Source of the DNA: an uncultured Oscillospiraceae bacterium
GTDB taxonomy: Bacteria > Bacillota > Clostridia > Oscillospirales > Oscillospiraceae
DNA: 64,000 nucleotides
Assembly: GCA_947626315.1 (NCBI GenBank)
Contig: CANQRQ010000002.1
Location: 82,538 to 146,537 of the forward strand
Direction of reading: 5' to 3'
The notes below the pieces were generated by a model. That model made no database searches and was not told the origin of the DNA. It was given only the letters and a program-made list of their open reading frames with translations. The position numbers and the translations under genes were made by a program. Shown piece by piece: positions 1 to 64,000 of the stretch (within the stretch, counting starts at the first letter, position 1; every line of letters begins with the position of its first letter).

Positions 1-2637
1 CTCGTCGCCGTATGCCATGATAAAGCTGGGGATCGTCCGGGAGAAGCCCCGCAGGTGGTCCCGCACAGAATCCTCCACGGTCTTCTTTTTCTCCTCCGCC
101 TTCTGCCGCTCCATCTGCTCCACAACGGCCGCTGGCTTGTTTTGGATGGTGTCCTGCACCGCCTCCTGAATGGCGCTCTGGAACGCGGCCTGGGCCTCCT
201 GCATGGCGGACCGGAAATCTCTGTCCGCTGCGGCCAGCTCCTCCGGCGTCTCTGCCTCCTGCTGGCGGCGGTTCAGCTCCGCCGCAGCGATGTTCTTCTG
301 CTGGAGGAAATCATCCTGCAAGGTCCCGAAGGTCCGCTCGATCTCCTGGCTGACCTGCCGCTCTATGCGGTTCCGGGCGGACTTCTTCACCTCGTAGCTG
401 TCCATGACCGGTTCCACCACGGACTTTTTCACGGACTCCTTGATCTTATCCACAAAGGTCTTCACGCTGTCCTCGATGGGCTTGCCGCTGTCTTGCAGCG
501 TTGGCAGCTCGGAGAACTGCTCCGTCAGGTCTTCGTATATCTTCGGCCCGAACAGCTCCTGGGTCTTGCCAATGACGATCTCCCGCGGGATGTCCACGTT
601 GCCCTCGCTGTCCACCGGGACAGTCCCCATCTGGGACAGGCTGTCGTTTTTCTTGGCCTTGGGCTCCTCATGGGCCGGGGTCAGCTTGCCCACGATCTCC
701 TGTACCACGGCAGGCGCGCCGAATACGTTGCTGATGTTCTGGAACAGGAAATTAGACATAAAGCCCCGCCGGACCACCTCCGCGCTCTTGAGCCTCCGAG
801 GGATAGAGAGCACCTGCGCCGCGTCCAGCTCCACCATACAGCCCTCGTCGTCCTCGCCCAGCACGGGGAAGAAGTTTAAAAGCCTCTTGATCTTGGCTCG
901 CCGTTCCTCGCTGGTACCTCGCCCGGCGGCGGTGTCGGGGCTTAAGTTATTGGCGAAGTCGTCAAAGACGATCAGCGTCCGAGCCGGGTCAAAGTCGAAT
1001 ACATAGGCCGTCTCTTTCCGGTACTGTTTTCCGTCTCTGGTAAACATACAAGGATTCTGCGCCCGGAAAGCCGCCTGCATATAGGAAGAGGGGCTCTGCA
1101 TATTGCAGAACATCAGGACGCCGCTCCACTCCGGGATGGTCACGCCCACAGTGAGCTGCCCCACACTCAGAGTGATGGTCTTTTCGTTTGTAGCAATGGC
1201 CTGCTTCACCCGGTCAAAGGCTCTGAGATTTTCGTCGTCATCTTCCAGTCGCCCATCCCCGGCGGCCAGGACGATCTCATACTCCGAGAACACCGGGTCT
1301 GCCCGCAGCAGCTTCGCCAGCGCCCGGGCAGAGGCCACCCGGTTCAGAAGCCACAGCGTATGGCTCAGTTCCCCACGCAGCTCCGGCGTGGAGAAAGGGT
1401 ATTTATCCTGAGTCGCCAGGGCGTGGAGAAATTTTTTGATCTCCGCCTCGTGGAGAAAAGCGCCGGACTCGTTGGTGGCGAAAAACTCATTCAGGTCAAA
1501 GGCATAGTCCACCGTGCCCTCATCGGACAGGTCTGCACCTCGCTGGATCTGGTCATAGATCATGTTGGAGAGCTGATAGGTGAACATAGCCAGGCGGGGG
1601 AGCGGCTCATAGGGGTTGTACACCTCCCCGGTCCAACGCTCTTTCGCATCCTGTTCGTCGGCATAGGTCCAGTTGAAAATCTGGTCGGCGCTGAACTGAC
1701 CGTCCGCCAGGGCTTTGAAGGGCGTCCCGGACAGATACAGGGTGTGCCGGCGCTTGATATTCTGAAACGCCCGGTCGGTGCGCATGGTGTCCACGCCCTC
1801 CTGGGCCTCGTCCACGATCAGCAGGTCAAAGTCCAGCTGACTCATCCACTTCAGCTTATCGTACTGTCCGCCGAAGTATACGGAGCCCTTCAACCCCTGG
1901 AGGGACTCAAAGGCCACCATCCCCTTGTACTCCTCGTCGCCCCACAGGTGCAAATGTCCTGCGTACTGCTCCCGGGACATCACGCCCTTTTTGCCCTTCA
2001 GCGCGTCCGTGTCGGAGACGAAGGCCAGCTTGCCCCGCCAGCCGATGAACTTATTGAAGTCCTCAGCCCAGGAATTGGCGATGCTGGGCCGGTTCGTCAC
2101 GATCAGGACCTTGTCAAAGCCCATCTGACGGATCAGGTCATAGGAGGTCAACGTCTTGCCGAAGCGAGGCTTGGCATTCCAGAGAAATTCCTTGCCACCC
2201 TTTTCAAAATACGCCTTCGTCATCTCCACGGCTTCCCGCTGCTCCTGCCTGAGCTGATAGTCGAAGCGGCCCGCCCCGTCGTAGACGGTCCGGCGGCTGG
2301 CAAAGTCGTTGAAATAGAGCTGGGAACGGGCCCCGTCGATTTGGAACAGCTCGGTCCCCCGCTCCCGGCGGACCTGTTTTTCCACCTCCAGAAATTTATG
2401 GAAGTCCTTGTCGGTGAAGGGATCCCCGGAGCCGTCCTTGAACATGGCGAAGTCCGCCCACTCCAGCTTGGTGCGGATGCCCGGCGTGTGGGTCTGCTGC
2501 CGGATGCGCTCCTGGGGCGTCTGCTTTTCCGTATAGCCGATCTTGACCCAGCCCTCCCGGTAGGTGACGCCGGGCTGGCTGTAGCAGTAGACCATGGGCA
2601 GGACCTTTACAAAGGGCCTGATCTGTACCGCCGCCAT
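1..2637 (-). CDS. GIY-YIG nuclease / SF2 helicase restriction subunit (C-terminus outside window)
   Basis: Open from ATG at 2637 to the window edge (879 codons, no stop), so the C-terminus is missing. Residues about 15-110 read as a T5orf172/GIY-YIG-type nuclease domain (VYCYSQ, VKIGYT, then GTELFQID). A superfamily-2 helicase follows: motif I PRFGKT, DEAH-type box VDEAQEG, motif III LSGTPF. The far part is charged and coiled-coil-like. The start lies 1 bp after the methylase stop, with AAGGAGAT as ribosome site, so the two are translationally coupled. Most likely the DNA-translocating, cutting subunit of a restriction-modification system. The target sequence cannot be read from the DNA. Confidence 0.82.
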   Translation of the reverse strand, partial: MAAVQIRPFVKVLPMVYCYSQPGVTYREGWVKIGYTEKQTPQERIRQQTHTPGIRTKLEWADFAMFKDGSGDPFTDKDFHKFLEVEKQVRRERGTELFQIDGARSQLYFNDFASRRTVYDGAGRFDYQLRQEQREAVEMTKAYFEKGGKEFLWNAKPRFGKTLTSYDLIRQMGFDKVLIVTNRPSIANSWAEDFNKFIGWRGKLAFVSDTDALKGKKGVMSREQYAGHLHLWGDEEYKGMVAFESLQGLKGSVYFGGQYDKLKWMSQLDFDLLIVDEAQEGVDTMRTDRAFQNIKRRHTLYLSGTPFKALADGQFSADQIFNWTYADEQDAKERWTGEVYNPYEPLPRLAMFTYQLSNMIYDQIQRGADLSDEGTVDYAFDLNEFFATNESGAFLHEAEIKKFLHALATQDKYPFSTPELRGELSHTLWLLNRVASARALAKLLRADPVFSEYEIVLAAGDGRLEDDDENLRAFDRVKQAIATNEKTITLSVGQLTVGVTIPEWSGVLMFCNMQSPSSYMQAAFRAQNPCMFTRDGKQYRKETAYVFDFDPARTLIVFDDFANNLSPDTAAGRGTSEERRAKIKRLLNFFPVLGEDDEGCMVELDAAQVLSIPRRLKSAEVVRRGFMSNFLFQNISNVFGAPAVVQEIVGKLTPAHEEPKAKKNDSLSQMGTVPVDSEGNVDIPREIVIGKTQELFGPKIYEDLTEQFSELPTLQDSGKPIEDSVKTFVDKIKESVKKSVVEPVMDSYEVKKSARNRIERQVSQEIERTFGTLQDDFLQQKNIAAAELNRRQQEAETPEELAAADRDFRSAMQEAQAAFQSAIQEAVQDTIQNKPAAVVEQMERQKAEEKKKTVEDSVRDHLRGFSRTIPSFIMAYGDE

Positions 2638-2638
2638 C

Positions 2639-4567
2639 TCAGCTCATCTCCTTTACATGGGATTCGATGAACGCGATCTCGGCCTCATCCAGCCCATATT
2701 TGGCGTAGAGCTGCCGGTCGATCTCCGGGATGGACTTCGTCCAGTCGATATCGGAGGAAGGAGTGAAGTCCTGGAGGGGGACGTACTTCCATTTCTCAGG
2801 CGGATTGTCCTGTGTTACCTTTAGGATTCCAAGCATACAACGCGCAAATTTTGTGCAAATATATTTATAACACGCTTGCGCTTCATTTTCTGTATTAAAG
2901 CAGCCTATACTAATAAATGATTCTGTATGCCCGATCACGGGCTGCCCGATCACGGGCTGCCCGATCACGGGCGTAGTAAGAACTTCTCCTAATGCTCCTG
3001 ATCCGTTTGCCTTGGGAACAAAAATTTTCCACTTGTACAGGTTAGAAACTTTGTTGACATATTCTGCGCGAATATATCTATATGCCCGTTCGTTCTCAAT
3101 TCTCCCGAAGATTAAAATATAGTCATGGTTATCTGCAGGTTTTTCAACGGTAAATATATCCGGAAGTTTTTCCAAAACATTAGATTTCAAATCGAAAGCG
3201 TGTCCCTTGCTAAGGCGCTTCTCAGCTGTAGGAAAATCTTTATGTAAGGCTTGTGTAAAATGATATGAATAACTTGAAACAACAATCTTTTTGAAGCTAG
3301 AGAAATTCTTCCTATGGTAAACTTTTTTCAGAATCTCATTTAATTCATCAAACGAAGTATAGGTTTCAATAGCACCATAGTTCTTTTTTGCGTCGTGATA
3401 TGTAATTGCAACGCCACCTTTGATATCCGTGTTCGGGAACACTTTTGCACTGTTCTGCTCATGGAAAAGAATTTTCAGATGCGGGTCGGCCAACATTTTC
3501 TGGTTCCATGCCTTGGGCGTACTTCCTGCATTGAACAAAAACCGCGCCGGATGGATCAGCTCCACGCAGTCAGAGACTTTATATGCTTCGTCGATATATT
3601 TGTCATAAATCGGCGGTGCAAAGCCTTTATTATCCCCTAAAGTTTCATCCTGATACGGCGGATTCCCAATAATAAAATCGAACTTCATCCCTTGACTCCC
3701 CCTTGCCGGCAGATCTGCAAAAACAACTTCTTTTTTGTTTCGCCAGTCGTAGATCACGCACTGTGTCCGCAGTTTTGGCTCCGGCGGGTCGCTCCCGCCG
3801 GGCCAGTCGAACAGGGAAAGTTGGTCTGTATTCTCTTCCGTTTTAGAGAAGGGGACGGCTTTGGTCAGTCCGTCCATCTGCCACAGGTTCCAGGTGACGA
3901 TGTCCGTGACTGCCGCGTATTCCGCCGCCGTGGGCTTTCGGTTCCACCGGGCAGACAGATAGTCCTCAAAGGCGGCCAGCAGGTTCAGGCGGGAAAGGAG
4001 CAGACTGTCCCCCTGAAACTCATAGCCGAAGCAGGCCTGAAGCGCCCGCAGGGCCCATTTCAGCCAGGCCTCCTCCGTCTCCGTGTTCTCGCCTACCGCC
4101 CGCAGCTTCCGGTCCAGGACCCCGATCCGCTCCTCCAGGGGGACGATCTCGCCGCTGGTCACGTCGTAGCGGCTCACAAGGAAGGGCGCCTCGCCGCAGG
4201 TGAGCTCCATCCGCCGGGAGTCCACATACCGCTGCCAGCTCTTCTCCCCGCCGCCGGACCACTCCCCGTCAAGGTAGTCGTTCATTTTCGCGCAGACCCA
4301 CCGGGGGGTGAACACCTCGCCGAGCTGCCGGGTGCGCTCGGACTGCTGCTCCTGGGCCTTGGCCGCCCGGTTTTTAAGAAGCCCGGCGCGTTCCCCGGTG
4401 ATCAGCTCTGCCCTCATCTCCTGCTCCTGCCCGTAGGCGGGTCCCAGCTCGCTGTAGGCGTCTGTGCCCCAGAGAATGTTTCCGCCCGTTGTCTTATCGG
4501 CAAGCAGCCCTTCCAGCAGGCCGAGATCGTTCAGCCGCCGGAGCTCGTCCTGAATCCTGATGACCAA
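2639..4567 (-). CDS. Eco57I-like adenine-specific DNA methyltransferase
   Basis: 642 residues. The catalytic motif NPPY (IIGNPPYQDE) marks an N6-adenine methyltransferase. FTPRWVCAKM near the N-terminus resembles the cofactor-side start of Eco57I/type I methylase domains. The C-terminal third probably holds the target-recognition part and contains a VIGQP tandem repeat. I chose TTG at 4567 because AAAGGGGGA lies 7 bp upstream; the open frame runs on to 4768, but that stretch is AT-rich and unlike a protein. It is the first gene of a pair with the helicase/nuclease (1-bp gap). Its job would be to protect host DNA from that partner. Confidence 0.82.
   Translation of the reverse strand: MVIRIQDELRRLNDLGLLEGLLADKTTGGNILWGTDAYSELGPAYGQEQEMRAELITGERAGLLKNRAAKAQEQQSERTRQLGEVFTPRWVCAKMNDYLDGEWSGGGEKSWQRYVDSRRMELTCGEAPFLVSRYDVTSGEIVPLEERIGVLDRKLRAVGENTETEEAWLKWALRALQACFGYEFQGDSLLLSRLNLLAAFEDYLSARWNRKPTAAEYAAVTDIVTWNLWQMDGLTKAVPFSKTEENTDQLSLFDWPGGSDPPEPKLRTQCVIYDWRNKKEVVFADLPARGSQGMKFDFIIGNPPYQDETLGDNKGFAPPIYDKYIDEAYKVSDCVELIHPARFLFNAGSTPKAWNQKMLADPHLKILFHEQNSAKVFPNTDIKGGVAITYHDAKKNYGAIETYTSFDELNEILKKVYHRKNFSSFKKIVVSSYSYHFTQALHKDFPTAEKRLSKGHAFDLKSNVLEKLPDIFTVEKPADNHDYILIFGRIENERAYRYIRAEYVNKVSNLYKWKIFVPKANGSGALGEVLTTPVIGQPVIGQPVIGHTESFISIGCFNTENEAQACYKYICTKFARCMLGILKVTQDNPPEKWKYVPLQDFTPSSDIDWTKSIPEIDRQLYAKYGLDEAEIAFIESHVKEMS
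2929..2972 (-). repeat. 15-bp in-frame tandem repeat inside the methylase gene
   Basis: Three near-perfect units built on GCCCGATCACGGGCT run head to tail and encode VIGQP-VIGQP-VIGH in the methylase. Being a multiple of three, copy-number change would add or remove five residues without breaking the frame. The repeat sits in the C-terminal half, where target-recognition regions usually lie. Confidence 0.8.
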
Positions 4568-4684
4568 AAAAAGATCCCCCTTTGATCCCGAGAGATCGCA
4601 GGAGGATCGGCAAAGCCCGATGCAAACTGAAAGAGTGTACTTTTTCCGCCGGGCAGGATAAATAGCCAAATAAACTGTTTTGTA

Positions 4685-4723
4685 TTTGAAAAGGTTTACG
4701 TTTTCAAATTTAGATGGTATAAT
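4685..4723 (+). promoter_or_regulatory. Inverted repeat and rightward promoter-like boxes ahead of the R-M genes
   Basis: TTTGAAAA and TTTTCAAA face each other 8 bp apart (4685-4708). Overlapping them, TTTACG and TATAAT with a 17-bp spacer read rightward, toward the recombinase and antisense to it. No comparable leftward promoter for the methylase is evident in 4568-4799. The repeat could be an operator controlling R-M expression; this is inference. Confidence 0.35.
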
Positions 4724-4799
4724 GTTGGCTATGTAGAACACGCAGGAAAGTTTGGTAAAGTACACCAATTCAGATTATAGGGTCCTTTATTTGCTCAAA

Positions 4800-5587
<788 letters not shown>

Positions 5588-5616
5588 GTCTGTATTCTCT
5601 TTTGTATACGGTCCAT

Positions 5617-7392
5617 CTATTCAAACTGGGAGGCGTAGAGCTTATAATACGCGCCGCGACGGGCCATGAGCTCCTCATGGGTGCCCTGCTCCACCACGTC
5701 CCCGTGGTCCATGACCAGGATCCGGTCCGCGTTCTGGATGGTGGAGAGCCGGTGGGCTATCACAAAGCAGGTCTTGCCCCGCATGAGCTCCCGCATGGCC
5801 CGCTGCACCTGCTGCTCGGTGTGGGTGTCCACATTGCTGGTGGCCTCGTCCAGGATGAGCATCCGCGTGTCGTACAGCATGGCCCGGGCGATGGTGAGCA
5901 GCTGCTTCTGCCCCTTGCTGATGTTCCCGCCATCCTCGCTGATGACCGTCTGGTAGCCCTGGGGCAGACGGACGATGTAGCTGTGGATCCGGGCGGCCTT
6001 GGCCGCCGCCACCACTTCGTCCATGGTGGCGTTTTCCTTGCCGTAGGCGATGTTTTCAAACACCGTGCCCCTAAAGAGCCAGGTGTCCTGCAAAACCATG
6101 GCGTAGGCCCGTCGCAGGCTCCGGCGCTGGAGGGTGCGGATGTCCTTCCCGTCGGTGCAGATGCGGCCCGCGTCCACATCGTAAAAGCGCATGAGCAGAT
6201 TGATCACCGTGGTCTTGCCGGCCCCGGTGTGGCCCACGATGGCCACGGTCTGCCCGGGCTTGGCCTCCAGGTCCAGGTCGTGGAGCACCGGCTTGCCCGG
6301 CAGGTAGCCGAAGGATACGTGCTCCGCTTCCACATGGCCCTCGGGCTCCGTGAGGGCCTCCGCCCCGTACAGGTCGGCGGCCTCCTCCGGATGGTCCAGC
6401 AGCTGGAACACCCGCTCGGCCGCGGCCAGGGCGGAGTAGATCTCGTTGATGATGTTGGCGATCTCGTTGATGGGCCCGGAGAACTTCCGGGAGTACAGCA
6501 CGAAGGTGGAGATCTGGCTCAGGTCCACGATGCGCTTTAAATAGAACACCGCCCCCAGCAGGCCGATCAGGGAGAGGCCCAAGTTGCTGATCATGCCGAT
6601 GGTGGGGCCCATGGTCATGCCCAGGGAGTCCGCGTCCCGGTAGGCCCGGGCAGCGTCTCTGTTTATCTCGCTGAACTCGTCGCAGACCGCGTCCTCGTGG
6701 GCGTAGGCCAGGATGGTCTTCTGGCCGGAGAACATCTCCTCCACAAAGCCGTTCATGTGCCCGTAGGCGGCGCTGCGCCGGGAGTATTTGGGCCGGGTCC
6801 GCTTGCCCATGGTCCGGGTGTACAGCACCGACAGGGGTATTGTTACAAGCATGCAGACGACCAGCGGCGGCGACACCACGCACATCATGACGAAGGAGCC
6901 CGCCACGGTGACCACGCTGGTGAGGATCTGCACCACGTCGGTGGAGAGGCTGGTGCTCACCACGTCCACGTCATAGGACACGCGGCTGATGATATCGCCC
7001 GCCTGGTTGCGGTCGAAATACTGCACCGGCAGGGCCATGAGCTTGTCAAACACGTCGCTGCGCATCTTCCTGGCCACATGGCGGCTGACGCGCATCATCC
7101 CCTGGTTCACAAGGAAAGACAGCAGGTTGCTGCCCAGGTAGGCAAAGAGCATCCAGCCGGCATAGTAGAACACCCGCTGGAAATCCACGTTGCCGGGGCC
7201 GGCCTCCGCCTCGCCGATGGCCTTTCCCGCGAAGGACGGGCCCAGCAGGCTGCCGATGTTGCTGGCAAAGGCGCAGAGCAGCAGCGCGAAGACCACGCCC
7301 CGGTACTGGGCCAGATAGCGCAGGATGCGCCGCAGCGTCCCCCTGGCGTCCTTGGGCTTTCCCCGGCCGCCTCTGTCTCCTCTTCCGGGCAT
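5617..7392 (-). CDS. ABC exporter half-transporter, ATPase-permease (subunit 2)
   Basis: 591 residues: six-helix exporter membrane domain (about 20-310) and a C-terminal nucleotide-binding domain. Walker A is GHTGAGKTT. The signature is degenerate (NISKGQKQ in place of LSGGQ). Walker B LILDEATSNVD keeps the catalytic Glu, and the switch His is in IAHRLST. The degenerate signature here complements the degenerate Walker B of the upstream partner, as expected for a heterodimeric exporter with one weak ATP site. The cargo cannot be told. It starts 16 bp after the partner gene. Confidence 0.92.
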   Translation of the reverse strand: MPGRGDRGGRGKPKDARGTLRRILRYLAQYRGVVFALLLCAFASNIGSLLGPSFAGKAIGEAEAGPGNVDFQRVFYYAGWMLFAYLGSNLLSFLVNQGMMRVSRHVARKMRSDVFDKLMALPVQYFDRNQAGDIISRVSYDVDVVSTSLSTDVVQILTSVVTVAGSFVMMCVVSPPLVVCMLVTIPLSVLYTRTMGKRTRPKYSRRSAAYGHMNGFVEEMFSGQKTILAYAHEDAVCDEFSEINRDAARAYRDADSLGMTMGPTIGMISNLGLSLIGLLGAVFYLKRIVDLSQISTFVLYSRKFSGPINEIANIINEIYSALAAAERVFQLLDHPEEAADLYGAEALTEPEGHVEAEHVSFGYLPGKPVLHDLDLEAKPGQTVAIVGHTGAGKTTVINLLMRFYDVDAGRICTDGKDIRTLQRRSLRRAYAMVLQDTWLFRGTVFENIAYGKENATMDEVVAAAKAARIHSYIVRLPQGYQTVISEDGGNISKGQKQLLTIARAMLYDTRMLILDEATSNVDTHTEQQVQRAMRELMRGKTCFVIAHRLSTIQNADRILVMDHGDVVEQGTHEELMARRGAYYKLYASQFE

Positions 7393-7408
7393 ATCCTGAC
7401 ACCTCCCC

Positions 7409-9166
7409 TCAGCTCAGCGAGCCCATCTGGGTCTCGTAGATCTCTCTGTATGTGGGGCAGCTCTGCAAAAGCGCCTCATGGCTGCCGTAGCCGATGCAGC
7501 GCCCGTCCTCCAGGACCAGGATGTTGGTCATGCTCTGCACGGAGGAGACCCGCTGGGCGATCATGAGGATGGCTGCGTCCCGGTGCCGGGCAAAGATGGC
7601 GCGGCGGAGAGCGGCGTCCGTCTTATAGTCCAGGGCGGAGGACGAGTCGTCCAGGATCAGGATCTCCGGGTCCCCCGCCAGGGCCCGGGCGATCAAGAGC
7701 CGCTGCTTCTGCCCGCCGGACAGGTTCGCGCCCTTGATATCCGCCGTGTAGTCCAGCCCCTCCTCCAGCTCGCCGATGAACTCGGCGGCCATGGAGTCGG
7801 CCACGGCGTTTTGTATGTCCGCTTCCTCCAGGCCCCGGCCGAAGTCGATGTTCCGGCGGAGGCTGTCGTTGAACACCGTGTCGCTCTGGAACACCACGCC
7901 GAAGCGCCGGTGCAGCGCGTCCTTGTCCATGCTCCGCACGTCGCGCCCGTCCACGAACACGGCCCCCTGGTCGGCATCGTAAAAGCGCATGAGCAGGTTG
8001 ACGATGGTGGTCTTGCCCGCCCCGGTGGAGCCGATGATGCCCAGGCTCTCCCCCTTGTTCAGGGTGAAGCTGATATCGTCCAGGCACTTCTCCCGGCCGC
8101 TGCCGGCGAAGGCCTCATGGGACACGGCGGTGCTCTCCCCGTAGCTGAAGCTCACGTGTTCAAAGCGGATGAAGCCCTCCCCCGCCGGGGCCGGGCAGGC
8201 CTCCGCAGGCAGAACGGCCTGACCCTCCTCCGCCTCCAGCACCGAGGCGATACGGTTAGCGGAGGCGGAGGCCTTGCTAAGCATCATGAACACCCGGTTC
8301 AGGCCCATGACGCCCATCATGATCATGTTGAAATAGGTCAGAAAGGCCAGGATCACGCCGGGCAGCATCAGCCCGGCGTTCACCCGGTAAGCGCCCAGGA
8401 CCACCACCGCGGTGAGCCCGATGTTCAGGGACATCTGCATGGCGGGGCCGGGGATGGCCATGATGGTGCTGGCTCGGATATCGCTGGCGGCCATGTCGTT
8501 GTTGGCCGCCGCAAAGCGCTCCTTCTCGTACTTCTCTTTGGAGAGGGCCTTGACCACCCGGATGCCCGTGATGGCCTCCCGCATGATGAGGACCACCCGG
8601 TCCAGCTTCTCCTGCACCCGGTTATAAAGCGGGATACCCTTGCGGGACACGGTGACGCAGACCAGGATGAGGACCGGCGCCATCACGCACATCACCAGGG
8701 CCATATGAGCGTCCATGGTCAGCGCCACGGCGATGCCGCCAAAGAGCATGATCGGCGCCCGGATGCACATGGTCTGGATGGATTGGACACAGGACTGGAC
8801 ATTATAGCTGTCGCTGGTCATGCGGCTGATGAGGCTGGGCAGGCCGAAGGCGTCAAACCGGGCGCCGGACAGGTTCACAGTCTTGCGAAACAGCGCCTGC
8901 CGCACGTCGTAGGAGATGTTGTGGGCGTTCTCCACCGCCCGCCGGTTGGCCAGCACGTTCAGCTGCCTGGTCACCACCGCGGCCAGGATCATCAGGGAGC
9001 CCCACAGGATCACCCGGTCCATGCGGCCCAGGGGCACCACATGGTCGATCAGGTGCTCCAGGATGTAGGGCAGCATGAGCTCTGACAGGGTGCCCAGGAG
9101 CTTTACCGCCATGACCAGCAGGATGCTGTTTCGGTACCGGCCCATAGTGTGAAGGATCAGTTTCAT
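7409..9166 (-). CDS. ABC exporter half-transporter, ATPase-permease (subunit 1)
   Basis: 585 residues with exporter membrane helices (about 15-300) and a nucleotide-binding domain: Walker A GSTGAGKTT, signature NLSGGQKQ, Walker B LILDDSSSALD. Asp replaces the catalytic Glu, and Gln replaces the switch His (AQRVSS). These are the usual marks of the degenerate site in heterodimers of the TM287/288 or BmrCD kind. It is first in a two-gene operon. About 1.17 kb of its 5' part and upstream DNA is copied almost exactly at 33010-34185, where it forms a chimeric pseudogene. Confidence 0.92.
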   Translation of the reverse strand: MKLILHTMGRYRNSILLVMAVKLLGTLSELMLPYILEHLIDHVVPLGRMDRVILWGSLMILAAVVTRQLNVLANRRAVENAHNISYDVRQALFRKTVNLSGARFDAFGLPSLISRMTSDSYNVQSCVQSIQTMCIRAPIMLFGGIAVALTMDAHMALVMCVMAPVLILVCVTVSRKGIPLYNRVQEKLDRVVLIMREAITGIRVVKALSKEKYEKERFAAANNDMAASDIRASTIMAIPGPAMQMSLNIGLTAVVVLGAYRVNAGLMLPGVILAFLTYFNMIMMGVMGLNRVFMMLSKASASANRIASVLEAEEGQAVLPAEACPAPAGEGFIRFEHVSFSYGESTAVSHEAFAGSGREKCLDDISFTLNKGESLGIIGSTGAGKTTIVNLLMRFYDADQGAVFVDGRDVRSMDKDALHRRFGVVFQSDTVFNDSLRRNIDFGRGLEEADIQNAVADSMAAEFIGELEEGLDYTADIKGANLSGGQKQRLLIARALAGDPEILILDDSSSALDYKTDAALRRAIFARHRDAAILMIAQRVSSVQSMTNILVLEDGRCIGYGSHEALLQSCPTYREIYETQMGSLS

Positions 9167-9280
9167 GGAAAGCCTCTTGTAACCCGCGGCCGCGCCAAGG
9201 GATAAGCCCGGCCGCGGGGAAGATTTACTCTGTTTTTCAAAGCTTTGCCTATTGTATCAACTTTTTCCCCGAAAGGCAAT

Positions 9281-9320
9281 AAGGATTCTATGATGGCTGT
9301 TTTGCCATCATAGAATCCTT
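9281..9320. repeat. Perfect hairpin repeat, small member of a palindromic family
   Basis: A 17-bp perfect stem around TGTTTT, with arms containing ATTCTATGATGGC and GCCATCATAGAAT. The core and flanking ACAATGAGCAT resemble the hairpin repeats at 21912 and 22939. The homology between the exporter gene's upstream region and its copy near 34.2 kb stops exactly at the left edge of this hairpin, which suggests insertion or breakage there. Confidence 0.6.
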
Positions 9321-9386
9321 ACAATGAGCATCGCGCCCCGGAAGGGACAAATTTTTTCCGTGAACGTCTTCTTCGCGGATCGGCAG

Positions 9387-9428
9387 AAAAGGGACTGCAG
9401 CTCGACTTTTTCGTTTTGCTGCAGCCCT
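9387..9428 (-). terminator. Terminator of the clpB operon
   Basis: Leftward RNA forms AGGGCTGCAGC paired with GCTGCAGTCCCT, followed by TTTTC, 15 bases after the clpB stop. The loop is long (about 16 nt). Confidence 0.6.
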
Positions 9429-9442
9429 CTTGACTGTCAATC

Positions 9443-12022
9443 TTACCGGCAGACGAGCTCGCCGTTTTCTGCGTCCACGGTGAGGACGTCTCCGGCAGAG
9501 AGGTCCCCGCCCAGGATCCGGCGGGCCAGCAGGGTCTCCACGCCGCTCTGGAGGGTGCGCCGCAGAGGGCGGGCGCCGTACAGCGGGTCATAGCCCCGGT
9601 CGATGATCAGCTGCTTGGCGGCGCCGGTGATCTCCAGGCCCAGGGAGCGGTCCGCCAGGCGGCGGGCCAGGGAGGCGGTCAGCAGGTCGATGATGGCCGT
9701 CAGGTCCTCCCGGGTCAGGGGGCGGAACAGGATCGTCTCGTCCAGGCGGTTGAGAAACTCCGGCCGGAAGGCCCGGCGCAGCTCCGCCATCACGGCGGCC
9801 TGGGCCTGGGGGCTGATGCCGCCGTCCGGGCCGATGCCCTCCAGAAGGGCCTGGCTGCCCAGGTTGGAGGTGAGGATGATGATGGTGTTCTTGAAATCCA
9901 CCGTCCGGCCCTGGGAGTCGGTGATGCGGCCGTCGTCCAGGATCTGGAGCAGGATGTTGAACACGTCCGGGTGGGCCTTCTCGATCTCGTCGAAGAGCAC
10001 CACGCTGTAGGGCTTGCGGCGCACCGCCTCGGTGAGCTGTCCGCCCTCGTCGTAGCCCACGTATCCCGGAGGGGCGCCGATCAGCCGGGAGACGGAGAAT
10101 TTCTCCATATACTCGGTCATGTCGATGCGGACGATGTTGTGCTCGTCGTCAAAAAGGCTCTCCGCCAGGGCCTTGGCCAGCTCCGTCTTGCCCACGCCGG
10201 TGGGGCCCAGGAACAGGAAGGAACCAATGGGCCGGTTAGGATCGGCGATGCCCGCCCGGGAGCGGAGGATGGCCTCCGTCACCTTCTGCACGGCCTCGTC
10301 CTGGCCCACGACCCGCCGGTGGAGCACCTCGTCCAGGTGGAGAAGCTTCTCCCGCTCCCCCTCCATCAGCCGGGAGACGGGGATGCCCGTCCATTTGGCC
10401 ACGATGCCGGAGATCTCCTCCTCCGTGACCGTGTCGTGCACCAGGCTGTCCGCCTTCTGGTTCTCCGAGAGAGCCTCCGCCTCCTGCAGCTTCCGCTCCA
10501 GTTCGGGCAGGTCAGAGTATTTCAGGCGGGCGGCGGTCTCGTATTCATAGCGGAGCTGGGCGTTCTCGATCTCGGCGTGGACTCGTTCGATCTCGGATTT
10601 CAGCCGCTTGACCTCGTCCACGCTGTTCTTCTCCGCCTCCCAGCGGGCCTTCCTGGCGTTGAATTTGTCCTTGAGGTTGTACAGCTCCTCCCGCAGCTTC
10701 GTGAGCCGCTCCTGGCTGAGCCGGTCGTCCTCCTTCTTCAGGGCCATCTCCTCGATCTCCAGCTGCATGATCTTCCGGCGGATGTCGTCCAGCTCGGAGG
10801 GCATGGAGTCGATCTCCGTGCGGATCAGGGCGCAGGCCTCGTCCACCAGGTCGATGGCCTTGTCCGGCAGGAAGCGGTCGCTGATATAGCGCTTGGAGAG
10901 GGTGGCGGCGGCCACCAGGGCGTTGTCGTGGATGCGGACCCCGTGGTATACCTCATAGCGCTCCTTGAGGCCCCGGAGGATGGAAATTGTGTCCTCCACA
11001 GAGGGCTCGTCCACCTGCACCGGCTGGAAGCGCCGCTCCAGGGCCGCGTCCTTCTCGATGTATTTGCGGTACTCGTCCAGGGTGGTGGCCCCGATGCAGT
11101 GCAGCTCGCCCCGGGCCAGCATGGGCTTGAGCAGGTTCCCGGCGTCCATGCTGCCCTCGGTCTTGCCCGCGCCCACGATGGTGTGCAACTCGTCGATAAA
11201 GAGGATAATGCTCCCCTCGGAGCGGCGGATCTCCTCCAGCACGGCCTTCAGCCGCTCCTCAAACTCGCCCCGGTACTTGGCGCCGGCGATCAGCGCGCCC
11301 ATGTCCAGGGAGAAGATGGTCTTGTCCTTCAGCCCCTCGGGCACGTCCCCCCGGACGATCCGCTGGGCCAGGCCCTCGGCGATGGCCGTCTTGCCCACGC
11401 CCGGCTCGCCGATCAGCACAGGGTTGTTCTTGGTCTTCCGGGAGAGGATGCGGATCACGTTGCGGATCTCCGTGTCCCGGCCGATCACCGGGTCCAGCTG
11501 GTTGTCCCGGGCCCGCTGCACCAGGTCCGTCCCGTATTTGGCCAGGGCGTCGTAGGTGCTCTCCGGGTTGTCCCCGGTGACCGGGGCGGACTTCACCTTG
11601 CCCAGCTCCGTGAGGAAGGCCGAGCGGGTGATGCCGTGGTCGGAGAAGATCCGCTTCACGGCAGGGCTGGCGGCGGCGAAGAGCCCCAGCATCAGGTGCT
11701 CCACGGAGACGTACTCATCCCCGGCCTTTTTCGCCTCCCGCTCCGCCGCGGTGAAGACCCGGCTCAGCTCCTGAGAGAGGTACACCTCCGTCTGGCCGCC
11801 CACCTTGGGCAGGGCGGAGATAGCGCTGTCCAGCTCGGCGAGGACCCCGTTGCAGTCCACCCCCAGCTTGCCCAGCAGGGAGGGGATGAGCCCCCCGTCC
11901 TGGTCCACCAGGGCATAGAGCAGATGCTCGGGCATGATATAGTTGTTGCGGTTTTCCTGGGCCATGGCCTGGGCGGTCTGCACCGCCTCCAGGCTCTTTT
12001 GTGTAAAATTCTGCGCGTTCAC
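9443..12022 (-). CDS. clpB: ATP-dependent disaggregase ClpB
   Basis: 859 residues, the normal ClpB length. An N-terminal Clp_N double repeat is followed by AAA-1 (Walker [10 protein letters not shown], Walker B LFIDELHT), the M-domain coiled coil (about 400-520), AAA-2 ([25 protein letters not shown]) and the C-terminal small domain. With DnaK it resolves protein aggregates in the cytoplasm. The M-domain separates it from ClpC/ClpA. It lies 18 bp behind a ribbon-helix-helix gene and shares its sigma-A promoter. I see no CIRCE element upstream, so control by HrcA is not supported here. Confidence 0.97.
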
Positions 12023-12040
12023 AGCGGTCTCCTTTCCCCG

Positions 12041-12688
12041 TCAAATGTGGATGGCGGCATTTATCATGTAGGCATAGTAGGCGGCCTCCACCTCATGGGC
12101 GTCCAGCCGCCCGCTGACGGTGTTTTTCATCAGCCGGTCAAAGAGCTTGATATATTCGGAGATAGCCCCCGCCAGCTCCTCGGCGCTGCAGTCCCGGTCC
12201 GGGGGAGAGATGGAGCGGGTGAAGCGCCCCTCATAGAGGGCGTACTCCGGCCGCAGCCCGTAGTTTGGCCGCAGATGGGCGTCCTCGATGCGCTTCCAGA
12301 GGGAGAAAAAGCCGGTCATGGCCTCGATCAGAGCGGCGGACTGGGTCCGGAACATCACCGACAGCTCCCCGATGCTGTCTCCCCCGCCCCGGTAGAGCTC
12401 CACCTCGTATTTCACCGTGGGCCGGTATTTGTACTCCAGGGAGCTTTTCAGGGACATGCTGAAGGTGTTGGGCGCGAAGAAGGGGACCAGATCCCCCGTG
12501 GGGCGCATCAGCTGCTCGATGGAGGAGAGCACCTGGTTAATCCGCCGCTCCGGGGTCACCAGGTCCACGTACTCGGCCAGGATCTGGTTGATCAGATTGG
12601 AGCGGTTGGTGCCCATCCGGTGGGCCAGGGCGTCCACCTCCCGAACCACCTCGTCACTGAGCATCAGGCTGTATAAAGTCTTTTTCAT
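12041..12688 (-). CDS. Ribbon-helix-helix protein of unknown function upstream of clpB
   Basis: 215 residues from ATG at 12688, chosen because AAAGGAG lies upstream; an upstream ATG in frame has no ribosome site. Residues 1-40 read as a ribbon-helix-helix DNA-binding fold: TLYSLMLSDEVVREVDALA strand-helix, then MGTNRSNLINQILAEYV. The rest (about 60-215) matches no family I recognise and is mostly helical. First gene of an operon with clpB. AT-rich direct repeats beside its promoter could be its operator, making it a candidate local regulator of clpB; that role is inference. Confidence 0.75.
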   Translation of the reverse strand: MKKTLYSLMLSDEVVREVDALAHRMGTNRSNLINQILAEYVDLVTPERRINQVLSSIEQLMRPTGDLVPFFAPNTFSMSLKSSLEYKYRPTVKYEVELYRGGGDSIGELSVMFRTQSAALIEAMTGFFSLWKRIEDAHLRPNYGLRPEYALYEGRFTRSISPPDRDCSAEELAGAISEYIKLFDRLMKNTVSGRLDAHEVEAAYYAYMINAAIHI

Positions 12689-12716
12689 AGCGTCAGCTCC
12701 TTTTCTCTTTGTTTCT

Positions 12717-12745
12717 ATCATACGCCGTCCCGCAAATTTTGTCAA
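12717..12745 (-). promoter_or_regulatory. Sigma-A promoter of the RHH-clpB operon
   Basis: TTGACA (12740-12745) and TATGAT (12717-12722) with an exact 17-bp spacer, reading leftward; start expected near 12710. Confidence 0.85.
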
Positions 12746-12746
12746 G

Positions 12747-12778
12747 AATTATATATAAATTTTACAACAAATTATATA
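12747..12778. promoter_or_regulatory. Direct AATTATATA repeats, possible operator
   Basis: AATTATATA occurs at 12747 and 12770, just upstream of the -35 box of the RHH-clpB promoter. Ribbon-helix-helix proteins commonly bind short repeated sites near their own promoter. The region is AT-rich, so chance is possible. Confidence 0.35.
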
Positions 12779-12802
12779 AAATATGGAGAGGTAAGCTATA
12801 CC

Positions 12803-12831
12803 TTGATTTTTCCACGGAATTCGTATATAAT
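12803..12831 (+). promoter_or_regulatory. Promoter of tRNA-Ser
   Basis: TTGATT (12803) and TATAAT (12826) with a 17-bp spacer, 13 bp ahead of the tRNA 5' end. Confidence 0.8.
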
Positions 12832-12844
12832 CATATAAAAATAC

Positions 12845-12936
12845 GGAGAGATACCCAAGTGGTCGAAGGGTCCGCACTCGAAATGCGGTAGCCGGGCACT
12901 CCCCGGGCAAGGGTTCGAATCCCTTTCTCTCCGCCA
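12845..12936 (+). tRNA. tRNA-Ser(CGA)
   Basis: Acceptor arms GGAGAGA and TCTCTCC pair, the G discriminator is followed by encoded CCA, the anticodon loop is CTCGAAA (anticodon CGA, reading UCG), the long variable arm GCCGGGCACTCCCCGGGC is typical of serine tRNAs, and the T loop is GGTTCGAATCC. Confidence 0.96.
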
Positions 12937-13085
12937 AAGATCAGAAGGGGCAGCTTTGCTGCCCCTTCTGATCTTTGGCATGGTGGTTGGGATTCGAAGG
13001 GAGCGGTGTTAGAAAACGTGCCGGGGGCACGTTTTCCCCGCGACCAGGCCCGCCCGCAGGCGGGCGAATCCCTTTCTCTCCGCCA
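12937..13085 (+). repeat. 149-bp tRNA-associated element ending in a copy of the tRNA-Ser 3' end
   Basis: Directly after the tRNA comes a long hairpin (AGATCAGAAGGGGCAG with its complement, to about 12977). Then GGGATTCG, an inverted T-arm fragment, two GC-rich hairpins (13010-13035 and 13049-13064), and a perfect 21-bp copy of the tRNA 3' end including CCA (13065-13085). That copy begins a 52-bp palindrome ending in a CAGCCG/CGGCTG terminator hairpin (to 13126). The same arrangement with the same 149-bp period follows tRNA-Gln at 42960. From 13127 to 13258 I see only GC-rich hairpins, including CGCGAAAGGGGA with its near-complement, and no gene. Confidence 0.75.
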
Positions 13086-13258
13086 TCAAAAAAGCAGCCG
13101 TTCGGCTGCTTTTTTGATGGCGGAGAGGCGGCGCTTTGCGCCGCGAGTATCCGCTGCGCTCAACCGCGAAAGGGGATTCCCGTCCCCTCTCGCGCTCTCC
13201 CCATGCGAACTTTTAGACGGGCATGATTTCACTTTGTCCAAAACCGGCCTGCCGGTTT

Positions 13259-14053
13259 CTACTTCTCTCCCTTCGGCAGCGTCCGGAGGAAGGCGTCCTC
13301 CCCATAGCGGGCGGCTGCCTGCTCGAAGCCGAACAGGAGCGCTTCCTTCCTATGACAGTCGGAGGAGAGGAGCAGCTTTTTGCCCCGCTTTTGCAGCGCC
13401 TCCACCAGAAAGGGCGCGGGGTAGGGAACGCTGCGCAGGCCCCGGGCCATGGCCCCGGTGTTCAGCTCAAAGACCGCAGGGCTTTCGCACAGCCGGTCCA
13501 GGGCGGCCAGGGCCGCCCGCCGGTAGCGGGGGTGGTTCTCGTCAAAGAGAGCGCCGCCCTTGTTGAACTTGGCGATCAGATCAAAGTGGCCGATGATCTC
13601 GCAGTCCGTCCGGTCGTACACCTGGGCCGCCGTCTCATAGTAGGCCTCCGCCAGGGCGTAAAAATCTCCGCCGAAATGCTCCTCCACAGCCCTTAAAAGC
13701 CGATGGGGACTGTCGTCCAGGCAGAGGTATTCGCCGTCCTTTAAAACATAGTGGACCGAGCCGATCACATAGTCCCAGTCTCCCTCCGGGGGCTCGGAAA
13801 AGATATCCCGCTCCACCCCCAGCAGGATCCGGATCTGCCCGGCATAGACCGCCTGCAGCCGCCGGATCTCCGCCCGGTAGCGCCGGGTGCCCTCCCGGCT
13901 CATGCAGCAGTCCGTGTCGTAGGGGGCCCAGCCGTGGCCGGAGAAGCCCAGCTCCGGGCAGCCCAGGCGGAGCGCCTCCCGGACCAGCTCTTCGGGGCTG
14001 TCTGCCCCGTCACAGAAGCGAGTGTGGGTATGGTAGTTGGAAAAGCCTGTCAC
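13259..14053 (-). CDS. hisK: Histidinol-phosphatase, PHP type
   Basis: 264 residues. The PHP metal-binding pattern is complete: NYHTHTRFCDGADSPEELV at the N-terminus, GFSGHG, GVERDI, DYVIGSVHYV, IIGHFDLI and LLSSDCHRKEA. It removes phosphate from L-histidinol phosphate, the step before HisD. It is the last gene of the histidine operon, its start overlapping the hisIE stop by 4 bp. Since hisB here encodes only the dehydratase (195 residues), this separate phosphatase supplies the missing activity. Confidence 0.92.
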   Translation of the reverse strand: MTGFSNYHTHTRFCDGADSPEELVREALRLGCPELGFSGHGWAPYDTDCCMSREGTRRYRAEIRRLQAVYAGQIRILLGVERDIFSEPPEGDWDYVIGSVHYVLKDGEYLCLDDSPHRLLRAVEEHFGGDFYALAEAYYETAAQVYDRTDCEIIGHFDLIAKFNKGGALFDENHPRYRRAALAALDRLCESPAVFELNTGAMARGLRSVPYPAPFLVEALQKRGKKLLLSSDCHRKEALLFGFEQAAARYGEDAFLRTLPKGEK

Positions 14054-14697
14054 GCCATTTTCTCCTGCTTTACCTTGTGGTCGATGATGTGCCGGGAGGC
14101 CAGCTCCTGTCGGACCTCCTCCGGCCCGATCCCCAGCTGGGCCATCAGCACCAGCAGATGATAGCTCAGGTCCGCCAGCTCGTAGACCGTCTCCCGCCGG
14201 TCCTCCGCCTTGCCGGCGATGATCACCTCGGTTGCCTCTTCGCCCACCTTCTTGAGGATCTTGTCCAGGCCCTTCTCAAAGAGATAGCTGGTGTAGGAGC
14301 CCTCGGGACGGCGCTCCTTCCTGTCCAGCAGCAGCGCGTACAGCCCCTCCAGGCTGAAGGGCTCCGGCTCCTCCCCCCGCCAGAGGGGGTAGGAAAAGCA
14401 GGAGTCGGTCCCCAGGTGGCAGGCGGGGCCGTCCTTCCGGACCCGGACCACCAGAGCGTCCCGGTCGCAGTCGGCAGTGACGGAGAGAATGTGTTGGTAG
14501 TTGCCGCTGGTCTCGCCCTTGAGCCAGAGCTGCTGCCGGGAGCGGCTGTAAAAGCAGCAGAGCCCCTTTTCCAGGGAGATCGCCAGGCTCTCCCGGTTCA
14601 TATAGGCCAGGGTCAGCACCTTTTGGCTCTCTGCGTCCACCACAATGGCGGGGATCAGCCCTTTTTCGTCAAATTTCAGTTCGTCAATGTTGATCAT
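14050..14697 (-). CDS. hisI: Bifunctional phosphoribosyl-AMP cyclohydrolase / phosphoribosyl-ATP pyrophosphatase
   Basis: 215 residues. The N-terminal HisI domain (about 1-115) carries the zinc/magnesium pattern TADCDRDALVV and CHLGTDSCFSYPLW. The C-terminal HisE domain (about 118-205) has KVGEEATEVIIA and ELADLSYHLLVLM. It carries out steps 2 and 3 of histidine synthesis. ATGA-type overlap with hisK and a 1-bp gap from hisF indicate tight coupling. Confidence 0.95.
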   Translation of the reverse strand: MINIDELKFDEKGLIPAIVVDAESQKVLTLAYMNRESLAISLEKGLCCFYSRSRQQLWLKGETSGNYQHILSVTADCDRDALVVRVRKDGPACHLGTDSCFSYPLWRGEEPEPFSLEGLYALLLDRKERRPEGSYTSYLFEKGLDKILKKVGEEATEVIIAGKAEDRRETVYELADLSYHLLVLMAQLGIGPEEVRQELASRHIIDHKVKQEKMA

Positions 14698-14698
14698 T

Positions 14699-15460
14699 TC
14701 ACCGCAGCCTCACATGGATCTCCTCTTCCCGGAGCAGCGCTTTCAGCTCCGGGATCTTGATTTCCCCGAAATGGAACACCGAGGCGGCCAGCCCCGCGTC
14801 CACGCCGGGGACGCTTTTGAAAAGCCGGACAAAGTCCTCCGGGCAGCCCGCGCCGCCGGAGGCGATCACCGGCACCTGCACCGCCTCGCAGACGGCCCGG
14901 AGCAGCGGCAGGTCAAAGCCGCCCTTCACCCCGTCGGTGTCGATGGAGTTGACCACGATCTCCCCGGCCCCCAGGGCTACGCCCTGTTTCAGCCAGGCGA
15001 TGGCCTCCAGGCCGGTGTCCACCCGGCCGCCCTGGGCAAAGACCCGGAACTGCCCGTCCACCCGCTTGATATCCGCGGAGAGGACCACGCACTGGTCCCC
15101 GTATTTCCGGGCGGCCTCCCGGATCAGACCGGGGTTTTTCAGCGCCCCGGAGTTGACGCTGACTTTGTCCGCCCCGCTTTTGAGCACCCGGTCAAAGTCC
15201 CCGATCTCCCGGATGCCGCCGCCCACGGTGAGGGGGATGAACACCCGTTCCGCCACGGCCCGGAGAATGTCCGTAAACAGGGCCCTGCCCTCGTAGGAGG
15301 CGGTGATGTCGTAGAACACCAGCTCGTCCGCGCCGCTGTCGGAATAGAAGGAGGCCAGCTCTACCGGGTCGGACACGTCCCCCAGACCCTGGAAATTCAC
15401 GCCCTTGACCACCCGGCCGTCCTTCACGTCCAGGCAGGGGATGATCCGTTTGGCGATCAT
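14699..15460 (-). CDS. hisF: Imidazole glycerol phosphate synthase, cyclase subunit
   Basis: 253 residues, a (beta/alpha)8 barrel. The phosphate-binding half-barrel motifs are clear: IPCLDVKDGRVVKGVNF with catalytic Asp, LTVGGGIR, VSVNSGA, VVNSIDTDG, VIASGGAG. With HisH it converts PRFAR and glutamine-derived ammonia to IGP and AICAR. The start overlaps the hisA stop by 4 bp. Confidence 0.97.
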   Translation of the reverse strand: MIAKRIIPCLDVKDGRVVKGVNFQGLGDVSDPVELASFYSDSGADELVFYDITASYEGRALFTDILRAVAERVFIPLTVGGGIREIGDFDRVLKSGADKVSVNSGALKNPGLIREAARKYGDQCVVLSADIKRVDGQFRVFAQGGRVDTGLEAIAWLKQGVALGAGEIVVNSIDTDGVKGGFDLPLLRAVCEAVQVPVIASGGAGCPEDFVRLFKSVPGVDAGLAASVFHFGEIKIPELKALLREEEIHVRLR

Positions 15461-16173
15461 GACCGCACCGCCTTGATGGCCGCCGGCAGATCAAGCGCCC
15501 CCGTGTACCAGGCCTTGCCCACGATGGCGCCCCAGAGGCCCAGCTCCTTCAGCCGGAGCAGGTCCTCCAGGCCGGAGACGCCGCCGGAGGCGATCAGGCG
15601 CACCCGGAAGGCCTTGACCAGCTCTGCGTACAGATCCAGATTGGTCCCTTGCAGCACCCCGTCCCGGGAGATATCCGTGCAGATGACGGTCTCCACCCCC
15701 AGGCGCTCCAGCTTCTCAAGGAAGTCCCAGGCCCGGAGGGCGGAGTTTTCCGTCCAGCCCCGGACGGCCACCCAGCCGTCCCGGATGTCCGCCCCCACGG
15801 CCACGCGGCCGCCATACTTCTCCAGGGCGGCGCAAAGAAAGGCCTCGTCCGTCACGGCGGCGGTGCCCAGGATCACCCGGGCCGCCCCCTGGGAGAGGGC
15901 CCGGTCCACCGCCGCCATGTCCCGGATGCCGCCGCCCAGCTCGATGGGCAGGCCCGTGGCCTCCACCACGGCCCGGACCAGGGGCAGATTGGGGCTGCCG
16001 CCGGTCTTGGCCCCCTCCAGGTCCACCATGTGGAGCATCTCCGCCCCCTGGGCCTTCAGCTGAAGCCCCACGGAGACCGGATCGCCGCTGTAAACGGTCA
16101 TGGCCGCGTAGTCCCCCCGGACCAGGCGCACGGCCTTCCCCTCGTACAGATCGATCGCCGGAAGCAGTACCAT
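15457..16173 (-). CDS. hisA: Phosphoribosylformimino-5-aminoimidazole carboxamide ribotide isomerase
   Basis: 238 residues, paralogous barrel to HisF. LLPAIDLYEGKAVRLVRGDY contains the first catalytic Asp, IELGGGIRD and VILGTAAV the phosphate site, CTDISRDGVLQG the second catalytic Asp, and LIASGGVS the last phosphate loop. It performs the Amadori isomerisation of ProFAR. It begins 4 bp after the hisH stop. Confidence 0.96.
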   Translation of the reverse strand: MVLLPAIDLYEGKAVRLVRGDYAAMTVYSGDPVSVGLQLKAQGAEMLHMVDLEGAKTGGSPNLPLVRAVVEATGLPIELGGGIRDMAAVDRALSQGAARVILGTAAVTDEAFLCAALEKYGGRVAVGADIRDGWVAVRGWTENSALRAWDFLEKLERLGVETVICTDISRDGVLQGTNLDLYAELVKAFRVRLIASGGVSGLEDLLRLKELGLWGAIVGKAWYTGALDLPAAIKAVRS

Positions 16174-16176
16174 GAT

Positions 16177-16785
16177 TCAATCCTCGCAAAACGCTCTCAG
16201 AATGTTCAGCCCCACCCGGCCGCTCTTCTCCGGGTGGAACTGGCAGCCCATCACATTGTCCTTCGCCACCGCCGCCGTCAGCTCTATGCCGTATTCCGCC
16301 GCGGCGATCAGGCTGTCCTCACAGCCCTCGGCGTAGAAGGAGTGGACAAAATAGACGCAGTCCCCCTCCCGGACATGCCGCAGCAGCCGGTGGGGCTTTT
16401 TCAGCAGCAGGCCGTTCCAGCCGATGTGGGGGATCTTCAGCCCCTCCGGGAGCCGCCCGGCCATGGGGACCACCTGCCCCCTGAGCAGGCCTAGGCCCAG
16501 ATGCTCGCCGTACTCATAGCTCTTTTCAAACAGCAGCTGCATCCCCAGGCAGATGCCCAGCAGCGGCTTGCCCTTTTCCGCCTGCTCCAGCACTACCCGG
16601 TCCAGCCCGGACCGGCGCAGCTTCTCCGCCGCGTCCCCAAAGGCCCCCACGCCGGGGAGGATCAGCTTGCCGGCGGCGGCGATCCGCGCCGGGTCGGCGC
16701 TGACCTCCGCCTGGGCGCCGATACTCCTGAGAGAGGAGCAGAGGGAAAAGAGATTGCCCACACCGTAGTCGATAATGGCGATCAT
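16177..16785 (-). CDS. hisH: Imidazole glycerol phosphate synthase, glutaminase subunit
   Basis: 202 residues, class I glutamine amidotransferase. PGVGAFGDA forms the oxyanion-side loop, GICLGMQLLFE holds the nucleophilic Cys, and GCQFHPEKSG the catalytic His and Glu. It supplies ammonia to HisF. The start overlaps the hisB stop by 4 bp. Confidence 0.97.
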   Translation of the reverse strand: MIAIIDYGVGNLFSLCSSLRSIGAQAEVSADPARIAAAGKLILPGVGAFGDAAEKLRRSGLDRVVLEQAEKGKPLLGICLGMQLLFEKSYEYGEHLGLGLLRGQVVPMAGRLPEGLKIPHIGWNGLLLKKPHRLLRHVREGDCVYFVHSFYAEGCEDSLIAAAEYGIELTAAVAKDNVMGCQFHPEKSGRVGLNILRAFCED

Positions 16786-17369
16786 GCCAACACTCCCTTA
16801 GTGGAGGGGATCTTCCCGGCGTTCTTTCCGTCCGGGGCCGCGGCCTTGGCCAGGCTCCGGCCGAAGGCCTTGAAGGCCCCCTCCAGGATGTGGTGGGAGT
16901 TGGTTCCGGCCAGCTTTCGCAGATGGAGCGTCACGCCGGACTCCCGGGCGAAGGCCCGGAAGAACTCCTCGCCCAGCTCCGTGTCGAAATCCCCCACCTT
17001 CTGAGCGGGGACAGGCAGCTCGAAATAGCAGCCGCCCCGGCCGGAGATATCCACGGCGCAGAGGATCAGCGCCTCGTCCATGGGCAGGAGGATATCCCCG
17101 TAGCGGCTGATGCCCGCCTTGTCCCCCAGGGCCTGGGCAAAGGCCCGGCCCAGGCAGATGCCGATATCCTCGGTGCTGTGGTGATAGTCCACCTGGCTGT
17201 CCCCCCGGCACGTCAGCTCCAGGCCGAAGCCGGCGTGGGCGGCAAAGAGGGTCAGCATATGGTCCAGAAAGCCGCAGCCGCTGTCGCAGCGCACCGGGCC
17301 CCCCTCCAGATGCAGGCGCAGCGCGACCTCCGTCTCGGCGGTGACGCGCCGGATCTCCGCTTCTCTCAT
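16782..17369 (-). CDS. hisB: Imidazoleglycerol-phosphate dehydratase
   Basis: 195 residues, the monofunctional length. The duplicated metal-binding motifs are DHMLTLFAAHAGF with YHHSTEDIGICLG, and the second-half NSHHILEGAFKAFGRS. It dehydrates IGP to imidazole acetol phosphate. No phosphatase domain is fused, consistent with the separate PHP phosphatase at the operon end. It begins 4 bp after the hisC stop. Confidence 0.97.
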   Translation of the reverse strand: MREAEIRRVTAETEVALRLHLEGGPVRCDSGCGFLDHMLTLFAAHAGFGLELTCRGDSQVDYHHSTEDIGICLGRAFAQALGDKAGISRYGDILLPMDEALILCAVDISGRGGCYFELPVPAQKVGDFDTELGEEFFRAFARESGVTLHLRKLAGTNSHHILEGAFKAFGRSLAKAAAPDGKNAGKIPSTKGVLA

Positions 17370-17373
17370 TGTC

Positions 17374-18432
17374 TCAGCCTCCTGTCAGGTCCTTTACAGT
17401 CTCGATAAAGATCTCCATCTGTTCCCGGGCACCCACGGTGACGCGGATATAGTCCCCGATCCGGGGCTTGGCGAAATGCCGCACCAGAATGCCCCGCTCT
17501 TTCAGCGCCCGGTACAGCGCCTCCCCGCCCAGAGCGGGGCTGCGGGCAAAGAGGAAGTTGGCCCGGGAGGGCAGCACCTGAAAGCCCAGCGCCTCCAGGG
17601 CAGCCGCCGTCCAGGCCCGGTTTTCGCAGATGCGGGCGCAGTTGGAGCGGTAATAGGCGTCGTCGTCGATGGCGGCGCAGCCGGCGGCGGCGGTCATGCG
17701 GTTCACATTGTAGGGGTTGGAGGCGTCCTTCAGGGCGGTCAAATCTCCGATCAGCGCCTCGCTCCCGGCGGCAAAGCCCAGCCGGGCCCCTGCCATAGAG
17801 CGGGATTTGGAGAAGGTCTGGACCACCAGCAGGTTTTCATGTGCCTCCAGCAGGCCCAGGGCGCTCTCCCCGCCGAAGTCCACATAGGCCTCGTCCACGA
17901 TCACTACGTTATTAGGGTTGGACGCGGCGATGGCCCCGATCTCTGCCAGAGACAGGCAGAGGCCGGTAGGGGCGTTGGGGTTGGCCAGCACCACGGTCTT
18001 CCCGATGCCCATATAATCCGCCGGGTCCACCCGCAGGTCCTCCCGGACGGGGATCTCCTCATAGGGGATGCGGTTGAGCCTGGCGATCACCGGATAGAAG
18101 CCGTAGGTCACGTCCGGGAAGGCCAGGGGCCGCGCCTCATCGGCAAAGGCCATAAAGGCGAAGTTCAGCGCCTCGTCGGAGCCGTTGGTGCACAGCAGCT
18201 GCCCCGGCCGCAGGCCGGTGAGCCCGGCCAGCTTGTTTGTCAGCTCCGTACAGGCCGGGTCCGAATACAGCTGGAGCCGCCCGCTCTCCGCCGCGACCGC
18301 GGCCTGCACCCCGGGGGAGGGCGGAAAGGGGGATTCGTTGGTGTTGAGCTTGATATAGCGCTGATCCCTTGGCTGCTCCCCGGGCACATAGGGCTGCAGA
18401 GAGCTGTAGCGGGAACTGAAAAATCGGCTCAT
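17374..18432 (-). CDS. hisC: Histidinol-phosphate aminotransferase
   Basis: 352 residues, fold-type I PLP enzyme. KLNTNESPFPPSP marks the substrate-side loop, VIVDEAYVDFG the Asp/Tyr cofactor contacts, and TFSKSRSMAGARLGFA the PLP lysine and phosphate-binding Arg. It converts imidazole acetol phosphate to histidinol phosphate. It starts 18 bp after the hisD stop. The operon context separates it from related aromatic aminotransferases. Confidence 0.95.
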   Translation of the reverse strand: MSRFFSSRYSSLQPYVPGEQPRDQRYIKLNTNESPFPPSPGVQAAVAAESGRLQLYSDPACTELTNKLAGLTGLRPGQLLCTNGSDEALNFAFMAFADEARPLAFPDVTYGFYPVIARLNRIPYEEIPVREDLRVDPADYMGIGKTVVLANPNAPTGLCLSLAEIGAIAASNPNNVVIVDEAYVDFGGESALGLLEAHENLLVVQTFSKSRSMAGARLGFAAGSEALIGDLTALKDASNPYNVNRMTAAAGCAAIDDDAYYRSNCARICENRAWTAAALEALGFQVLPSRANFLFARSPALGGEALYRALKERGILVRHFAKPRIGDYIRVTVGAREQMEIFIETVKDLTGG

Positions 18433-18450
18433 GGCTTCTCCTTTTTTGAG

Positions 18451-19725
18451 CTAGTCTTCAAACCGGGCGCGGATGCTCCGGGCGTGGCCGTCCAGGCCCT
18501 CCTTTTCCGCGAAGGCGGCCACCTTGTCCGCCGCCCGCTCCAGCGCCTGGGGGGTGTAATAGGTAAATTGGGTCTTCTTGATGAAATCGTCCACCGACAG
18601 GGGGGAGGAAAAGCGGGCCGTGCCCCCGGTGGGGAGGGTGTGGTTAGGCCCGGCAAAGTAGTCCCCCAGGGCCTCCGGGCAGCTGCGGCCCAGAAAGACG
18701 GAGCCGGCGTTTTTCACCCGGGGCAGCCAGGCGAAGGGCTCGTCCACGCAGAGCTCCAGGTGCTCCGGGGCGATCTCGTTGGCGATGTCCAGGGCCCGGC
18801 CCAGGTCCTCCGTCACGATGATCTTGCCGTTGTTCTCGAGAGACGCGGCGGCGATCTCCCGCCGGGGCAGGACCGCCAGCTGCTTTTCCAGCTCCGCGGC
18901 CACCGCCTGGGCCAGCGCCCGGCTGTCAGTCACCAGCACGGCGGTGGACAGCCGGTCGTGCTCGGCCTGGGAGAGCAGGTCCGCCGCCACCGTGCGGGGG
19001 CTGCTCTTGCCGTCGGCCACCACCAGGATCTCGCTGGGTCCGGCGATCACGTCGATGGCCACCCGGCCGAAGACCTGCTTTTTCGCCTCGGCCACATAGG
19101 CGTTGCCGGGACCTACGATCTTGTCCACCCGGGGGACGCTCTCCGTCCCGAAGGTCAGGGCGGCGATGGCCTGGGCCCCGCCCACCTTGAACACCCGGTC
19201 CACCCCGGCCACCTGGGCGGCGGCCAGAATGGCAGGGTTGACCTTCCCCTCCGCCGTGGGCGGCGTCACCATCACCAGCTCTTTGCAGCCGGCGATCTTG
19301 GCTGGGATGCTGTCCATCAGGACGGTGGAGGGATAGGGTGCCGTGCCGCCGGGGACATAGAGCCCCACCTTTTCAATGGGCGTCAGCTTCTGACCCAGCA
19401 CCACGCCGTCCGGCCCGGTGAACACAAAGCCGCTGCGCAGCTGCTTCTCGTGATAGGCGCGGATGTTGGCGGCCGCCTGGCGGAGAATGTCCAGAAAGCC
19501 GGGCTCCACCAGCTCCAGCGCCTCCTGAAACTCCGCCCGGCTCACCTCCAGGCTCGTAAGCTCCGCCCGGTCAAAGCGCCGGGTGTAGTCCAGGAGGGCC
19601 CGGTCCCCCTGGGCCTCTACCGCGGCCAGGATTTCCGCCACCGTGGCCTCCACGCCGGCCCCGCCGGTCTTCCGCTGAAAAATCTCCCGGGCCGAAAGCC
19701 GGCCTGCCTCATAAATACCGATCAT
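18451..19725 (-). CDS. hisD: Histidinol dehydrogenase
   Basis: 424 residues. KIVGPGNAYVAEAKK is the family signature. GPSEILVVAD, AEHDRLSTAVLVT and the EIAPEHLEL and NHTLPTGGTARF segments carry the zinc ligands and catalytic residues. It makes two NAD-dependent oxidations of histidinol to histidine. The start overlaps the hisG stop by 4 bp. Confidence 0.97.
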   Translation of the reverse strand: MIGIYEAGRLSAREIFQRKTGGAGVEATVAEILAAVEAQGDRALLDYTRRFDRAELTSLEVSRAEFQEALELVEPGFLDILRQAAANIRAYHEKQLRSGFVFTGPDGVVLGQKLTPIEKVGLYVPGGTAPYPSTVLMDSIPAKIAGCKELVMVTPPTAEGKVNPAILAAAQVAGVDRVFKVGGAQAIAALTFGTESVPRVDKIVGPGNAYVAEAKKQVFGRVAIDVIAGPSEILVVADGKSSPRTVAADLLSQAEHDRLSTAVLVTDSRALAQAVAAELEKQLAVLPRREIAAASLENNGKIIVTEDLGRALDIANEIAPEHLELCVDEPFAWLPRVKNAGSVFLGRSCPEALGDYFAGPNHTLPTGGTARFSSPLSVDDFIKKTQFTYYTPQALERAADKVAAFAEKEGLDGHARSIRARFED

Positions 19726-20345
19726 CGTCCGATCTGTCCTTTCATCCGTTCCACCGCCTGTCCGATCTCGGCGGTTTTGAATTTTGTACTGGCCTTGTTG
19801 GCCACAAGCCGCGCGCTGACGGGGAAAACCTCCTCCAGCACGGCCAAATCGTTCTCCCGAAGGGTGGTCCCCGTCTCCACGATGTCCACGATCACGTCCG
19901 ACAGGCCCAGCAGGGGGGCCAGCTCGATGGAGCCGTTGAGCCGGATGATGTCGATCTCCCGGCCCTTGCCCGCGTAGTAGCGGCCGGCGATCCGGGGGTA
20001 CTTGGTGGCCACCCGCAAGGTCCGGTCCCCGTCGTCCCGGAAGTCCAGAGGCGCGGCCACCGCCATGCGGCAGCGGCCCAGCTCCAGGTCCAGCAGCTCG
20101 TACAGGTCCGGCTCCGCCTCCAGCAGCACGTCTTTGCCCGCCACGCCCAGGTCGGCGGCGCCCCGCTCCACGTAGATGGGCACATCCGAGGGCTTGACCC
20201 AGAAATAGCGCACGCCGGCGGCCGGATTTTCAAAAACCAGGCGCCGCTGGTCCTCCAGGACCCCCGGGCAGGGGTAGCCCGCCGCCTCAAACATCCGGCA
20301 GACCCGCTCTCCCAGGCGGCCCTTGGGCAGGGCAATGTTCAGCAT
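19722..20345 (-). CDS. hisG: ATP phosphoribosyltransferase, short form
   Basis: 207 residues, the short HisG form that lacks the C-terminal ACT-like regulatory domain. ALPKGRLGERV begins the fold, DLGVAGKDVL lies mid-protein, and DIVETGTTLREN is the PRPP-binding loop. It starts the pathway from ATP and PRPP. Short HisG needs HisZ for activity and feedback inhibition; hisZ is the gene immediately upstream, overlapping by 7 bp. Confidence 0.96.
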   Translation of the reverse strand: MLNIALPKGRLGERVCRMFEAAGYPCPGVLEDQRRLVFENPAAGVRYFWVKPSDVPIYVERGAADLGVAGKDVLLEAEPDLYELLDLELGRCRMAVAAPLDFRDDGDRTLRVATKYPRIAGRYYAGKGREIDIIRLNGSIELAPLLGLSDVIVDIVETGTTLRENDLAVLEEVFPVSARLVANKASTKFKTAEIGQAVERMKGQIGR

Positions 20346-21445
20346 GGGCTCGCCTCCTCTTCCAGACGGACAAGCTCTCCGTAACGGAACCGGGGCGGCA
20401 CCGCCTTCTGGGCGCTGACGCTCTTTCCCGCCTCCGTCAGCCGGCGCACCTGGGCGGCCACCGCCGCCGGGTCCGCGCCGGGGCTGTATAAGAGCAGCAC
20501 GTCCGCGTCCAGCGCCCGGGGCCGCCGTTCCAGCCCCTCCAGCAGATTCAGGTAGATGGCGAAGCCCACGGCCCGGGAGCGCCGGCCCAGCTTCCGCAGC
20601 AGCTTGTCATACTGCCCGCCGGATAGGACGCTCTCATACACGCCTTTGAGAAAGCCCTTGAACACCAGGCCGTTGTAGTAATTCATATCGCTGACCAGGG
20701 ACAGGTCGAGACGGATCTTCTCAGCACCCTCCTCTTTGGAGAGCAGGGCCCAGAGCGCCTCCAGCTCCGCCAGGGCCTCCGCCCCGGCGCCGTCGCAGAG
20801 AGCCCGGAGCCGGGGCAGCACCTCCGCCGGGCTGCCGCTGAGCCCGGCCAGGGCGCACAGCCGCTCCGCCGCGTCGGCGCCCACGCCGGAGGCCTGGCAG
20901 AGCCGCCGCAGGTCGTGGAGGTTCTTCCCGGCCACCAGCGCGGCCAGCCTCCTGCGCAGGGTCTCGTCCCCGGCCGCCTCCTCCAGAAAGGCGTTCAGCA
21001 GCCCCAGGTGGGACAGCTCCAGCACGTAGTCCGGCGAGAGCAGGGCCAGGCTTTTGGCGGCCAGGGAGACCGCCTCAAAGAAGTCGTAGCCGTCCAGATC
21101 GCCGATGCACTCCAGCCCGGCCTGCATCAGCTCCCGGTACTGGCCGCTCTTCCGGTCCACCCGGTAGACGTTCTCGTTATAGCTCAGCTTCTGCTTGCAG
21201 CCGGGCCGGTCCTCTCCGTTCTTTACAATAGAGAGGGTCACGTCCGGCTTCAGGGCCATCAGGCGGCCGTTGGTATCCGTAAAGGGGATGACCCGGTCGC
21301 TGATCAGAAAGTCCTTGTTCTGCACGTACAGCTCATACTCTTCAAATTTGCTCATCTGATAGGGCAGGTAGCCGTAGCGCCGGTACAGCCGGCGCAGGGC
21401 GTACACCGCCCGCTCCTCGCTCTTCAGGAGCCCTTCGTCCGTCAC
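20339..21445 (-). CDS. hisZ: ATP phosphoribosyltransferase regulatory subunit
   Basis: 368 residues resembling the class II aminoacyl-tRNA synthetase core of HisRS (LRRLYRRYGYLPYQMSKFEEYEL, then FTDTNGRLMALKPDVTLSIVK). The anticodon-binding domain of a real HisRS is reduced, and the synthetase motifs are incomplete, as known for HisZ. It pairs with the short HisG downstream. The start overlaps the upstream regulator gene by 4 bp. Confidence 0.93.
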   Translation of the reverse strand: MTDEGLLKSEERAVYALRRLYRRYGYLPYQMSKFEEYELYVQNKDFLISDRVIPFTDTNGRLMALKPDVTLSIVKNGEDRPGCKQKLSYNENVYRVDRKSGQYRELMQAGLECIGDLDGYDFFEAVSLAAKSLALLSPDYVLELSHLGLLNAFLEEAAGDETLRRRLAALVAGKNLHDLRRLCQASGVGADAAERLCALAGLSGSPAEVLPRLRALCDGAGAEALAELEALWALLSKEEGAEKIRLDLSLVSDMNYYNGLVFKGFLKGVYESVLSGGQYDKLLRKLGRRSRAVGFAIYLNLLEGLERRPRALDADVLLLYSPGADPAAVAAQVRRLTEAGKSVSAQKAVPPRFRYGELVRLEEEASPC

Positions 21446-21738
21446 GGCCGCCCCTCCTTTTCGCTCCGCTCCAGCGCCAGGGCATAGCCCCCGCTGCCGT
21501 AGTCCAGGCAGCGGCTCACCCGGCTGATGGTGGCGGAGCTGACGCCGGTCTGCCGGTTGATCTCAGCATAGCTGGCCCCGGCGCGCAGGAGCTTGGCCAC
21601 CTTGAGCCGCTGGGCCATCTCGATGAGCTCCTTGACGGTACACAAATCCTCAAAAAAGCGCCGGCACTCCTCCTGATTCCTTAATGACAGAATGGTGTCC
21701 AGCAGCTCCCGCACATCCTCAGAGAACCAGTTGCTCAT
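21442..21738 (-). CDS. TrpR/YerC family DNA-binding protein, probable his operon regulator
   Basis: 98 residues from ATG at 21738, chosen because GAGGTG lies upstream; an in-frame GTG at 21750 has no ribosome site. The helix-turn-helix is LLRAGASYAEINRQTGVSSATISRVSRCLDYG, matching the YerC/YecD group of the TrpR superfamily. Being the first gene of the histidine operon and coupled to hisZ by ATGA overlap, it is probably a histidine-responsive autoregulator. That role is inferred from position and family. Confidence 0.88.
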   Translation of the reverse strand: MSNWFSEDVRELLDTILSLRNQEECRRFFEDLCTVKELIEMAQRLKVAKLLRAGASYAEINRQTGVSSATISRVSRCLDYGSGGYALALERSEKEGRP

Positions 21739-21787
21739 TCCGCACCTCACTTCAACACATTAGCACACTACCGAATTATCATAGCAG

Positions 21788-21816
21788 ATTATAAAGCTTT
21801 TCCGCCCGTTCGTCAA
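21788..21816 (-). promoter_or_regulatory. Promoter of the histidine operon
   Basis: TTGACG (21811-21816) and TATAAT (21788-21793) with a 17-bp spacer reading leftward. The 5' leader to the first ATG is about 45 bases. It contains GGTAGTGTGCTAATGTG, the only repeat-like stretch that could be an operator. No T-box or histidine leader peptide is visible. Confidence 0.85.
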
Positions 21817-21911
21817 GCCCCTCTTTTGTTTTTTTCGCAGGGGAAAAAAGAGGGGGCCGCAGCTTAATGCCGCAGCCCCATGAATAGGAAGACGTGCTGT
21901 CTCTTTCCCGC

Positions 21912-21973
21912 CTATAATGAGCATATGGCAAAACAGCACTGCTGTTTTGCTGAGCATCATATAATCATTATAG
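21912..21973. repeat. Short hairpin element with TATAATGA-type inverted ends
   Basis: The ends CTATAATGA and TAATCATTATAG are imperfect inverted repeats. The centre is the hairpin GCAAAACAGCACTGCTGTTTTGC. It is a minimal version of the 208-bp element at 22939. Its right end supplies the stop codon of the adjacent hemolysin-III gene (21968-21970), so it appears to have inserted at that gene's 3' end. Confidence 0.65.
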
Positions 21974-22639
21974 TGCCCGCAGGTAGATGGCCAGGAACTG
22001 CAGGAGGCTGCCCAGCACCACGAACACGTGGAAGACCGAGTGCATCCAGCGTTTGCGCGCGCCGATGCCGTAGAGCACCGCGCCGATGGTGTAGGCCACT
22101 CCGCCCAAAAACAGCAGCCAGAAGCCCAGGGGCGTCAGGGCCCGCAGCGTCTGGGGCAGGAAGAGGATGATGGACCAGCCCATCGTGATATAGCAGACCA
22201 TGGAGAAGGTCCGGTAGCGCTGGAGGTCGATGGCCGTGAAGGTGACGGCCAGGGCGGCCAGCAGCCACTGGGCTGCGAACAGGCCCCAGCCCAGGGCCGG
22301 GTACAGCGGTCGGAGGCCGGAGAGGGCCACGGCGGTATAGCTGCCGGCGATAAGGCAGTAGATGGTGCAGTGGTCCAGCACCTGCATGACCTTCTTGCCC
22401 AGGCAGGGCGGCAGGCCGTGGTACACGCTGGAGATCGTGTAGAGCAGGACCAGGGAGGAGCCGTAGATAGAGGCCCCCAGCACGTCCCAGGCGGAGCCGC
22501 CGGACGCCGCCTTGACCACGCACAGCACAAGGGCGGTCAGACCCAGCACCCCGCCGGCGGCGTGGGTGCTCATGTTGATAAGCTCTTCGTTTTTGGTGTA
22601 ATCGGGCAGGGCCCGGTCGGCCAGTTTGACGCGATTCAT
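21968..22639 (-). CDS. Hemolysin III / PAQR-family membrane protein
   Basis: 223 residues from ATG at 22639 (AAAGGGGAT upstream); the frame extends further but lacks a ribosome site. About seven membrane helices. The conserved PAQR metal positions are SSVYHGLPP with VLDHCTIYCLIAGSYT, and RKRWMHSVFHVFVVLGS (HxxxH) near the C-terminus. Bacterial members are called hemolysin III or YqfA; their real role in most bacteria is unclear, possibly membrane-lipid homeostasis. The gene stands alone. Confidence 0.9.
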   Translation of the reverse strand: MNRVKLADRALPDYTKNEELINMSTHAAGGVLGLTALVLCVVKAASGGSAWDVLGASIYGSSLVLLYTISSVYHGLPPCLGKKVMQVLDHCTIYCLIAGSYTAVALSGLRPLYPALGWGLFAAQWLLAALAVTFTAIDLQRYRTFSMVCYITMGWSIILFLPQTLRALTPLGFWLLFLGGVAYTIGAVLYGIGARKRWMHSVFHVFVVLGSLLQFLAIYLRAL

Positions 22640-22938
22640 AGTTATCCCCTTTCCGCTTGCTCCGGAGCGTTCGCGCAGCCCGCTCCTCTCCGGGACGCTT
22701 CCAGCATAGCACAAAAACGCGGGAGGGCAGGACACGATCCGGGTTTTGCCGCTCTCGCCCTTGTGGAAAGGGAAAAAGCCCGCGGAGAATCCGAAAAGCG
22801 GGGCAAAGCGGCAAAAAAAGTTTCCAATTTCCGCCACTCTACTCTCAGTAGAGCGGCTTTTTCCGGCGTTCTACCCGCCGGAGGGGACGGGTATAGCGCC
22901 CAAAGGGGACAATAGCTTGTGTTTTTTTCGCCGGACGC

Positions 22939-23146
22939 GTTATAATGATTATCACATAGCGAAAGCAATCGAACTCTCGATTGTTTTCGCTGCCAAACGA
23001 CAAGTTTGGCAGCCAATGATTCAAAGAATCATTGGCGCGATGCTCATTGCAATGAGTATATGGCAAAACAGCACTGCTGTTTTGCTGAGCAGCAAAGCTG
23101 CTCGGCGAAACGCTTTGTTGCGTTTCGCCATCATATAATCATTATA
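22939..23146. repeat. 208-bp multi-hairpin element with inverted ends (MITE-like)
   Basis: The ends GTTATAATGATTAT and ATAATCATTATAC are inverted repeats. Between them lie at least six successive hairpins: AGCGAAAGCAATCGA, TGCCAAAC, CCAATGATTC, GCAAAACAGC, GAGCAGC and GCGAAACGC, each with its complement. No open frame fits. The rest of 22640-23235 holds no gene. The left end supplies a TATAAT which, with TTGTGT about 18 bp upstream, could serve DegV. Confidence 0.7.
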
Positions 23147-23235
23147 CTTACGATAACAGCAAGCGGACTCCCCGGCTGTCACGGGAGGGCCTGCAAAAGC
23201 GCCGCGCCCCGGGCGCGGCAGAATGGAGAGACGAT

Positions 23236-24117
23236 ATGAGCTTTTCGGTTGTGACGGATACCTCTGCCAACCTCCCTACAAAGCTGATTCGGGAGCGGGA
23301 CATCAAAGCGATTCCCTTCCATTATTTTATCGACGGCACGGGCTACACCTGCACCGACACCGAGGCCTTTGACGGCGACGCGTTTTACGCCCGGATCAAG
23401 ACCGGCGTGGTGGTGACCACCTCCCAGATCCCGCCCCAGGGCTATGCGGACTTCTTTGAGCCCATGGTCCAGGCGGGGGAGGACGTGATCTTTGTCTCCA
23501 TGTCCTCCGGCATCAGCGGCTCCTGCCACTCGGCCACGGTTGCCGCGGAGCAGCTGATGGAGGCTTATCCGGAGCGCAAGGTCCGGGTGGTGGACACCAA
23601 GGGCGCCTCCCTGGGGGAGGGCCTGATCGCCCTCCGGGCCGCGGAGCTGCGGGACCAGGGGCTGGAGACGGACGAGGCCGTGGCGCTGCTGGAGGATCTG
23701 GTGCTGCGCATGTTCAACGTCTTCACGGTGGACGATTTGATGCACCTGCGCCGGGGCGGCCGCCTGTCCAACCTCTCCGCCGTGGTGGGTACCGTGCTGC
23801 ACATCAAGCCCCTGCTCAAGGGCAACGAGAACGGGCAGATCGTGGCCTTTGCCAAGCTGCGGGGCCGGAAACGCTCCATCGAGGCCCTGGCCGAGCGCTA
23901 TGACCGGCTGGCGGTGGATCCGGAAAAGGAGATCATCGGCATCGCCCAGGCCGGATGCAGCCAGGACGCCGACTATCTGGAGAGCCTGCTGAAGAGAAAC
24001 CGGCCGCCCAAGGAGATCCTCCGGGTGGAGTATGAGCCGGTCACCGGCTCCCACGTGGGCCCCGGGGCCTTGGCGCTCTTCTTCCCCGCCGGGCGGGACG
24101 TGCGTTATGAAAACTGA
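23236..24117 (+). CDS. DegV family fatty-acid-binding protein
   Basis: 293 residues. The start FSVVTDTSANLP, TSQIPPQGYADFFE, VSMSSGISGSCHSA and VVDTKGASLG are the conserved DegV segments, including the Thr/Ser residues that bind the lipid head group. FTVDDLMHLRRGGRLS follows. Family members bind fatty acids; some act as FakB, handing them to FakA for phosphorylation. No fakA lies nearby, so this one may be a stand-alone FakB-like protein. Ribosome site GGAGAG is 5 bp upstream. Confidence 0.93.
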   Translation: MSFSVVTDTSANLPTKLIRERDIKAIPFHYFIDGTGYTCTDTEAFDGDAFYARIKTGVVVTTSQIPPQGYADFFEPMVQAGEDVIFVSMSSGISGSCHSATVAAEQLMEAYPERKVRVVDTKGASLGEGLIALRAAELRDQGLETDEAVALLEDLVLRMFNVFTVDDLMHLRRGGRLSNLSAVVGTVLHIKPLLKGNENGQIVAFAKLRGRKRSIEALAERYDRLAVDPEKEIIGIAQAGCSQDADYLESLLKRNRPPKEILRVEYEPVTGSHVGPGALALFFPAGRDVRYEN

Positions 24118-24140
24118 GGCCGGTCTACAATTGTAAATAG

Positions 24141-24188
24141 ATGCAAAAAGGTCCTGGCGCAAAATTTCGCGCCAGGACCTTTCTGCAT
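24141..24188. terminator. Bidirectional terminator between DegV and LCP genes
   Basis: ATGCAAAAAGGTCCTGGCGC pairs with the downstream copy across an 8-nt loop, with T-runs on both strands. It ends the convergent genes degV (+) and the LCP gene (-). Confidence 0.85.
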
Positions 24189-24190
24189 CT

Positions 24191-25435
24191 TTAACGCCGG
24201 CTTGGGGCCAGGATCTTTTTTCCGCCTGCAACCGGGAGCAGCTCCTCCGGCTCCGGCGGGGCGGAATCCGATTCCCCCGGCAGCGGCGGGAAGCTGAACT
24301 CCGGCAGCTGGAAGGGCGTGGGAGAGGGGCTCGCCTCCGGCTCCGGCTCCGCCGTCTGGGGCCGGGACGGGACTGCCTCCGGCTGCCGGGCGAAGTACCA
24401 GGCGCCCAGCAGCTCCGCCGTGCCGGTGTAGCGGCCGTTCTCCAGGTAGACCAGGTCCAGGTCCTCTGCCTCGATGGGCTCTTCAAAGGGGTTTAAGGCC
24501 TCGTTGAGCAGGGGAATCCACTGCTCCAGGTCCACCACGGTGTAGCTCAGGCCGCGCACTGTGTCGTCCGTGTTCGGCAGCGTGTAAAACCGGATGTTTT
24601 CGCTGGGGCAGAGCAGGGCCTGCCGCAGAAAAAAGGCGATGTTCGCCCCGGTCAGGTCCGTGTCCAGGCCCTGGGAGAGAAGCTCGATCACCTTGGGGAG
24701 ATTGGGGATGCTCCCCAGGCTGATGAACTGGTCCGCGCAGGCCTTGAGAAACTGCTGCTGCATGTCGATGCGGCCCAGGTCGCCGTTGAAGTAGCCGCTG
24801 CGGTAGCGGCAGACCCCCATGGCCTGCTCTCCGTTCAGCCGCTGGAGCCCGGATGCGATGTGGATGTGCAGGTTCTGGCTGCTGTCGTCATAGTTCAGGT
24901 TCATCGGCACGTCGAACTCCACGCCGCCCAGGGCGTCCACCGTCTCTTTAAAGACCCCGATATCCAGCACCGCGTAGCAGTCCGGCTCAAAGCCTGTCAG
25001 CTTTTTGATGTGCTCCTTCAACTGGTCGATCCCCGTCTCCCCCTGGAGCCGGTAGCTCCAGTAGACGGCGTTGATCTTCCGGATGTCCCAGTCCCAGTTG
25101 ATCAGCGTGTCCCGGGGGATGCTCACGAAGTCCATTTTATGGTTGTAGCTGTCCACCCGGCCCACGATGAGGGTGTCCGTGTTGCCGTTGCCGTCGTCGT
25201 TGCCCACCAGGAGCAGGGTGTATACCCCGGCCTGCCGCCCCTCGGGCCAGACGGGGCTGCTCTCCTTCCCCGGGTTCTTCTGCTCCCGGCCCTTGACGGG
25301 ACTGGCCGCCAGGACCGGGGGAGCCGGGGCCTGCTCCCAGATCATATAGGCGCTGAAGCCCGTCACCAGCAGCGCGGCCAGGACCAGGACCGCCAGGCCG
25401 AGTATTTTCCAAATCCGCCGTTTTTTGTTTTCCAT
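24191..25435 (-). CDS. LytR-CpsA-Psr (LCP) family cell-wall ligase
   Basis: 414 residues from ATG at 25435. One N-terminal membrane anchor (about 8-32). The LCP domain shows TLLLVGNDDGNGNTDTLIV, FVSIPRDTLI, KINAVYWSYR, DALGGVEFDVP and YRSGYFNGDLGRIDMQQQFL, which include the Arg/Asp residues that grip the polyprenyl pyrophosphate. A Pro/Glu-rich tail follows the domain. It should transfer wall polymers from lipid carrier to peptidoglycan outside the cell. No polymer genes lie next to it. Its upstream region carries the repeat at 25514. Confidence 0.92.
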   Translation of the reverse strand: MENKKRRIWKILGLAVLVLAALLVTGFSAYMIWEQAPAPPVLAASPVKGREQKNPGKESSPVWPEGRQAGVYTLLLVGNDDGNGNTDTLIVGRVDSYNHKMDFVSIPRDTLINWDWDIRKINAVYWSYRLQGETGIDQLKEHIKKLTGFEPDCYAVLDIGVFKETVDALGGVEFDVPMNLNYDDSSQNLHIHIASGLQRLNGEQAMGVCRYRSGYFNGDLGRIDMQQQFLKACADQFISLGSIPNLPKVIELLSQGLDTDLTGANIAFFLRQALLCPSENIRFYTLPNTDDTVRGLSYTVVDLEQWIPLLNEALNPFEEPIEAEDLDLVYLENGRYTGTAELLGAWYFARQPEAVPSRPQTAEPEPEASPSPTPFQLPEFSFPPLPGESDSAPPEPEELLPVAGGKKILAPSRR

Positions 25436-25513
25436 GTCCGCCTTTTCTTTCCAGCCCGCTGGGCTTAGCTGTAAAAGTTCCCGGCTCGCTCCGGGCAGTT
25501 CCCTGAAGTATAC

Positions 25514-25674
25514 CAGACTGTAGACAAACAGAAGAACCATGTATAAACATGCAGGGGGAGAGCGCAGAGAGGGGGCGGGAGCCCCCTTTCTGCGTTCAAT
25601 CTGCTCTTATCCGGGAGCATTTTTGAATGCTCCTGGATAAGCTTTCAAGTTGAAGACACTTTGTCTTCAACTTG
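25514..25674 (-). repeat. 161-bp modular hairpin element, copy A
   Basis: Reverse-orientation copy of the element at 60093-60216: nearly identical over the shared parts (AGACTGTAGACAAAC end, GGGGGCGGGAGCCCCC hairpin, and a palindromic end made of AAGTTGAAGACA with its complement). It differs by an extra hairpin of about 40 bp (GGGAGCATTTTTGAATGCTCC region, 25605-25645). No coding frame. Confidence 0.8.
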
Positions 25675-25807
25675 AATATACCCATTTTTAGCACTTTTTA
25701 TCGCGGGAAGGCCCGTTTTTTCCGCCGGAGCCTCCTCCGTCTCCCCGCGTTTTCCAAAAAACGGCCGGAAAGGCGAAAAAAAAGCGGAAAAAAGCCCAAT
25801 CTCCCCC

Positions 25808-25836
25808 TTGACTTCATCACTAAAAAGTGCTAAAGT
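25808..25836 (+). promoter_or_regulatory. Promoter of the aromatic leader / ABC importer operon
   Basis: TTGACT (25808) and TAAAGT (25831) with a 17-bp spacer. The start is expected near 25843, about 20 bases before the leader-peptide ATG. Confidence 0.75.
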
Positions 25837-25863
25837 CTTCTCATCATCCACTGGAGGCGCTTT

Positions 25864-25932
25864 ATGACCGCTGCCCGTTTCAGCATATTGGCAAGCTACC
25901 CCTTTTTCTTTTACTTTAAGAAGAGGGGTTAG
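25864..25932 (+). CDS. Leader peptide rich in Phe and Tyr (22 residues)
   Basis: ATG at 25864 with GGAGG 6 bp upstream and TAG at 25930. The peptide ends SYPFFFYFKKRG: two Tyr and four Phe within seven codons, plus an earlier Phe. It sits between a good promoter and a terminator hairpin, ahead of an ABC importer operon. This is the layout of an attenuation leader such as pheL, where ribosome stalling at scarce aromatic codons decides RNA folding. It is far too short to be found by ordinary gene callers. Confidence 0.8.
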   Translation: MTAARFSILASYPFFFYFKKRG

Positions 25933-26006
25933 AAGTTCGTGCTGCACGGGACCATAAAAGGCTGAGCATGTAAGGGCTGCACGGACTTCTCCGCGCGGCC
26001 CTTTTT
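25931..26006 (+). promoter_or_regulatory. Transcription attenuator with competing hairpins
   Basis: Antiterminator: AGAAGTTCGTGCTGC (25931-25945) can pair with GCTGCACGGACTTCT (25976-25990), with a G-U and a mismatch. Terminator: AAGGGCTGC (25972-25980) pairs with GCGGCCCTT (25995-26003), followed by TTTTT. The two share 25976-25980, so they exclude each other. A ribosome stalled on the Phe/Tyr codons leaves the antiterminator arm free; one that reaches the stop codon covers it and lets the terminator form. Confidence 0.72.
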
Positions 26007-26045
26007 GTTCGGCAGGCTCCGGCTGGAAAAAATAGGAGGAAGAAA

Positions 26046-27089
26046 ATGAAAAAACTCATCGCACTTCTCTGCGCGCTGGCCATGGTGTTTGCGCTGGCCG
26101 CCTGCGGCGGAAACGCCGCCCCTGCCGCTGAGGAACCGGCGGCTGAAGAACCCGCCGCCGAAGAGCCCGCGGCCGAAGAACCCGCTGCCGAGGAACCCGC
26201 CGCCGAGGGCGTCACCTACAAGGTGGGCATCTCCCAGCTGGTCACTCATGACGCGCTGGACGCCGCCACCCAGGGCTTCCAGGACGCGTTGAACGAGCTG
26301 CTGCCCGGCCAGGTGGAGTTTGACTATCAGAACGCCGCCAACGACCCGGCCACCTGCTCCACCATCGCCAACGCCTTCGTGTCCGAGGGTGTGGACCTGA
26401 TCATGGCCAACGCCACCCCCGCCCTCCAGGCCGCCGCTGCCGCCACGGCCGACATTCCCATTCTGGGCACCTCCGTCACCGAGTACGGCGTGGCCCTGGA
26501 TATTGACAACTTCACCGGCACCGTGGGCAACAACATCTCCGGCACCTCCGACCTGGCCCCGCTGGATCAGCAGGCCGCTATGATCAAAGAGTGGTACCCC
26601 GACGCCTCCACCGTGGGCTTGCTGTACTGCTCCAACGAGCCCAACAGCCAGTACCAGGTAGACACCGTCCAGGGCTTCCTGGAGGATCTGGGCTACACCT
26701 GCAAGCAGTACGCCTTCTCTGACTCCAACGATATCGCCGCCGTGTGCCAGACCGCCGCGGACGAGAGCGACGTCCTCTATGTCCCCACGGACAACACCTG
26801 CGCCTCCAACACCGGCATCATTGACAACATCTGCCACGGCAACACCCCCGTGTTCTGCGGCGAGGAAGGCATCTGCGCCGGCTGCGGCGTGGCCACCCTG
26901 TCCATCAGCTACTACGACCTGGGCTATGCCACCGGTGAGATGGCCGCCAAGATCCTGACCGGCGAGGCCGACATCACCACCACCCCCATCGGCTATGCCG
27001 CCACCTTTACGCCCAAGTACAACGAGGCCATCTGCGCCGATCTGGGCGTCACCCCGCCTGAGGGCTACGAGGCCATCGCGGCCGCATAA
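26046..27089 (+). CDS. ABC importer substrate-binding lipoprotein (TrpX-like)
   Basis: 347 residues. A lipoprotein signal ends in LAAC at Cys20, followed by a linker of about six EEPAA repeats (residues about 28-53). The binding domain (YKVGISQLVTHDALDAATQGFQDAL, GVDLIMANATPALQAA, IPILGTSVTEYG, YVPTDNTCASN) fits the ABC_sub_bind family that includes TrpX/TrpY of tryptophan uptake. The aromatic leader upstream suggests the ligand is an aromatic amino acid, possibly phenylalanine or tyrosine; this is inference. GGAGGA ribosome site 7 bp upstream. Confidence 0.88.
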   Translation: MKKLIALLCALAMVFALAACGGNAAPAAEEPAAEEPAAEEPAAEEPAAEEPAAEGVTYKVGISQLVTHDALDAATQGFQDALNELLPGQVEFDYQNAANDPATCSTIANAFVSEGVDLIMANATPALQAAAAATADIPILGTSVTEYGVALDIDNFTGTVGNNISGTSDLAPLDQQAAMIKEWYPDASTVGLLYCSNEPNSQYQVDTVQGFLEDLGYTCKQYAFSDSNDIAAVCQTAADESDVLYVPTDNTCASNTGIIDNICHGNTPVFCGEEGICAGCGVATLSISYYDLGYATGEMAAKILTGEADITTTPIGYAATFTPKYNEAICADLGVTPPEGYEAIAAA

Positions 27090-27111
27090 GCCAAATAAAG
27101 GCAAAAACCGC

Positions 27112-27151
27112 AAAACAGCGGAAAAAGTTCTTGCTTTTTCCGCTGTTTTTT
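27112..27151 (+). terminator. Hairpin between binding protein and permease genes
   Basis: AAAACAGCGGAAAAAG pairs with CTTTTTCCGCTGTTTT, ending in a T-run. A partial terminator here would give more binding protein than permease, as is common in ABC importer operons. Confidence 0.7.
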
Positions 27152-27215
27152 GATACGGTATTTGGGCAGTTTCGTTCTGCGGGCTTTTCCACGGCCAAGA
27201 GAAGGAGGAACTTTT

Positions 27216-28169
27216 GTGAGCGGTTTTGTCAGCGCCCTTCCGGGCGCGGTCTCCCAGGGCCTGATCTGGGGCATCATGGCCATCGGGGTGTATATCACCT
27301 TTAAAATCCTGGATATCGCCGACCTGACGGTGGACGGATCCTTCTGCACCGGCGGCGCCACTTTCGTGGTGCTGTTCAGCGCCGGCGTCCCGGTGTGGAC
27401 GGCGCTGATCGCCGCCTTCGCCGTGGGCCTGCTGGCCGGGCTGGTGACCGGTTTGCTGCACACCTTCTGCGGCATCCCCGCCATCCTCTCCGGCATTCTG
27501 ACCCAGCTGGGCCTCTGGTCGGTGAACCTGGCGATCATGGGCATGAAGGCCAACGTGGCCATCAACGTGATCGACACGGCCAACCTGGACAAGCTCTGGG
27601 TCTCCCTGCGCTTTGTGCAGGACGTGGCCAGCGGCCGCCGTCCCTTCACCCGGCACCCCATTTTGATCGTGGGCCTCTTCACCCTGGGCATCATCGCCGT
27701 GCTGTACTGGTTCTTCGGCACGGAGCTGGGCTGCTCCGTCCGGGCCACCGGCGCCAACCAGCATATGGCCCGGGCCCAGGGCATCAACACCGACGTGACC
27801 AAGGTGCTGGGCCTGATGCTCTCCAACGGCCTGGTGGCCCTGTCTGGGGCGCTGCTGAGCCAGTATCAGAGCTTTGCCGACTCCAGCATGGGCAAGGGCG
27901 CCATCGTCATTGGCCTGGCGGCCGTCATCATCGGCGAGGCCCTGTTCTCCAAGATCTTCCGGAACTTCGCGCTGAGCCTGCTGGCCGTGTCCCTGGGCGC
28001 GGTGATCTACTATGTGGTGATCCAGGCGGTCATCAGCCTCAGCAACATCAACAGCAACTACCTGAAGCTGATCTCCGCCGTGATCGTGGCCATTTTCCTG
28101 TCCGTGCCCTACTGGAAGGAAAAATACTTCATCAAACATGGAAAAAAGGGGGTAAAGGCCGATGCTTGA
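27216..28169 (+). CDS. ABC importer permease (TrpY/branched-chain type)
   Basis: 317 residues from GTG at 27216, chosen because AAGGAGG lies 7 bp upstream; an earlier in-frame ATG at 27150 sits in the terminator hairpin. About eight to nine membrane helices. The family pattern of BPD_transp_2 permeases is visible (ILDIADLTVDGSF, CGIPAILSGILTQLGLWSVN, VRATGANQHMARAQGIN, GLAAVIIGEALF). It forms the channel for the lipoprotein at 26046 with the ATPase at 28162. Overlaps that ATPase gene by 8 bp. Confidence 0.92.
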   Translation: MSGFVSALPGAVSQGLIWGIMAIGVYITFKILDIADLTVDGSFCTGGATFVVLFSAGVPVWTALIAAFAVGLLAGLVTGLLHTFCGIPAILSGILTQLGLWSVNLAIMGMKANVAINVIDTANLDKLWVSLRFVQDVASGRRPFTRHPILIVGLFTLGIIAVLYWFFGTELGCSVRATGANQHMARAQGINTDVTKVLGLMLSNGLVALSGALLSQYQSFADSSMGKGAIVIGLAAVIIGEALFSKIFRNFALSLLAVSLGAVIYYVVIQAVISLSNINSNYLKLISAVIVAIFLSVPYWKEKYFIKHGKKGVKADA

Positions 28170-28959
28170 GCTGAGAGACGTCTACAAAACCTTTAACCCC
28201 GGCACCGTGAACGAGAAGAAGGCCCTCTGCGGCCTGAATCTGAAGCTGAACGAGGGGGACTTTGTCACCGTCATCGGCTCCAACGGGGCGGGCAAATCCA
28301 CGGCCCTGAACGCCATTGCCGGCGTCTGGCCTATCGACTCCGGCTCCATCCTCATTGACGGGACGGACGTGACGAACCTGCCGGAGTACAAGCGGGCCAA
28401 GTTCCTGGGCCGGGTCTTTCAGGACCCCATGCTGGGCACCGCCCCCACCATGCAGATCCAGGAGAATCTGGCCTTGGCGCTGCGCCGGGGCCAGCACCGG
28501 ACCCTGCGCAAGGGCATCACCCGCAAGGAGCAGGAGGAGTTTCGGGAGATGCTGAAGGTGCTGGGCCTGGGCCTGGAGGACCGGATGACCGCCAAGGTGG
28601 GCCTGCTCTCAGGCGGCCAGCGCCAGGCGCTGACCCTGCTGATGTCCTCCTTGAAAAAGCCGAAGCTCCTGCTGCTGGACGAGCACACCGCGGCCCTGGA
28701 CCCCAAGACGGCGGAGAAGGTGCTCCAGATCACCGACGATATCATCCGGGAGAACCACCTCACCGCCTTCATGGTGACCCACAACATGAAGGACGCCATT
28801 ACCCACGGCAACCGGCTCATTATGATGAACGAGGGCCGCATCATCCTGGACATTCAGGGCGAGGAGAAGAAGAACACCACCCGCCGGGAGCTGCTGGAGA
28901 AGTTCAGCGAGCTCTCCGGCGCCAATATCGACAGCGACGCCGCCCTGCTGACGAAGTAA
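28162..28959 (+). CDS. ABC importer ATPase (TrpZ-like)
   Basis: 265 residues. Walker A GSNGAGKST, Q-loop VFQDP, signature LLSGGQRQALTLLMS, Walker B LLLLDEHTAALD, switch His in VTHNMKDA. DEHTAALDPKTA is typical of the ATPase that pairs with ABC_sub_bind lipoproteins. Ribosome site GGGGGT lies within the end of the permease gene, indicating coupling. Last gene of the attenuator-controlled operon. Confidence 0.93.
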   Translation: MLELRDVYKTFNPGTVNEKKALCGLNLKLNEGDFVTVIGSNGAGKSTALNAIAGVWPIDSGSILIDGTDVTNLPEYKRAKFLGRVFQDPMLGTAPTMQIQENLALALRRGQHRTLRKGITRKEQEEFREMLKVLGLGLEDRMTAKVGLLSGGQRQALTLLMSSLKKPKLLLLDEHTAALDPKTAEKVLQITDDIIRENHLTAFMVTHNMKDAITHGNRLIMMNEGRIILDIQGEEKKNTTRRELLEKFSELSGANIDSDAALLTK

Positions 28960-28976
28960 AAGAACAGAGTAAGAGC

Positions 28977-29008
28977 TGCCGCCCCGCTTTTTTCTGCGCG
29001 GGGCGGCA
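28977..29008 (+). terminator. Terminator of the ABC importer operon
   Basis: TGCCGCCCCGC pairs with GCGGGGCGGCA across TTTTTTCT. The T-run after the stem is weak (AATTCTTCTT). Confidence 0.7.
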
Positions 29009-29015
29009 ATTCTTC

Positions 29016-29043
29016 TTGACAGGGCGGAAAAATGTGCTATCAT
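29016..29043 (+). promoter_or_regulatory. Promoter of the ykoFEDC transcript
   Basis: TTGACA (29016) and TATCAT (29038) with a 16-bp spacer, immediately ahead of the TPP riboswitch. Confidence 0.8.
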
Positions 29044-29048
29044 AGGAG

Positions 29049-29126
29049 CAAGTCCCGGGGTGTCGAAAGACTGAGATCATACCCGTTGTATCTGAACTGA
29101 GTAATGTTAGCGCAGAAAGTGACTGA
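29049..29126 (+). ncRNA. TPP (thiamine pyrophosphate) riboswitch
   Basis: The conserved aptamer parts are present in order: CCCGGGGTGTC with GACTGAGA, ATACCCGT, then CTGAGTAATGTTAGCG, closed by AGTC and GACT as the P1 stem. It binds TPP and lowers expression of the downstream thiamine-related genes when TPP is plentiful. The gene content downstream (ykoFEDC) agrees. Confidence 0.95.
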
Positions 29127-29180
29127 TACCGGAATCCATCCCCTTTTAGCCAGACGAAGCCGTTTTTCGTTGTGCTCAGA

Positions 29181-29211
29181 CCTCGTGGACCAAAATTTTT
29201 GGACCAGGAGG
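29181..29211 (+). promoter_or_regulatory. Ribosome-site-sequestering hairpin of the TPP riboswitch
   Basis: CCTCGTGG (29181-29188) can pair with CCAGGAGG (29204-29211), hiding the GGAGG ribosome site of ykoF 9 bp before its ATG. An internal CCAAAA/TTTTGG pairing lengthens the stem. No strong terminator lies between aptamer and gene, so control of translation is more likely than of transcription. Confidence 0.55.
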
Positions 29212-29220
29212 AATTTTTTA

Positions 29221-29867
29221 TGCCCGAAAAACCCTATGTGACCTATGGCCAGTCCTGCGGCTGCGGCGAGGGCTACGGCACCGGAAGCACCGCCGCGTCC
29301 AGGGCCATTACCGGCTGCCGCTTCAGCCTCTCCGCCATGACCGACCGCTATGTGGACGTGATTCTGGGAGCGGTGGGCAAGGTGGACACCGGCAAGATCT
29401 GGCAGAACACCGGCCGGCTCTCCACCGTCTACCGGGGCCGGCAGATCCACGTGGAGGACGCGGTGAAGGCCTGCTTCATCTACGCCTGGCAGCCGGACGT
29501 GCACATGACCCTGGAGGCCACCTATTCCAAGGGCTGCCCCGGGGACACGGACGCGGACTGCTTCATGAGCGAGGACGACGTCCCCCTCAACGAGGAGAAG
29601 ATCAAGGACATCCACTTCCCGGTGGACTGCAAGATCGCCCTCTACCCCATGGGCGTGCCCAACTATATGGAGTATATCGCCAACATCGTCAACCACGCCA
29701 TCGACCTGGGGCTCTATGAACGCTCCACCCATTACTGCACCGTCCTCAGAGGCGACGTGCAGGAGCTCTTTGACTACTTCCACTGGGTCAACACCACCTG
29801 CGGCCAGGCCCTGAGCCACTATATTTTTGAGGTGACCCTGTCCGTCAACAGCCCCACCGCGGAATAA
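29221..29867 (+). CDS. ykoF: YkoF-family thiamine/HMP-binding protein
   Basis: 215 residues. A duplicated ferredoxin-like YkoF fold is suggested by CRFSLSAMTDRYVDVILGAVGKVDTGKIWQNTGRLSTVYRG in the first half and CKIALYPMGVPNYMEYIANIVNHAI in the second. B. subtilis YkoF binds thiamine and its pyrimidine moiety. It is the first gene behind the TPP riboswitch and precedes ykoE, D and C, which form the transporter. It has no signal peptide, so it acts in the cytoplasm. Confidence 0.92.
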
Positions 29868-29888
29868 ATATTGAATGGGAGAAAAAAG

Positions 29889-30485
29889 ATGAAACTCAAC
29901 TGGAAACTGAAGGATATTCTGATGATCGCCGTCTGCTCGGTGCTCTTTGGCTTTGTGTTCCTGGGCGCGACCTACGCCGGGGGCCTTCTCTCCGGCGTGC
30001 TGACGCCCTTGGGCCTGTCCTCCCTGGGCTATGAGCCCTTCTACGGCATCTATTTCATGGCTGGGGCCTTCGGCATCTACGTGATGCGCAAGCCCGGCAC
30101 CGGCCTGGTGGCCGAGATGCTGGCCGCCATTATCGAGTGCCTGCTGGGCAACTACTTCGGGCCCATTATCATCCTCTCCGGCTTTGTCCAGGGCCTGGGC
30201 TTTGAGCTGCTCTTCGCCCTGCGGAAGTACCGCCGTTTCGACCTGCCCACCATGCTGATCGCCTCGGTGATCTGCTCCGTGGTCACCATGGGCTACAACC
30301 TGGTCATCAGCGGCTACAGCAGCATCGCCGTGCCTGTGCTGGCGCTGATGCTGGCGGTGCGTCTGGTCAGCGCCATGCTCATTGACGGCTGCCTGGTCAA
30401 GTTCCTGGCCGACCGTCTGGCCCGGGCGGGCGTCCTGAAGGGCTACGCCATCAGCGAGGGCCTCTCCCAGGACCTGGAGGACTGA
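29889..30485 (+). CDS. ykoE: ECF transporter S component YkoE (HMP/thiamine)
   Basis: 198 residues from ATG at 29889 (GGGAG upstream). Six membrane helices. KDILMIAVCSVLFGFVFLGATY, GFELLFALRKYRRFD and the generally hydrophobic layout fit the YkoE family of substrate-capture components. It binds the thiamine precursor in the membrane and docks on the YkoC/YkoD energising module. Confidence 0.92.
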   Translation: MKLNWKLKDILMIAVCSVLFGFVFLGATYAGGLLSGVLTPLGLSSLGYEPFYGIYFMAGAFGIYVMRKPGTGLVAEMLAAIIECLLGNYFGPIIILSGFVQGLGFELLFALRKYRRFDLPTMLIASVICSVVTMGYNLVISGYSSIAVPVLALMLAVRLVSAMLIDGCLVKFLADRLARAGVLKGYAISEGLSQDLED

Positions 30486-30489
30486 GGCC

Positions 30490-32004
30490 GTGGAGACCCC
30501 TGCCCTGCGCCTGCAGGACCTGTGCTTTCGCTACAGCGAACAGGGCAAACGGAACATCCTCGACCACGTGTCCCTGGAGATTCCCGCCGGGAAGATCACC
30601 GTGCTCATGGGCAGCGGCGGCTGCGGAAAGAGCACCCTGGCCGCCGTGGCCGCCGGACTGTACCCGGAAAACGGGGGCTTTCTGGCCTCCGGCACCGTGG
30701 AGCTCTTCGGGCGGAGCGTGGGGGAGCTGAGCATCCCGGAGCGAGCCCGGCTGCTGAGCCTGATGTTCCAGAACCCGGAGCTGCAGTTTTGCATGGACAC
30801 CCTCCGCAAGGAGCTGCGCTTCTGCCTGGAGAACCTGAACGTCCCCCGGGAGGAGATGGACGGCCGGGCCCTGGCCGCCGCCCGGGCCCTGGGCCTGGAG
30901 GAGCAGCTGGACCAAAAGCTCCACAGCCTCTCCGGCGGGGAGAAGCAGCGGGCCATGCTCTGCTGCCTGACCGTTCTGGAGAGCCGCTGCCTGCTTCTGG
31001 ACGAGACCCTGGCCAATATCGACAGCGGCGCGGCCAAAGAGCTGGTGGCCCAGATGGTCCGGCTGCGGCAGGAGGGAAAGACTATCATTGCCATCGACCA
31101 CCGGCTGGAGACCTGGCTGGAGGCCGCCGACGAGATCATTATCCTGGGCCAGGGGGCCCAGGTGCTGGCCCGGGGCATCAACCGGGACAACCTGGCCGAG
31201 TACCGGGAGCTCTTCCGGCAGGAGGGGCTGTACTACCCGGAGAAGCCCCATCTGAAGGCCGCCGCCCTGCCCGAGCCGGCGCCGGCGGTGGAGCTGAAGG
31301 GCGTCAGCATCCCCCGGGCGGTGGAGAAGGACCGCTGGGGCCGGAAGACGGTCCGGGGCTGGCTGCTCCGGGACGCCTGCGCCGCCTTCCCCCAGGGCCG
31401 CATGACCGCCGTGCTGGGGAAGAGCGGCTCCGGCAAGACCAGCACCTTTCTGTCCGTCTTGAAGCAGCACCCCTATGAGGGGAGCATTTTCATCCGGGGC
31501 CGGGACCTGAAGAGCATCCGGGAGCGGGAGCTCTTCGGGCAGATCGGCATGGTGTTCCAGAATCCGGGCAACCAGTTCGTCAGCCAGAAGGCGGAGGAGG
31601 AGCTGCTGCGGAGCCTGCGCCTCTGGGAGAGGGACCTCAGCGAGGAGGCGGCCCGGGAGAAAGCTCTGGCGCTGCTGGACAGCTTCGGCCTGCGGCCCTG
31701 GCACCGCTTTTCCCCCTACATGCTCAGCCAGGGCCAGCAGCGGCGCCTGGCAGTGCTGGCGGTGCTGGCCGGACGGCAGGAGATCCTGTTTTTGGACGAG
31801 CCCACCTACGGCCAGGACCGGCGCTCCACCGACGCCATCATGGAGCGGCTGCGCCTGAAGGTGGAGACGGAGGGGCTCACCGTGGTCTTTATCACCCATG
31901 ACCGGGAGCTGGCCGCCGCCTGGGCGGACAAGCTCTACCGGCTGGAAGGGCAAAAGCTGCTGGAGACCCGGCCGGAGGACCTGTTTGAGGAGGCGGCGCT
32001 GTGA
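30490..32004 (+). CDS. ykoD: ECF transporter double ATPase YkoD
   Basis: 504 residues with two fused ABC ATPase domains. First: Walker A GSGGCGKST, signature LSGGEKQRAM, Walker B LLLDETLANID. Second (from about 270): GKSGSGKTS, LSQGQQRRLAV, LFLDEPTYGQD and the switch His in ITHDRE. The fused A1-A2 form is normal for YkoD. The start is GTG, 5 bp after the ykoE stop, and its stop overlaps ykoC by 4 bp. Confidence 0.94.
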   Translation: METPALRLQDLCFRYSEQGKRNILDHVSLEIPAGKITVLMGSGGCGKSTLAAVAAGLYPENGGFLASGTVELFGRSVGELSIPERARLLSLMFQNPELQFCMDTLRKELRFCLENLNVPREEMDGRALAAARALGLEEQLDQKLHSLSGGEKQRAMLCCLTVLESRCLLLDETLANIDSGAAKELVAQMVRLRQEGKTIIAIDHRLETWLEAADEIIILGQGAQVLARGINRDNLAEYRELFRQEGLYYPEKPHLKAAALPEPAPAVELKGVSIPRAVEKDRWGRKTVRGWLLRDACAAFPQGRMTAVLGKSGSGKTSTFLSVLKQHPYEGSIFIRGRDLKSIRERELFGQIGMVFQNPGNQFVSQKAEEELLRSLRLWERDLSEEAAREKALALLDSFGLRPWHRFSPYMLSQGQQRRLAVLAVLAGRQEILFLDEPTYGQDRRSTDAIMERLRLKVETEGLTVVFITHDRELAAAWADKLYRLEGQKLLETRPEDLFEEAAL

Positions 32005-32744
32005 AGCTGGAAAAACTCAACCCCAGTCTGAAGGCGCTGACGGTGCTGCTGTGCGCCATCGAGCTGTCCTTTCAATATCTGGCCGGCCTGAACACGGCGG
32101 TGTTTCTGGTCTGCCTGCTGCTGCTGATCTTCTGCTCCGACGCCTCTTTAAAGACGGCCCTGCAGATCCTGATCCCCGCCTTCATCGCCGCTCTGGGGCT
32201 CTTCTTCATGGGCCTGTACTATGCCCGGGGCAACAGCCTGACGGACGCGGAGCTCTCCGGCCTCAGCTCCCTGCCCTACGCGGTGCGGGCGGCCCTGTCC
32301 ACCAACTTCGGCGCCGCGCTGCAGCTGGCCACCCGCCTGCTGGCCTTCGCCGGGCTGGGGGTGCTCTTCGCCCTGACCACTGACCGGGAGCTCTTCCTGT
32401 ACAGCCTGATGCGCCAGTGCCGGCTGCCCGCCGGCTTTGCCTACGGCATTCTGGCCGCCGTCAACCTGATGCCGGAGATGGTCCGGGAATTCAAGACCGT
32501 GCGGCTGGCTTTCCGGGTCCGGGGCCTCCGGCCGGGGCCTTTCTCCCTGGGCCCGGTGTTCACCATGCTGGTCAACTCCATCCGCTGGTCCGAGAGCGTG
32601 GCCATGGCCATGGAGTCCAAGGGCTTCAGCGGCGAGCAGCCCCGAAGCTACTACCTCCGCCCCAAAGTGCGTTGGTACGACTGGCTCTTCTGCCTGGGCG
32701 CCCTGGGGGCCATCCTGGCAGGGATGCTCCTGCTGCCTAAATAA
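32001..32744 (+). CDS. ykoC: ECF transporter T component YkoC
   Basis: 247 residues, about five membrane helices. The two coupling-helix motifs of EcfT proteins appear as FRVRGLRPG and MESKGFSGEQPR near the C-terminus. It links YkoE to the ATPase YkoD. Last gene of the TPP-riboswitch operon. Confidence 0.92.
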   Translation: MKLEKLNPSLKALTVLLCAIELSFQYLAGLNTAVFLVCLLLLIFCSDASLKTALQILIPAFIAALGLFFMGLYYARGNSLTDAELSGLSSLPYAVRAALSTNFGAALQLATRLLAFAGLGVLFALTTDRELFLYSLMRQCRLPAGFAYGILAAVNLMPEMVREFKTVRLAFRVRGLRPGPFSLGPVFTMLVNSIRWSESVAMAMESKGFSGEQPRSYYLRPKVRWYDWLFCLGALGAILAGMLLLPK

Positions 32745-32763
32745 TTTACAGCGAACAAAAAAA

Positions 32764-32790
32764 CAGCCGCCCGGATATCCCGGGCGGCTG
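32764..32790 (+). terminator. Terminator of ykoFEDC
   Basis: CAGCCGCCCGG pairs with CCGGGCGGCTG across ATATC. A second small hairpin (CGTGTC/GACACG, 32794-32814) follows. The stretch to 32899 holds nothing further that I recognise. Confidence 0.7.
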
Positions 32791-32899
32791 CGGCGTGTCA
32801 AGAAGGGAGACACGTGCTGAATAACTAAACGAAGGTTTATCCTCCAGAGCATCCTTCCTTTGGCAGATTAATTTTACCGTATGCTCTGTTCGCGTAGAG

Positions 32900-34072
32900 C
32901 TAGTCGTAGCCCAGCTGCTGCCGCAGCAGCGCGTAACGGGGATGCATTTCCAGGGTCAGCGTGCCGTCCGGGCCGAAGTCCCCCTCCTCGTTGAGGTAGC
33001 GCCAGCCGCCGGCGAAGGCCTCATGGGATACGGCGGTGCTCTCCCCGTAGCTGAAGCTCACGTGTTCAAAGCGGATGAAGCCCTCCCCCGCCGGGGCCGG
33101 GCAGGCCTCCGCAGGCAGAACGGCCTGACCCTCCTCCGCCTCCAGCACCGAGGCGATACGGTTAGCGGAGGCGGAGGCCTTGCTAAGCATCATGAACACC
33201 CGGTTCAGGCCCATGACGCCCATCATGATCATGTTGAAATAGGTCAGAAAGGCCAGGATCACGCCGGGCAGCATCAGCCCGGCGTTCACCCGGTAAGCGC
33301 CCAGGACCACCACCGCGGTGAGCCCGATGTTCAGGGACATCTGCATGGCGGGGCCGGGGATGGCCATGATGGTGCTGGCTCGGATATCGCTGGCGGCCAT
33401 GTCGTTGTTGGCCGCCGCAAAGCGCTCCTTCTCGTACTTCTCTTTGGAGAGGGCCTTGACCACCCGGATGCCCGTGATGGCCTCCCGCATGATGAGGACC
33501 ACCCGGTCCAGCTTCTCCTGCACCCGGTTATAAAGCGGGATACCCTTGCGGGACACGGTGACGCAGACCAGGATGAGGACCGGCGCCATCACGCACATCA
33601 CCAGGGCCATATGAGCGTCCATGGTCAGCGCCACGGCGATGCCGCCAAAGAGCATGATCGGCGCCCGGATGCACATGGTCTGGATGGATTGGACACAGGA
33701 CTGGACATTATAGCTGTCGCTGGTCATGCGGCTGATGAGGCTGGGCAGGCCGAAGGCGTCAAACCGGGCGCCGGACAGGTTCACAGTCTTGCGAAACAGC
33801 GCCTGCCGCACGTCGTAGGAGATGTTGTGGGCGTTCTCCACCGCCCGCCGGTTGGCCAGCACGTTCAGCTGCCTGGTCACCACCGCGGCCAGGATCATCA
33901 GGGAGCCCCACAGGATCACCCGGTCCATGCGGCCCAGGGGCACCACATGGTCGATCAGGTGCTCCAGGATGTAGGGCAGCATGAGCTCTGACAGAGTGCC
34001 CAGGAGCTTTACCGCCATGACCAGCAGGATGCTGTTTCAGTACCGGCCCATAGTGTGAAGGATCAGTTTCAT
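32900..34072 (-). pseudogene. Chimeric pseudogene: ABC exporter membrane domain joined to a fragment of the 34317 gene
   Basis: Reading leftward from the ancestral ATG at 34072, the sequence is almost identical to the exporter gene at 7409-9166 for about 340 codons. Codon 12 is TGA (34037-34039) where the parent has CGA (Arg). At about 33010-33021, within the shared GCCGGCGAAGG, it switches in frame to a 38-residue piece (GGWRYLNEEGDFGPDG...) almost identical to residues 668-706 of the BlaR1-like protein, ending at TAG. The ATPase domain is absent. An internal ATG (34018) leaves 372 codons open, but a working exporter is impossible. Confidence 0.93.
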
Positions 34073-34239
34073 AAAAGCCTCGCTTGCCCTGCGGCCGCGC
34101 CAAGGGATAAGCCCGGCCGTGGGAAGGATTTACTCTGTTTTTCAAAGCTTTGCCTATTGTATCAACTTTTTCCCCGAAAGGCAATGGCATTTCGCCCTGG
34201 AAAAGCCGAATTATTCTACATGAAATACCAAGACAATAT

Positions 34240-34272
34240 AAAAAATCGGACAGCTTTCATAAGCTGTCCGAT
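34240..34272 (-). terminator. Terminator of the BlaI/BlaR1-like operon
   Basis: Leftward RNA: CGGACAGCTT pairs with AAGCTGTCCG, followed by ATTTTTTAT, about 45 bases after the stop at 34317. Confidence 0.8.
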
Positions 34273-34316
34273 AAAAGTGCAGCAGCACAGGAAGATGGAG
34301 CTTTTCCACCCAGACA

Positions 34317-37160
34317 TCAGGTCCCCTCTTTCAGGATGAGCCAGGCCGTGGGGATCTGCCGGTCGATGGATTCCGGGGTCTCCTCGTTTATATAGGCGCC
34401 GTCAAAAACCATCTGGGCGGAGGAGCCGCCGTCCATATTGCAGGCGTTGACTGCCCCGTAGCGGAGCATGAGTTCCGCCAGCTCCTCCAGACTGGCCCCA
34501 ACGCTGCTGGCCTGCCGCCCGTTGACGGTCAGCAGCAAAACGGCCCCGTCGGCGCGCTGACCAATGGCTGCGCGGGGATTGAGGCCGCCCGGCAGGGTCG
34601 CCGGGTCCGCGCTCTGCCCATCGGCCACCAGCACTGGCCCACAGGAGCAGGCGTATCGAAGGCCGGCCTCCTGGGCGGCCTCCAGGCTGTCCAGCCCCAC
34701 GTGGAGGATGTTTTGCCCGTCCAGGCCTGCATAACAGCTGCCGCTGCCGGCCTCCCCGGCGTAAACCTGGCTGTCGCAGATCACAGCGCTGTCCGGAAGA
34801 TTGCCGTCTCCCGAGCCGGCGCCGCCGGCGTTGATGCCGCCCACAGCGTCCCAAAGCTGCGCCAGCTCCTTGAGTGTGCGGCCCTGAACACCCAGACTGT
34901 CCGTATCAAGGCCCAGCACCACCCGGCTGGGGTCCGGCACGATCAGCATGGAGCCGGTATAATTTTCGCCGCTGACCGTCTCCAGGACCACATCGTTGTC
35001 CTCCGGCCCCGGCTCCGTTTGGGCGCTGGAGTAGGCCGGCTCATCATAGCCCAGCTGCTGCCGCAGCAGCGCGTAGCGGGGATGCGGCTCCAGGGTCAGC
35101 GTGCCGTCCGGGCCGAAGTCCCCCTCCTCGTTCACGTAGCGCCAGCCGCCGGCGAAGGGCTCCTCCGCCTGGGTGTTGACCTGGCAGCCCGGCGCGGCGG
35201 CCTGGAAGCGCTCCACCTGCTCCGCCGGAACCGGGTCCTGGCTGCCCAGCCAGAGCCGCTCCAGGCCGCTGAGCCCATAGAGCGGGGAGATATCCGCCAC
35301 CTGGGGGCAGCCGGCCACGTTCAGATGGCGCAGACTGCCGAGCCCGGCCAGGGGGCTGAGATCGGAGATCTCCGTATCGTTCAGCTCCAGATACTCCAGC
35401 TTTTCACAGGCGGCCAGAGGGCTCAGGTCGGCCACCGGGTCATGGCCCAGGAGCAGGACCTCCAGCTGGGGCATGGAGCGGACAAAGGACAGATCGGTGA
35501 CGCCCTCGTTGTGGCTCAGGTCCAGGACCTTCAGCTCCGTGCAGTAGGACAGGGCCCGGAGCTGCTCGGCGTCCAGCCCGGCGCTGCCGAGGGGCGCGGA
35601 GGCCGCGATCCGTTCCGTGTCGGTGCGCACGCTGTAGTCCCCCAGGCTGATCTGCCAGACCACCTTGACAGCCGGGAAGGCCTCCTGGATGGCCTCCGCT
35701 TCCTCAGCGGAGAGGCCGCAGCCGTCCAGATCCAGCCGGGCGCAGCGCCGCAGATAGGGCAGCCGCTCCCGGAGCTCCGCGCCGCCGTCCCGGACGGCGG
35801 TCTTCCGCAGGTCCAGCGCCTCGTCCTGGGTGCTCCGCTCCTGCCCGTACAGGCCGAAGTGATAGACAAACTCCAGCTGGGGCGCGGCGTCCATCAGGGT
35901 CTTGACGTCCTCCCAGAGGAGCTCCCCCTGCCCCTCCCAGCCCAGGTCCACCGTGCAGGGCCCGGCCAGCGCGGAGAGCTTCTCCGCCGTCTCGGCCAGG
36001 TCCTCGCGGGCAAGCTCGCGCAGGTCCAGGCTGTCCGGGTTGTCCGTCAGAGCGCCGGGCTCCCGGTCCCGGCTCTTCCCGGCGCTGTCCGCCGGGGTGG
36101 AAGCAGCCTCCGGTTCCGCCGGGGCGGACTCCCGGACCGGGCCGGTGCAGGCCACGGCGAAGCACGCCGCGGCGCAGACCAGCGCCAGCAGCACCGGCAG
36201 AAGCGCCCGCCGGGGCCGCCGGACGATGAAGTTCAGCCGCTCCCGCAGAGCCCTGCCGGAGGAAGAAATGGCCGTCCCGGAGAGCAGCAGTCCGGCCCGG
36301 CGATGCCTGTCCGCCAACGACAGGAGCAGCTCCCCATAGTCCAGGCGCTCCTGCTCCCCCAGGGCCGCGACGGCCGAGGCGTCCGCCGCCAGCTCCGCGT
36401 CCTGCCGGGACAGGGCGCAGGCCCACCAGACCAGGGGGTTGTACCAGTGCAGGGCCAGGGCCAGCAGCCGGAGCAGGGCCCAGACCTGGTCTCCATGCCG
36501 GTAGTGGGCCCGCTCATGGGCCAGGACCCGGTCCAGCGCCCGGCTGTCCTTGGCCACCCCTTCCGGCACATAGATCGCGGGCGCAAAGAGCCCGAAGAGG
36601 CAGGGCGTCCCCGGGGCCGGGCTGACCAGGACCCGCCTGGGCGGGCGCGTCTGCGCCGTCGGCAGCGGGCGGGCGTTCCGGCGCAGACGGAGAGCGAAGC
36701 GCAGATTGGCAAGCAGCGCCAGGAGCAGCAGCAGGGCCGCTCCGGCGAGCCACAGGGCCTTCAGCGTCCCGGCGGCCGGGAATGGCTGCGGGGCCCGGAC
36801 AGGCTCCGCCGCCGGGGCCGCCGGGGCCGTCGGCGTCTCCCGCTTCACCGGCGTTTCGGGGTCCGCCGCCTGGACCGGAGCAGCGGGAGCCTCTCCTGCC
36901 GGCAGCCGCAGGGAAGCGGCAGGGAGACCGGACCCGGCCTCCGGCAGAGCTGCCGGAGCGGCGCTCCGGACCGCCGCCTCCTCCACCAGAGAGGCCACGT
37001 TCAACGAGCTTTCAAAGGGGGACACGGGCGCCAGCAACCGCAGCAGCACCAGCAGCCAGAGGGCGTACCGGAGCCGGGGGTCAATCCGGCCCTTCAGAAC
37101 GCGGCGCAGCAAGAGCATCAGCAGAAGCAGCACGCTGGAGGAGAGGATCCACTCAGCCAT
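34317..37160 (-). CDS. BlaR1-like M56 metallopeptidase fused to leucine-rich repeats and phosphodiester glycosidase domain
   Basis: 947 residues. Residues 1-340: BlaR1/MecR1-type membrane part with helices near 5-20, 30-45, 135-155 and 318-338, and the M56 zinc motif HERAH (215-219) with DAEL (254-257). The usual penicillin-binding sensor is missing. Instead come about four leucine-rich repeats (540-640, e.g. LKVLDLSHN, LEYLELNDTEISDLSPL), a bridge (668-706), and a C-terminal NAGPA/phosphodiester-glycosidase-like domain (725-945) with NPRAAIGQ and NMDGGSSAQ. It overlaps the BlaI-like repressor gene by 8 bp. Probably an envelope sensor whose cytoplasmic peptidase releases the repressor. The ligand is unknown. 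Confidence 0.85.
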   Translation of the reverse strand: MAEWILSSSVLLLLMLLLRRVLKGRIDPRLRYALWLLVLLRLLAPVSPFESSLNVASLVEEAAVRSAAPAALPEAGSGLPAASLRLPAGEAPAAPVQAADPETPVKRETPTAPAAPAAEPVRAPQPFPAAGTLKALWLAGAALLLLLALLANLRFALRLRRNARPLPTAQTRPPRRVLVSPAPGTPCLFGLFAPAIYVPEGVAKDSRALDRVLAHERAHYRHGDQVWALLRLLALALHWYNPLVWWACALSRQDAELAADASAVAALGEQERLDYGELLLSLADRHRRAGLLLSGTAISSSGRALRERLNFIVRRPRRALLPVLLALVCAAACFAVACTGPVRESAPAEPEAASTPADSAGKSRDREPGALTDNPDSLDLRELAREDLAETAEKLSALAGPCTVDLGWEGQGELLWEDVKTLMDAAPQLEFVYHFGLYGQERSTQDEALDLRKTAVRDGGAELRERLPYLRRCARLDLDGCGLSAEEAEAIQEAFPAVKVVWQISLGDYSVRTDTERIAASAPLGSAGLDAEQLRALSYCTELKVLDLSHNEGVTDLSFVRSMPQLEVLLLGHDPVADLSPLAACEKLEYLELNDTEISDLSPLAGLGSLRHLNVAGCPQVADISPLYGLSGLERLWLGSQDPVPAEQVERFQAAAPGCQVNTQAEEPFAGGWRYVNEEGDFGPDGTLTLEPHPRYALLRQQLGYDEPAYSSAQTEPGPEDNDVVLETVSGENYTGSMLIVPDPSRVVLGLDTDSLGVQGRTLKELAQLWDAVGGINAGGAGSGDGNLPDSAVICDSQVYAGEAGSGSCYAGLDGQNILHVGLDSLEAAQEAGLRYACSCGPVLVADGQSADPATLPGGLNPRAAIGQRADGAVLLLTVNGRQASSVGASLEELAELMLRYGAVNACNMDGGSSAQMVFDGAYINEETPESIDRQIPTAWLILKEGT

Positions 37161-37533
37161 GGCGCTTCTCCCGCTCGCTCTTCAGCAGGTCGTACAGCTC
37201 GTCCAGCTCCTGGTCGCTGAGCTGGCCCTCCACCATGGAGTTGACCAGGGACAGGGGGCTGCCCCCGAAAATCCGGTCTATGAAAGAGCGGGTCTCCTCC
37301 CGGACCGCCTCGCTCCGCTCGATCAGCGGGTAGAAGAGCTTGGCCCGGGGCCCCTGCTCCACCCGGAACAGGCCCTTCTTCTCCATCCGGGAGACCACCG
37401 TCTCCACCGTGGAGAGCGCCTGCCCGGTGCGGGCAGAGCAGCGCTTGCGGATCTGGGCCAGGGTCAGAGGACTCTCTTCCCACAGGCACTCATAGACCGA
37501 CCACTCGCCGCCGGTCAGCCGTGTTTTGGACAT
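37153..37533 (-). CDS. BlaI/MecI-family transcriptional repressor
   Basis: 126 residues. The winged helix spans about 5-75 (LTGGEWSVYECLWEESPLTL, TVETVVSRMEKKGL). The C-terminal dimer helices contain the region (about 90-105) where family members are cleaved on induction. It should repress its own operon, including the M56 gene, from the palindromic operator at 37545-37584. No beta-lactamase is nearby, so antibiotic resistance is not implied. Confidence 0.93.
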   Translation of the reverse strand: MSKTRLTGGEWSVYECLWEESPLTLAQIRKRCSARTGQALSTVETVVSRMEKKGLFRVEQGPRAKLFYPLIERSEAVREETRSFIDRIFGGSPLSLVNSMVEGQLSDQELDELYDLLKSEREKRHG

Positions 37534-37544
37534 ACAATCACCGC

Positions 37545-37592
37545 CTTACAATGTAGTGTTATCATAATAGCACCACATTGTAAGGCTGTCAA
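37545..37592 (-). promoter_or_regulatory. Promoter and BlaI-type operator
   Basis: TTGACA (37587-37592) and TATTAT (37564-37569) with a 17-bp spacer, reading leftward. Inverted arms CTTACAATGTAGTG (37545) and CACCACATTGTAAG (37571) bracket the -10 box, and each arm contains the TACAATGT core of BlaI/MecI operators. Repressor bound here would block the promoter. Confidence 0.82.
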
Positions 37593-37646
37593 GAGGAAAA
37601 AACTCCCGGAGCGGAAATTTTCCGCTCCGGGCAAACTTCTGTTTAT

Positions 37647-39104
37647 TTAATTTTGCGGCTCATTGGCCTGGGCGCTGCTTTGGCGCAGCTCCCGGACCAG
37701 CCCCAGGCCGATCGGCAGGGCGATCAGCAGGGACAGCAGATCCGCCATGGGCTGGGCCAGCTCCAGGCCCAGCAGGGCCGTCCCGCCCAGGGCGGAGGTC
37801 AGCAGCGGCAGCAGCAGCACCGTGGGGATGAAACAGAGCCCCGAGCGGGCCAGCGCCACAAGGGTGGCCCGGACCGTGTAGCCGATGTTCTGCAGGGCCA
37901 TGTTGGTGATCGTGATCCAGGAGAGCAGGGGCAGGGTCAGCAGCTGCGCCCGGAAGCTGAACGCGGCGATCTCCGCCGCCTCCGGGCTGGAGCCCGCCAC
38001 CAGGCCGGTGACAGGCCCGGCCAGGGGGAAAGCCAGCCCGGCGATCAGCAGCAGGCCCAGCGCGGAGCCCTTGACGCAGAAGCGAAAGCCCTCCAGCACC
38101 CGGTCATACCGCCGCGCCCCGTAGTTGAAGCCGCAGACCGGCTGATAGCCCTGGCCGAAGCCCAGCAGCGCCGAGAAGAAGAACTGCATCAGCCGGCTGA
38201 CGCCGGTCATGGCCGCCTGGGCCGCATCAATCATCAGCTCGCTGTCCATATACAGGCCGATAGAGTGGTTCAGGCAGGCGGTGGCCAGGCCGGTCATCCC
38301 CTGGCGGGCCAGGGAGGGCAGGCCGCCCCGGACAATATTTCGGATATAATAGCCCTTAAAAGAGAAGCTCCGCAGCCGGATCTTCACATTGTCGCTCCGG
38401 TAGATCCCGGCCAGCAGCAGCAGAAAGCCCACGATCTGGCTGATCCCGGTGGCCAGCGCCGCCCCGGCCACCCCCAGGCCCGCCCCAAAGGGCACGGTCA
38501 GCCGCCCGTAAAAGATGGCCTCGCCGGGTGCGTAGATCAGCAGCGGGTCCAAAATCAGGTTCAGCACCGCCCCGGAGCTCAGGCCGATCATGGCAAAGAA
38601 GGCGTTGCCCTGGAGCCGCAGCTGGTTGTTCATCACCAGAGCGCCGGTCATGAAGGGGGCGGCCAGCAGGATGTAGTCCATGTACTGGACGGTGTAGCCC
38701 AGCGTGGCCTCCGTCTTGGCCCCCAGCAGCCGGGCGAAGGGGAAGCGGAAGCTGAGGCCCAGCACCGTCAGCAGCAGGCCGATGAAGAAGGCGTAGAAAA
38801 AGCCGGTGGCGGCCATGACCTCCGCATCCCGGTAGTCCTGGCGGCCGAAGGCCCGGGAGATATAGTTGCCGGAGCCGTGGCCGTGGTAAAAGCCGATGGC
38901 CTGGATCAGGGTCATCAGCGGCAGTGCGACGCCTACGGCGGCCACCATACTGTCGTTCTCCAGCTGACGGACGAAAAAGGTGTCCGCCAGGTTGTAAAAG
39001 GAGGTGATCAGCATGCTGATGATCGTGGGAACGGCCAGGCGCAGAATCAGCCTGTCCACCGGCTCCGTGGTCATGCGGATGAATTTTTCCTGGTTCCCGC
39101 TCAT
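37647..39104 (-). CDS. MATE family multidrug efflux transporter
   Basis: 485 residues from ATG at 39104 (AAGGGG upstream). Twelve membrane helices in two homologous halves. LAVPTIISMLITSFYNLADTFFV is the N-terminal family signature, and FGQGYQPVCGFNYGARRYDR begins the second half. It uses a sodium or proton gradient to expel cationic compounds. The gene is alone, and no regulator sits beside it except the BlaI pair 110 bp upstream in the same direction. Confidence 0.92.
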   Translation of the reverse strand: MSGNQEKFIRMTTEPVDRLILRLAVPTIISMLITSFYNLADTFFVRQLENDSMVAAVGVALPLMTLIQAIGFYHGHGSGNYISRAFGRQDYRDAEVMAATGFFYAFFIGLLLTVLGLSFRFPFARLLGAKTEATLGYTVQYMDYILLAAPFMTGALVMNNQLRLQGNAFFAMIGLSSGAVLNLILDPLLIYAPGEAIFYGRLTVPFGAGLGVAGAALATGISQIVGFLLLLAGIYRSDNVKIRLRSFSFKGYYIRNIVRGGLPSLARQGMTGLATACLNHSIGLYMDSELMIDAAQAAMTGVSRLMQFFFSALLGFGQGYQPVCGFNYGARRYDRVLEGFRFCVKGSALGLLLIAGLAFPLAGPVTGLVAGSSPEAAEIAAFSFRAQLLTLPLLSWITITNMALQNIGYTVRATLVALARSGLCFIPTVLLLPLLTSALGGTALLGLELAQPMADLLSLLIALPIGLGLVRELRQSSAQANEPQN

Positions 39105-39230
39105 AGCTTCGCCCCTTATCCGTGCGAGCAGCTGATTTTTTCCAATCAATTATATAGCAGAACGCCGGGCATTGCAAGAGCCGCAGCACTGCCGCAGTTC
39201 CTGCCCACCTGTCCGGCGCTTCTTCTCCAC

Positions 39231-40709
39231 TTATAAAAACTTGTCTACCCGCTGGGCCACGTCCTCCAGACGCTCCTTCAGCCGGCGGCGCTCTTCGTCC
39301 AGCTCTTCCTTCAGCTCCTCTTTCAGCTCTCCGGCGCCGGTCTCCAACTCATTGAGCACCTGGCGGGTCCGGTCCTTCGCCCGCTGCCGCTCCTCCTCCA
39401 GCTCGGCCCGGAGTTCCTGATAGCCGGTCTCCATCTCCCGGAGCGCCTCCTGCCGCCGCTCCCGGCCCCGGCCCAGCACGTCCACCGTCCTGGCCAGGCT
39501 CCGCACCAGGCTGTCGGTGGGCCTGTCGTGCTCCGGGTAGAGGCCCAGGCGGAAATTCTCTATGACCGTCTCGTAGCGGTCACAGGCCCGGCCGACCGCC
39601 TCCTGCCAGGAGATGTAGAGCTCCCTCTGGGCCCGCTCCCCTACCTGCCTGAGCACCTCCGGCCGCCGGCACAGCTGGCGCAGCTTTGCGGCCAGACTCT
39701 CCGCGTTCTCCTGGATCAGAAAGCCGGTGTTCCCGTCTTCCACGCCCTCGGCGGCGCAGCTGCCCTCCACCAGAACGCTGGGCAGCGCGCAGGCTGCCGC
39801 CTCCCGGACCACCAGGCCGTTTGTGTCAAAGGTGGAGGGGAAGAGGAACAGATCCGCCCGGCAGTACCAGGCCCGGACCAGTTCCCGGTCCCGCACCGCG
39901 TCGGCAAACTGCACCGGCCCCTCCAGCCCCAGGGACCGGCAGTAGGCCACGATCTCGTCTTTCTCCACGCCGCCGCCTACGAACACCATGCGAAAGTCCC
40001 TGCCTTCGTCCCAGAGGGCCTTGAGGGCGTCCAGAATGATCCGCAGACCCTTGTACCACATCATCCGGCCCACGAACAGGAACACCGGTACCCCGGCGGG
40101 CAGGTCAAAGCCCTCCGCCACCCGGTCGATCAGCTCCTGGGAGACCCGGCCCCGGGGGAAATCCACCCCGTTGGGCATCACCAGATAGTCCCCCTCATAG
40201 CCCAGCTTCCGCAGGTTTTCCCCGGCGCCGGCACTGACGGTCCAGACCTCGTCACAGGCGGCGATGTTCTGCACCAGCAGGCGGGCGGCCTCTTCCCGCA
40301 GCAACTCGGAGCGGAGGGCGTTGGCAATGTCAATGTCAAACTTCGTATGATAGGTCAGCACGACCGGGACCCGGATCTGCTCCCGCAGGCCCCTGGCCAG
40401 CAGGGCGGAGACGATGGGGCAGTGGCTGTGGATGATGTTGAACTGCATCCCCTCCAGGCGCCGCATCAGCTCCGGAGAGAGGGGCATGCCGGCCCGGTAG
40501 CCCACCGCCTTGGTCAGGTCCAGGCTGGGATAGCGGACCACCGGGAAGGGGTAGGCGGTATCGTCCGCATCCGGGTAATAGGGGGTCACTACCGCGGCGG
40601 AGCCGTGCTCCCTGGTGATGAATTCCCCGTAGTTGACCACCGCGTTGGCTACGCCGTCGATCAGCGGGGGAAAAGAGTCGTTCATAAGGCAGACGTTCAG
40701 CTTGTCCAT
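39231..40709 (-). CDS. GT4 glycosyltransferase with C-terminal coiled coil
   Basis: 492 residues. A GT-B fold of the glycosyltransferase 4 family: N-terminal NDSFPPLIDGVANAVVNYG, IIHSHCPIVSALLARG, then FVGRMMWYKGLRIILDAL and the acidic E-x7-E-like segment PSTFDTNGLVVREAAAC. The pattern is closest to diacylglycerol glucosyltransferases and PimB-like enzymes, so a glycolipid product is plausible. Residues about 395-492 form a long charged coiled coil (ELRAELEEERQRAKDRTR), which is unusual for the family and may attach it to membrane or partners. Confidence 0.85.
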   Translation of the reverse strand: MDKLNVCLMNDSFPPLIDGVANAVVNYGEFITREHGSAAVVTPYYPDADDTAYPFPVVRYPSLDLTKAVGYRAGMPLSPELMRRLEGMQFNIIHSHCPIVSALLARGLREQIRVPVVLTYHTKFDIDIANALRSELLREEAARLLVQNIAACDEVWTVSAGAGENLRKLGYEGDYLVMPNGVDFPRGRVSQELIDRVAEGFDLPAGVPVFLFVGRMMWYKGLRIILDALKALWDEGRDFRMVFVGGGVEKDEIVAYCRSLGLEGPVQFADAVRDRELVRAWYCRADLFLFPSTFDTNGLVVREAAACALPSVLVEGSCAAEGVEDGNTGFLIQENAESLAAKLRQLCRRPEVLRQVGERAQRELYISWQEAVGRACDRYETVIENFRLGLYPEHDRPTDSLVRSLARTVDVLGRGRERRQEALREMETGYQELRAELEEERQRAKDRTRQVLNELETGAGELKEELKEELDEERRRLKERLEDVAQRVDKFL

Positions 40710-40880
40710 GGCTGTCCTCCTGAAAAAGGGAATGCGTCCCAGATATTCTATATTATACCCCGAACCGGCCCCGCGTACAAGGGGCCTGCGATTTCGACGG
40801 GGCGGCTTTTGGCAATTTGCCCAGCCTGCGGGGGTGAACTTTGTGCGATTCTCACAAAAACAAAAAATTTTTCGAAACGG

Positions 40881-40911
40881 TGAAACTTTTTGCCCCTAAA
40901 AAGCGTTTATA
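40881..40911 (+). promoter_or_regulatory. ECF-sigma-type promoter
   Basis: TGAAACTTTTTGCCCC followed, 23 bases from its first T, by CGTTTATATAG. The same pattern with the same spacing precedes the ECF sigma gene at 61176. The AAC-type -35 and CGT-type -10 are usual for ECF sigma factors. Confidence 0.6.
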
Positions 40912-40947
40912 TAGGTGACAACACTTCAATGATGGGAGGCGAAGCGG

Positions 40948-41622
40948 ATGCGCGTGAAAGCGGCTGTATGTACGGGAATTGTCTTTCTTCTGATGATCCT
41001 GCTGGGGTCCTGGGTCTTTTTCCGGGTTGAGGCCCTGGCCTACGACGGCGGGCCGGACGCGGCCGGACGCGGCGCCGCTCTGCCGAACTTTATCTATAAC
41101 CCGGAATGCATCTCCGGCTCCCCGCTGCTGGGCACCAAGCAGTTCAGCTCCGGCCGGCTCCTCCCGGAGGACGCCGCCGGCGCGGCACGGTCCTCTCAGC
41201 TGGTGGTCCGGGGGAAGATCCTGGAGGTGTACTACACCTTTGCTGACGGCCAGGCCTGGACCCAGGCCAGCGTCCAGGTGCTGGACTGCCTGAAGGGCAG
41301 CCCGGCCGGGGAGGAGCCCCTGTCCGTCTATTTCCAGGGCGGCTATGTCTCCGCCGAGGATTTTGCCGCCTTCAGCGGCGGCAGCCGGGAGGAGGGTTTC
41401 TACCGGGTGGTCTCCGACGGGGTACCCCTGCCCACGGAGGGGGAGGAAGGGCTCTTCTTCCTCAACGAGCGGCCGGAGGGTTCCTCTCTCCCGGAGGGGA
41501 CCTACCTGCTCTCCTGCGGCCGGTACTCGGTGATGTCCCCCGCAGAGGACGGGCAGCTCGTCTCCGCCAGCGGCAGCCGGTACAGCTATGACCAGCTCTG
41601 CGCGCTGATCGCCCGGGCCTGA
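40948..41622 (+). CDS. Exported protein of unknown function
   Basis: 224 residues. One N-terminal membrane segment (about 5-27: VCTGIVFLLMILLGSWVFF), the rest outside the cell. The middle, SSQLVVRGKILEVYYTFADGQAWTQASVQVLDCLKG, and the end, GTYLLSCGRYSVM, suggest a small beta-rich domain. I do not recognise the family. An ECF-type promoter matching that of the sigma operon at 61.2 kb suggests it belongs to the same envelope-stress regulon. Ribosome site GGGAGGCG. Confidence 0.7.
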   Translation: MRVKAAVCTGIVFLLMILLGSWVFFRVEALAYDGGPDAAGRGAALPNFIYNPECISGSPLLGTKQFSSGRLLPEDAAGAARSSQLVVRGKILEVYYTFADGQAWTQASVQVLDCLKGSPAGEEPLSVYFQGGYVSAEDFAAFSGGSREEGFYRVVSDGVPLPTEGEEGLFFLNERPEGSSLPEGTYLLSCGRYSVMSPAEDGQLVSASGSRYSYDQLCALIARA

Positions 41623-41639
41623 AAATGCTTCAAATGCGC

Positions 41640-41674
41640 CCCCCGCGGCCAAGGCCGCGGGGGATTTTCTTTAT
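41640..41674. terminator. Bidirectional terminator between 40948 gene and mnmA
   Basis: CCCCCGCGGCC pairs with GGCCGCGGGGG across AA, followed rightward by ATTTTCTTTATTT. It serves the two convergent genes. Confidence 0.85.
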
Positions 41675-42738
41675 TTCGAGCCGCAGACCGTTCCGCCGCC
41701 CAGGACCAGATCCCCGTCGTAGAGGACCGCCGCCTGCCCCGGCGCGGGGGCGCGCTGCGGCTCGTCCAGCAGCAGGCGGAGCCGGCCGTTCTCCTCCGGA
41801 TAGGCCGTGGCCGGGATCTCCCTGCCCCGGTAGCGGAGCTTCGCCGTGCAGCGGAAGGGCTCCGCCGTGGGCGGGATGGAGATCCAATTGAAGTCCTCCG
41901 TCAGCACCTCCCGGCGCAGCAGCTCCTCCGCCCGGCCCAGCACCACCGTGTTGCTCTCCGGCACGATCCGGCAGACATAGAGCTTTTCATGATAGCCCAG
42001 GCCCAGTCCCCGGTGCTGGCCCACCGTATAGTGAATGATGCCCTGATGCCGCCCCAGCACCCGCCCGGCCGTGTCCACAAAAAGGCCCTCCCCCGGTTCC
42101 CCGCCGTATTGGCGGACCACCTTGGCGTAGTCCCCGTCGGGGGCAAAGCAGATGTCCTGGCTGTCCGGTTTCTCCGCGTTGACAAAGCCGCCCTCCCGGG
42201 CCAGCTGGCGCACCTGGGCCTTGCTCAACTCCCCCAGGGGGAAGAGACTGCGGCTCAGCTCCTCCTGGCTCAGGGTGCAGAGCACATAGCTCTGGTCCTT
42301 CTCCGCGTATACCGCTTTTTTCAGCCGGAAGCGGTCCCCTGCCCGCTCCACCCGGGCATAGTGGCCCGTGACGATCGCCTGGCAGTCCAGCGCCCGGGCC
42401 CGGCGGTACAGGGCGTCAAACTTCAGGGCCCGGTTGCAGTCGATGCAGGGATTGGGGGTCCTGCCCTGCCGGTAGCTGTCGGCGAATTTCCATATCACCT
42501 TCTCGGTGAATTCCTCCTTGAAATTGAACACATAATAGGGGATCCCCAGCTTTCTGGCCACCGCCCGGGCGTCCTCCACGTCGTCCAGGGAGCAGCAGCT
42601 CTGAAAATTCTCCTGGTCCGCCGGCCCCTCGTACAGGCGCATGGTGCAGCCCACGCAGTCATAGCCCCGGTCCAGCATCAGCTTGGCGGCCACGCTGGAA
42701 TCCACCCCTCCGCTCATAGCGATCAGCGCTCTCAACAC
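41671..42738 (-). CDS. mnmA: tRNA-specific 2-thiouridylase MnmA
   Basis: 355 residues. The PP-loop is ALIAMSGGVDSSVAAKLM; the catalytic Cys pair lies in CIDCNRALKFDAL and DSQDICFAPDG; the central domain has YTVGQHRGLGLGY. It installs the 2-thio group on U34 of Lys, Glu and Gln tRNAs. It lies about 150 bp from tRNA-Gln on the opposite strand, though that tRNA has a C34 anticodon and would not be a substrate. No cysteine desulfurase gene is adjacent. Confidence 0.96.
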   Translation of the reverse strand: MLRALIAMSGGVDSSVAAKLMLDRGYDCVGCTMRLYEGPADQENFQSCCSLDDVEDARAVARKLGIPYYVFNFKEEFTEKVIWKFADSYRQGRTPNPCIDCNRALKFDALYRRARALDCQAIVTGHYARVERAGDRFRLKKAVYAEKDQSYVLCTLSQEELSRSLFPLGELSKAQVRQLAREGGFVNAEKPDSQDICFAPDGDYAKVVRQYGGEPGEGLFVDTAGRVLGRHQGIIHYTVGQHRGLGLGYHEKLYVCRIVPESNTVVLGRAEELLRREVLTEDFNWISIPPTAEPFRCTAKLRYRGREIPATAYPEENGRLRLLLDEPQRAPAPGQAAVLYDGDLVLGGGTVCGSK

Positions 42739-42844
42739 CGGCGCCCCCTTTCCTCTGACAGTGGTCCGGGCCTATCTTAGCATTTTTGCCGCCGGGCTGT
42801 CAATCGCCTCCGCTGCCCGGTTTGTCCGGGCGAGAAAAAAATCC

Positions 42845-42872
42845 TTGACAAAAAGGAAAAACCAAGTATAAT
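42845..42872 (+). promoter_or_regulatory. Promoter of tRNA-Gln
   Basis: TTGACA (42845) and TATAAT (42867) with a 16-bp spacer, 13 bp ahead of the tRNA. Confidence 0.85.
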
Positions 42873-42885
42873 AACAGTTGCGTTT

Positions 42886-42959
42886 AGCGGGATTGTGTAA
42901 AGGTAGCACAGCGGACTCTGACTCCGTATGTGAGGGTTCGAATCCTTCTCCCGCTGCCA
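42886..42959 (+). tRNA. tRNA-Gln(CTG)
   Basis: Acceptor arms AGCGGGA and TCCCGCT pair, G discriminator, encoded CCA. The anticodon loop CTCTGAC gives anticodon CTG (reads CAG). D arm GTGTAAAGGTAGCAC and T arm AGGGTTCGAATCCTT are normal. Confidence 0.95.
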
Positions 42960-43108
42960 AAAGTACAGGCTCCCATCTTGATGGGGGCCTGTACTTTTAC
43001 ATGGATAAAAGGATTCGAACCCGAGGGCGCTTGGCAAGGCGCCGGCGGCGCCTTGTAACCCGAGGCGGCCTGCGCCGCAGCGCAGGTCGAATCCTTCTCC
43101 CGCTGCCA
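42960..43108 (+). repeat. 149-bp tRNA-associated element ending in a copy of the tRNA-Gln 3' end
   Basis: The tRNA is followed by a hairpin (AAAAGTACAGGC with its complement, to 42999), then CATGG, an inverted T-arm fragment GGATTCGAA (43012-43020), GC-rich hairpins AAGGCGCC/GGCGCCTT and CCTGCGC/GCGCAGG, and a perfect 22-bp copy of the tRNA 3' end with CCA (43087-43108). A terminator hairpin (AGCTCCCAAGGC) comes next. Order of parts and 149-bp period equal those after tRNA-Ser. Confidence 0.75.
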
Positions 43109-43401
43109 TGAAAAGCTCCCAAGGCAAATGCCTTGGGAGCTTTGAGCGTGTCGACAAAGTCGACACGCTTCAAATGCGCCCCACTACGTTGGGCTCGCAT
43201 TTGAGGAACTCGCGCTTATCGCAGGGGCTTCGCCCCGTTTGGTCGGCGCGAGGGCTCACTTTGTTCGCCTTAGAGTGTTTTTGAGGCGGCAAAGCTGCCT
43301 CAAAAACGATTTAAATTCTTTTTCGCCGCTTTGCGGCGAAGGCAATGAGGCTTTGTCTACAGTCTGAAAGCTCCCAAGGCAAATGCCTTGGGAGCTTTTC
43401 A
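43109..43401. repeat. Field of hairpins flanked by a duplicated terminator
   Basis: No gene. The hairpin GCTCCCAAGGC/GCCTTGGGAGC occurs twice (about 43114 and 43371), about 257 bp apart. Between them lie GCGTGTCGAC/GTCGACACGC, CAAATGCG/CGCATTTG, CTCGCGC/GCGCGAG, TTTTGAGGC/GCCTCAAAA and TCGCCGC/GCGGCGA. TTTGTCTACAGTCTG (43354-43368) is the same end sequence found in the elements at 25514 and 60093. CTTCAAATGCGCCCC also recurs at 41629. Confidence 0.65.
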
Positions 43402-43560
43402 GTGAAATCCGTCCTGCGGACGGGTGAAATCCCGCTGACGCGGGATGAAATCGCTTCGCGGTGAAATCCTGCTTCGCAGGATGCAGGTGACTAAAGGACG
43501 GGTTTCATTTCACCGGCGTAAAGCCCTTGATTTCACCGTGCCAAGGGCACGATTTCACCG
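43402..43560. repeat. TGAAATC hairpin array
   Basis: Four units of TGAAATC, each followed by a different small hairpin (CGTCCTGCGGACG, CCCGCTGACGCGGG, CGCTTCGCG, CCTGCTTCGCAGG), then two inverted GATTTCAC units around CGTGCCAAGGGCACG. Direct and inverted heptamers could pair with each other, giving one branched structure. No protein is encoded. Confidence 0.65.
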
Positions 43561-43569
43561 TATATCAGC

Positions 43570-43605
43570 CAACAGCCTGTGACCATGACCGGTCACAGGC
43601 TGTTG
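43570..43605 (-). terminator. Hairpin at the end of the pilus island
   Basis: CAACAGCCTGTGACC pairs with GGTCACAGGCTGTTG across six bases, 50 bases after the last gene. No clear U-tract. Confidence 0.55.
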
Positions 43606-43655
43606 ACTGTTTATTCAGGTTTGGACCTACGGGGAAAGAGGCGGCAGCTGACGCC

Positions 43656-44177
43656 TTACACGCCCTCTGTGCCCCCGCCAGAGGCGGCAGCTTCGTCTTT
43701 TTCGAACCAGCTGGGTTCTTCCTCCGGGGCGGCGCTCACCGTGTCCAGCGCGCTCTCCATGAGCTTCACCATCTCCCACACAGAACGGAAATACACCGTT
43801 TTGTTTTCCTCCATCCAGGTCAGCCGCCCCTGCCAGCTGCTGTTCTGCCGGTGCTGCACCCGCACGATAAAGGTCCCCAAATCTCCGTGCCTGTTCAGGA
43901 TTGCCTCGTCCTTCATCAGTCGTTCCCTCTTTCCTTCCTGTTTTTCCTGCGGTTTTTCTTCCGCGAAGCTGCGCTCCCTTGTGGTGGGGAAGGGAAAGCG
44001 CAGGCTGTCAAACAGCCGCTCCAGGGTAAAGATTGCCTCCTCCGCCGTGGAAAAGGGGATCTCTTCCCCCGTGTACCCGTGGACCAGCCGGCCCTCAAAC
44101 CTTCCTCCGCCATGACGATCCACGCACAGTACCGCGCCGTTGACCGTCCCGATATACCATTGGCTTCTTGCTTCCAT
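43656..44177 (-). CDS. Hypothetical protein with internal duplication, last gene of pilus island
   Basis: 173 residues, no signal peptide or membrane segment. Two similar halves: a first with FEGRLVHGYTGEEIPFSTAEEAIFTLERLFDSL and a second with WQGRLTWMEENKTVYFRSVWEMVKLMESAL, each a short beta section (GR-L) followed by a helix. The linker is highly charged (EEKPQEKQEGKRERLM). I do not recognise the family. Its position 18 bp after the BTAD regulator suggests an accessory or signalling part in control of the pilus genes. Confidence 0.6.
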   Translation of the reverse strand: MEARSQWYIGTVNGAVLCVDRHGGGRFEGRLVHGYTGEEIPFSTAEEAIFTLERLFDSLRFPFPTTRERSFAEEKPQEKQEGKRERLMKDEAILNRHGDLGTFIVRVQHRQNSSWQGRLTWMEENKTVYFRSVWEMVKLMESALDTVSAAPEEEPSWFEKDEAAASGGGTEGV

Positions 44178-44195
44178 ATGTTCTTTTCCCGCTTT

Positions 44196-45389
44196 TTAAA
44201 CCATGGGTGGGCAAAGCACGCTGTTCACATAGTATTGAACGCCCGTCCGCTGCCGTCCCACCAGGAAGTTCCGGTTGATCCGCCGCTGGACGACCTGGCA
44301 GTCCTCCCAGGTGGTGTTCACCAGCAGCACCAGGTACTGCCCCTCCCCGTAGCGGTTCACCACGTCCGTCTGGCGCACGGAGCAGCAGATCGCTTTTTCC
44401 AGGCGGACAGAGAGATCACTGAGGATGGCCCCCTCCCGCATGGGGTTGCCCTTGCTGTCCACCACCGTGCACAGCATCAGGAACACCGACTGGCCGCCCC
44501 GCTCCATCAGCCGCTCCATCATCTGGTAGATGCCCCGGAACACCGGGTAGGAGCAGAGGTATCCCCCCTGTTCTCCCGCGCCGGAGAGCCGCTGCTGGAT
44601 CTCGTCCAGCATTTCGTAGCGGTGCTGCATCCGGGCCGAGAGGCGGTCCAGCTGCTGCATGAGCTCGTTGGACGGGCGCAGTCCCTGCTCCCGAAAGTAG
44701 AAATCCACCGTGTCGTCATAGAACTTCCGGGCCTCGTCGTTGCGGCCGTCAGAGATCAGCGCCTCCATGGTCACCGCTTCCCAATCCGCCAGGGGGTCCA
44801 CCTGGGCGGCGCGGCGGCCCAGCCGCTCCATCCGGGCAAAGTCCCGGTTGCTCCGCAGCAGAGGCACCGCGTTCTCCACACAGCGGCAGAACAGGGCGTG
44901 GAGCCGCCGGGCCTCGGCGGCCACCCAGAGCGCGCCCGCCTGCTGGGGCAGGAACTCCCCCTCGTACAGGGCGCAGGCCCGGAGCAGCAGCTCCAGCCGT
45001 TCTTCCGGGTCGTTCTCCGTCTCGGCCTTTGCTGCCAGCTGTTCCAGCTGGACGGCGTCCTCTATGACCGGGACCTTGTCCGTCCAATAGAAGGTCTTTT
45101 GCCGAAACTCGATGAGATTGACATCCGGCAGGCCTGCCTTTTTCAACTGCCGCTTGGCGTTATACACCACGCTCTGGACAGCGTGGTGCAGGTCGTTGAT
45201 CTCCCGGTCGGCAAAGAGGAGCTCCTCCAGCCGGTCCCGGCTGACCCCGTTCGGTCCGCTGTGCAGCAGCACCTGCATCAGGGTGTTGAACTGGGACTCA
45301 GCGGCCCGGCCTTTCCCGGTCAGCAGCTTCCCGTTCCAGCTGAGGGAAAAACCGCCCAGGGTCTTTACATACAGTGCCTCTTCTTCCAT
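44196..45389 (-). CDS. SARP-like transcriptional activator with BTAD domain and degenerate GGDEF-like tail
   Basis: 397 residues. Residues 1-95: OmpR-type winged helix (YVKTLGGFSLSWNGKLL, RLEELLFADREINDLHHAVQSVVYNAKRQL). About 100-245: bacterial transcriptional activation domain of TPR helices (LRACALYEGEFLPQ, PLADWEAVTMEALISDGRNDEARKFYDD). About 280-397: a domain ending DVVNRYGEGQYLVLL, which resembles the GGDEF active loop but lacks the catalytic signature. SARP proteins bind direct repeats 8 bp before the -10 box; such a promoter lies at 59042 ahead of this operon. It probably activates the pilus island. Confidence 0.82.
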   Translation of the reverse strand: MEEEALYVKTLGGFSLSWNGKLLTGKGRAAESQFNTLMQVLLHSGPNGVSRDRLEELLFADREINDLHHAVQSVVYNAKRQLKKAGLPDVNLIEFRQKTFYWTDKVPVIEDAVQLEQLAAKAETENDPEERLELLLRACALYEGEFLPQQAGALWVAAEARRLHALFCRCVENAVPLLRSNRDFARMERLGRRAAQVDPLADWEAVTMEALISDGRNDEARKFYDDTVDFYFREQGLRPSNELMQQLDRLSARMQHRYEMLDEIQQRLSGAGEQGGYLCSYPVFRGIYQMMERLMERGGQSVFLMLCTVVDSKGNPMREGAILSDLSVRLEKAICCSVRQTDVVNRYGEGQYLVLLVNTTWEDCQVVQRRINRNFLVGRQRTGVQYYVNSVLCPPMV

Positions 45390-45391
45390 CT

Positions 45392-46252
45392 TTAATCATA
45401 ATATCCGCTGTCGTAGCGCTCCAGAAATTCGTCAAAGACTTTCTCCGCCTGCTGGCGCACCTTCACCGCGTCGGATTTGCGCCGGTAGCCGCCCAAATAC
45501 TTGGTTTTTCCCTGAAAAGTGATCTGGCAGGCCCACAGGTCCCGCTTTTTGTCTTTGTAGACGCCCCGGTAGCCGCTGGTGTTGTTGGAGGCTAAATTCC
45601 GGGAGCGGATGGACTCCACGCGGGTCCCCTCCACAAAGTGAAAGCTGACCTGCTGCCGGACCAGACAGCCGCAGCTCCTGGTGTGCCCGCTCTGGAGATT
45701 GCTCTGGCGCACCTCCAGTTCCTTGCCGCAGTCGCAGCGGCAGAGCCAAAAGGGCTGTTTCCCCTTTTTTCCCGCGTAAGAGAGGACCGTCAGATTCCCA
45801 AAGCGTTTCCCGGTCCAGTCCTCCGGCTCCGGCCGGGGCGATCCGGCGCGGGGCTCCGCATCCAGAGGCGCCCGCCTGCGTGAGCGGGCCAGGCAGCCGC
45901 AGCTCTTTTTATACCCGGCCAGCAGCTGGCTGGAGGTGGTCTCCACCTCATTGCCGCAGTCGCAGCGGCAGCGCCAGATGCACTGGCTTCCTTTGTTGTA
46001 GCGGCCCGTATCCTCCAGCACCGTCAGTCGTCCGAAACGCTGCCCGGTCAGATCCTGGCGGCGCTTTTCCTTCGGGACGCAGCCGCAGTCCCGGGTCCAG
46101 CCGTTTTTCAGATAGCGGGAGGGGACAAAGGCCTCCCCGCCGCAGTCACAGCGGCAGCGCCAGACGGTATACCCATTCTTCCGTTCCTCGGTGGGGGCGA
46201 TGGCCGTGAGAAGGCCAAAGCGTTTGCCGGTCAGATCATTTGCCTGCCCCAT
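45392..46252 (-). CDS. Triple zinc-ribbon-like repeat protein with C-terminal AP2 domain
   Basis: 286 residues from ATG at 46252 (AGGAGG upstream; a GTG one codon earlier is possible). Three repeats of about 55-65 residues share LTG(K/Q)RFG-LTV, WRCRCDCG, a serine/leucine stretch and SCGCL, giving four to five cysteines each. The C-terminal 60 residues (NNTSGYRGVYKDKKRDLWACQI, YLGGYRRKSDAVKVR) form an AP2/ERF-like DNA-binding domain, often found in phage and homing endonucleases. No HNH catalytic motif is visible. Inside the pilus operon it is probably a DNA-binding regulator, or a leftover of a mobile element. Confidence 0.75.
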   Translation of the reverse strand: MGQANDLTGKRFGLLTAIAPTEERKNGYTVWRCRCDCGGEAFVPSRYLKNGWTRDCGCVPKEKRRQDLTGQRFGRLTVLEDTGRYNKGSQCIWRCRCDCGNEVETTSSQLLAGYKKSCGCLARSRRRAPLDAEPRAGSPRPEPEDWTGKRFGNLTVLSYAGKKGKQPFWLCRCDCGKELEVRQSNLQSGHTRSCGCLVRQQVSFHFVEGTRVESIRSRNLASNNTSGYRGVYKDKKRDLWACQITFQGKTKYLGGYRRKSDAVKVRQQAEKVFDEFLERYDSGYYD

Positions 46253-46267
46253 CACAGCCTCCTTTCT

Positions 46268-46819
46268 TTATTCGTCCCCGTCCTCGTTTCCCTCTTTCAG
46301 CTTTCCGCCCAGGAGGTTCAGCATGGCGCCGCAGCCGGCCACCAGCAGCAGATAGATCTTGCCGATGCCGGTGGTGTACATCTCCATGAGGCTCCCCAGC
46401 ACCGGCGCGTGGAAGCTCACCTTGCCGATCAGATCGTCATAGTCCACCGTCCAGAGGTCCTCCGCCTCGTTGGCGTCCCCCTTGGTGACAAACTCCCCTT
46501 CTACCACCCGGTTCTGCTTCACCCGATGGGTCACTACAGAGCCTCTCTCGTTAAAGGCTATAATGTCATCCTCCCGGATTTCTGCCGGGTCCGCGGATTT
46601 CACATAGACTACGCTCCCCACGGGGATCTCCGGCTCCATGCTCCCGCTGAGCACGTTGTAAATCTCATAGCCCAAAAGGCGCGGCACCGTCACCGGCAGC
46701 ACGGTCAGAATGGCGGCCACCAGGATCAGCGTCCCCAGGATAGAGCAAAGGGCGGGGATCAGGCCCCCGCCCTTTTTTGGGGACCGCTGCCTTGCCTCAG
46801 GCCCGGTCTGTTCACTCAT
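46268..46819 (-). CDS. sipW: Signal peptidase I, ER/SipW type
   Basis: 183 residues from ATG at 46819, whose ATGA overlaps the stop of the upstream gene. N-terminal membrane helix (about 20-45), catalytic Ser in VLSGSMEPEIPVGSVVYV, and His instead of Lys in SVVTHRV, which marks the ER/archaeal (SipW) subgroup. C-terminal membrane helix. SipW in B. subtilis processes TasA and TapA; here two genes upstream have TasA/CalY-like signal sequences, so it is likely their dedicated peptidase. Confidence 0.93.
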   Translation of the reverse strand: MSEQTGPEARQRSPKKGGGLIPALCSILGTLILVAAILTVLPVTVPRLLGYEIYNVLSGSMEPEIPVGSVVYVKSADPAEIREDDIIAFNERGSVVTHRVKQNRVVEGEFVTKGDANEAEDLWTVDYDDLIGKVSFHAPVLGSLMEMYTTGIGKIYLLLVAGCGAMLNLLGGKLKEGNEDGDE

Positions 46820-47730
46820 GTGCTCTGTTCCTTCTTCTTGTTCTTTCTGCGGACGATAAACCATATGAGCAGTCCGATCAGGATCACATCGATCCCGATC
46901 AGGCCCATCCGCGCGCCGAAGGGCAGGGCCCCGAACAGCTCCGCCCCGTTCTCAAGGGCGTCTTTGCCCAGGTCCAGCAGGCCCAGAGGCGTATCCTCCT
47001 CGTCCAGGTCGATCAGATCCTGGGGTCCGTTGGCTCCGGGCACGCCATTGTCCGGAATGTTCTCATCGGTCTCGTCCGTCACGATGTTCCCTTCCTCGTC
47101 TACCGGCGGCTCCGTCACCTCCTGGATAGGCGTATACACAAAGGGGAAGACGTTCTCATTCTCGTTGACGCTCAGGGTCTTGCGCAGGTTGTAGGCCTGG
47201 GGCAGATAGCCGGGCACATCCCGGCAGCCTACGATCACCGCGTCCCCCGGCGTGCCGTAAAAGGTCTCTCTGGAGGGCAGGGGGCTGCCGTCCGCGTCCT
47301 CCGGGGTCACCGGGTTGCCGTTTATGTCGGAATAGGTGACGGTGTAGCTCACCACGCTGCCGGCAATGCCGTAGGCGATCACAAAATCCTTGTCCTCAGA
47401 CACATTGCTGTAGGTATAGTTCACGAAAATATCGCTGCTGTCCTTGCCGGCCTCTTTGACGCCCACGACCATAAACTTTTCGTTTACGCTGCTGCCCACA
47501 TTGGCGGCGCCGCTCACATTGACGGAAGCTCCGAAGGGGACCTCCTCCCAGGACCTCACCGGCTCAGAGGACTGAGGACCGTCATCGTAGTAGCCTGGGT
47601 AGAGCCGCACGGTATAACTGTAGGGTTTCCCGGTCTCGCCGCTGCCGGCCTCCGCGAAGGCGGTCAGGTTCAGCGAACCCAGCAGGCAGACGGCCAGGGC
47701 CAGGCACAAAAGGAGTTTCCAACGTCTCAT
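46816..47730 (-). CDS. Secreted, membrane-anchored MucBP-like protein
   Basis: 304 residues. Signal peptide (cleavage after TAFA), a MucBP-like module (about 125-205: VSYTVTYSDINGNPVTPEDADG, VPGYLPQAYNLRKTLSV), an acidic linker and a C-terminal membrane helix with a KNKKK tail but no LPXTG. It stays in the membrane facing outward. The MucBP-like unit suggests adhesion or a fibre anchor. The start overlaps the previous gene by 4 bp, and SipW overlaps its end. Confidence 0.72.
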   Translation of the reverse strand: MRRWKLLLCLALAVCLLGSLNLTAFAEAGSGETGKPYSYTVRLYPGYYDDGPQSSEPVRSWEEVPFGASVNVSGAANVGSSVNEKFMVVGVKEAGKDSSDIFVNYTYSNVSEDKDFVIAYGIAGSVVSYTVTYSDINGNPVTPEDADGSPLPSRETFYGTPGDAVIVGCRDVPGYLPQAYNLRKTLSVNENENVFPFVYTPIQEVTEPPVDEEGNIVTDETDENIPDNGVPGANGPQDLIDLDEEDTPLGLLDLGKDALENGAELFGALPFGARMGLIGIDVILIGLLIWFIVRRKNKKKEQST

Positions 47731-48491
47731 TTCTGGCCCTCCTCTTTCTTCGCTTTCCGGTTCTTTCGGTTCAGGCTCCAGCCGTACAGGGCCAGCAGCA
47801 GCACGAACAGTCCGCTGACCGCCGTCAGCCCCACGTAAAGGCTCACGTTGTTCTCGTCGCCGGTCTTAATGATCTTCTGCGGGTTTGGGGTCTCGCCCTC
47901 CGGCAGGTCCTCCCGCAGATCCACGGCGAAGCGCATATCGAACAGGCCTTCGGTAGACTGGTAGTCGTCGTGATGGGCAGCGCCGTCTATTTCCACATAC
48001 AGGGTGACTGAGCCGGTCTGCCCGTAGGCCAGGGTGTCCAGGTAGGAGTAGCCCTCCAGGGCTTTCGCCGCCTGGTGCAGGCCCACGCCGCCGCTGGTTT
48101 CCTGGCCGCCCAGATTCTCGCTGTTGAAGAGGGTATAGGTCCCTCCCGGCCCGCTGTAGGTCAGCCGGTAGGTATAGCCGCCGGCCTTGGCGCCCTCGTT
48201 TTCCGCTTCCGCTTTATCCTCCAGCGATTCAAAAACGTCGCTTTTGAAGTACCAGTCCGTGGTGACGCTGTTTTCGTTTTTGATCGTAACAGTGGCCGTG
48301 GCGGCGTCCCCCGGCAGCAAGTCCTCCAGGGCATTGTGGACCTCTTCATTTGCGTAGGTGTTGGTCAGGACTTTGGAACTGGTAAAGGTGACGGTGCCGC
48401 CGGGAATCGTGACCTTTTCGGCATAGGCCGCGGCGCTCAGGCTCAGCACCAGGGCCAGCATGAGCAGCAGGCTAAACAATTTCTTCTTCAT
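47727..48491 (-). CDS. Secreted surface protein with IIKTG-type sorting end
   Basis: 254 residues. Signal peptide (SAAAYA), a beta-rich middle (LLPGDAATATVTIKNENSVTTDWYF, LAYGQTGSVTLYVEID) and a C-terminal IIKTGD, hydrophobic helix and KNRKAKK tail. IIKTG is a divergent LPXTG-like motif, so it may be a sortase substrate or simply membrane-held. LLPGD..TVTIKN is reminiscent of TasA-like donor-strand folds. The precise family is not recognised. Ribosome site GGAGG. Confidence 0.72.
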   Translation of the reverse strand: MKKKLFSLLLMLALVLSLSAAAYAEKVTIPGGTVTFTSSKVLTNTYANEEVHNALEDLLPGDAATATVTIKNENSVTTDWYFKSDVFESLEDKAEAENEGAKAGGYTYRLTYSGPGGTYTLFNSENLGGQETSGGVGLHQAAKALEGYSYLDTLAYGQTGSVTLYVEIDGAAHHDDYQSTEGLFDMRFAVDLREDLPEGETPNPQKIIKTGDENNVSLYVGLTAVSGLFVLLLALYGWSLNRKNRKAKKEEGQK

Positions 48492-48506
48492 CGTTTACTC
48501 CTCCTC

Positions 48507-49283
48507 TCAGCCGGCGACGCCCCAGGAGTTGAACTTGGCGTCCGTGGCGTTGTGGTCCTGCACCGCGTCCACCACGGCCTTGATGCCAAAGCAGATCCCG
48601 TCATACTCGTATTCGGTCTTGATCACGTTCCCCTCCGTCACCTCATAGGACTTGATTTTCAGCTGCACATCGGGGCTGATGGTCAGGGTGTCCGTAAAGG
48701 GGGCGGAGGTGCCGCCGTTGGCGGCCAGCAGCGGATCATAGTACAGCACGGTCCGCTCAGCGGTGTTGTCCCCGGGGATGGTGGAGATGCGCCAGCCGTT
48801 CCCCGTCACGAAGTTCAGCTTGATCAGATCCGGGTCCAGGTTGGTCAGCTTGACCTTTTGATCGCCTTCCATTTTGTACCAGTATTTGTACACGCTGACC
48901 CGGACGTATTCATTGATGTCGCCGCTGTTGACCACCCGCAGGCCCTCGGTATAGGTCTGGCCCAGCTTCACCGGCTCTTTCTCCGTGATGCCGTTGAGCT
49001 TCTGCCATTCCTCGCCCAGCAGGGGTGCATTCTCGGTGGTCCAATCGTCCTTGCTGTTTGCCACATAGTCCCGCCGGCCCACCGTGGTCCAGTTGGTCCC
49101 GTCGCCGCTCTCCTGGAGGCTCACGCCGATCTGGTGCATCTCGATCCGGGCCCGGTAGGTGTCCGACTCGTCGATCATCGCCGCGCGGGTGCCGCCGATG
49201 GCGCTGGTGCCCAGCAGCAGCGCCGCCAGCACGAACAGCATCGTAGTGACCCGAGGGGTCAGGATTTTCTGCAGCTTCTTCAC
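48507..49283 (-). CDS. TasA/CalY (camelysin)-like secreted protein
   Basis: 258 residues. The signal region (VTTMLFVLAALLLGTSAIGGTRAA) is followed by a beta-rich domain: LGQTYTEGLRVVNSGDINEYVRVSVYKYW is the camelysin/TasA-type strand pattern. No anchor or LPXTG. Probably a SipW-processed fibre subunit. It lies 3 bp from the neighbouring TasA-like gene and five genes from the sortase in one operon. Confidence 0.75.
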   Translation of the reverse strand: MKKLQKILTPRVTTMLFVLAALLLGTSAIGGTRAAMIDESDTYRARIEMHQIGVSLQESGDGTNWTTVGRRDYVANSKDDWTTENAPLLGEEWQKLNGITEKEPVKLGQTYTEGLRVVNSGDINEYVRVSVYKYWYKMEGDQKVKLTNLDPDLIKLNFVTGNGWRISTIPGDNTAERTVLYYDPLLAANGGTSAPFTDTLTISPDVQLKIKSYEVTEGNVIKTEYEYDGICFGIKAVVDAVQDHNATDAKFNSWGVAG

Positions 49284-49286
49284 GGC

Positions 49287-49859
49287 TCAAAGACCCCCTT
49301 CCGTGCTGCCCTGGACCAGCTCTCTGGTCCAGTCCGCCTCTGTGGGCGCCACAGGCGTCCCGTCCGCGTTGTACACCACCGGGATGCTCTCATACACCAC
49401 GATCACGTTGAACGCGTCGCCCTCCTGCAGCTTCTTGAAATCTTCGCTGCCGTCCTTCGGCAGGCCGTCGATCTGCACGGTCAGTTTCGTGGTGCTCTCG
49501 CCGGGCTTCACGGAGGCCGTGTAGTAGTAATAACTGTCTATCGGGCCGCTCCAGCCGTCGCCGGTGGGCGTGCACTTCAGCTCGATCGGCGTCCGCTCCG
49601 GCCCCAGGTACAGCTTCTCCGGCCAAAACACCCGGGCCCGCACATAGATATCGTCCACGCTGTCCGTCTTGTTGCTGACGACCAGGGTCTTGGTCCAGTT
49701 GGAAAAGTCCTCCGTAAACTCCCGCTGATTCCCCAGGGCGATGGGCAGGCCGCCCTCCGCCTGGGCATAGGTGGTGAAGTAGGCATACGCACCGCCGATC
49801 CCGGCGCTGAGCACCAGCACCAGGGCCAGCGCTGTCAGAAAAAGTCTTTTCTTCTTCAA
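49287..49859 (-). CDS. TasA/CalY-like small secreted protein with SipW-type signal
   Basis: 190 residues. The signal AGIGGAYAYFTTYAQA is the SipW-type cleavage region (the G-x-AYFT pattern of TasA and CalY). NWTKTLVVSNKTDSVDDIYVRARVFW is the family's strand pair. No anchor. Paired with the larger TasA/CalY-like protein next to it. Probable fibre or matrix component. Confidence 0.78.
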   Translation of the reverse strand: MKKKRLFLTALALVLVLSAGIGGAYAYFTTYAQAEGGLPIALGNQREFTEDFSNWTKTLVVSNKTDSVDDIYVRARVFWPEKLYLGPERTPIELKCTPTGDGWSGPIDSYYYYTASVKPGESTTKLTVQIDGLPKDGSEDFKKLQEGDAFNVIVVYESIPVVYNADGTPVAPTEADWTRELVQGSTEGGL

Positions 49860-49872
49860 GTCTCAGCCCTCC

Positions 49873-51039
49873 TTACGCCTCCGGCGCCGGCGCCGGCTCT
49901 GCCGCGTTGGGGTCTACCTTGTTCAGATCCCAGCTCTCCCCGTTAAAGCTAAACTGGTTGACGATCCCGTGGCCCCGCTTCTGATCCGGGCCGTGCCGGT
50001 TTTCAAACGACAGATTCAGGCCATCCACCAGGTCTACCGTCAGATCCCCGCTCTGCTCCGTCACCTCGGCGGTGTAGAACGCGCCGGAGTAGATCTCCCG
50101 GACGGTGACATGAGAGCCCACGGGCACCTGGTCCAGCGTCACCGGCTTAGGCGTGACGCCTTTGCTGAAGGTCAGGGCCACGGTGTTCCGGTAGACCTCC
50201 TTGGGCGTCCCGTCCTCGTTGGTGCCCTTGGTGGCCGTCACCTCAAACACAAAGGTGGCGGGTTCGTCCTCCTCATAGTAGTCGATCCCCTTGGTGATGG
50301 TCACCTTGCCGAAGCGGGTCTGCTGCTCCGGCTTCAGGGTGACGGTGACCTCGTTCTCCCAGCTGCCGTTGAAGACGCCGGGGACCGTCTCCCCGTCCTC
50401 ACCCACGCTGTCCTCACCCAGGCCCTGGGCGGGCAGGGAGACCAGCTGGGGCCGGAAGGTGTAGGTATAGTTCGCGGAGTTGGCCAGGGTGGCCGGATGC
50501 TCCGTGCCGTCCACGTCCAGGCTGGTGATGTACTGCTCCGGCGTCATGTCCTTCCCGTGGGGGATCAGCAGATACAGGCCCGGCTTCAGGTCCTCCGCTG
50601 TATCCAGCTCCGCGCCGGGCACGGTGGGATCAATGGCCGTCCCGTCCTTGATCGCCTGGAGCACCAGGTCGGAGGCCTCCCAGGCCAGCTTATCCCAGTC
50701 CGCCACGGTGACGGTGTTCATGTCCGGCATCGTCAGGCTCTCAAATCCCTCCGCCAGCTCCTCATAGGTATAGGCGTCATAGCCGGCCCAGGGCTTCGCC
50801 GCGGCCACCAGGTACAGGTCCACCACCACGCCCACCGGGTCCGCCGGTTCCGCCGGCTCAGCGCCGGGGTCCTTCCCGGTCTCCGGGGCGGGGGACAGAT
50901 CCTCCTGATAGTCTTTGGGCAGCTCCATGGTCAGCGTATTGCCGGTCTCCCAGGTGGCGGCACTGGCGGACGGCGCGGCTGCCGCGAAACCCAGCGCCAG
51001 GGCCAGGCTCAGCGCCAGGGCCAGCGATCTCTTTTTCAT
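49873..51039 (-). CDS. Pilin-like subunit without sorting motif
   Basis: 388 residues from ATG at 51039 (AAGGAGGAG upstream). Signal peptide (to about 27), a first pilin domain (about 60-210, VDLYLVAAAKPWAGYDAYTYEELA, DLKPGLYLLIPHGKDM), then a Spy0128/T-antigen-like CNA domain (FGKVTITKG, ATFVFEVTATKG, TVREIYSGAFYTAEVTEQSG, LSFENRH). It lacks LPXTG, membrane helix and positive tail, ending instead in a Pro/Ala tail. It might be a tip or secreted subunit, or have lost its anchor. It follows the sortase by 18 bp. Confidence 0.75.
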   Translation of the reverse strand: MKKRSLALALSLALALGFAAAAPSASAATWETGNTLTMELPKDYQEDLSPAPETGKDPGAEPAEPADPVGVVVDLYLVAAAKPWAGYDAYTYEELAEGFESLTMPDMNTVTVADWDKLAWEASDLVLQAIKDGTAIDPTVPGAELDTAEDLKPGLYLLIPHGKDMTPEQYITSLDVDGTEHPATLANSANYTYTFRPQLVSLPAQGLGEDSVGEDGETVPGVFNGSWENEVTVTLKPEQQTRFGKVTITKGIDYYEEDEPATFVFEVTATKGTNEDGTPKEVYRNTVALTFSKGVTPKPVTLDQVPVGSHVTVREIYSGAFYTAEVTEQSGDLTVDLVDGLNLSFENRHGPDQKRGHGIVNQFSFNGESWDLNKVDPNAAEPAPAPEA

Positions 51040-51056
51040 AGGCGATCTCCTCCTTT

Positions 51057-51962
51057 TCACTCTTGCTTTTTGTCACCCTTATTCCTGAATTCCTCTAAAA
51101 GCTGCTTGCTGTTCTTTTTCGGTTTGCGGAAGCTGTAATAGAACAGCATGCCCGTCAGCAGCAGGAACAGCAGCGGCACGCCCACCGCCGGGATCACCAC
51201 ATAGGTGGAGATCCGGCTGGCGTCCGGCATGACGATCACCGAGTCCGGCAGGTTTTCGATCCGGGTCCCCCGCACAAGCATCCGGTGGCTGTTTACCCCG
51301 TAGGGCGTGCAGGTGACCAGGGTACAGTAGTCCTCCCCCGGGGTGATCTCCAGGTCCTCTACCTCCTCCGGCAGCACGATCCGGATCTGATCCACCACAT
51401 AGGTGATCTTCCGGGTCAGCACCGTGACGGTGAAGACGTCCCCCTCCTTCAGCTGGTCCAGGTCGGTGAACAGCCGGGCGGAGGGCAGGCCCCGGTGGCC
51501 GGAGATGGCGCAGTGGGTGTTCTCACCGCCCACGGGGAGAGAGGTCCCTTCCAGGTGCCCCGTGGCCACCTGCAGAATGGCGTCCCCGGTGCCGTGGTAG
51601 ATGGGCAGATAGACCTTGATGGACGGGATCTCCACATAGCCCATGATCCCGTCGCCGTTTACGTCCAGCAGCGCCTCATACTCGGCGGCCATATCCTCGG
51701 ACATAGGGAAGTGGACCCCGGTCTGGGCCAGGCGCTCATTGAAGGCGTCCGCTGCCGCCAGCATGGCCTCCGCCTCGCCGCTGTCGATGTTCTCCACCGC
51801 CTCGATGTAGGAGGCCACGGCCCTGGTCTGGTGGTAGCTGTTCCACCAGTCGGCCACCGTGGGGTACAGCAGCAGCCCCAGCCCGGCCAGAAGGATCAGC
51901 AGGAGGATGAAGGTGGAAACCTTGCCGCTCCCCCGTTTTTTTGCTTTTTGTGTCTGTGACAT
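51057..51962 (-). CDS. Class C (pilin-polymerising) sortase
   Basis: 301 residues. N-terminal and C-terminal membrane helices (about 17-36 and 245-272), as in class C. The catalytic His is in CAISGHRGLPSARLF, Cys in TLVTCTPYGVNSHRMLVRG, with the Arg following. A lid region precedes the core. It should link the LPETG major pilin and the LPESG adhesin into pili through isopeptide bonds. It is the only sortase in the window. Confidence 0.95.
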   Translation of the reverse strand: MSQTQKAKKRGSGKVSTFILLLILLAGLGLLLYPTVADWWNSYHQTRAVASYIEAVENIDSGEAEAMLAAADAFNERLAQTGVHFPMSEDMAAEYEALLDVNGDGIMGYVEIPSIKVYLPIYHGTGDAILQVATGHLEGTSLPVGGENTHCAISGHRGLPSARLFTDLDQLKEGDVFTVTVLTRKITYVVDQIRIVLPEEVEDLEITPGEDYCTLVTCTPYGVNSHRMLVRGTRIENLPDSVIVMPDASRISTYVVIPAVGVPLLFLLLTGMLFYYSFRKPKKNSKQLLEEFRNKGDKKQE

Positions 51963-51978
51963 AGAAGGTCCCTCGGAC

Positions 51979-52061
51979 TAATTAGGAATTAGGAATGAGG
52001 AATGAAGGAATAATAGATTTAAAACCATTAATTCCTAATTCTTAATTCCTAATTCTTAATT
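51979..52061. repeat. AT-rich TTAGGAA/TTCCTAA repeat palindrome
   Basis: About five TTAGGAA-like units on the left face TTCCTAA-like units on the right across ATTTAAAACC. The arms form an imperfect long hairpin between the pilin and sortase genes. Base composition contrasts sharply with the flanks. Confidence 0.65.
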
Positions 52062-52073
52062 GGAAAGCTTTTT

Positions 52074-52113
52074 CCTTCTCTCTTCTCGCCCTTGCGGGCG
52101 AGAAGAGAGGGAA
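52074..52113 (-). terminator. Hairpin after the major pilin gene
   Basis: TCTCTTCTCGCCC pairs with GGGCGAGAAGAGA. It lies 10 bp after the pilin stop and precedes AT-rich DNA. Partial termination would give much more major pilin than sortase, as in other pilus operons. Confidence 0.7.
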
Positions 52114-52123
52114 TTAAGAGAAC

Positions 52124-53686
52124 TCAGCTTTCTTTGCTCATGCGCTTCTTGGTCACCAGCAGCACCAGGGCCGCGACAACCAGCACGCCGCCCACGGCGT
52201 AGAAAATGGTGGTGCCGATGCCGCCGGTCTCCGGCAGCTCTAGGCCGGACTGGTTGACAATGTCGGTGGAAGCGACGCCGGTGGCCGGGGTAACGGTGAA
52301 GGTAATTTTGCTCTCACCGGTAACATCCGTGATCTCATCGCCGTCCTTATCGACCTGAGTGACCTTGAGATCGGTAAGTCCAGCGGCGGTTCCGTCAGTA
52401 TGGACAGCTTCAACAGTGAAGTAAATAGGATCGATGGTGTTGAAGCCCGGAGGCGTGGTGGTCTCCTCGATCATGTAACGACCATCGTCCAGGCCCTTGA
52501 AATCGAAGACGGTCACGTCTGTAACCTCGTCTCCGACCTTCACGTACTCAGAGCCGTTCCACTTGTACAGGGTAAAGCCGGCGCCCTTCAGGGGGACGAA
52601 ACCATCACCATCCGCATCGTCGTCGCCTTCAGCAGCCTTGCGGACCTTGTTGATCTCGAGCTGGAAGGTGAAAACAGTGACCGTATCCTCGGGGGTGTGG
52701 CCGGTGCCCTCATGGTTGGGATTGTTGGAGTACTCCAGCTTCACGGTGTTCGGGTTGCCGTCAGGTCCGATCACAGCGCTTTCGTTCAGAGTGGAGTTGA
52801 AGGAAACAACAACCTTGCTGTCTTTGGTCGCGGAGGGAGCAACACTCTTAAGATTTGCGATAGCGACCTCAAAGGTGCAGCCATCTTCCAGGCCCTCCGT
52901 CGTCAGAGTATACTGACCGTCAGTGAGCGCAGCGCCGTTAACCGTGACAGAAACGATGCCGGAGAAGGTAAGGCCAGCGCTCTGGGTATCGTGGAACACC
53001 AGCTTGTAGCTGTCATAATCGGCATAGTTGCTGGGCAGGGAGGCAGTCAGCTGGAAGGGAACGGTGTCGTTGATATCCCAGTCAGCGGTGTCGCGCCAGG
53101 TTTCATCGTCGTTGTCCTGAACCTTCTTTTCAACAGAAGGAACATCGGCCTTGGGCTTCATATCGGTGTCGCCAAGGACCTGAACGATGTAGTCGGAAAT
53201 TGCGAAATCCTCAGCACCGGGGTCATCCTGGGTATCGAGGACGAAGTAATAACCGGCAGCGACAGGGGCAGTTGCATATTTACCGTCACCATTATCGTCC
53301 ATAGCAACAGGATTTTGGACCTTGCCGACGATAGCGGCGGCGATCGCATGAGCCTCGAGGGACGAGATCCCCTCCGCGACCTTGGCGGCGTCCTCCACAT
53401 CCGTAACATCGGCAAGATCTGCCAGAGCCGCCTTGCCAGCATCGGTCAGGCCATTGCCCCACTTGACGTTGGACAGGACATCTTTACCGTCTTTCGTTGC
53501 CAGGTCGCCAGTAAAGATCTGGTAAGCCTGATAGACGTGCGTGCCAGTGGTCTTTTCGATGGTGAGCACAAAGCCTCCATCTTCGCCCGGATCGGCGGGG
53601 GTAACCGCCGCGAACGCCGTGACCGAGACGCTCATGAGGAGCAGGACGGCCAGGAGCAGGCAGCTCAGTTTTTTCAGTGCTTTCAT
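52124..53686 (-). CDS. Major pilin, SpaA/FimA type (LPETG)
   Basis: 520 residues. Signal peptide (to VTAFA), an N-terminal pilin domain (FVLTIEKTTGTHVYQAYQIFTG), a middle domain, and a Cna-B domain with the E-box YMIEETTTPPGF that forms an isopeptide bond. LELPETGG, a membrane helix and the tail KKRMSK complete the sorting signal. Family pilins use a lysine in a pilin motif; the candidate region is near VPSVEKKVQDND. It is polymerised by the sortase downstream and has the likely highest expression of the set (own ribosome site AAAAGGAG, hairpins on both sides). Confidence 0.93.
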   Translation of the reverse strand: MKALKKLSCLLLAVLLLMSVSVTAFAAVTPADPGEDGGFVLTIEKTTGTHVYQAYQIFTGDLATKDGKDVLSNVKWGNGLTDAGKAALADLADVTDVEDAAKVAEGISSLEAHAIAAAIVGKVQNPVAMDDNGDGKYATAPVAAGYYFVLDTQDDPGAEDFAISDYIVQVLGDTDMKPKADVPSVEKKVQDNDDETWRDTADWDINDTVPFQLTASLPSNYADYDSYKLVFHDTQSAGLTFSGIVSVTVNGAALTDGQYTLTTEGLEDGCTFEVAIANLKSVAPSATKDSKVVVSFNSTLNESAVIGPDGNPNTVKLEYSNNPNHEGTGHTPEDTVTVFTFQLEINKVRKAAEGDDDADGDGFVPLKGAGFTLYKWNGSEYVKVGDEVTDVTVFDFKGLDDGRYMIEETTTPPGFNTIDPIYFTVEAVHTDGTAAGLTDLKVTQVDKDGDEITDVTGESKITFTVTPATGVASTDIVNQSGLELPETGGIGTTIFYAVGGVLVVAALVLLVTKKRMSKES

Positions 53687-53787
53687 TTTGTTCTTTTCTC
53701 CTTTTAAAAAGATTTTTTAAAAGCGGGATACGCGAAATGGGAACTTGCTGTTAGGAGTTACGATCGCTGGGGTGTATGTGCTCGGGG

Positions 53788-53813
53788 CTTCCCGGTCCCG
53801 GGGGGACCGGGAG
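53788..53813. other. GC-rich hairpin between adhesin and pilin genes
   Basis: CCCGGTCCC and GGGACCGGG pair in the 154-bp gap. Without a U-tract it is more likely an RNA stability or processing element than a terminator. Confidence 0.5.
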
Positions 53814-53840
53814 ACCCACGGGAAAACTGAGAGCTACGGA

Positions 53841-56800
53841 TCAGGCTTCTCCCCCTTTCCGCTTGCGCTGGGAGGTCTCCAGGAGCAGAATCGCCGACAG
53901 GGCCATCATGCCCAGTCCTACTGCGTACAGGGGTCCAAGGCCCTCGCCGCCAGATTCGGGCAGGGAGTAGGCAACAGGGGGATCGCCGACCGTCAGCATT
54001 CCATCCGGCGGAGCAATGTCCACCGTAGGATCGATGTCGTCATTCTTGAGTCCAAAGTAGAACAGGACAGGCTCTTCTAACAGCTCATACCCTGCCGGGG
54101 CTGTGATTTCCTTAAGAATGTAGTAACGTCCGGGTTCAAGATTCTTGCTCTCCACAGGAACGCTCCCGTCTGCGTCAGTCGTTAGTTCCTGCGCCAAACG
54201 GCATTGATAGGTTGTTTCTCCTATGGTTATTTCTTCCTTGTATTCCTTGTACTGTCCCGCGCTCTGCGTACCGCTCTCCGGTTTAACAGCGTACAACTCA
54301 AATTTCGCGTTGGGCAGTTTTTTGCTGTTATTCTCACTGTCGACCTTCACGATCGTCAGATGATACTCTTTGCCGCCGCCGCCGGCATTAATATCGTCGA
54401 CCTTCAGCGCTCCTTCATAGCTGCTGTCCGAGCGGGCCACGCCATCGATGCTGGCTTTGTTTGTCACTTCCACGCCATCACCCACTTCGATGATCAGCGC
54501 ATCGTAGGTGATCTGCAGGGCCACGCTGTCGGGAATTTTCAGCTTGAACTGATGCTCATCCTCGGTCGGCAGGAAGCCCCACTGGCCGGATCCCAGGGTC
54601 GCGTCAACGGTGGTATTCCCAATGCCAGTCAGCAGCGTTCCGCCCTTGTCAGTCACTTTGATGTTGTCCGGATTGATCTGGATGCCGGTGCTGTCATCCG
54701 TTACGATCAGGTAATCCTTATCCTTATCCAGATCGGCGCCGGCCGGATTGATGTCCAGCGTAAAGGTGATCAGATTGCTGGTTCCGTCCTGCTCGGCGGT
54801 CTTGGTCAGCCGGTTGGGCAGATAGGGAACTGTCTCGTCGGTGCCCCAATGGGTCATATTTTTGTCCTTGATCTCGGCGTGGTTATCAATATCAACCGCG
54901 CTCTCGTCATCGGCGTGCTTCATCAGCCAGTCACGGGTGGCCTTGAGCTTGTAGTGAAATGAGATCTCCGTCAAATCGTCATTACTCCACGCATCGTGCG
55001 CCCCGTAGTTCCCCGCAAAGAAGTTAATCAGCGGTGCGGAGATCGATCTCCCGTCCTCGCTCAATTCAGACCCCCTGCTGGTCAGATACGCGAAGGTTTG
55101 GGTGTTTCCGTACCGATCCGTTGTCACCGCGTACAGGCTGCCCGGCACATACTCCCAGCCCTCGGGCAGCACGTCGTAAAACTCAGCCTGCATCGTGTAC
55201 TGGTAATCCCAGCTATTGTATTCATCGAAGCTGTCGTAAACGTCCTGCCCGACCTTCTTGAAGTAGTCCCGGACGGTGTCGTCCGACAAGCCCACCGTGA
55301 CGGTGTAGTCGATGGTGTTGGTGTTCTTGTCCGGAACGCCGGTCTTGTTGATTTTCTCGATGTTGTTGAAGAACACCGAGTAGCCAGGGTTGTACTTGCT
55401 GAAGCGGAGGTTGACGTTGTTCGTGACGCCGGCGTGCAGTATCTGCTCCGGGGTCAGGGTCCTTTCGGTTTTGGTATCAAGACTCTTGACGGTCAGCTCT
55501 GCCTCGCCGGACAGATCCAGGTCGTACTCCGTGATGACCAGCCGGTCTTTATCATGATTCCAGCTGCCCCAATTCCCCCAGTATTCGTTATAGTCCCGCA
55601 TGTGGTCGAAGCCGAAGATGATGTACAGCGTCCTGTCACCGAAGTAGTGGACATACTGGTCCACGTTCGTGGCTTCATAGCCCTCCGGCTTGCTGTTGAC
55701 GTCGAAGGTATAGAAGTCGAAGCCAGTCAGCGGCTGGGCCTGATTCACCCAAGTCTGAAGGTTCTCCTGGAGTTTGTCGGGGTCCTCGTTGTCCTTCCAG
55801 CCGAACTGGCCGTCGGGCAAGTCCACGGCCCTGACCGTCAGGCTGTTGAGGGCGACCCGGCCGCCGTCCTTTTTGAACTCTTCGATGTACCAGCGCTCGC
55901 CGCCGTAATTGACGTACATATCGTCCTGGATAAAGAGGGGCTCCCACGTCCCCTTCGGGATCACCGTGTAGAGGGTGTAGTGCAGCTTGTGCGTGGCTTC
56001 GTCATAGTGCTGGTCCTTGAAGATCAAGCCGTCGCCGGTGGTCGTCACGTTAATCCACACGTTGCTGTTCTGCTTTTCCTCCACTTCGACGGGCGGCTTT
56101 CCTTCTGGGTCGTCGGGGTCCTCCAGCGGCATGGAGCCGTGGACCGTGACCTCGTTGAGCGCGCTGCCGCTGAGCAGGCCGACGCCTTTCATATTGTAGT
56201 CCACATCGTACTCATAGGAGACGTTCAGCACGTCGCCCTCGTACAGCGTCGCGTAGGGGTCCTTGAGCTTGACGATGAACGTCTGCTTCTCCGGGTTCTC
56301 CGGGTCGGTCTCGCCGGGGATCAGCTCATATTGATCGGACGTGAGCTCGATGGGCTCGCTGTTTGGGTCAGCCGTCGCCCGCTTGAGGGTGACCTTTATA
56401 TTCTGATAGGCTCCCACCTTAATCGCGTCAGTCTGGGGCGGGGTGAGCACGTCGGTAACCTGCACGTTCTCCACCGTGCCGTGCTCTACCGTGGTCGTCA
56501 CGGTGTAGGACAGCGTCCCGCCTTTTCCGTCCGCGTCCTCCTGGAGCCCGCCGCTTTTCTGCACGTCCAGCCGGGGCTGATCCGTGACCACAAATTTAAA
56601 GTCCTCGCCGGTGTCCCCGAAGTGAACGTCCGCGTCGCTTCCGCCCTCCGTTTTCTGTGCGGTGGCATCCATGTCGAAGAACAGCGTGTAGCCGGTTGAA
56701 CCCTCCAGTTTCTGCTTTCCTTCCTCGGTAAGCTCAATCGTCAACCGGCCATCCGCGTCGACCGAGTATTTTCCGATCAAAACGCCGTCGATCTCCAAGC

Positions 56801-58823
56801 TCACATCGCTGCGCGGTGTAACCTGAAAGTTGCTTGGAATTTGATAGGTCATTTGCCCGTTTTTGTCCCACTTAAACTGGTTTCCATCCATTCCGCCCTC
56901 TTGGAATTCCATGTGGATCGAGTACGACTCGCCCACATACAGCTTGCCGTCCGTGACCTCCTCGCCCTTGTTGTCCTTGATTGTCACACCGTCAAGCAGA
57001 CCGGTCATATCGCCTGTCTGGGGGATAGGAGCGCTCTCCGTGCCATCACCGAAGATAATGGCAAGATCCGGTATGCCGTCCAGGAAATTCACCAGGAAGC
57101 TGAAGGGGGAGAAACTGCCGGTCTTAAAGCTGACGCCGTTTTCATCGGACACAGATTCCAGGATCTCCGGGCCGCCGCCGGCAAAGTGGACCACGGTGAC
57201 AGGAACCCCGGTGGGGATGCCGTTTTCATCCAGGAACTGGACCGTGACAGTGACCGGCGCGGCGGGCTCCACCTTGGTCTCGTCGGGCAGGTAGAAGCCG
57301 ATGTCATACAGCAGCACCTTGCTCACTTCCATCTGCCCCTCCACGGCGGCGATGGCTTCCTCCATGTTCCGCTCATAGGCGGCGATATCGCCGGAGGCCG
57401 TGATCTGCGCGGCCCGCAGCTCCGCCTCCTCGGGGATCTGGGCCTCGGCGGTGTAGGTCACGTTGATGAGGACGCCGCTGTCCTGGCAGGTCTTGGTCAG
57501 AGCCTCCTCTGTCTCAGCAGGAGTAAGGCAGGTCTCAGTGTGAATGTGCTCCTCCAAGCCGCACACGATCTCGCCGCTCTCGTCCCGGCAGGACTCGTCA
57601 TGAGTGTGTTCGGTCAGGCCGCAGATGTACTCCGGGGCCGCGCTCTCCTCGGGAGCGGCCAGGCAGCTCTCATCGTGAGTGTGCTCCTCCAGGCCGCACA
57701 TGATCTCGCCGTTCTCGTCCCGGCACTCGTCAGAGTGGGTGTGTTCAATCTTGCCGCAGATATACTCAGGCGCGGGGACCTCCGGGTCGTCCCCGGTGGT
57801 CTCAAAGAAGAACAGGCCGTCACCGTCGTTCTCTACCTGGCGCTCCTCCATGGTGAAGCAGCCTTCCCCGTGGACGTGCTCCAGCAGTTCGATTTTTCCG
57901 CAGATCGGGTTGCCGGTCCGGTTGCCGGCGCCGTCCAGCACAAAGCAAGCGTCCGTATGCTCATGATTTTCCAGTTTGCCGCAGATCAGCTCCCGCCTTG
58001 TCTCAAAGCACTCGTCTGTATGGACATGGCCGCCCTCGGGGATCTCTCCTTCGGGGATCTGGCAGGTCAGGGTCTCTGTCCAGGCGTAGCAGTCGTCGGT
58101 GTGGGTGTGCTCAGGGATCTCACAGATCAGGGCCTCGTTGACTGTGTAGCACTCGGGGCCGTGGTTGTGGAGCTCCGTAGTCTTGTCGCAGATCAGGGTC
58201 CTGACCTCGGTGTAGCAGGCGCCCGAATGGGTATGGGTCTCGCTTTCTTCTTCGCCGCAGCTGAGTTCCCGGTTCACGGTGTAGCAGGAATCATTGTGGG
58301 TGTGAGCCTGTTCTGTCTTGTCGCAGGTCAGCACTTCTTCCCGGTTAAAGCAAGCGTCCCCGTGGGTGTGTTCCTCCTGGGTGCAGGTCAACTCACCGCG
58401 CTGCCGGTCAAAGCATTCCTCCGTATGCTCGTGGCCCTTGGCCTCCTCCTGGCCGCATATGGGGGTCTTGACATCTTCGTAGCAGCTGTCCTCATGGACG
58501 TGGGGCCAGATCTCCGGCAGAGGGCATACCAGGGTGCCGTTCTCGTCGCGGCAATCGTCATTATGGACGTGCACTACGTAGTCAGCATAGCCGCATACGA
58601 GTTCTCCTTCCGCATTTTTGCAAGACGGCGTATGCTCATGCACCACCAGTGGGCAGGTCAGCACCTTGACCTGCTGCGTCATGGCATGGCCCGTAAAGGT
58701 GAGAATCCCCACCGTGGCCGCCGTGACCACCAGTGCCAGGCAGAGAAAGACCGCCATTGCCCGCGCTGCCGTCTTATGCTCCCGCACAAGCTCAGCCACT
58801 TGTCTGAAAATAGAAGATTCCAT
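53841..58823 (-). CDS. Giant LPESG-anchored adhesin with HxHxxxC repeats (pilus tip candidate)
   Basis: 1,660 residues. A long signal anchor (about 22-45) leads into a stretch (about 60-435) with 16 HxHxxxC units, each paired with one further Cys (e.g. EHTHTDDC, GHVHTDEC, EHTHDESC). Next come a helical piece and several beta domains (about 440-1500), a SpaA/Cna-B domain with E-box YYILKEITAPAGY, and LPESGG, membrane helix, KRKGG tail. Presumably covalently anchored and first in the pilus operon, where tip adhesins often sit. AAGGAGGG ribosome site. It reads directly from the invertible promoter segment. Confidence 0.85.
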   Translation of the reverse strand: MESSIFRQVAELVREHKTAARAMAVFLCLALVVTAATVGILTFTGHAMTQQVKVLTCPLVVHEHTPSCKNAEGELVCGYADYVVHVHNDDCRDENGTLVCPLPEIWPHVHEDSCYEDVKTPICGQEEAKGHEHTEECFDRQRGELTCTQEEHTHGDACFNREEVLTCDKTEQAHTHNDSCYTVNRELSCGEEESETHTHSGACYTEVRTLICDKTTELHNHGPECYTVNEALICEIPEHTHTDDCYAWTETLTCQIPEGEIPEGGHVHTDECFETRRELICGKLENHEHTDACFVLDGAGNRTGNPICGKIELLEHVHGEGCFTMEERQVENDGDGLFFFETTGDDPEVPAPEYICGKIEHTHSDECRDENGEIMCGLEEHTHDESCLAAPEESAAPEYICGLTEHTHDESCRDESGEIVCGLEEHIHTETCLTPAETEEALTKTCQDSGVLINVTYTAEAQIPEEAELRAAQITASGDIAAYERNMEEAIAAVEGQMEVSKVLLYDIGFYLPDETKVEPAAPVTVTVQFLDENGIPTGVPVTVVHFAGGGPEILESVSDENGVSFKTGSFSPFSFLVNFLDGIPDLAIIFGDGTESAPIPQTGDMTGLLDGVTIKDNKGEEVTDGKLYVGESYSIHMEFQEGGMDGNQFKWDKNGQMTYQIPSNFQVTPRSDVSLEIDGVLIGKYSVDADGRLTIELTEEGKQKLEGSTGYTLFFDMDATAQKTEGGSDADVHFGDTGEDFKFVVTDQPRLDVQKSGGLQEDADGKGGTLSYTVTTTVEHGTVENVQVTDVLTPPQTDAIKVGAYQNIKVTLKRATADPNSEPIELTSDQYELIPGETDPENPEKQTFIVKLKDPYATLYEGDVLNVSYEYDVDYNMKGVGLLSGSALNEVTVHGSMPLEDPDDPEGKPPVEVEEKQNSNVWINVTTTGDGLIFKDQHYDEATHKLHYTLYTVIPKGTWEPLFIQDDMYVNYGGERWYIEEFKKDGGRVALNSLTVRAVDLPDGQFGWKDNEDPDKLQENLQTWVNQAQPLTGFDFYTFDVNSKPEGYEATNVDQYVHYFGDRTLYIIFGFDHMRDYNEYWGNWGSWNHDKDRLVITEYDLDLSGEAELTVKSLDTKTERTLTPEQILHAGVTNNVNLRFSKYNPGYSVFFNNIEKINKTGVPDKNTNTIDYTVTVGLSDDTVRDYFKKVGQDVYDSFDEYNSWDYQYTMQAEFYDVLPEGWEYVPGSLYAVTTDRYGNTQTFAYLTSRGSELSEDGRSISAPLINFFAGNYGAHDAWSNDDLTEISFHYKLKATRDWLMKHADDESAVDIDNHAEIKDKNMTHWGTDETVPYLPNRLTKTAEQDGTSNLITFTLDINPAGADLDKDKDYLIVTDDSTGIQINPDNIKVTDKGGTLLTGIGNTTVDATLGSGQWGFLPTEDEHQFKLKIPDSVALQITYDALIIEVGDGVEVTNKASIDGVARSDSSYEGALKVDDINAGGGGKEYHLTIVKVDSENNSKKLPNAKFELYAVKPESGTQSAGQYKEYKEEITIGETTYQCRLAQELTTDADGSVPVESKNLEPGRYYILKEITAPAGYELLEEPVLFYFGLKNDDIDPTVDIAPPDGMLTVGDPPVAYSLPESGGEGLGPLYAVGLGMMALSAILLLETSQRKRKGGEA

Positions 58824-58849
58824 AGTGCCCTCCTTCTACAACTCTCTCA

Positions 58850-58875
58850 ACCGCATAATGGGTGTTATGCGGTAA
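58850..58875. repeat. Left inverted repeat (recombination site) of the invertible segment
   Basis: 26 bp, an exact reverse complement of 59144-59169. Internally it has arms CCGCATAA and TTATGCGG around the asymmetric 6-bp spacer TGGGTG, the layout of tyrosine-recombinase core sites; the arms resemble dif half-sites. It lies 27 bp before the adhesin ATG, within its leader. Confidence 0.9.
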
Positions 58876-58909
58876 ATAGCGGCATTATTTCTCAAAATAC
58901 GTTTAGAGT

Positions 58910-58938
58910 ATTATACTACATACCCTGTTGAACTTCAA
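58910..58938 (-). promoter_or_regulatory. Promoter P1 inside the invertible segment
   Basis: TTGAAG (58933-58938) and TATAAT (58910-58915) with a 17-bp spacer, reading leftward. Transcription should begin near 58903, so the left recombination site lies in the 5' leader. Confidence 0.82.
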
Positions 58939-59041
58939 TAGCCTTTGCAAATTTAACGGTTGTTTCACAGGCTTGCATCCCTGGCAGGACCTGCCGGGGG
59001 TGGGAGTCTTTTGCTGCTGCTCCTGCTATTGAACCAATTAC

Positions 59042-59077
59042 AGTATAGCAAAGCTACAGTCTAAAAAACAGTCTAAA
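59042..59077 (-). promoter_or_regulatory. Promoter P2 with direct repeats, SARP-type layout
   Basis: Leftward: TTTAGACTGT occurs twice, 12 bp start to start (59068-59077 and 59056-59065). Exactly 8 bp (AGCTTTGC) separate the second from TATACT (59042-59047). There is no proper -35 box. SARP activators typically bind direct repeats of 11-bp period with the last repeat 8 bp before the -10. The operon encodes a SARP-like BTAD protein at 44196. Confidence 0.6.
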
Positions 59078-59143
59078 CTCAAAAGAAAAAAAGGTAATTT
59101 TCAATTTTTTTGCTCCCCTGGCCATGATGCCAGGGGATTTTGC

Positions 59144-59169
59144 TTACCGCATAACACCCATTATGCGGT
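59144..59169. repeat. Right inverted repeat (recombination site) of the invertible segment
   Basis: Perfect reverse complement of 58850-58875, 1 bp after the recombinase stop codon (59171-59173). The spacer reads CACCCA on this strand, so the two sites face opposite ways and recombination between them would invert, not delete. Confidence 0.9.
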
Positions 59170-59170
59170 A

Positions 59171-60019
59171 TTATTTTATGCCTAATAGCCCCAGGTGTTC
59201 AATACTGTGCCGCTGCTCGGCCAGGCTGACGCTGGTGTAGATCCGGGTGGTGTTGATGTTGGCGTGGCCCAACAGATCTGCCAGGTGGCAGATGTTCCGC
59301 TCCGCCTTGTAGAAGGTCACGGCAAAGAGATGCCGCAGGTTGTGGGGGAAGACCTTGCCGGCCGCCACCTTCGCCAGGCGGCACAGAGCTTTCATGGCGT
59401 GGAGGATGTTGGTCCGGTCCATGGGCCGCCCGCTACGGGTGACAAACACGCTGCCGCTTCGGATGCCCCGGTCCCGGACGTATTGCAGCAGTTCCTTACA
59501 GAGCGGCCCCGGCAAAATAACAGTCCTGGTCTTGCCCTTCATGGTGACAGAAGCCTGGCGGCAGCGGAGGGCCTGCACGGTGATAAACCGCAGCTCACTG
59601 ACCCGGATGCCCGTGGCGCAGATGGTCTCCATCAGCAGGTACAGCCGCCGGTCCCCCTTTTGCTTGGCCGCCTCCAGCAGGCGGAAGTATTCCTCCTTCG
59701 TCAGCTCCCGCTCCTCCCTTCGGAACGCCTCCCGCTGGAGCTTAAAGGCTTTCACCGCGCAGTCCGCCCGTCCGCTGATCCGCAGATAATAATTCACCGC
59801 CGCCAGCATGGAGTTGGCGCTGGCGACGGCATAGCTTTCTGCCAGGCGCTGCTTATAGGCCATCACCAGCTCCTTGGTGATCTCCGGCCGGTCCTCCGCG
59901 AATCGGAGAAAGGCCAGCACATCCCGCCGGTACTTCTCCAGAGTGGCCTCGCTCTTTTCATCCTCCCGCAGCGCTGTTTCCAGAAGCTCCAGCTGCTTAC
60001 TCACGCTTGTGCTTTCCAT
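59171..60019 (-). CDS. Tyrosine recombinase (probable invertase of the pilus promoter)
   Basis: 282 residues. N-terminal SAM-like core-binding domain (about 1-100), catalytic domain after. All catalytic residues are present: Arg139 in ATGIRVSEL, Lys in MKGKTRTV (161-163), His226 and Arg229 in HNLRHLF, His252 in LLGHANI, and nucleophile Tyr261 in TRIYTSV. The size is that of small XerC/D- or FimB/Mpi-like enzymes. AGGAGGAG ribosome site. Its 3' end abuts one recombination site, and the other lies 268 bp further on, so it most likely flips that segment. A housekeeping Xer role is less likely given this context. Confidence 0.93.
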   Translation of the reverse strand: MESTSVSKQLELLETALREDEKSEATLEKYRRDVLAFLRFAEDRPEITKELVMAYKQRLAESYAVASANSMLAAVNYYLRISGRADCAVKAFKLQREAFRREERELTKEEYFRLLEAAKQKGDRRLYLLMETICATGIRVSELRFITVQALRCRQASVTMKGKTRTVILPGPLCKELLQYVRDRGIRSGSVFVTRSGRPMDRTNILHAMKALCRLAKVAAGKVFPHNLRHLFAVTFYKAERNICHLADLLGHANINTTRIYTSVSLAEQRHSIEHLGLLGIK

Positions 60020-60092
60020 GGATCTCTCCTCCTGCTTTCTATGAATATTTTCATATTAGCAGTTTTCCTCTTTGCCGGGAGGATATACCCAT

Positions 60093-60216
60093 CAAGTTGA
60101 AGACAAAGTGTCTTCAACTTGAAAGCTTGATTGAACGCTGAAAGGGGGCTCCCGCCCCCTCTCTGCGCTCTCCCCCTGCATGTTTATACAGGGTTCTTCT
60201 GTTTGTCTACAGTCTG
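60093..60216 (+). repeat. 124-bp modular hairpin element, copy B
   Basis: Inverted partner of 25514-25674, lacking that copy's extra hairpin. It starts with a palindrome (AAGTTGAAGACA and complement), has GGGGGCTCCCGCCCCC-type pairing, and ends TTTGTCTACAGTCTG. It lies upstream of the recombinase gene on one side and of the Fic gene on the other. The rest of 60020-60331 holds only the Fic gene's TATAAT (60304) and leader. Confidence 0.8.
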
Positions 60217-60331
60217 CCATCTATAAGGCTGCTCTGCCGGGCGAAATTTTCGTGGATTCAGCCGGCGCGGGGCATTTTCTTTTCCGCAGGCGTGAAAACT
60301 GTGTTATAATTCTTATATAGGAGGTGCGCCT

Positions 60332-61093
60332 ATGACCGATTATGAGAAGGCCGTCGCGTTGTGGCAGAAACGGCACATAAGCACGGACGCGGAGCTTGCC
60401 GAGGCGCTGAACGGACACAGCATTGCCTTTGCCTACCACTCCGGCAAGCTTGAGAATGAAAACGTGACCTACCATGACACCCGTGAGATTTTCGAGCACG
60501 ACGGCGTGACCGGCTACACCGGGGACCTGCGGACGCTTTTCGAGATCCGCAATTCCCGGGAGGCAAACGAGCTGCTTCTGACGGCCTTTGCCGAAAAGCG
60601 GCCTGTGGACGAAGCGCTGGTCCAGGAGTTCCAGCGCGTGCTCACCCAGAACACCTACGACGCCCGCCGCTGGCAGCTGGGCGAGCGGCCCGGCGCGTAT
60701 AAGCGCCATGACTATGTGACCGGCAAAAACGAGATTGGAGCAGCGCCGGAGGATGTGCCGGAGGAGATGGCGGAGCTTTTGGCCGAGCTTGCGGGCATCC
60801 CCGACGAGAAGGCCCTGACAGCCGCCGCATACTTTCACGCCAAGTTTGAGAACATTCACCCCTTTGCCGACGGCAACGGACGCGCCGGGCGGCTGCTGAT
60901 GAATTACCTTCTGCTCAGCCACAACCACCCGCCCGTCATCATCCACGAGGAGGACCGCAAGGGCTACTACGCCGCGCTGGAGGCCTGGGACGAGCGGCAG
61001 GAGCTTGATCCGCTGCTCCTGTTTCTCCGGGAGCAGACGGTCAAGACCTGGCGAAGACAGCTGGAGCGCGAGGGCAGGAGAAAGAACCGCTGA
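60332..61093 (+). CDS. Fic domain protein (AMP transferase-like), class II inhibitory motif
   Basis: 253 residues. The Fic core motif is HPFADGNGRAGR with the catalytic His. The flap lies near YKRHDYVTGKNEIG. An inhibitory (S/T)xxxE(G/N) motif appears at the N-terminus as SGKLEN (about 35-40), placing it in class II (intramolecular N-terminal inhibition). Such enzymes transfer AMP or another nucleotide-derived group to hydroxyls of target proteins. No antitoxin partner is adjacent, in keeping with self-inhibition. Ribosome site TAGGAGGT 7 bp upstream, TATAAT at 60304. Confidence 0.92.
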   Translation: MTDYEKAVALWQKRHISTDAELAEALNGHSIAFAYHSGKLENENVTYHDTREIFEHDGVTGYTGDLRTLFEIRNSREANELLLTAFAEKRPVDEALVQEFQRVLTQNTYDARRWQLGERPGAYKRHDYVTGKNEIGAAPEDVPEEMAELLAELAGIPDEKALTAAAYFHAKFENIHPFADGNGRAGRLLMNYLLLSHNHPPVIIHEEDRKGYYAALEAWDERQELDPLLLFLREQTVKTWRRQLEREGRRKNR

Positions 61094-61131
61094 ATCTCCT
61101 GTCAGCCGGACTTCGCTCAAGGCCGGGCAGC

Positions 61132-61167
61132 ATTTTCCCCCTCGAATTTGAGGGGGAAAATTTTTTC
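61132..61167 (+). terminator. Terminator of the Fic gene
   Basis: ATTTTCCCCCTC pairs with GAGGGGGAAAAT across GAATTT, followed by TTTTTT. Confidence 0.88.
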
Positions 61168-61175
61168 AAAAAGGC

Positions 61176-61209
61176 TGCAACATTTTGCCCTCTCCGATTG
61201 TCTTTACAG
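61176..61209 (+). promoter_or_regulatory. ECF-type promoter of the sigma operon (probable autoregulation)
   Basis: TGCAACATTTTGCCC followed, 23 bases from its first T, by TGTCTTTACAG. It matches the promoter at 40881 in sequence and spacing. ECF sigma factors usually drive their own operon. Confidence 0.62.
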
Positions 61210-61256
61210 TGAGGGGACGGTGAGGACAGACGGACAGCGGGATCAACGCGCGGCCC

Positions 61257-61757
61257 TTGAGCGACCGGGAAATAGAAGAGGTCTACTGCCGGAACATCGA
61301 CTCCGTATACCGGCTATGCTTCTCCTTCATGAAGAACCGGGCCGACGCGGAGGACATGAGCCAGGAGGCCTTTTTGAAGCTGATCAGCCGCCGGCTGCGC
61401 TTTGCCGCTCCGGAGCAGGAGCGGGCCTGGCTCCTGGTCACCGCCTCCAACCTGTGCAAGAACGCCCTGCGGCACTGGTGGCGGCGGCATGAGGACATAG
61501 ACAGCCTGCAAAACGTGGCCCAGAGCTATGACCTTGACACCGGCGAGACCCTGCGGGCCGTGCTGGACCTGCCGAAGGACTATAAAACCGTCGTCTATCT
61601 GTACTACTATGAGGGCTACAGCACGGCTGAGATCGCCGCCTGTACCGGTTCGCCCCAGGCCACGGTGCGCAGCAGGCTGCACCGGGCCCGGAAGCTGCTG
61701 AAATCTGTGTTGGGGGAGGATGAAAATGAGCCGCTTGAAGCTTCAAAAGGCCTATGA
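61257..61757 (+). CDS. ECF-family RNA polymerase sigma factor
   Basis: 166 residues from TTG at 61257, the only in-frame start after the stop at 61221; no strong ribosome site is seen. Region 2: YCRNIDSVYRLCFSFMKNRADAEDMSQEAFLKLI. Region 4: LPKDYKTVVYLYYYEGYSTAEIAACTGSPQATVRSRLHRARKLL. It directs RNA polymerase to envelope- or stress-type promoters. It overlaps the next gene, a membrane protein with the size and place of an anti-sigma factor, by 32 bp. Confidence 0.9.
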   Translation: MSDREIEEVYCRNIDSVYRLCFSFMKNRADAEDMSQEAFLKLISRRLRFAAPEQERAWLLVTASNLCKNALRHWWRRHEDIDSLQNVAQSYDLDTGETLRAVLDLPKDYKTVVYLYYYEGYSTAEIAACTGSPQATVRSRLHRARKLLKSVLGEDENEPLEASKGL

Positions 61758-62703
61758 CTGCCTGACCCCCAGCCCGGCAGCCAAGGTCCGGATGATGAAC
61801 GCTCTTCTGGCCCGGACCGACGCCCGGCGGAGCCGGGGCCACCTGCGCCGCCTGGCGCTGGCCGCGGCGGTGAACGTGCTGGTCATCGGTCTGGCCTGGA
61901 CCGCCTACCGTTCCGGCTGGCTTACCGGAAACACGCCGCTTCCGGCGCGGCCGGCTCCGGCCTTTCCCGTCTCGTCTGTCTCCCCGGCCCAGACGGCCCG
62001 GGAGCCGCTGTCTCTGGAGGCGCTGTCCATGGGGCTCCGGCGCTTTGACGCCGGCGACAAGACCGCTGAAGGGGAGTTTATCAGCCTCCAGGGCGTCCGG
62101 GGCAGCCCGGAGTACGAGGCCGCCCTGGCCTGGCAGGATTTCCTGGACGCTTACGACCCGGACGGCTCCCTGCTTCAGGCCAACGGCGGGTACTTCAACC
62201 GGGTCTACAACGCCTACCTGTGCTACACGCCGGAGATGGAGGCGAAGATCGACGCCCTGTGTGAGCAGTACGGCCTCTCCCTTCTCTCCGGATACACCGA
62301 TTCTGCCAGCGGACTGAGCCTCTCCGAGGCGGCAGGCGTCAGTGATTTTCTCCGGCCTGGTCTGGACGCGGAGCTGATCTGGTACTATACTAATGACGAC
62401 GGCAGCTTCCACGCGGAGGGCAGCGTCCGCCCGGAGGCGGAGGTCCTGGACTTTCAGCTGATTCGGGCCGTGAAGGGCAGCTTCTCCGAGCCCGTCCTCA
62501 ACATCGGCCGCGCGGCGGACTACGAGCAGTGGACCTATACCACTGCCGGCGGGACGGAGCTGCTCCTGGCCCGGACGCCGGAGCGGGCGCTGCTCGCGGC
62601 CGATCTGGAGGGATCCTTTGTGACCGTCAACCTTCTCTCCGGAGTCGGACGCAAGGCTCTGGAGGCTTTCGCGGAGCTGATCGACTTTGCCGCACTTTCT
62701 TGA
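61726..62703 (+). CDS. Membrane anti-sigma-like protein
   Basis: 325 residues from ATG at 61726 (GGGGGAGG 6 bp upstream; an ATG two codons earlier has poor spacing). A cytoplasmic N-terminus (MSRLKLQKAYDCLTPSPAAKVRMMNALL) resembles the short helical sigma-binding segment of Clostridial anti-sigma proteins. A membrane helix (about 42-62) and an external domain of about 250 residues follow. Co-translated with the sigma factor. Presumably holds the sigma factor at the membrane until an outside signal is sensed; the sensor domain's family is not recognised. Confidence 0.72.
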   Translation: MSRLKLQKAYDCLTPSPAAKVRMMNALLARTDARRSRGHLRRLALAAAVNVLVIGLAWTAYRSGWLTGNTPLPARPAPAFPVSSVSPAQTAREPLSLEALSMGLRRFDAGDKTAEGEFISLQGVRGSPEYEAALAWQDFLDAYDPDGSLLQANGGYFNRVYNAYLCYTPEMEAKIDALCEQYGLSLLSGYTDSASGLSLSEAAGVSDFLRPGLDAELIWYYTNDDGSFHAEGSVRPEAEVLDFQLIRAVKGSFSEPVLNIGRAADYEQWTYTTAGGTELLLARTPERALLAADLEGSFVTVNLLSGVGRKALEAFAELIDFAALS

Positions 62704-62719
62704 AACGGAGGACCGAAAA

Positions 62720-63778
62720 ATGAAAAACGCACGCCTGCTCTCCCTGCTTTTGCTCTGTGCCCTGCTGCTGACCGCCTGCGGCGGGACGGAGGCTCCCATC
62801 CAGTCCACGTCTGAGCCCCAGACCGCCCCTTCTCCGGCAGCGGAGACGCCTGCTTCGGACCCCTATGCGGCGGCGGAGCCCGCCTTCGACTTTGCCCAGC
62901 TGGAGGGCTGGACCTTCCTGTTCACCAGCGGCGCCGGCGGCTGGGGGACGGAGATGACCGTCGCCGCCGACGGCAGCTTTACCGGCCGTTTTCATGACAG
63001 CGAGATGGGGGACATCACCGACGAGCACCCCAGCGGCGTGCTGATCCTCAGCGAGTTTACGGGGCATTTCACCCAGCCGGAGCCGGTCAACGACTACAGC
63101 TTCTCCCTCCAAATCGCGGATATCCAGTTCCCCCAGGGCGACCGGCAGGAGATCGCCGACGGCACGCTCTATGAATATACCTCCTCCGCCTACGGGCTGG
63201 ACGGGGCGGAGGAGCTGCTGCTCTATCTCCCCGGCGCGCCGATAGCGGAGCTGCCGGAGATGTATCTCAACTGGGTGCGCAGCGGGTTCTACCTGTACGA
63301 GGAGGGCGCGGCCGGGCTGCCCGGCTATGGGCTGTACAACGTGACCGAGGAGAACGGCTTTTCCAGCTACCGGGCGGACGCCCTGCCGGAGCCCACGGCG
63401 GCGGCCTTTGACCCGGCCCTGGCCCTGGAGCTGGCCATCGACGAGGCCCAGACGGAGGCCGTGCCCCTGGAGGAGCAGCTCGCCCAGGCGGCGACTCAGG
63501 CGGACATGAACGAGGCCGCGGCCGCGCTCTACCAGGTTTGGGACGGGGCGCTGAACCGCTTCTGGCAGACCCTGCGGGAGCATCTGCCGGAGGAGGAGAT
63601 GCAGGCGCTGACCAAAGAGCAGCTCGCCTGGATCGCTGAGAAGGAGGCCGCCGTGCAGGCCGCCCAGGACGCCGTTGACGGCGGCACCATGGCCGCGCTG
63701 GCCGGGGCGACGGCGGGCACGGAGGCCACCAAGGCGCGGATGAACGAGCTGCTGGACAGCTTCCGGGCAAACGGATAA
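62720..63778 (+). CDS. Lipoprotein with C-terminal LprI-like (lysozyme-inhibitor) domain
   Basis: 352 residues from ATG at 62720 (GGAGG upstream). Lipobox LLTAC (Cys19). The N-terminal domain (about 55-210) is unrecognised. The C-terminal 100 residues fit the LprI/DUF1311 pattern: QADMNEAAAALYQVWDGALNRFWQTLREHLP, LTKEQLAWIAEKEAAV, GGTMAALAGA, TKARMNELL, but without the usual Cys pair. Members include lysozyme inhibitors. Third gene of the ECF sigma operon, so it may protect the wall under the stress the sigma factor answers. Confidence 0.72.
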   Translation: MKNARLLSLLLLCALLLTACGGTEAPIQSTSEPQTAPSPAAETPASDPYAAAEPAFDFAQLEGWTFLFTSGAGGWGTEMTVAADGSFTGRFHDSEMGDITDEHPSGVLILSEFTGHFTQPEPVNDYSFSLQIADIQFPQGDRQEIADGTLYEYTSSAYGLDGAEELLLYLPGAPIAELPEMYLNWVRSGFYLYEEGAAGLPGYGLYNVTEENGFSSYRADALPEPTAAAFDPALALELAIDEAQTEAVPLEEQLAQAATQADMNEAAAALYQVWDGALNRFWQTLREHLPEEEMQALTKEQLAWIAEKEAAVQAAQDAVDGGTMAALAGATAGTEATKARMNELLDSFRANG

Positions 63779-63828
63779 AAGACGTGGAAAGCCGGGTCCT
63801 CATCGGACCCGGCTTTCCGCGTCTTATT
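63779..63828 (+). terminator. Terminator of the ECF sigma operon
   Basis: GGAAAGCCGGGTCC pairs with GGACCCGGCTTTCC, extended by AAGACG/CGTCTT, followed by ATTTG. Confidence 0.85.
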
Positions 63829-64000
63829 TGCGTCTGGCGATAGCGGCGGCAGGTCTTCCCTGCCGTATGCCGGCGGGAGGAGGCATTTCAGCCGAAAAAG
63901 GCCCTCTTTCATCCAGTCCTTTTTCATTGGAATTACCATGCCGGAGCGGCACCGGCACAAATAGGGATGAAAACAGATGCCGCAAAATTATCTGTTTTCC
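63829..64000. other. Window end without identifiable gene
   Basis: No convincing coding region. AACAGAT and ATCTGTT near 63973-63998 could form a hairpin cut by the window edge. Confidence 0.4.

Follow-up and report, generated by a model that had tools for sequence, protein, structure and literature searches.

Gene content of the locus

On the minus strand of the window, the whole 64,000-nucleotide stretch of DNA that was analysed, a recombinase gene is followed by a recombination site (the near site), a 268-bp segment, a second (far) site and then genes for an adhesin, a pilin, a class C sortase and six more proteins. The recombinase gene (59171–60019, −) is a complete open reading frame that ends 1 bp from the right repeat, as the original prediction had stated. 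The encoded protein of 282 amino acids matches Pfam Phage_integrase, is XerA/XerD-like (below the cut-offs of those models) and has the catalytic domain of a tyrosine recombinase with its R-K-H-R-H-Y residues (R139, K163, H226, R229, H252 and Y261). In a family of 75 loci (see below), R139 and K163 were kept throughout, H226 and R229 in 74 and H252 and Y261 in 71, the remainder being gaps. The enzyme had been compared with FimB/FimE; the likeness holds for its presumed way of working and fails for its family, with 28.3 bits for PRK09870 (cut-off 221) and 21.8 bits for PRK09871 (cut-off 222).

The genome has seven matches to the recombinase; for two of the six others the identity is listed, as 32% and 30%. 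In a large protein search all 7,999 scored candidates, those sharing most words, matched the recombinase, giving at least 7,999 matches. Close DNA matches were not found in plasmids, and viral contigs contained no confirmed relative of the recombinase and no exact site. An Rfam search of 58600–60400 at E up to 1 gave three matches, all far below their gathering scores. Divergent from the recombinase gene lies a gene with weak Fic-type matches (60332–61093), and then one for an ECF-type sigma factor (61257–61757).

The first gene of the operon (53841–58823, −) encodes a 1660-aa surface adhesin with a SpaA domain and is preceded by the ribosome-binding site AAGGAGG at 58829–58835. It is followed by the genes for an LPXTG pilin (52124–53686, −; GramPos_pilinBB and an isopeptide domain, with the SpaH/EbpB model below its cut-off) and a class C (pilus) sortase (51057–51962, −). 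The combination of an LPXTG isopeptide pilin and a class C sortase marks a Gram-positive sortase pilus operon. Next comes a 395-aa protein (49873–51060, −) with a weak DUF5979 match below the cut-off, a homologue of which also follows the sortase in a related locus, L036. The remainder (46268–49859, −) encodes proteins of 190, 258, 254 and 304 aa and a signal peptidase I (46268–46864, −). The 258-aa protein has a weak match to a SipW-dependent matrix protein, the 254-aa protein a weak match to a sortase-dependent surface protein, and the signal peptidase matches the SipW model below its cut-off. The N-terminal part of the adhesin is a long run of C...H.H...C repeats, perhaps metal-binding; zinc-finger-like DUF4379 proteins are likewise found among the targets of the recombinase family (6/42).

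The left, pilus-side site (58850–58875, +) reads ACCGCATAA-TGGGTG-TTATGCGGT(AA), and the right, recombinase-side site (59144–59169, −) is its perfect inverted copy. The proposed pair of 26-bp inverted repeats 268 bp apart was thereby recovered, with 26 of 26 positions complementary. Each site is a palindrome, ACCGCATAA-TGGGTG-TTATGCGGT, around an asymmetric 6-bp spacer; the TGGGTG spacer had been recognized correctly, but the half-sites measure 9–10 bp and not the 8 bp given for the arms. When up to 3 mismatches were allowed, the site pattern occurred at 2 places in the window and at none in 100 shuffles. In the whole assembly (2.68 Mb, 68 contigs) it occurred at 4 places (2 exact, one with 1 mismatch and one with 3); a backwards-read control pattern, searched in the same way, was also found at 4 places, so that only the exact pair stands out there. 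The two sites of the window are the sole exact copies in the assembly. A lone palindrome elsewhere in this genome (G000:C2:8367-8390, locus L003) is 1 mismatch away from the site and has another spacer, GGTCCT; no partner site was detected in its vicinity by the scan.

Predicted promoters and terminators of the segment

The segment between the repeats (58876–59143) is considered invertible on the strength of the repeats and of inverted homologues in relatives, and would be assembled here in the ON orientation. It holds a predicted promoter, TTGAAG-17-TATAAT (58938–58910, −), that matches the consensus at 10/12 positions and is aimed at the adhesin gene, which starts at 58823; this element had been proposed earlier and was confirmed as a consensus match. 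The locus thus consists of inverted repeats round a short segment with an outward promoter, the latter recognized by consensus only. The scan of 58780–60340 yielded three further matches of 9/12, with 0.8 expected in shuffles. A weaker promoter-like match (9/12) lies inside the segment on the opposite strand (58889–58917, +); an overlapping pair outside it (59202–59173, −; 9/12, spacer of 18, a match by consensus alone) aims through the segment at the operon.

Five terminator-like sites were found in 58780–60340, all on the plus strand (2.0 expected), and none faces the operon as assembled. Two are hairpins inside the segment, at 58976–59002 (−31.6 kcal/mol in a 48-nt stretch) and 59114–59137 (−19.1 kcal/mol in a 38-nt stretch), which would face the pilus operon after inversion. 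A third (59145–59180, +; −13 kcal/mol) is formed by the right site, read as RNA, together with the T-rich end of the recombinase gene, and faces the recombinase. The others are a smaller one overlapping 58976–59002 and one upstream of the recombinase gene. The two hairpins of the segment, that of the right site and the weaker promoter-like matches (the one at 58889–58917 and the overlapping pair) had been overlooked in the original prediction. Between the two terminators of the segment lies a block of about 60 bp (59046–59104) that contains a GTAGC-TTT-GCTA dyad; of the segment, it is this block that can be aligned with L036 (83% over 59 bp), and the block is kept in L035 too.

No promoter-like site was detected on either strand of 46200–58850 (12.6 kb, 2.9 expected), nor any terminator-like site on the operon's strand of the same region. 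Transcription of the operon would thus seem to need a start within the segment or passage through it. It is reasonable to suppose from these sequence features that the segment controls the whole pilus operon and that the window represents the ON form, as had been claimed.

Equivalent loci in the recombinase family

The family set comprised 75 loci: the window, 58 from the listed recombinase matches, 12 of the 14 of a second set and 4 plasmid loci. L089 and L090, which judged by length are on the same contigs as L035 and L036, and shorter fragments among the listed recombinase matches were left out. A repeat pair was scored when at least 16 positions were identical, the copies were 150–340 bp apart and they lay −20 to +95 bp from the recombinase stop codon. 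Pairs were sought in the 61 family loci with at least 480 bp downstream; of the 14 with less, which were left out, L082 does have a pair.

An inverted pair was present at the 3' end of the recombinase gene in 46 of the 61 family loci, whereas 20 other Xer-type recombinases had none. Dinucleotide shuffles gave no pair in 1,220 and 400 sequences (0/1,620 together), and the repeat layout is therefore not due to chance. The frequency of pairs by identity to the query was 6/6 at 55% or more, 19/21 at 50–55%, 13/22 at 45–50%, 8/10 at 38–45% and 0/22 below 38%, where 20 of the 22 were controls. Fifteen of the 61 family loci had no pair by the rule; one of them, L052, has a pair further downstream. 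Equivalent repeat pairs thus track the recombinase clade of the window and are absent at the 20 other Xer-like recombinases tested. Two loci, L042 and L046, have three sites each, giving two alternative repeat pairs, and in L024 two sites point the same way; such arrangements could allow deletion or nested inversions.

The first downstream open reading frames of the family are varied: the 42 scanned included VWA_2 (7), DUF4379 (6), Cna_B (4) and SpaA (3) proteins and single polysaccharide-synthesis genes. A plasmid of Pusillibacter faecalis is among the carriers, and there an S-layer homology protein comes next. Among 46 segments, 34 had an edge promoter matching at 9/12 or better and 21 one matching at 10/12 or better; the corresponding numbers for 920 mononucleotide shuffles were 273 and 49.

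The original prediction had suggested searching related genomes for both orientations. A genome of the same genus (G071) has two such loci, L035 and L036, with recombinases 83% and 82% identical to that of the window and, in both, a homologous adhesin and a homologous sortase. In both loci the homologue of the segment is inverted with respect to the window (alignment scores inverted versus same of 261.5 versus 53.0, and 138.0 versus 52.5), so that homologous segments do occur in both orientations among relatives, the comparison being with other species and with paralogues. In L036 (about 2637–7374), the adhesin homologue matches in two overlapping N-terminal pieces, residues 1–206 and 171 onward, and looks frame-broken or variable. 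Over the family, 16 pairs of segments could be aligned at E 1e-4, 8 inverted and 8 in the same orientation, not all of them independent. One genome (G136) holds four of these loci, and the segments of L062 and L067 are 85% identical over 216 bp in opposite orientations. The relative orientation agreed with the promoter calls in all 8 pairs with both members called.

These observations bear on the idea that there is no switch at all and that the palindromes are terminators or protein operators round an ordinary promoter. It is true that the right palindrome and the T-rich tail after it resemble a terminator, but ordinary terminators need not share a perfect 26 bp with an identical asymmetric spacer, and the occurrence of homologous segments in both orientations, in a layout that follows one recombinase clade, makes this explanation very improbable. 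A former switch that is now locked, with a dead enzyme or dead sites and the pilus always on, is also decidedly unlikely. One orientation was assembled here, and the recombinase of three relatives has an internal stop (two of these, L051 and L063, are beside a switch, among 46 switches); against this, the 26-bp repeats are perfect and the reading frame is intact with its catalytic residues, while the segment has drifted to 78% identity between species.

Calls by promoter position classified 5 of the 46 segments as ON (window included) and 28 as OFF, with 13 uncalled. The two-sided binomial p for 5 versus 28 is near 7e-5, for loci that are not fully independent. A weaker promoter match points the opposite way in 4 of the 33 called segments, and the terminators are opposed to the promoter in 11, agree with it in 4 and are absent or tied in 18. 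These numbers help to judge an alternative in which the segment does flip but works mainly by its terminators, as in cwpV, with the segment promoter secondary: transcription from 59202–59173 or from the recombinase's own promoter would pass in ON and be stopped in OFF. The outside match aims at the operon, the two terminators would face the operon only after inversion, and cwpV works in this way (PMC2784873). The promoter of the segment is the better match, however (10 versus 9 of 12; spacer of 17 versus 18), and an edge promoter is found again in 34 of the 46 segments, whereas promoter-opposed terminators are seen in just 11 of 33. We consider control mainly by terminators unlikely.

Three of 14 short contigs (L024, L092 and L094, from other species) break off precisely at the final base of a site. 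An assembler halts at a site when two sequences follow it, as with mixed orientations, and these contigs give a hint, and only a hint, of mixed orientations within samples of other species. Two of the three genomes were searched for a second contig carrying the site, and none was detected. Contigs of another genome (G096) that end soon after the recombinase gene were considered as evidence for inversion and rejected, as they look like repeat breaks between near-identical copies. This genome has at least 7 copies of the recombinase family (L072–L074, L077, L080, L085 and L086), mostly at contig ends, and the copies that extend past the recombinase gene have near-identical sequence downstream.

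The sites were aligned for 43 pairs, three odd-centred sites being left out. In the four central spacer columns, 0 of 172 cells differ within a pair, yet these columns vary freely from locus to locus; in the four outermost columns, the members of a pair differ in 17–28 of 43 cases on the left and 7–13 of 43 on the right. Part of this contrast between centre and edge arises from the repeat finding, as identity at the site centre is partly selected by the search itself. In Mantel tests against recombinase distance, with kinship ignored, the arms gave r 0.44 (0/5,000 permutations) and the spacer r 0.10 (108/5,000); for the 844 pairs with a recombinase distance above 0.4 the values were 0.41 and −0.01. 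An enzyme that recognizes the arms, with a strand exchange whose sole requirement is that the two spacers match, would be expected to leave such a pattern.

The covariation also bears on which enzyme acts. The segment might be flipped mainly by another recombinase, as with RecV of C. difficile, the adjacent gene being a passenger or partner. RecV acts at a distance (PMC2784873), and the genome here does contain seven recombinase matches. That the arms co-vary with the adjacent enzyme argues against this view, as do the sites at −20 to +95 bp from the stop codon of this clade in 46 of 61 loci and at 0 of 20 other recombinases, and we regard it as improbable.

In 19 of 43 loci, at least 5 of the 9 bases that follow the near site in the direction of the recombinase are T; the three remaining hairpin edges reach this in 2, 4 and 4 of 43 loci. 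The T content outside the near site differs from that outside the far site (Wilcoxon p 8e-5), and its mean is 4.19, against 2.67 in nearby antisense background; the stop codon contributes part of it. From its sequence, the near site is predicted to be a one-way valve that would stop an OFF-phase transcript before the recombinase gene. A role of the OFF-phase promoter in making antisense RNA against the recombinase was also considered; it is less likely, as the near site and the T-rich stretch after it resemble a terminator directed at the recombinase.

Proposed switch and relation to known systems

Overall, the locus is very probably a fim-like phase switch in which the recombinase (59171–60019) flips the 268-bp segment and the promoter of the segment drives the pilus operon (46268–58823). 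Our confidence was slightly higher before the promoter-like match at 59202–59173 (−) was taken into account, which aims at the operon in both phases. The recombinase, its catalytic activity deduced from the conserved residues, would act on the two palindromic sites. In the ON form, as assembled, the predicted promoter aims at the adhesin gene; after inversion (OFF) it would aim away from the operon, and the two terminators of the segment, now oriented toward the operon, would stop transcripts arriving from the direction of the recombinase. The pilus would then be made by part of the population only. Nothing terminator-like lies between the recombinase and adhesin genes in the ON form, and the OFF form would have two terminators there. 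By analogy with fimE, the recombinase transcript may run on in ON, so that more enzyme is made and cells are pushed back to OFF. Such feedback, which we infer from the analogy, would fit the family-wide excess of OFF assemblies, but across the called loci the terminators are opposed to the promoter in only 11, against 4 in agreement and 18 with none or a tie.

In a wider reading, the window would belong to a large clade of Clostridia switches in which each surface operon has its own recombinase and the recognition of the arms evolves with the enzyme. The freely drifting 6-bp spacer would serve as an address that prevents cross-recombination between switches within one genome, and the near site would have a second role, terminating transcription in one direction only where the recombinase gene ends. 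The promoter and the insulating terminators would be inverted as one unit; in ON, transcription would no longer be terminated behind the recombinase, and this would act as feedback that restores OFF. This combination of own enzyme and arms, spacer address, near-site terminator and feedback to OFF is put forward tentatively; as a whole we give it somewhat less than an even chance.

The fim pilus is of the chaperone-usher type, unlike the covalent Gram-positive sortase pilus encoded in the window. As in E. coli fim, a pilus operon is preceded by a short promoter segment, predicted to be invertible here, with a tyrosine recombinase gene next to it, but fim has FimB and FimE genes, whereas the window has one adjacent recombinase only, which fails the FimB/FimE-type models. 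The invertible promoter fimS is 314 bp long (PMC9993118) and lies beside tyrosine recombinase genes. In fim, transcription behind fimE is terminated in a phase-dependent way, in OFF; the ON transcript is longer, which increases FimE and shifts cells toward OFF (PMC2784873). The predicted terminators of the window are of the intrinsic type, in contrast to the Rho-dependent one of fimE. In cwpV of C. difficile, a 195-bp inversion by RecV occurs upstream of a surface protein gene, and an intrinsic terminator has been proposed in the OFF transcript (PMC2784873). There the promoter is outside the segment and the recombinase gene is elsewhere, whereas in the window promoter and terminators would flip together beside the recombinase gene.

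Alike in anatomy and host class are the invertons of group 139 with invertase group 35, which are of Clostridia (32/33) and nearly all have a tyrosine-type recombinase nearby (PMC11892184). For two examples of group 139, with about 206 and 228 bp between the repeats by coordinates, orientation shifts were seen in reads, and one example showed more of the reverse orientation on mucin carriers (PMC11892184). These groups are possibly the same clade as the switch of the window. The main text of PMC11892184 contains none of the terms sortase, pilus, pilin, isopeptide, LPXTG and SpaA. Sortase-dependent pili of the gut commensal Bifidobacterium breve are also turned ON and OFF, by replication slippage (PMC9187656) and not by the DNA inversion proposed here. 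In a literature search of limited depth, no published example of a sortase pilus controlled by an invertible promoter came to light.

The kind of switch is already known from fim and from Clostridia invertons shown with reads (PMC11892184); possibly newer are the sortase pilus as target, the predominance of OFF among the called segments (28 of 33) and the predicted second role of a site as a terminator. If the proposal is correct, a complete Gram-positive sortase pilus operon is under a reversible DNA switch in a relative of the Oscillospiraceae. The family offers many natural replicates of a matched enzyme and site, which opens recombinase specificity, spacer addressing and phase bias to direct tests, and metagenomes that already exist can be used to score orientation. 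A protein search returned an identical recombinase (P0001) whose longest contig has 2,750 bases, much shorter than the contig of the window; the orientation of its switch would be informative if P0001 is another assembly.
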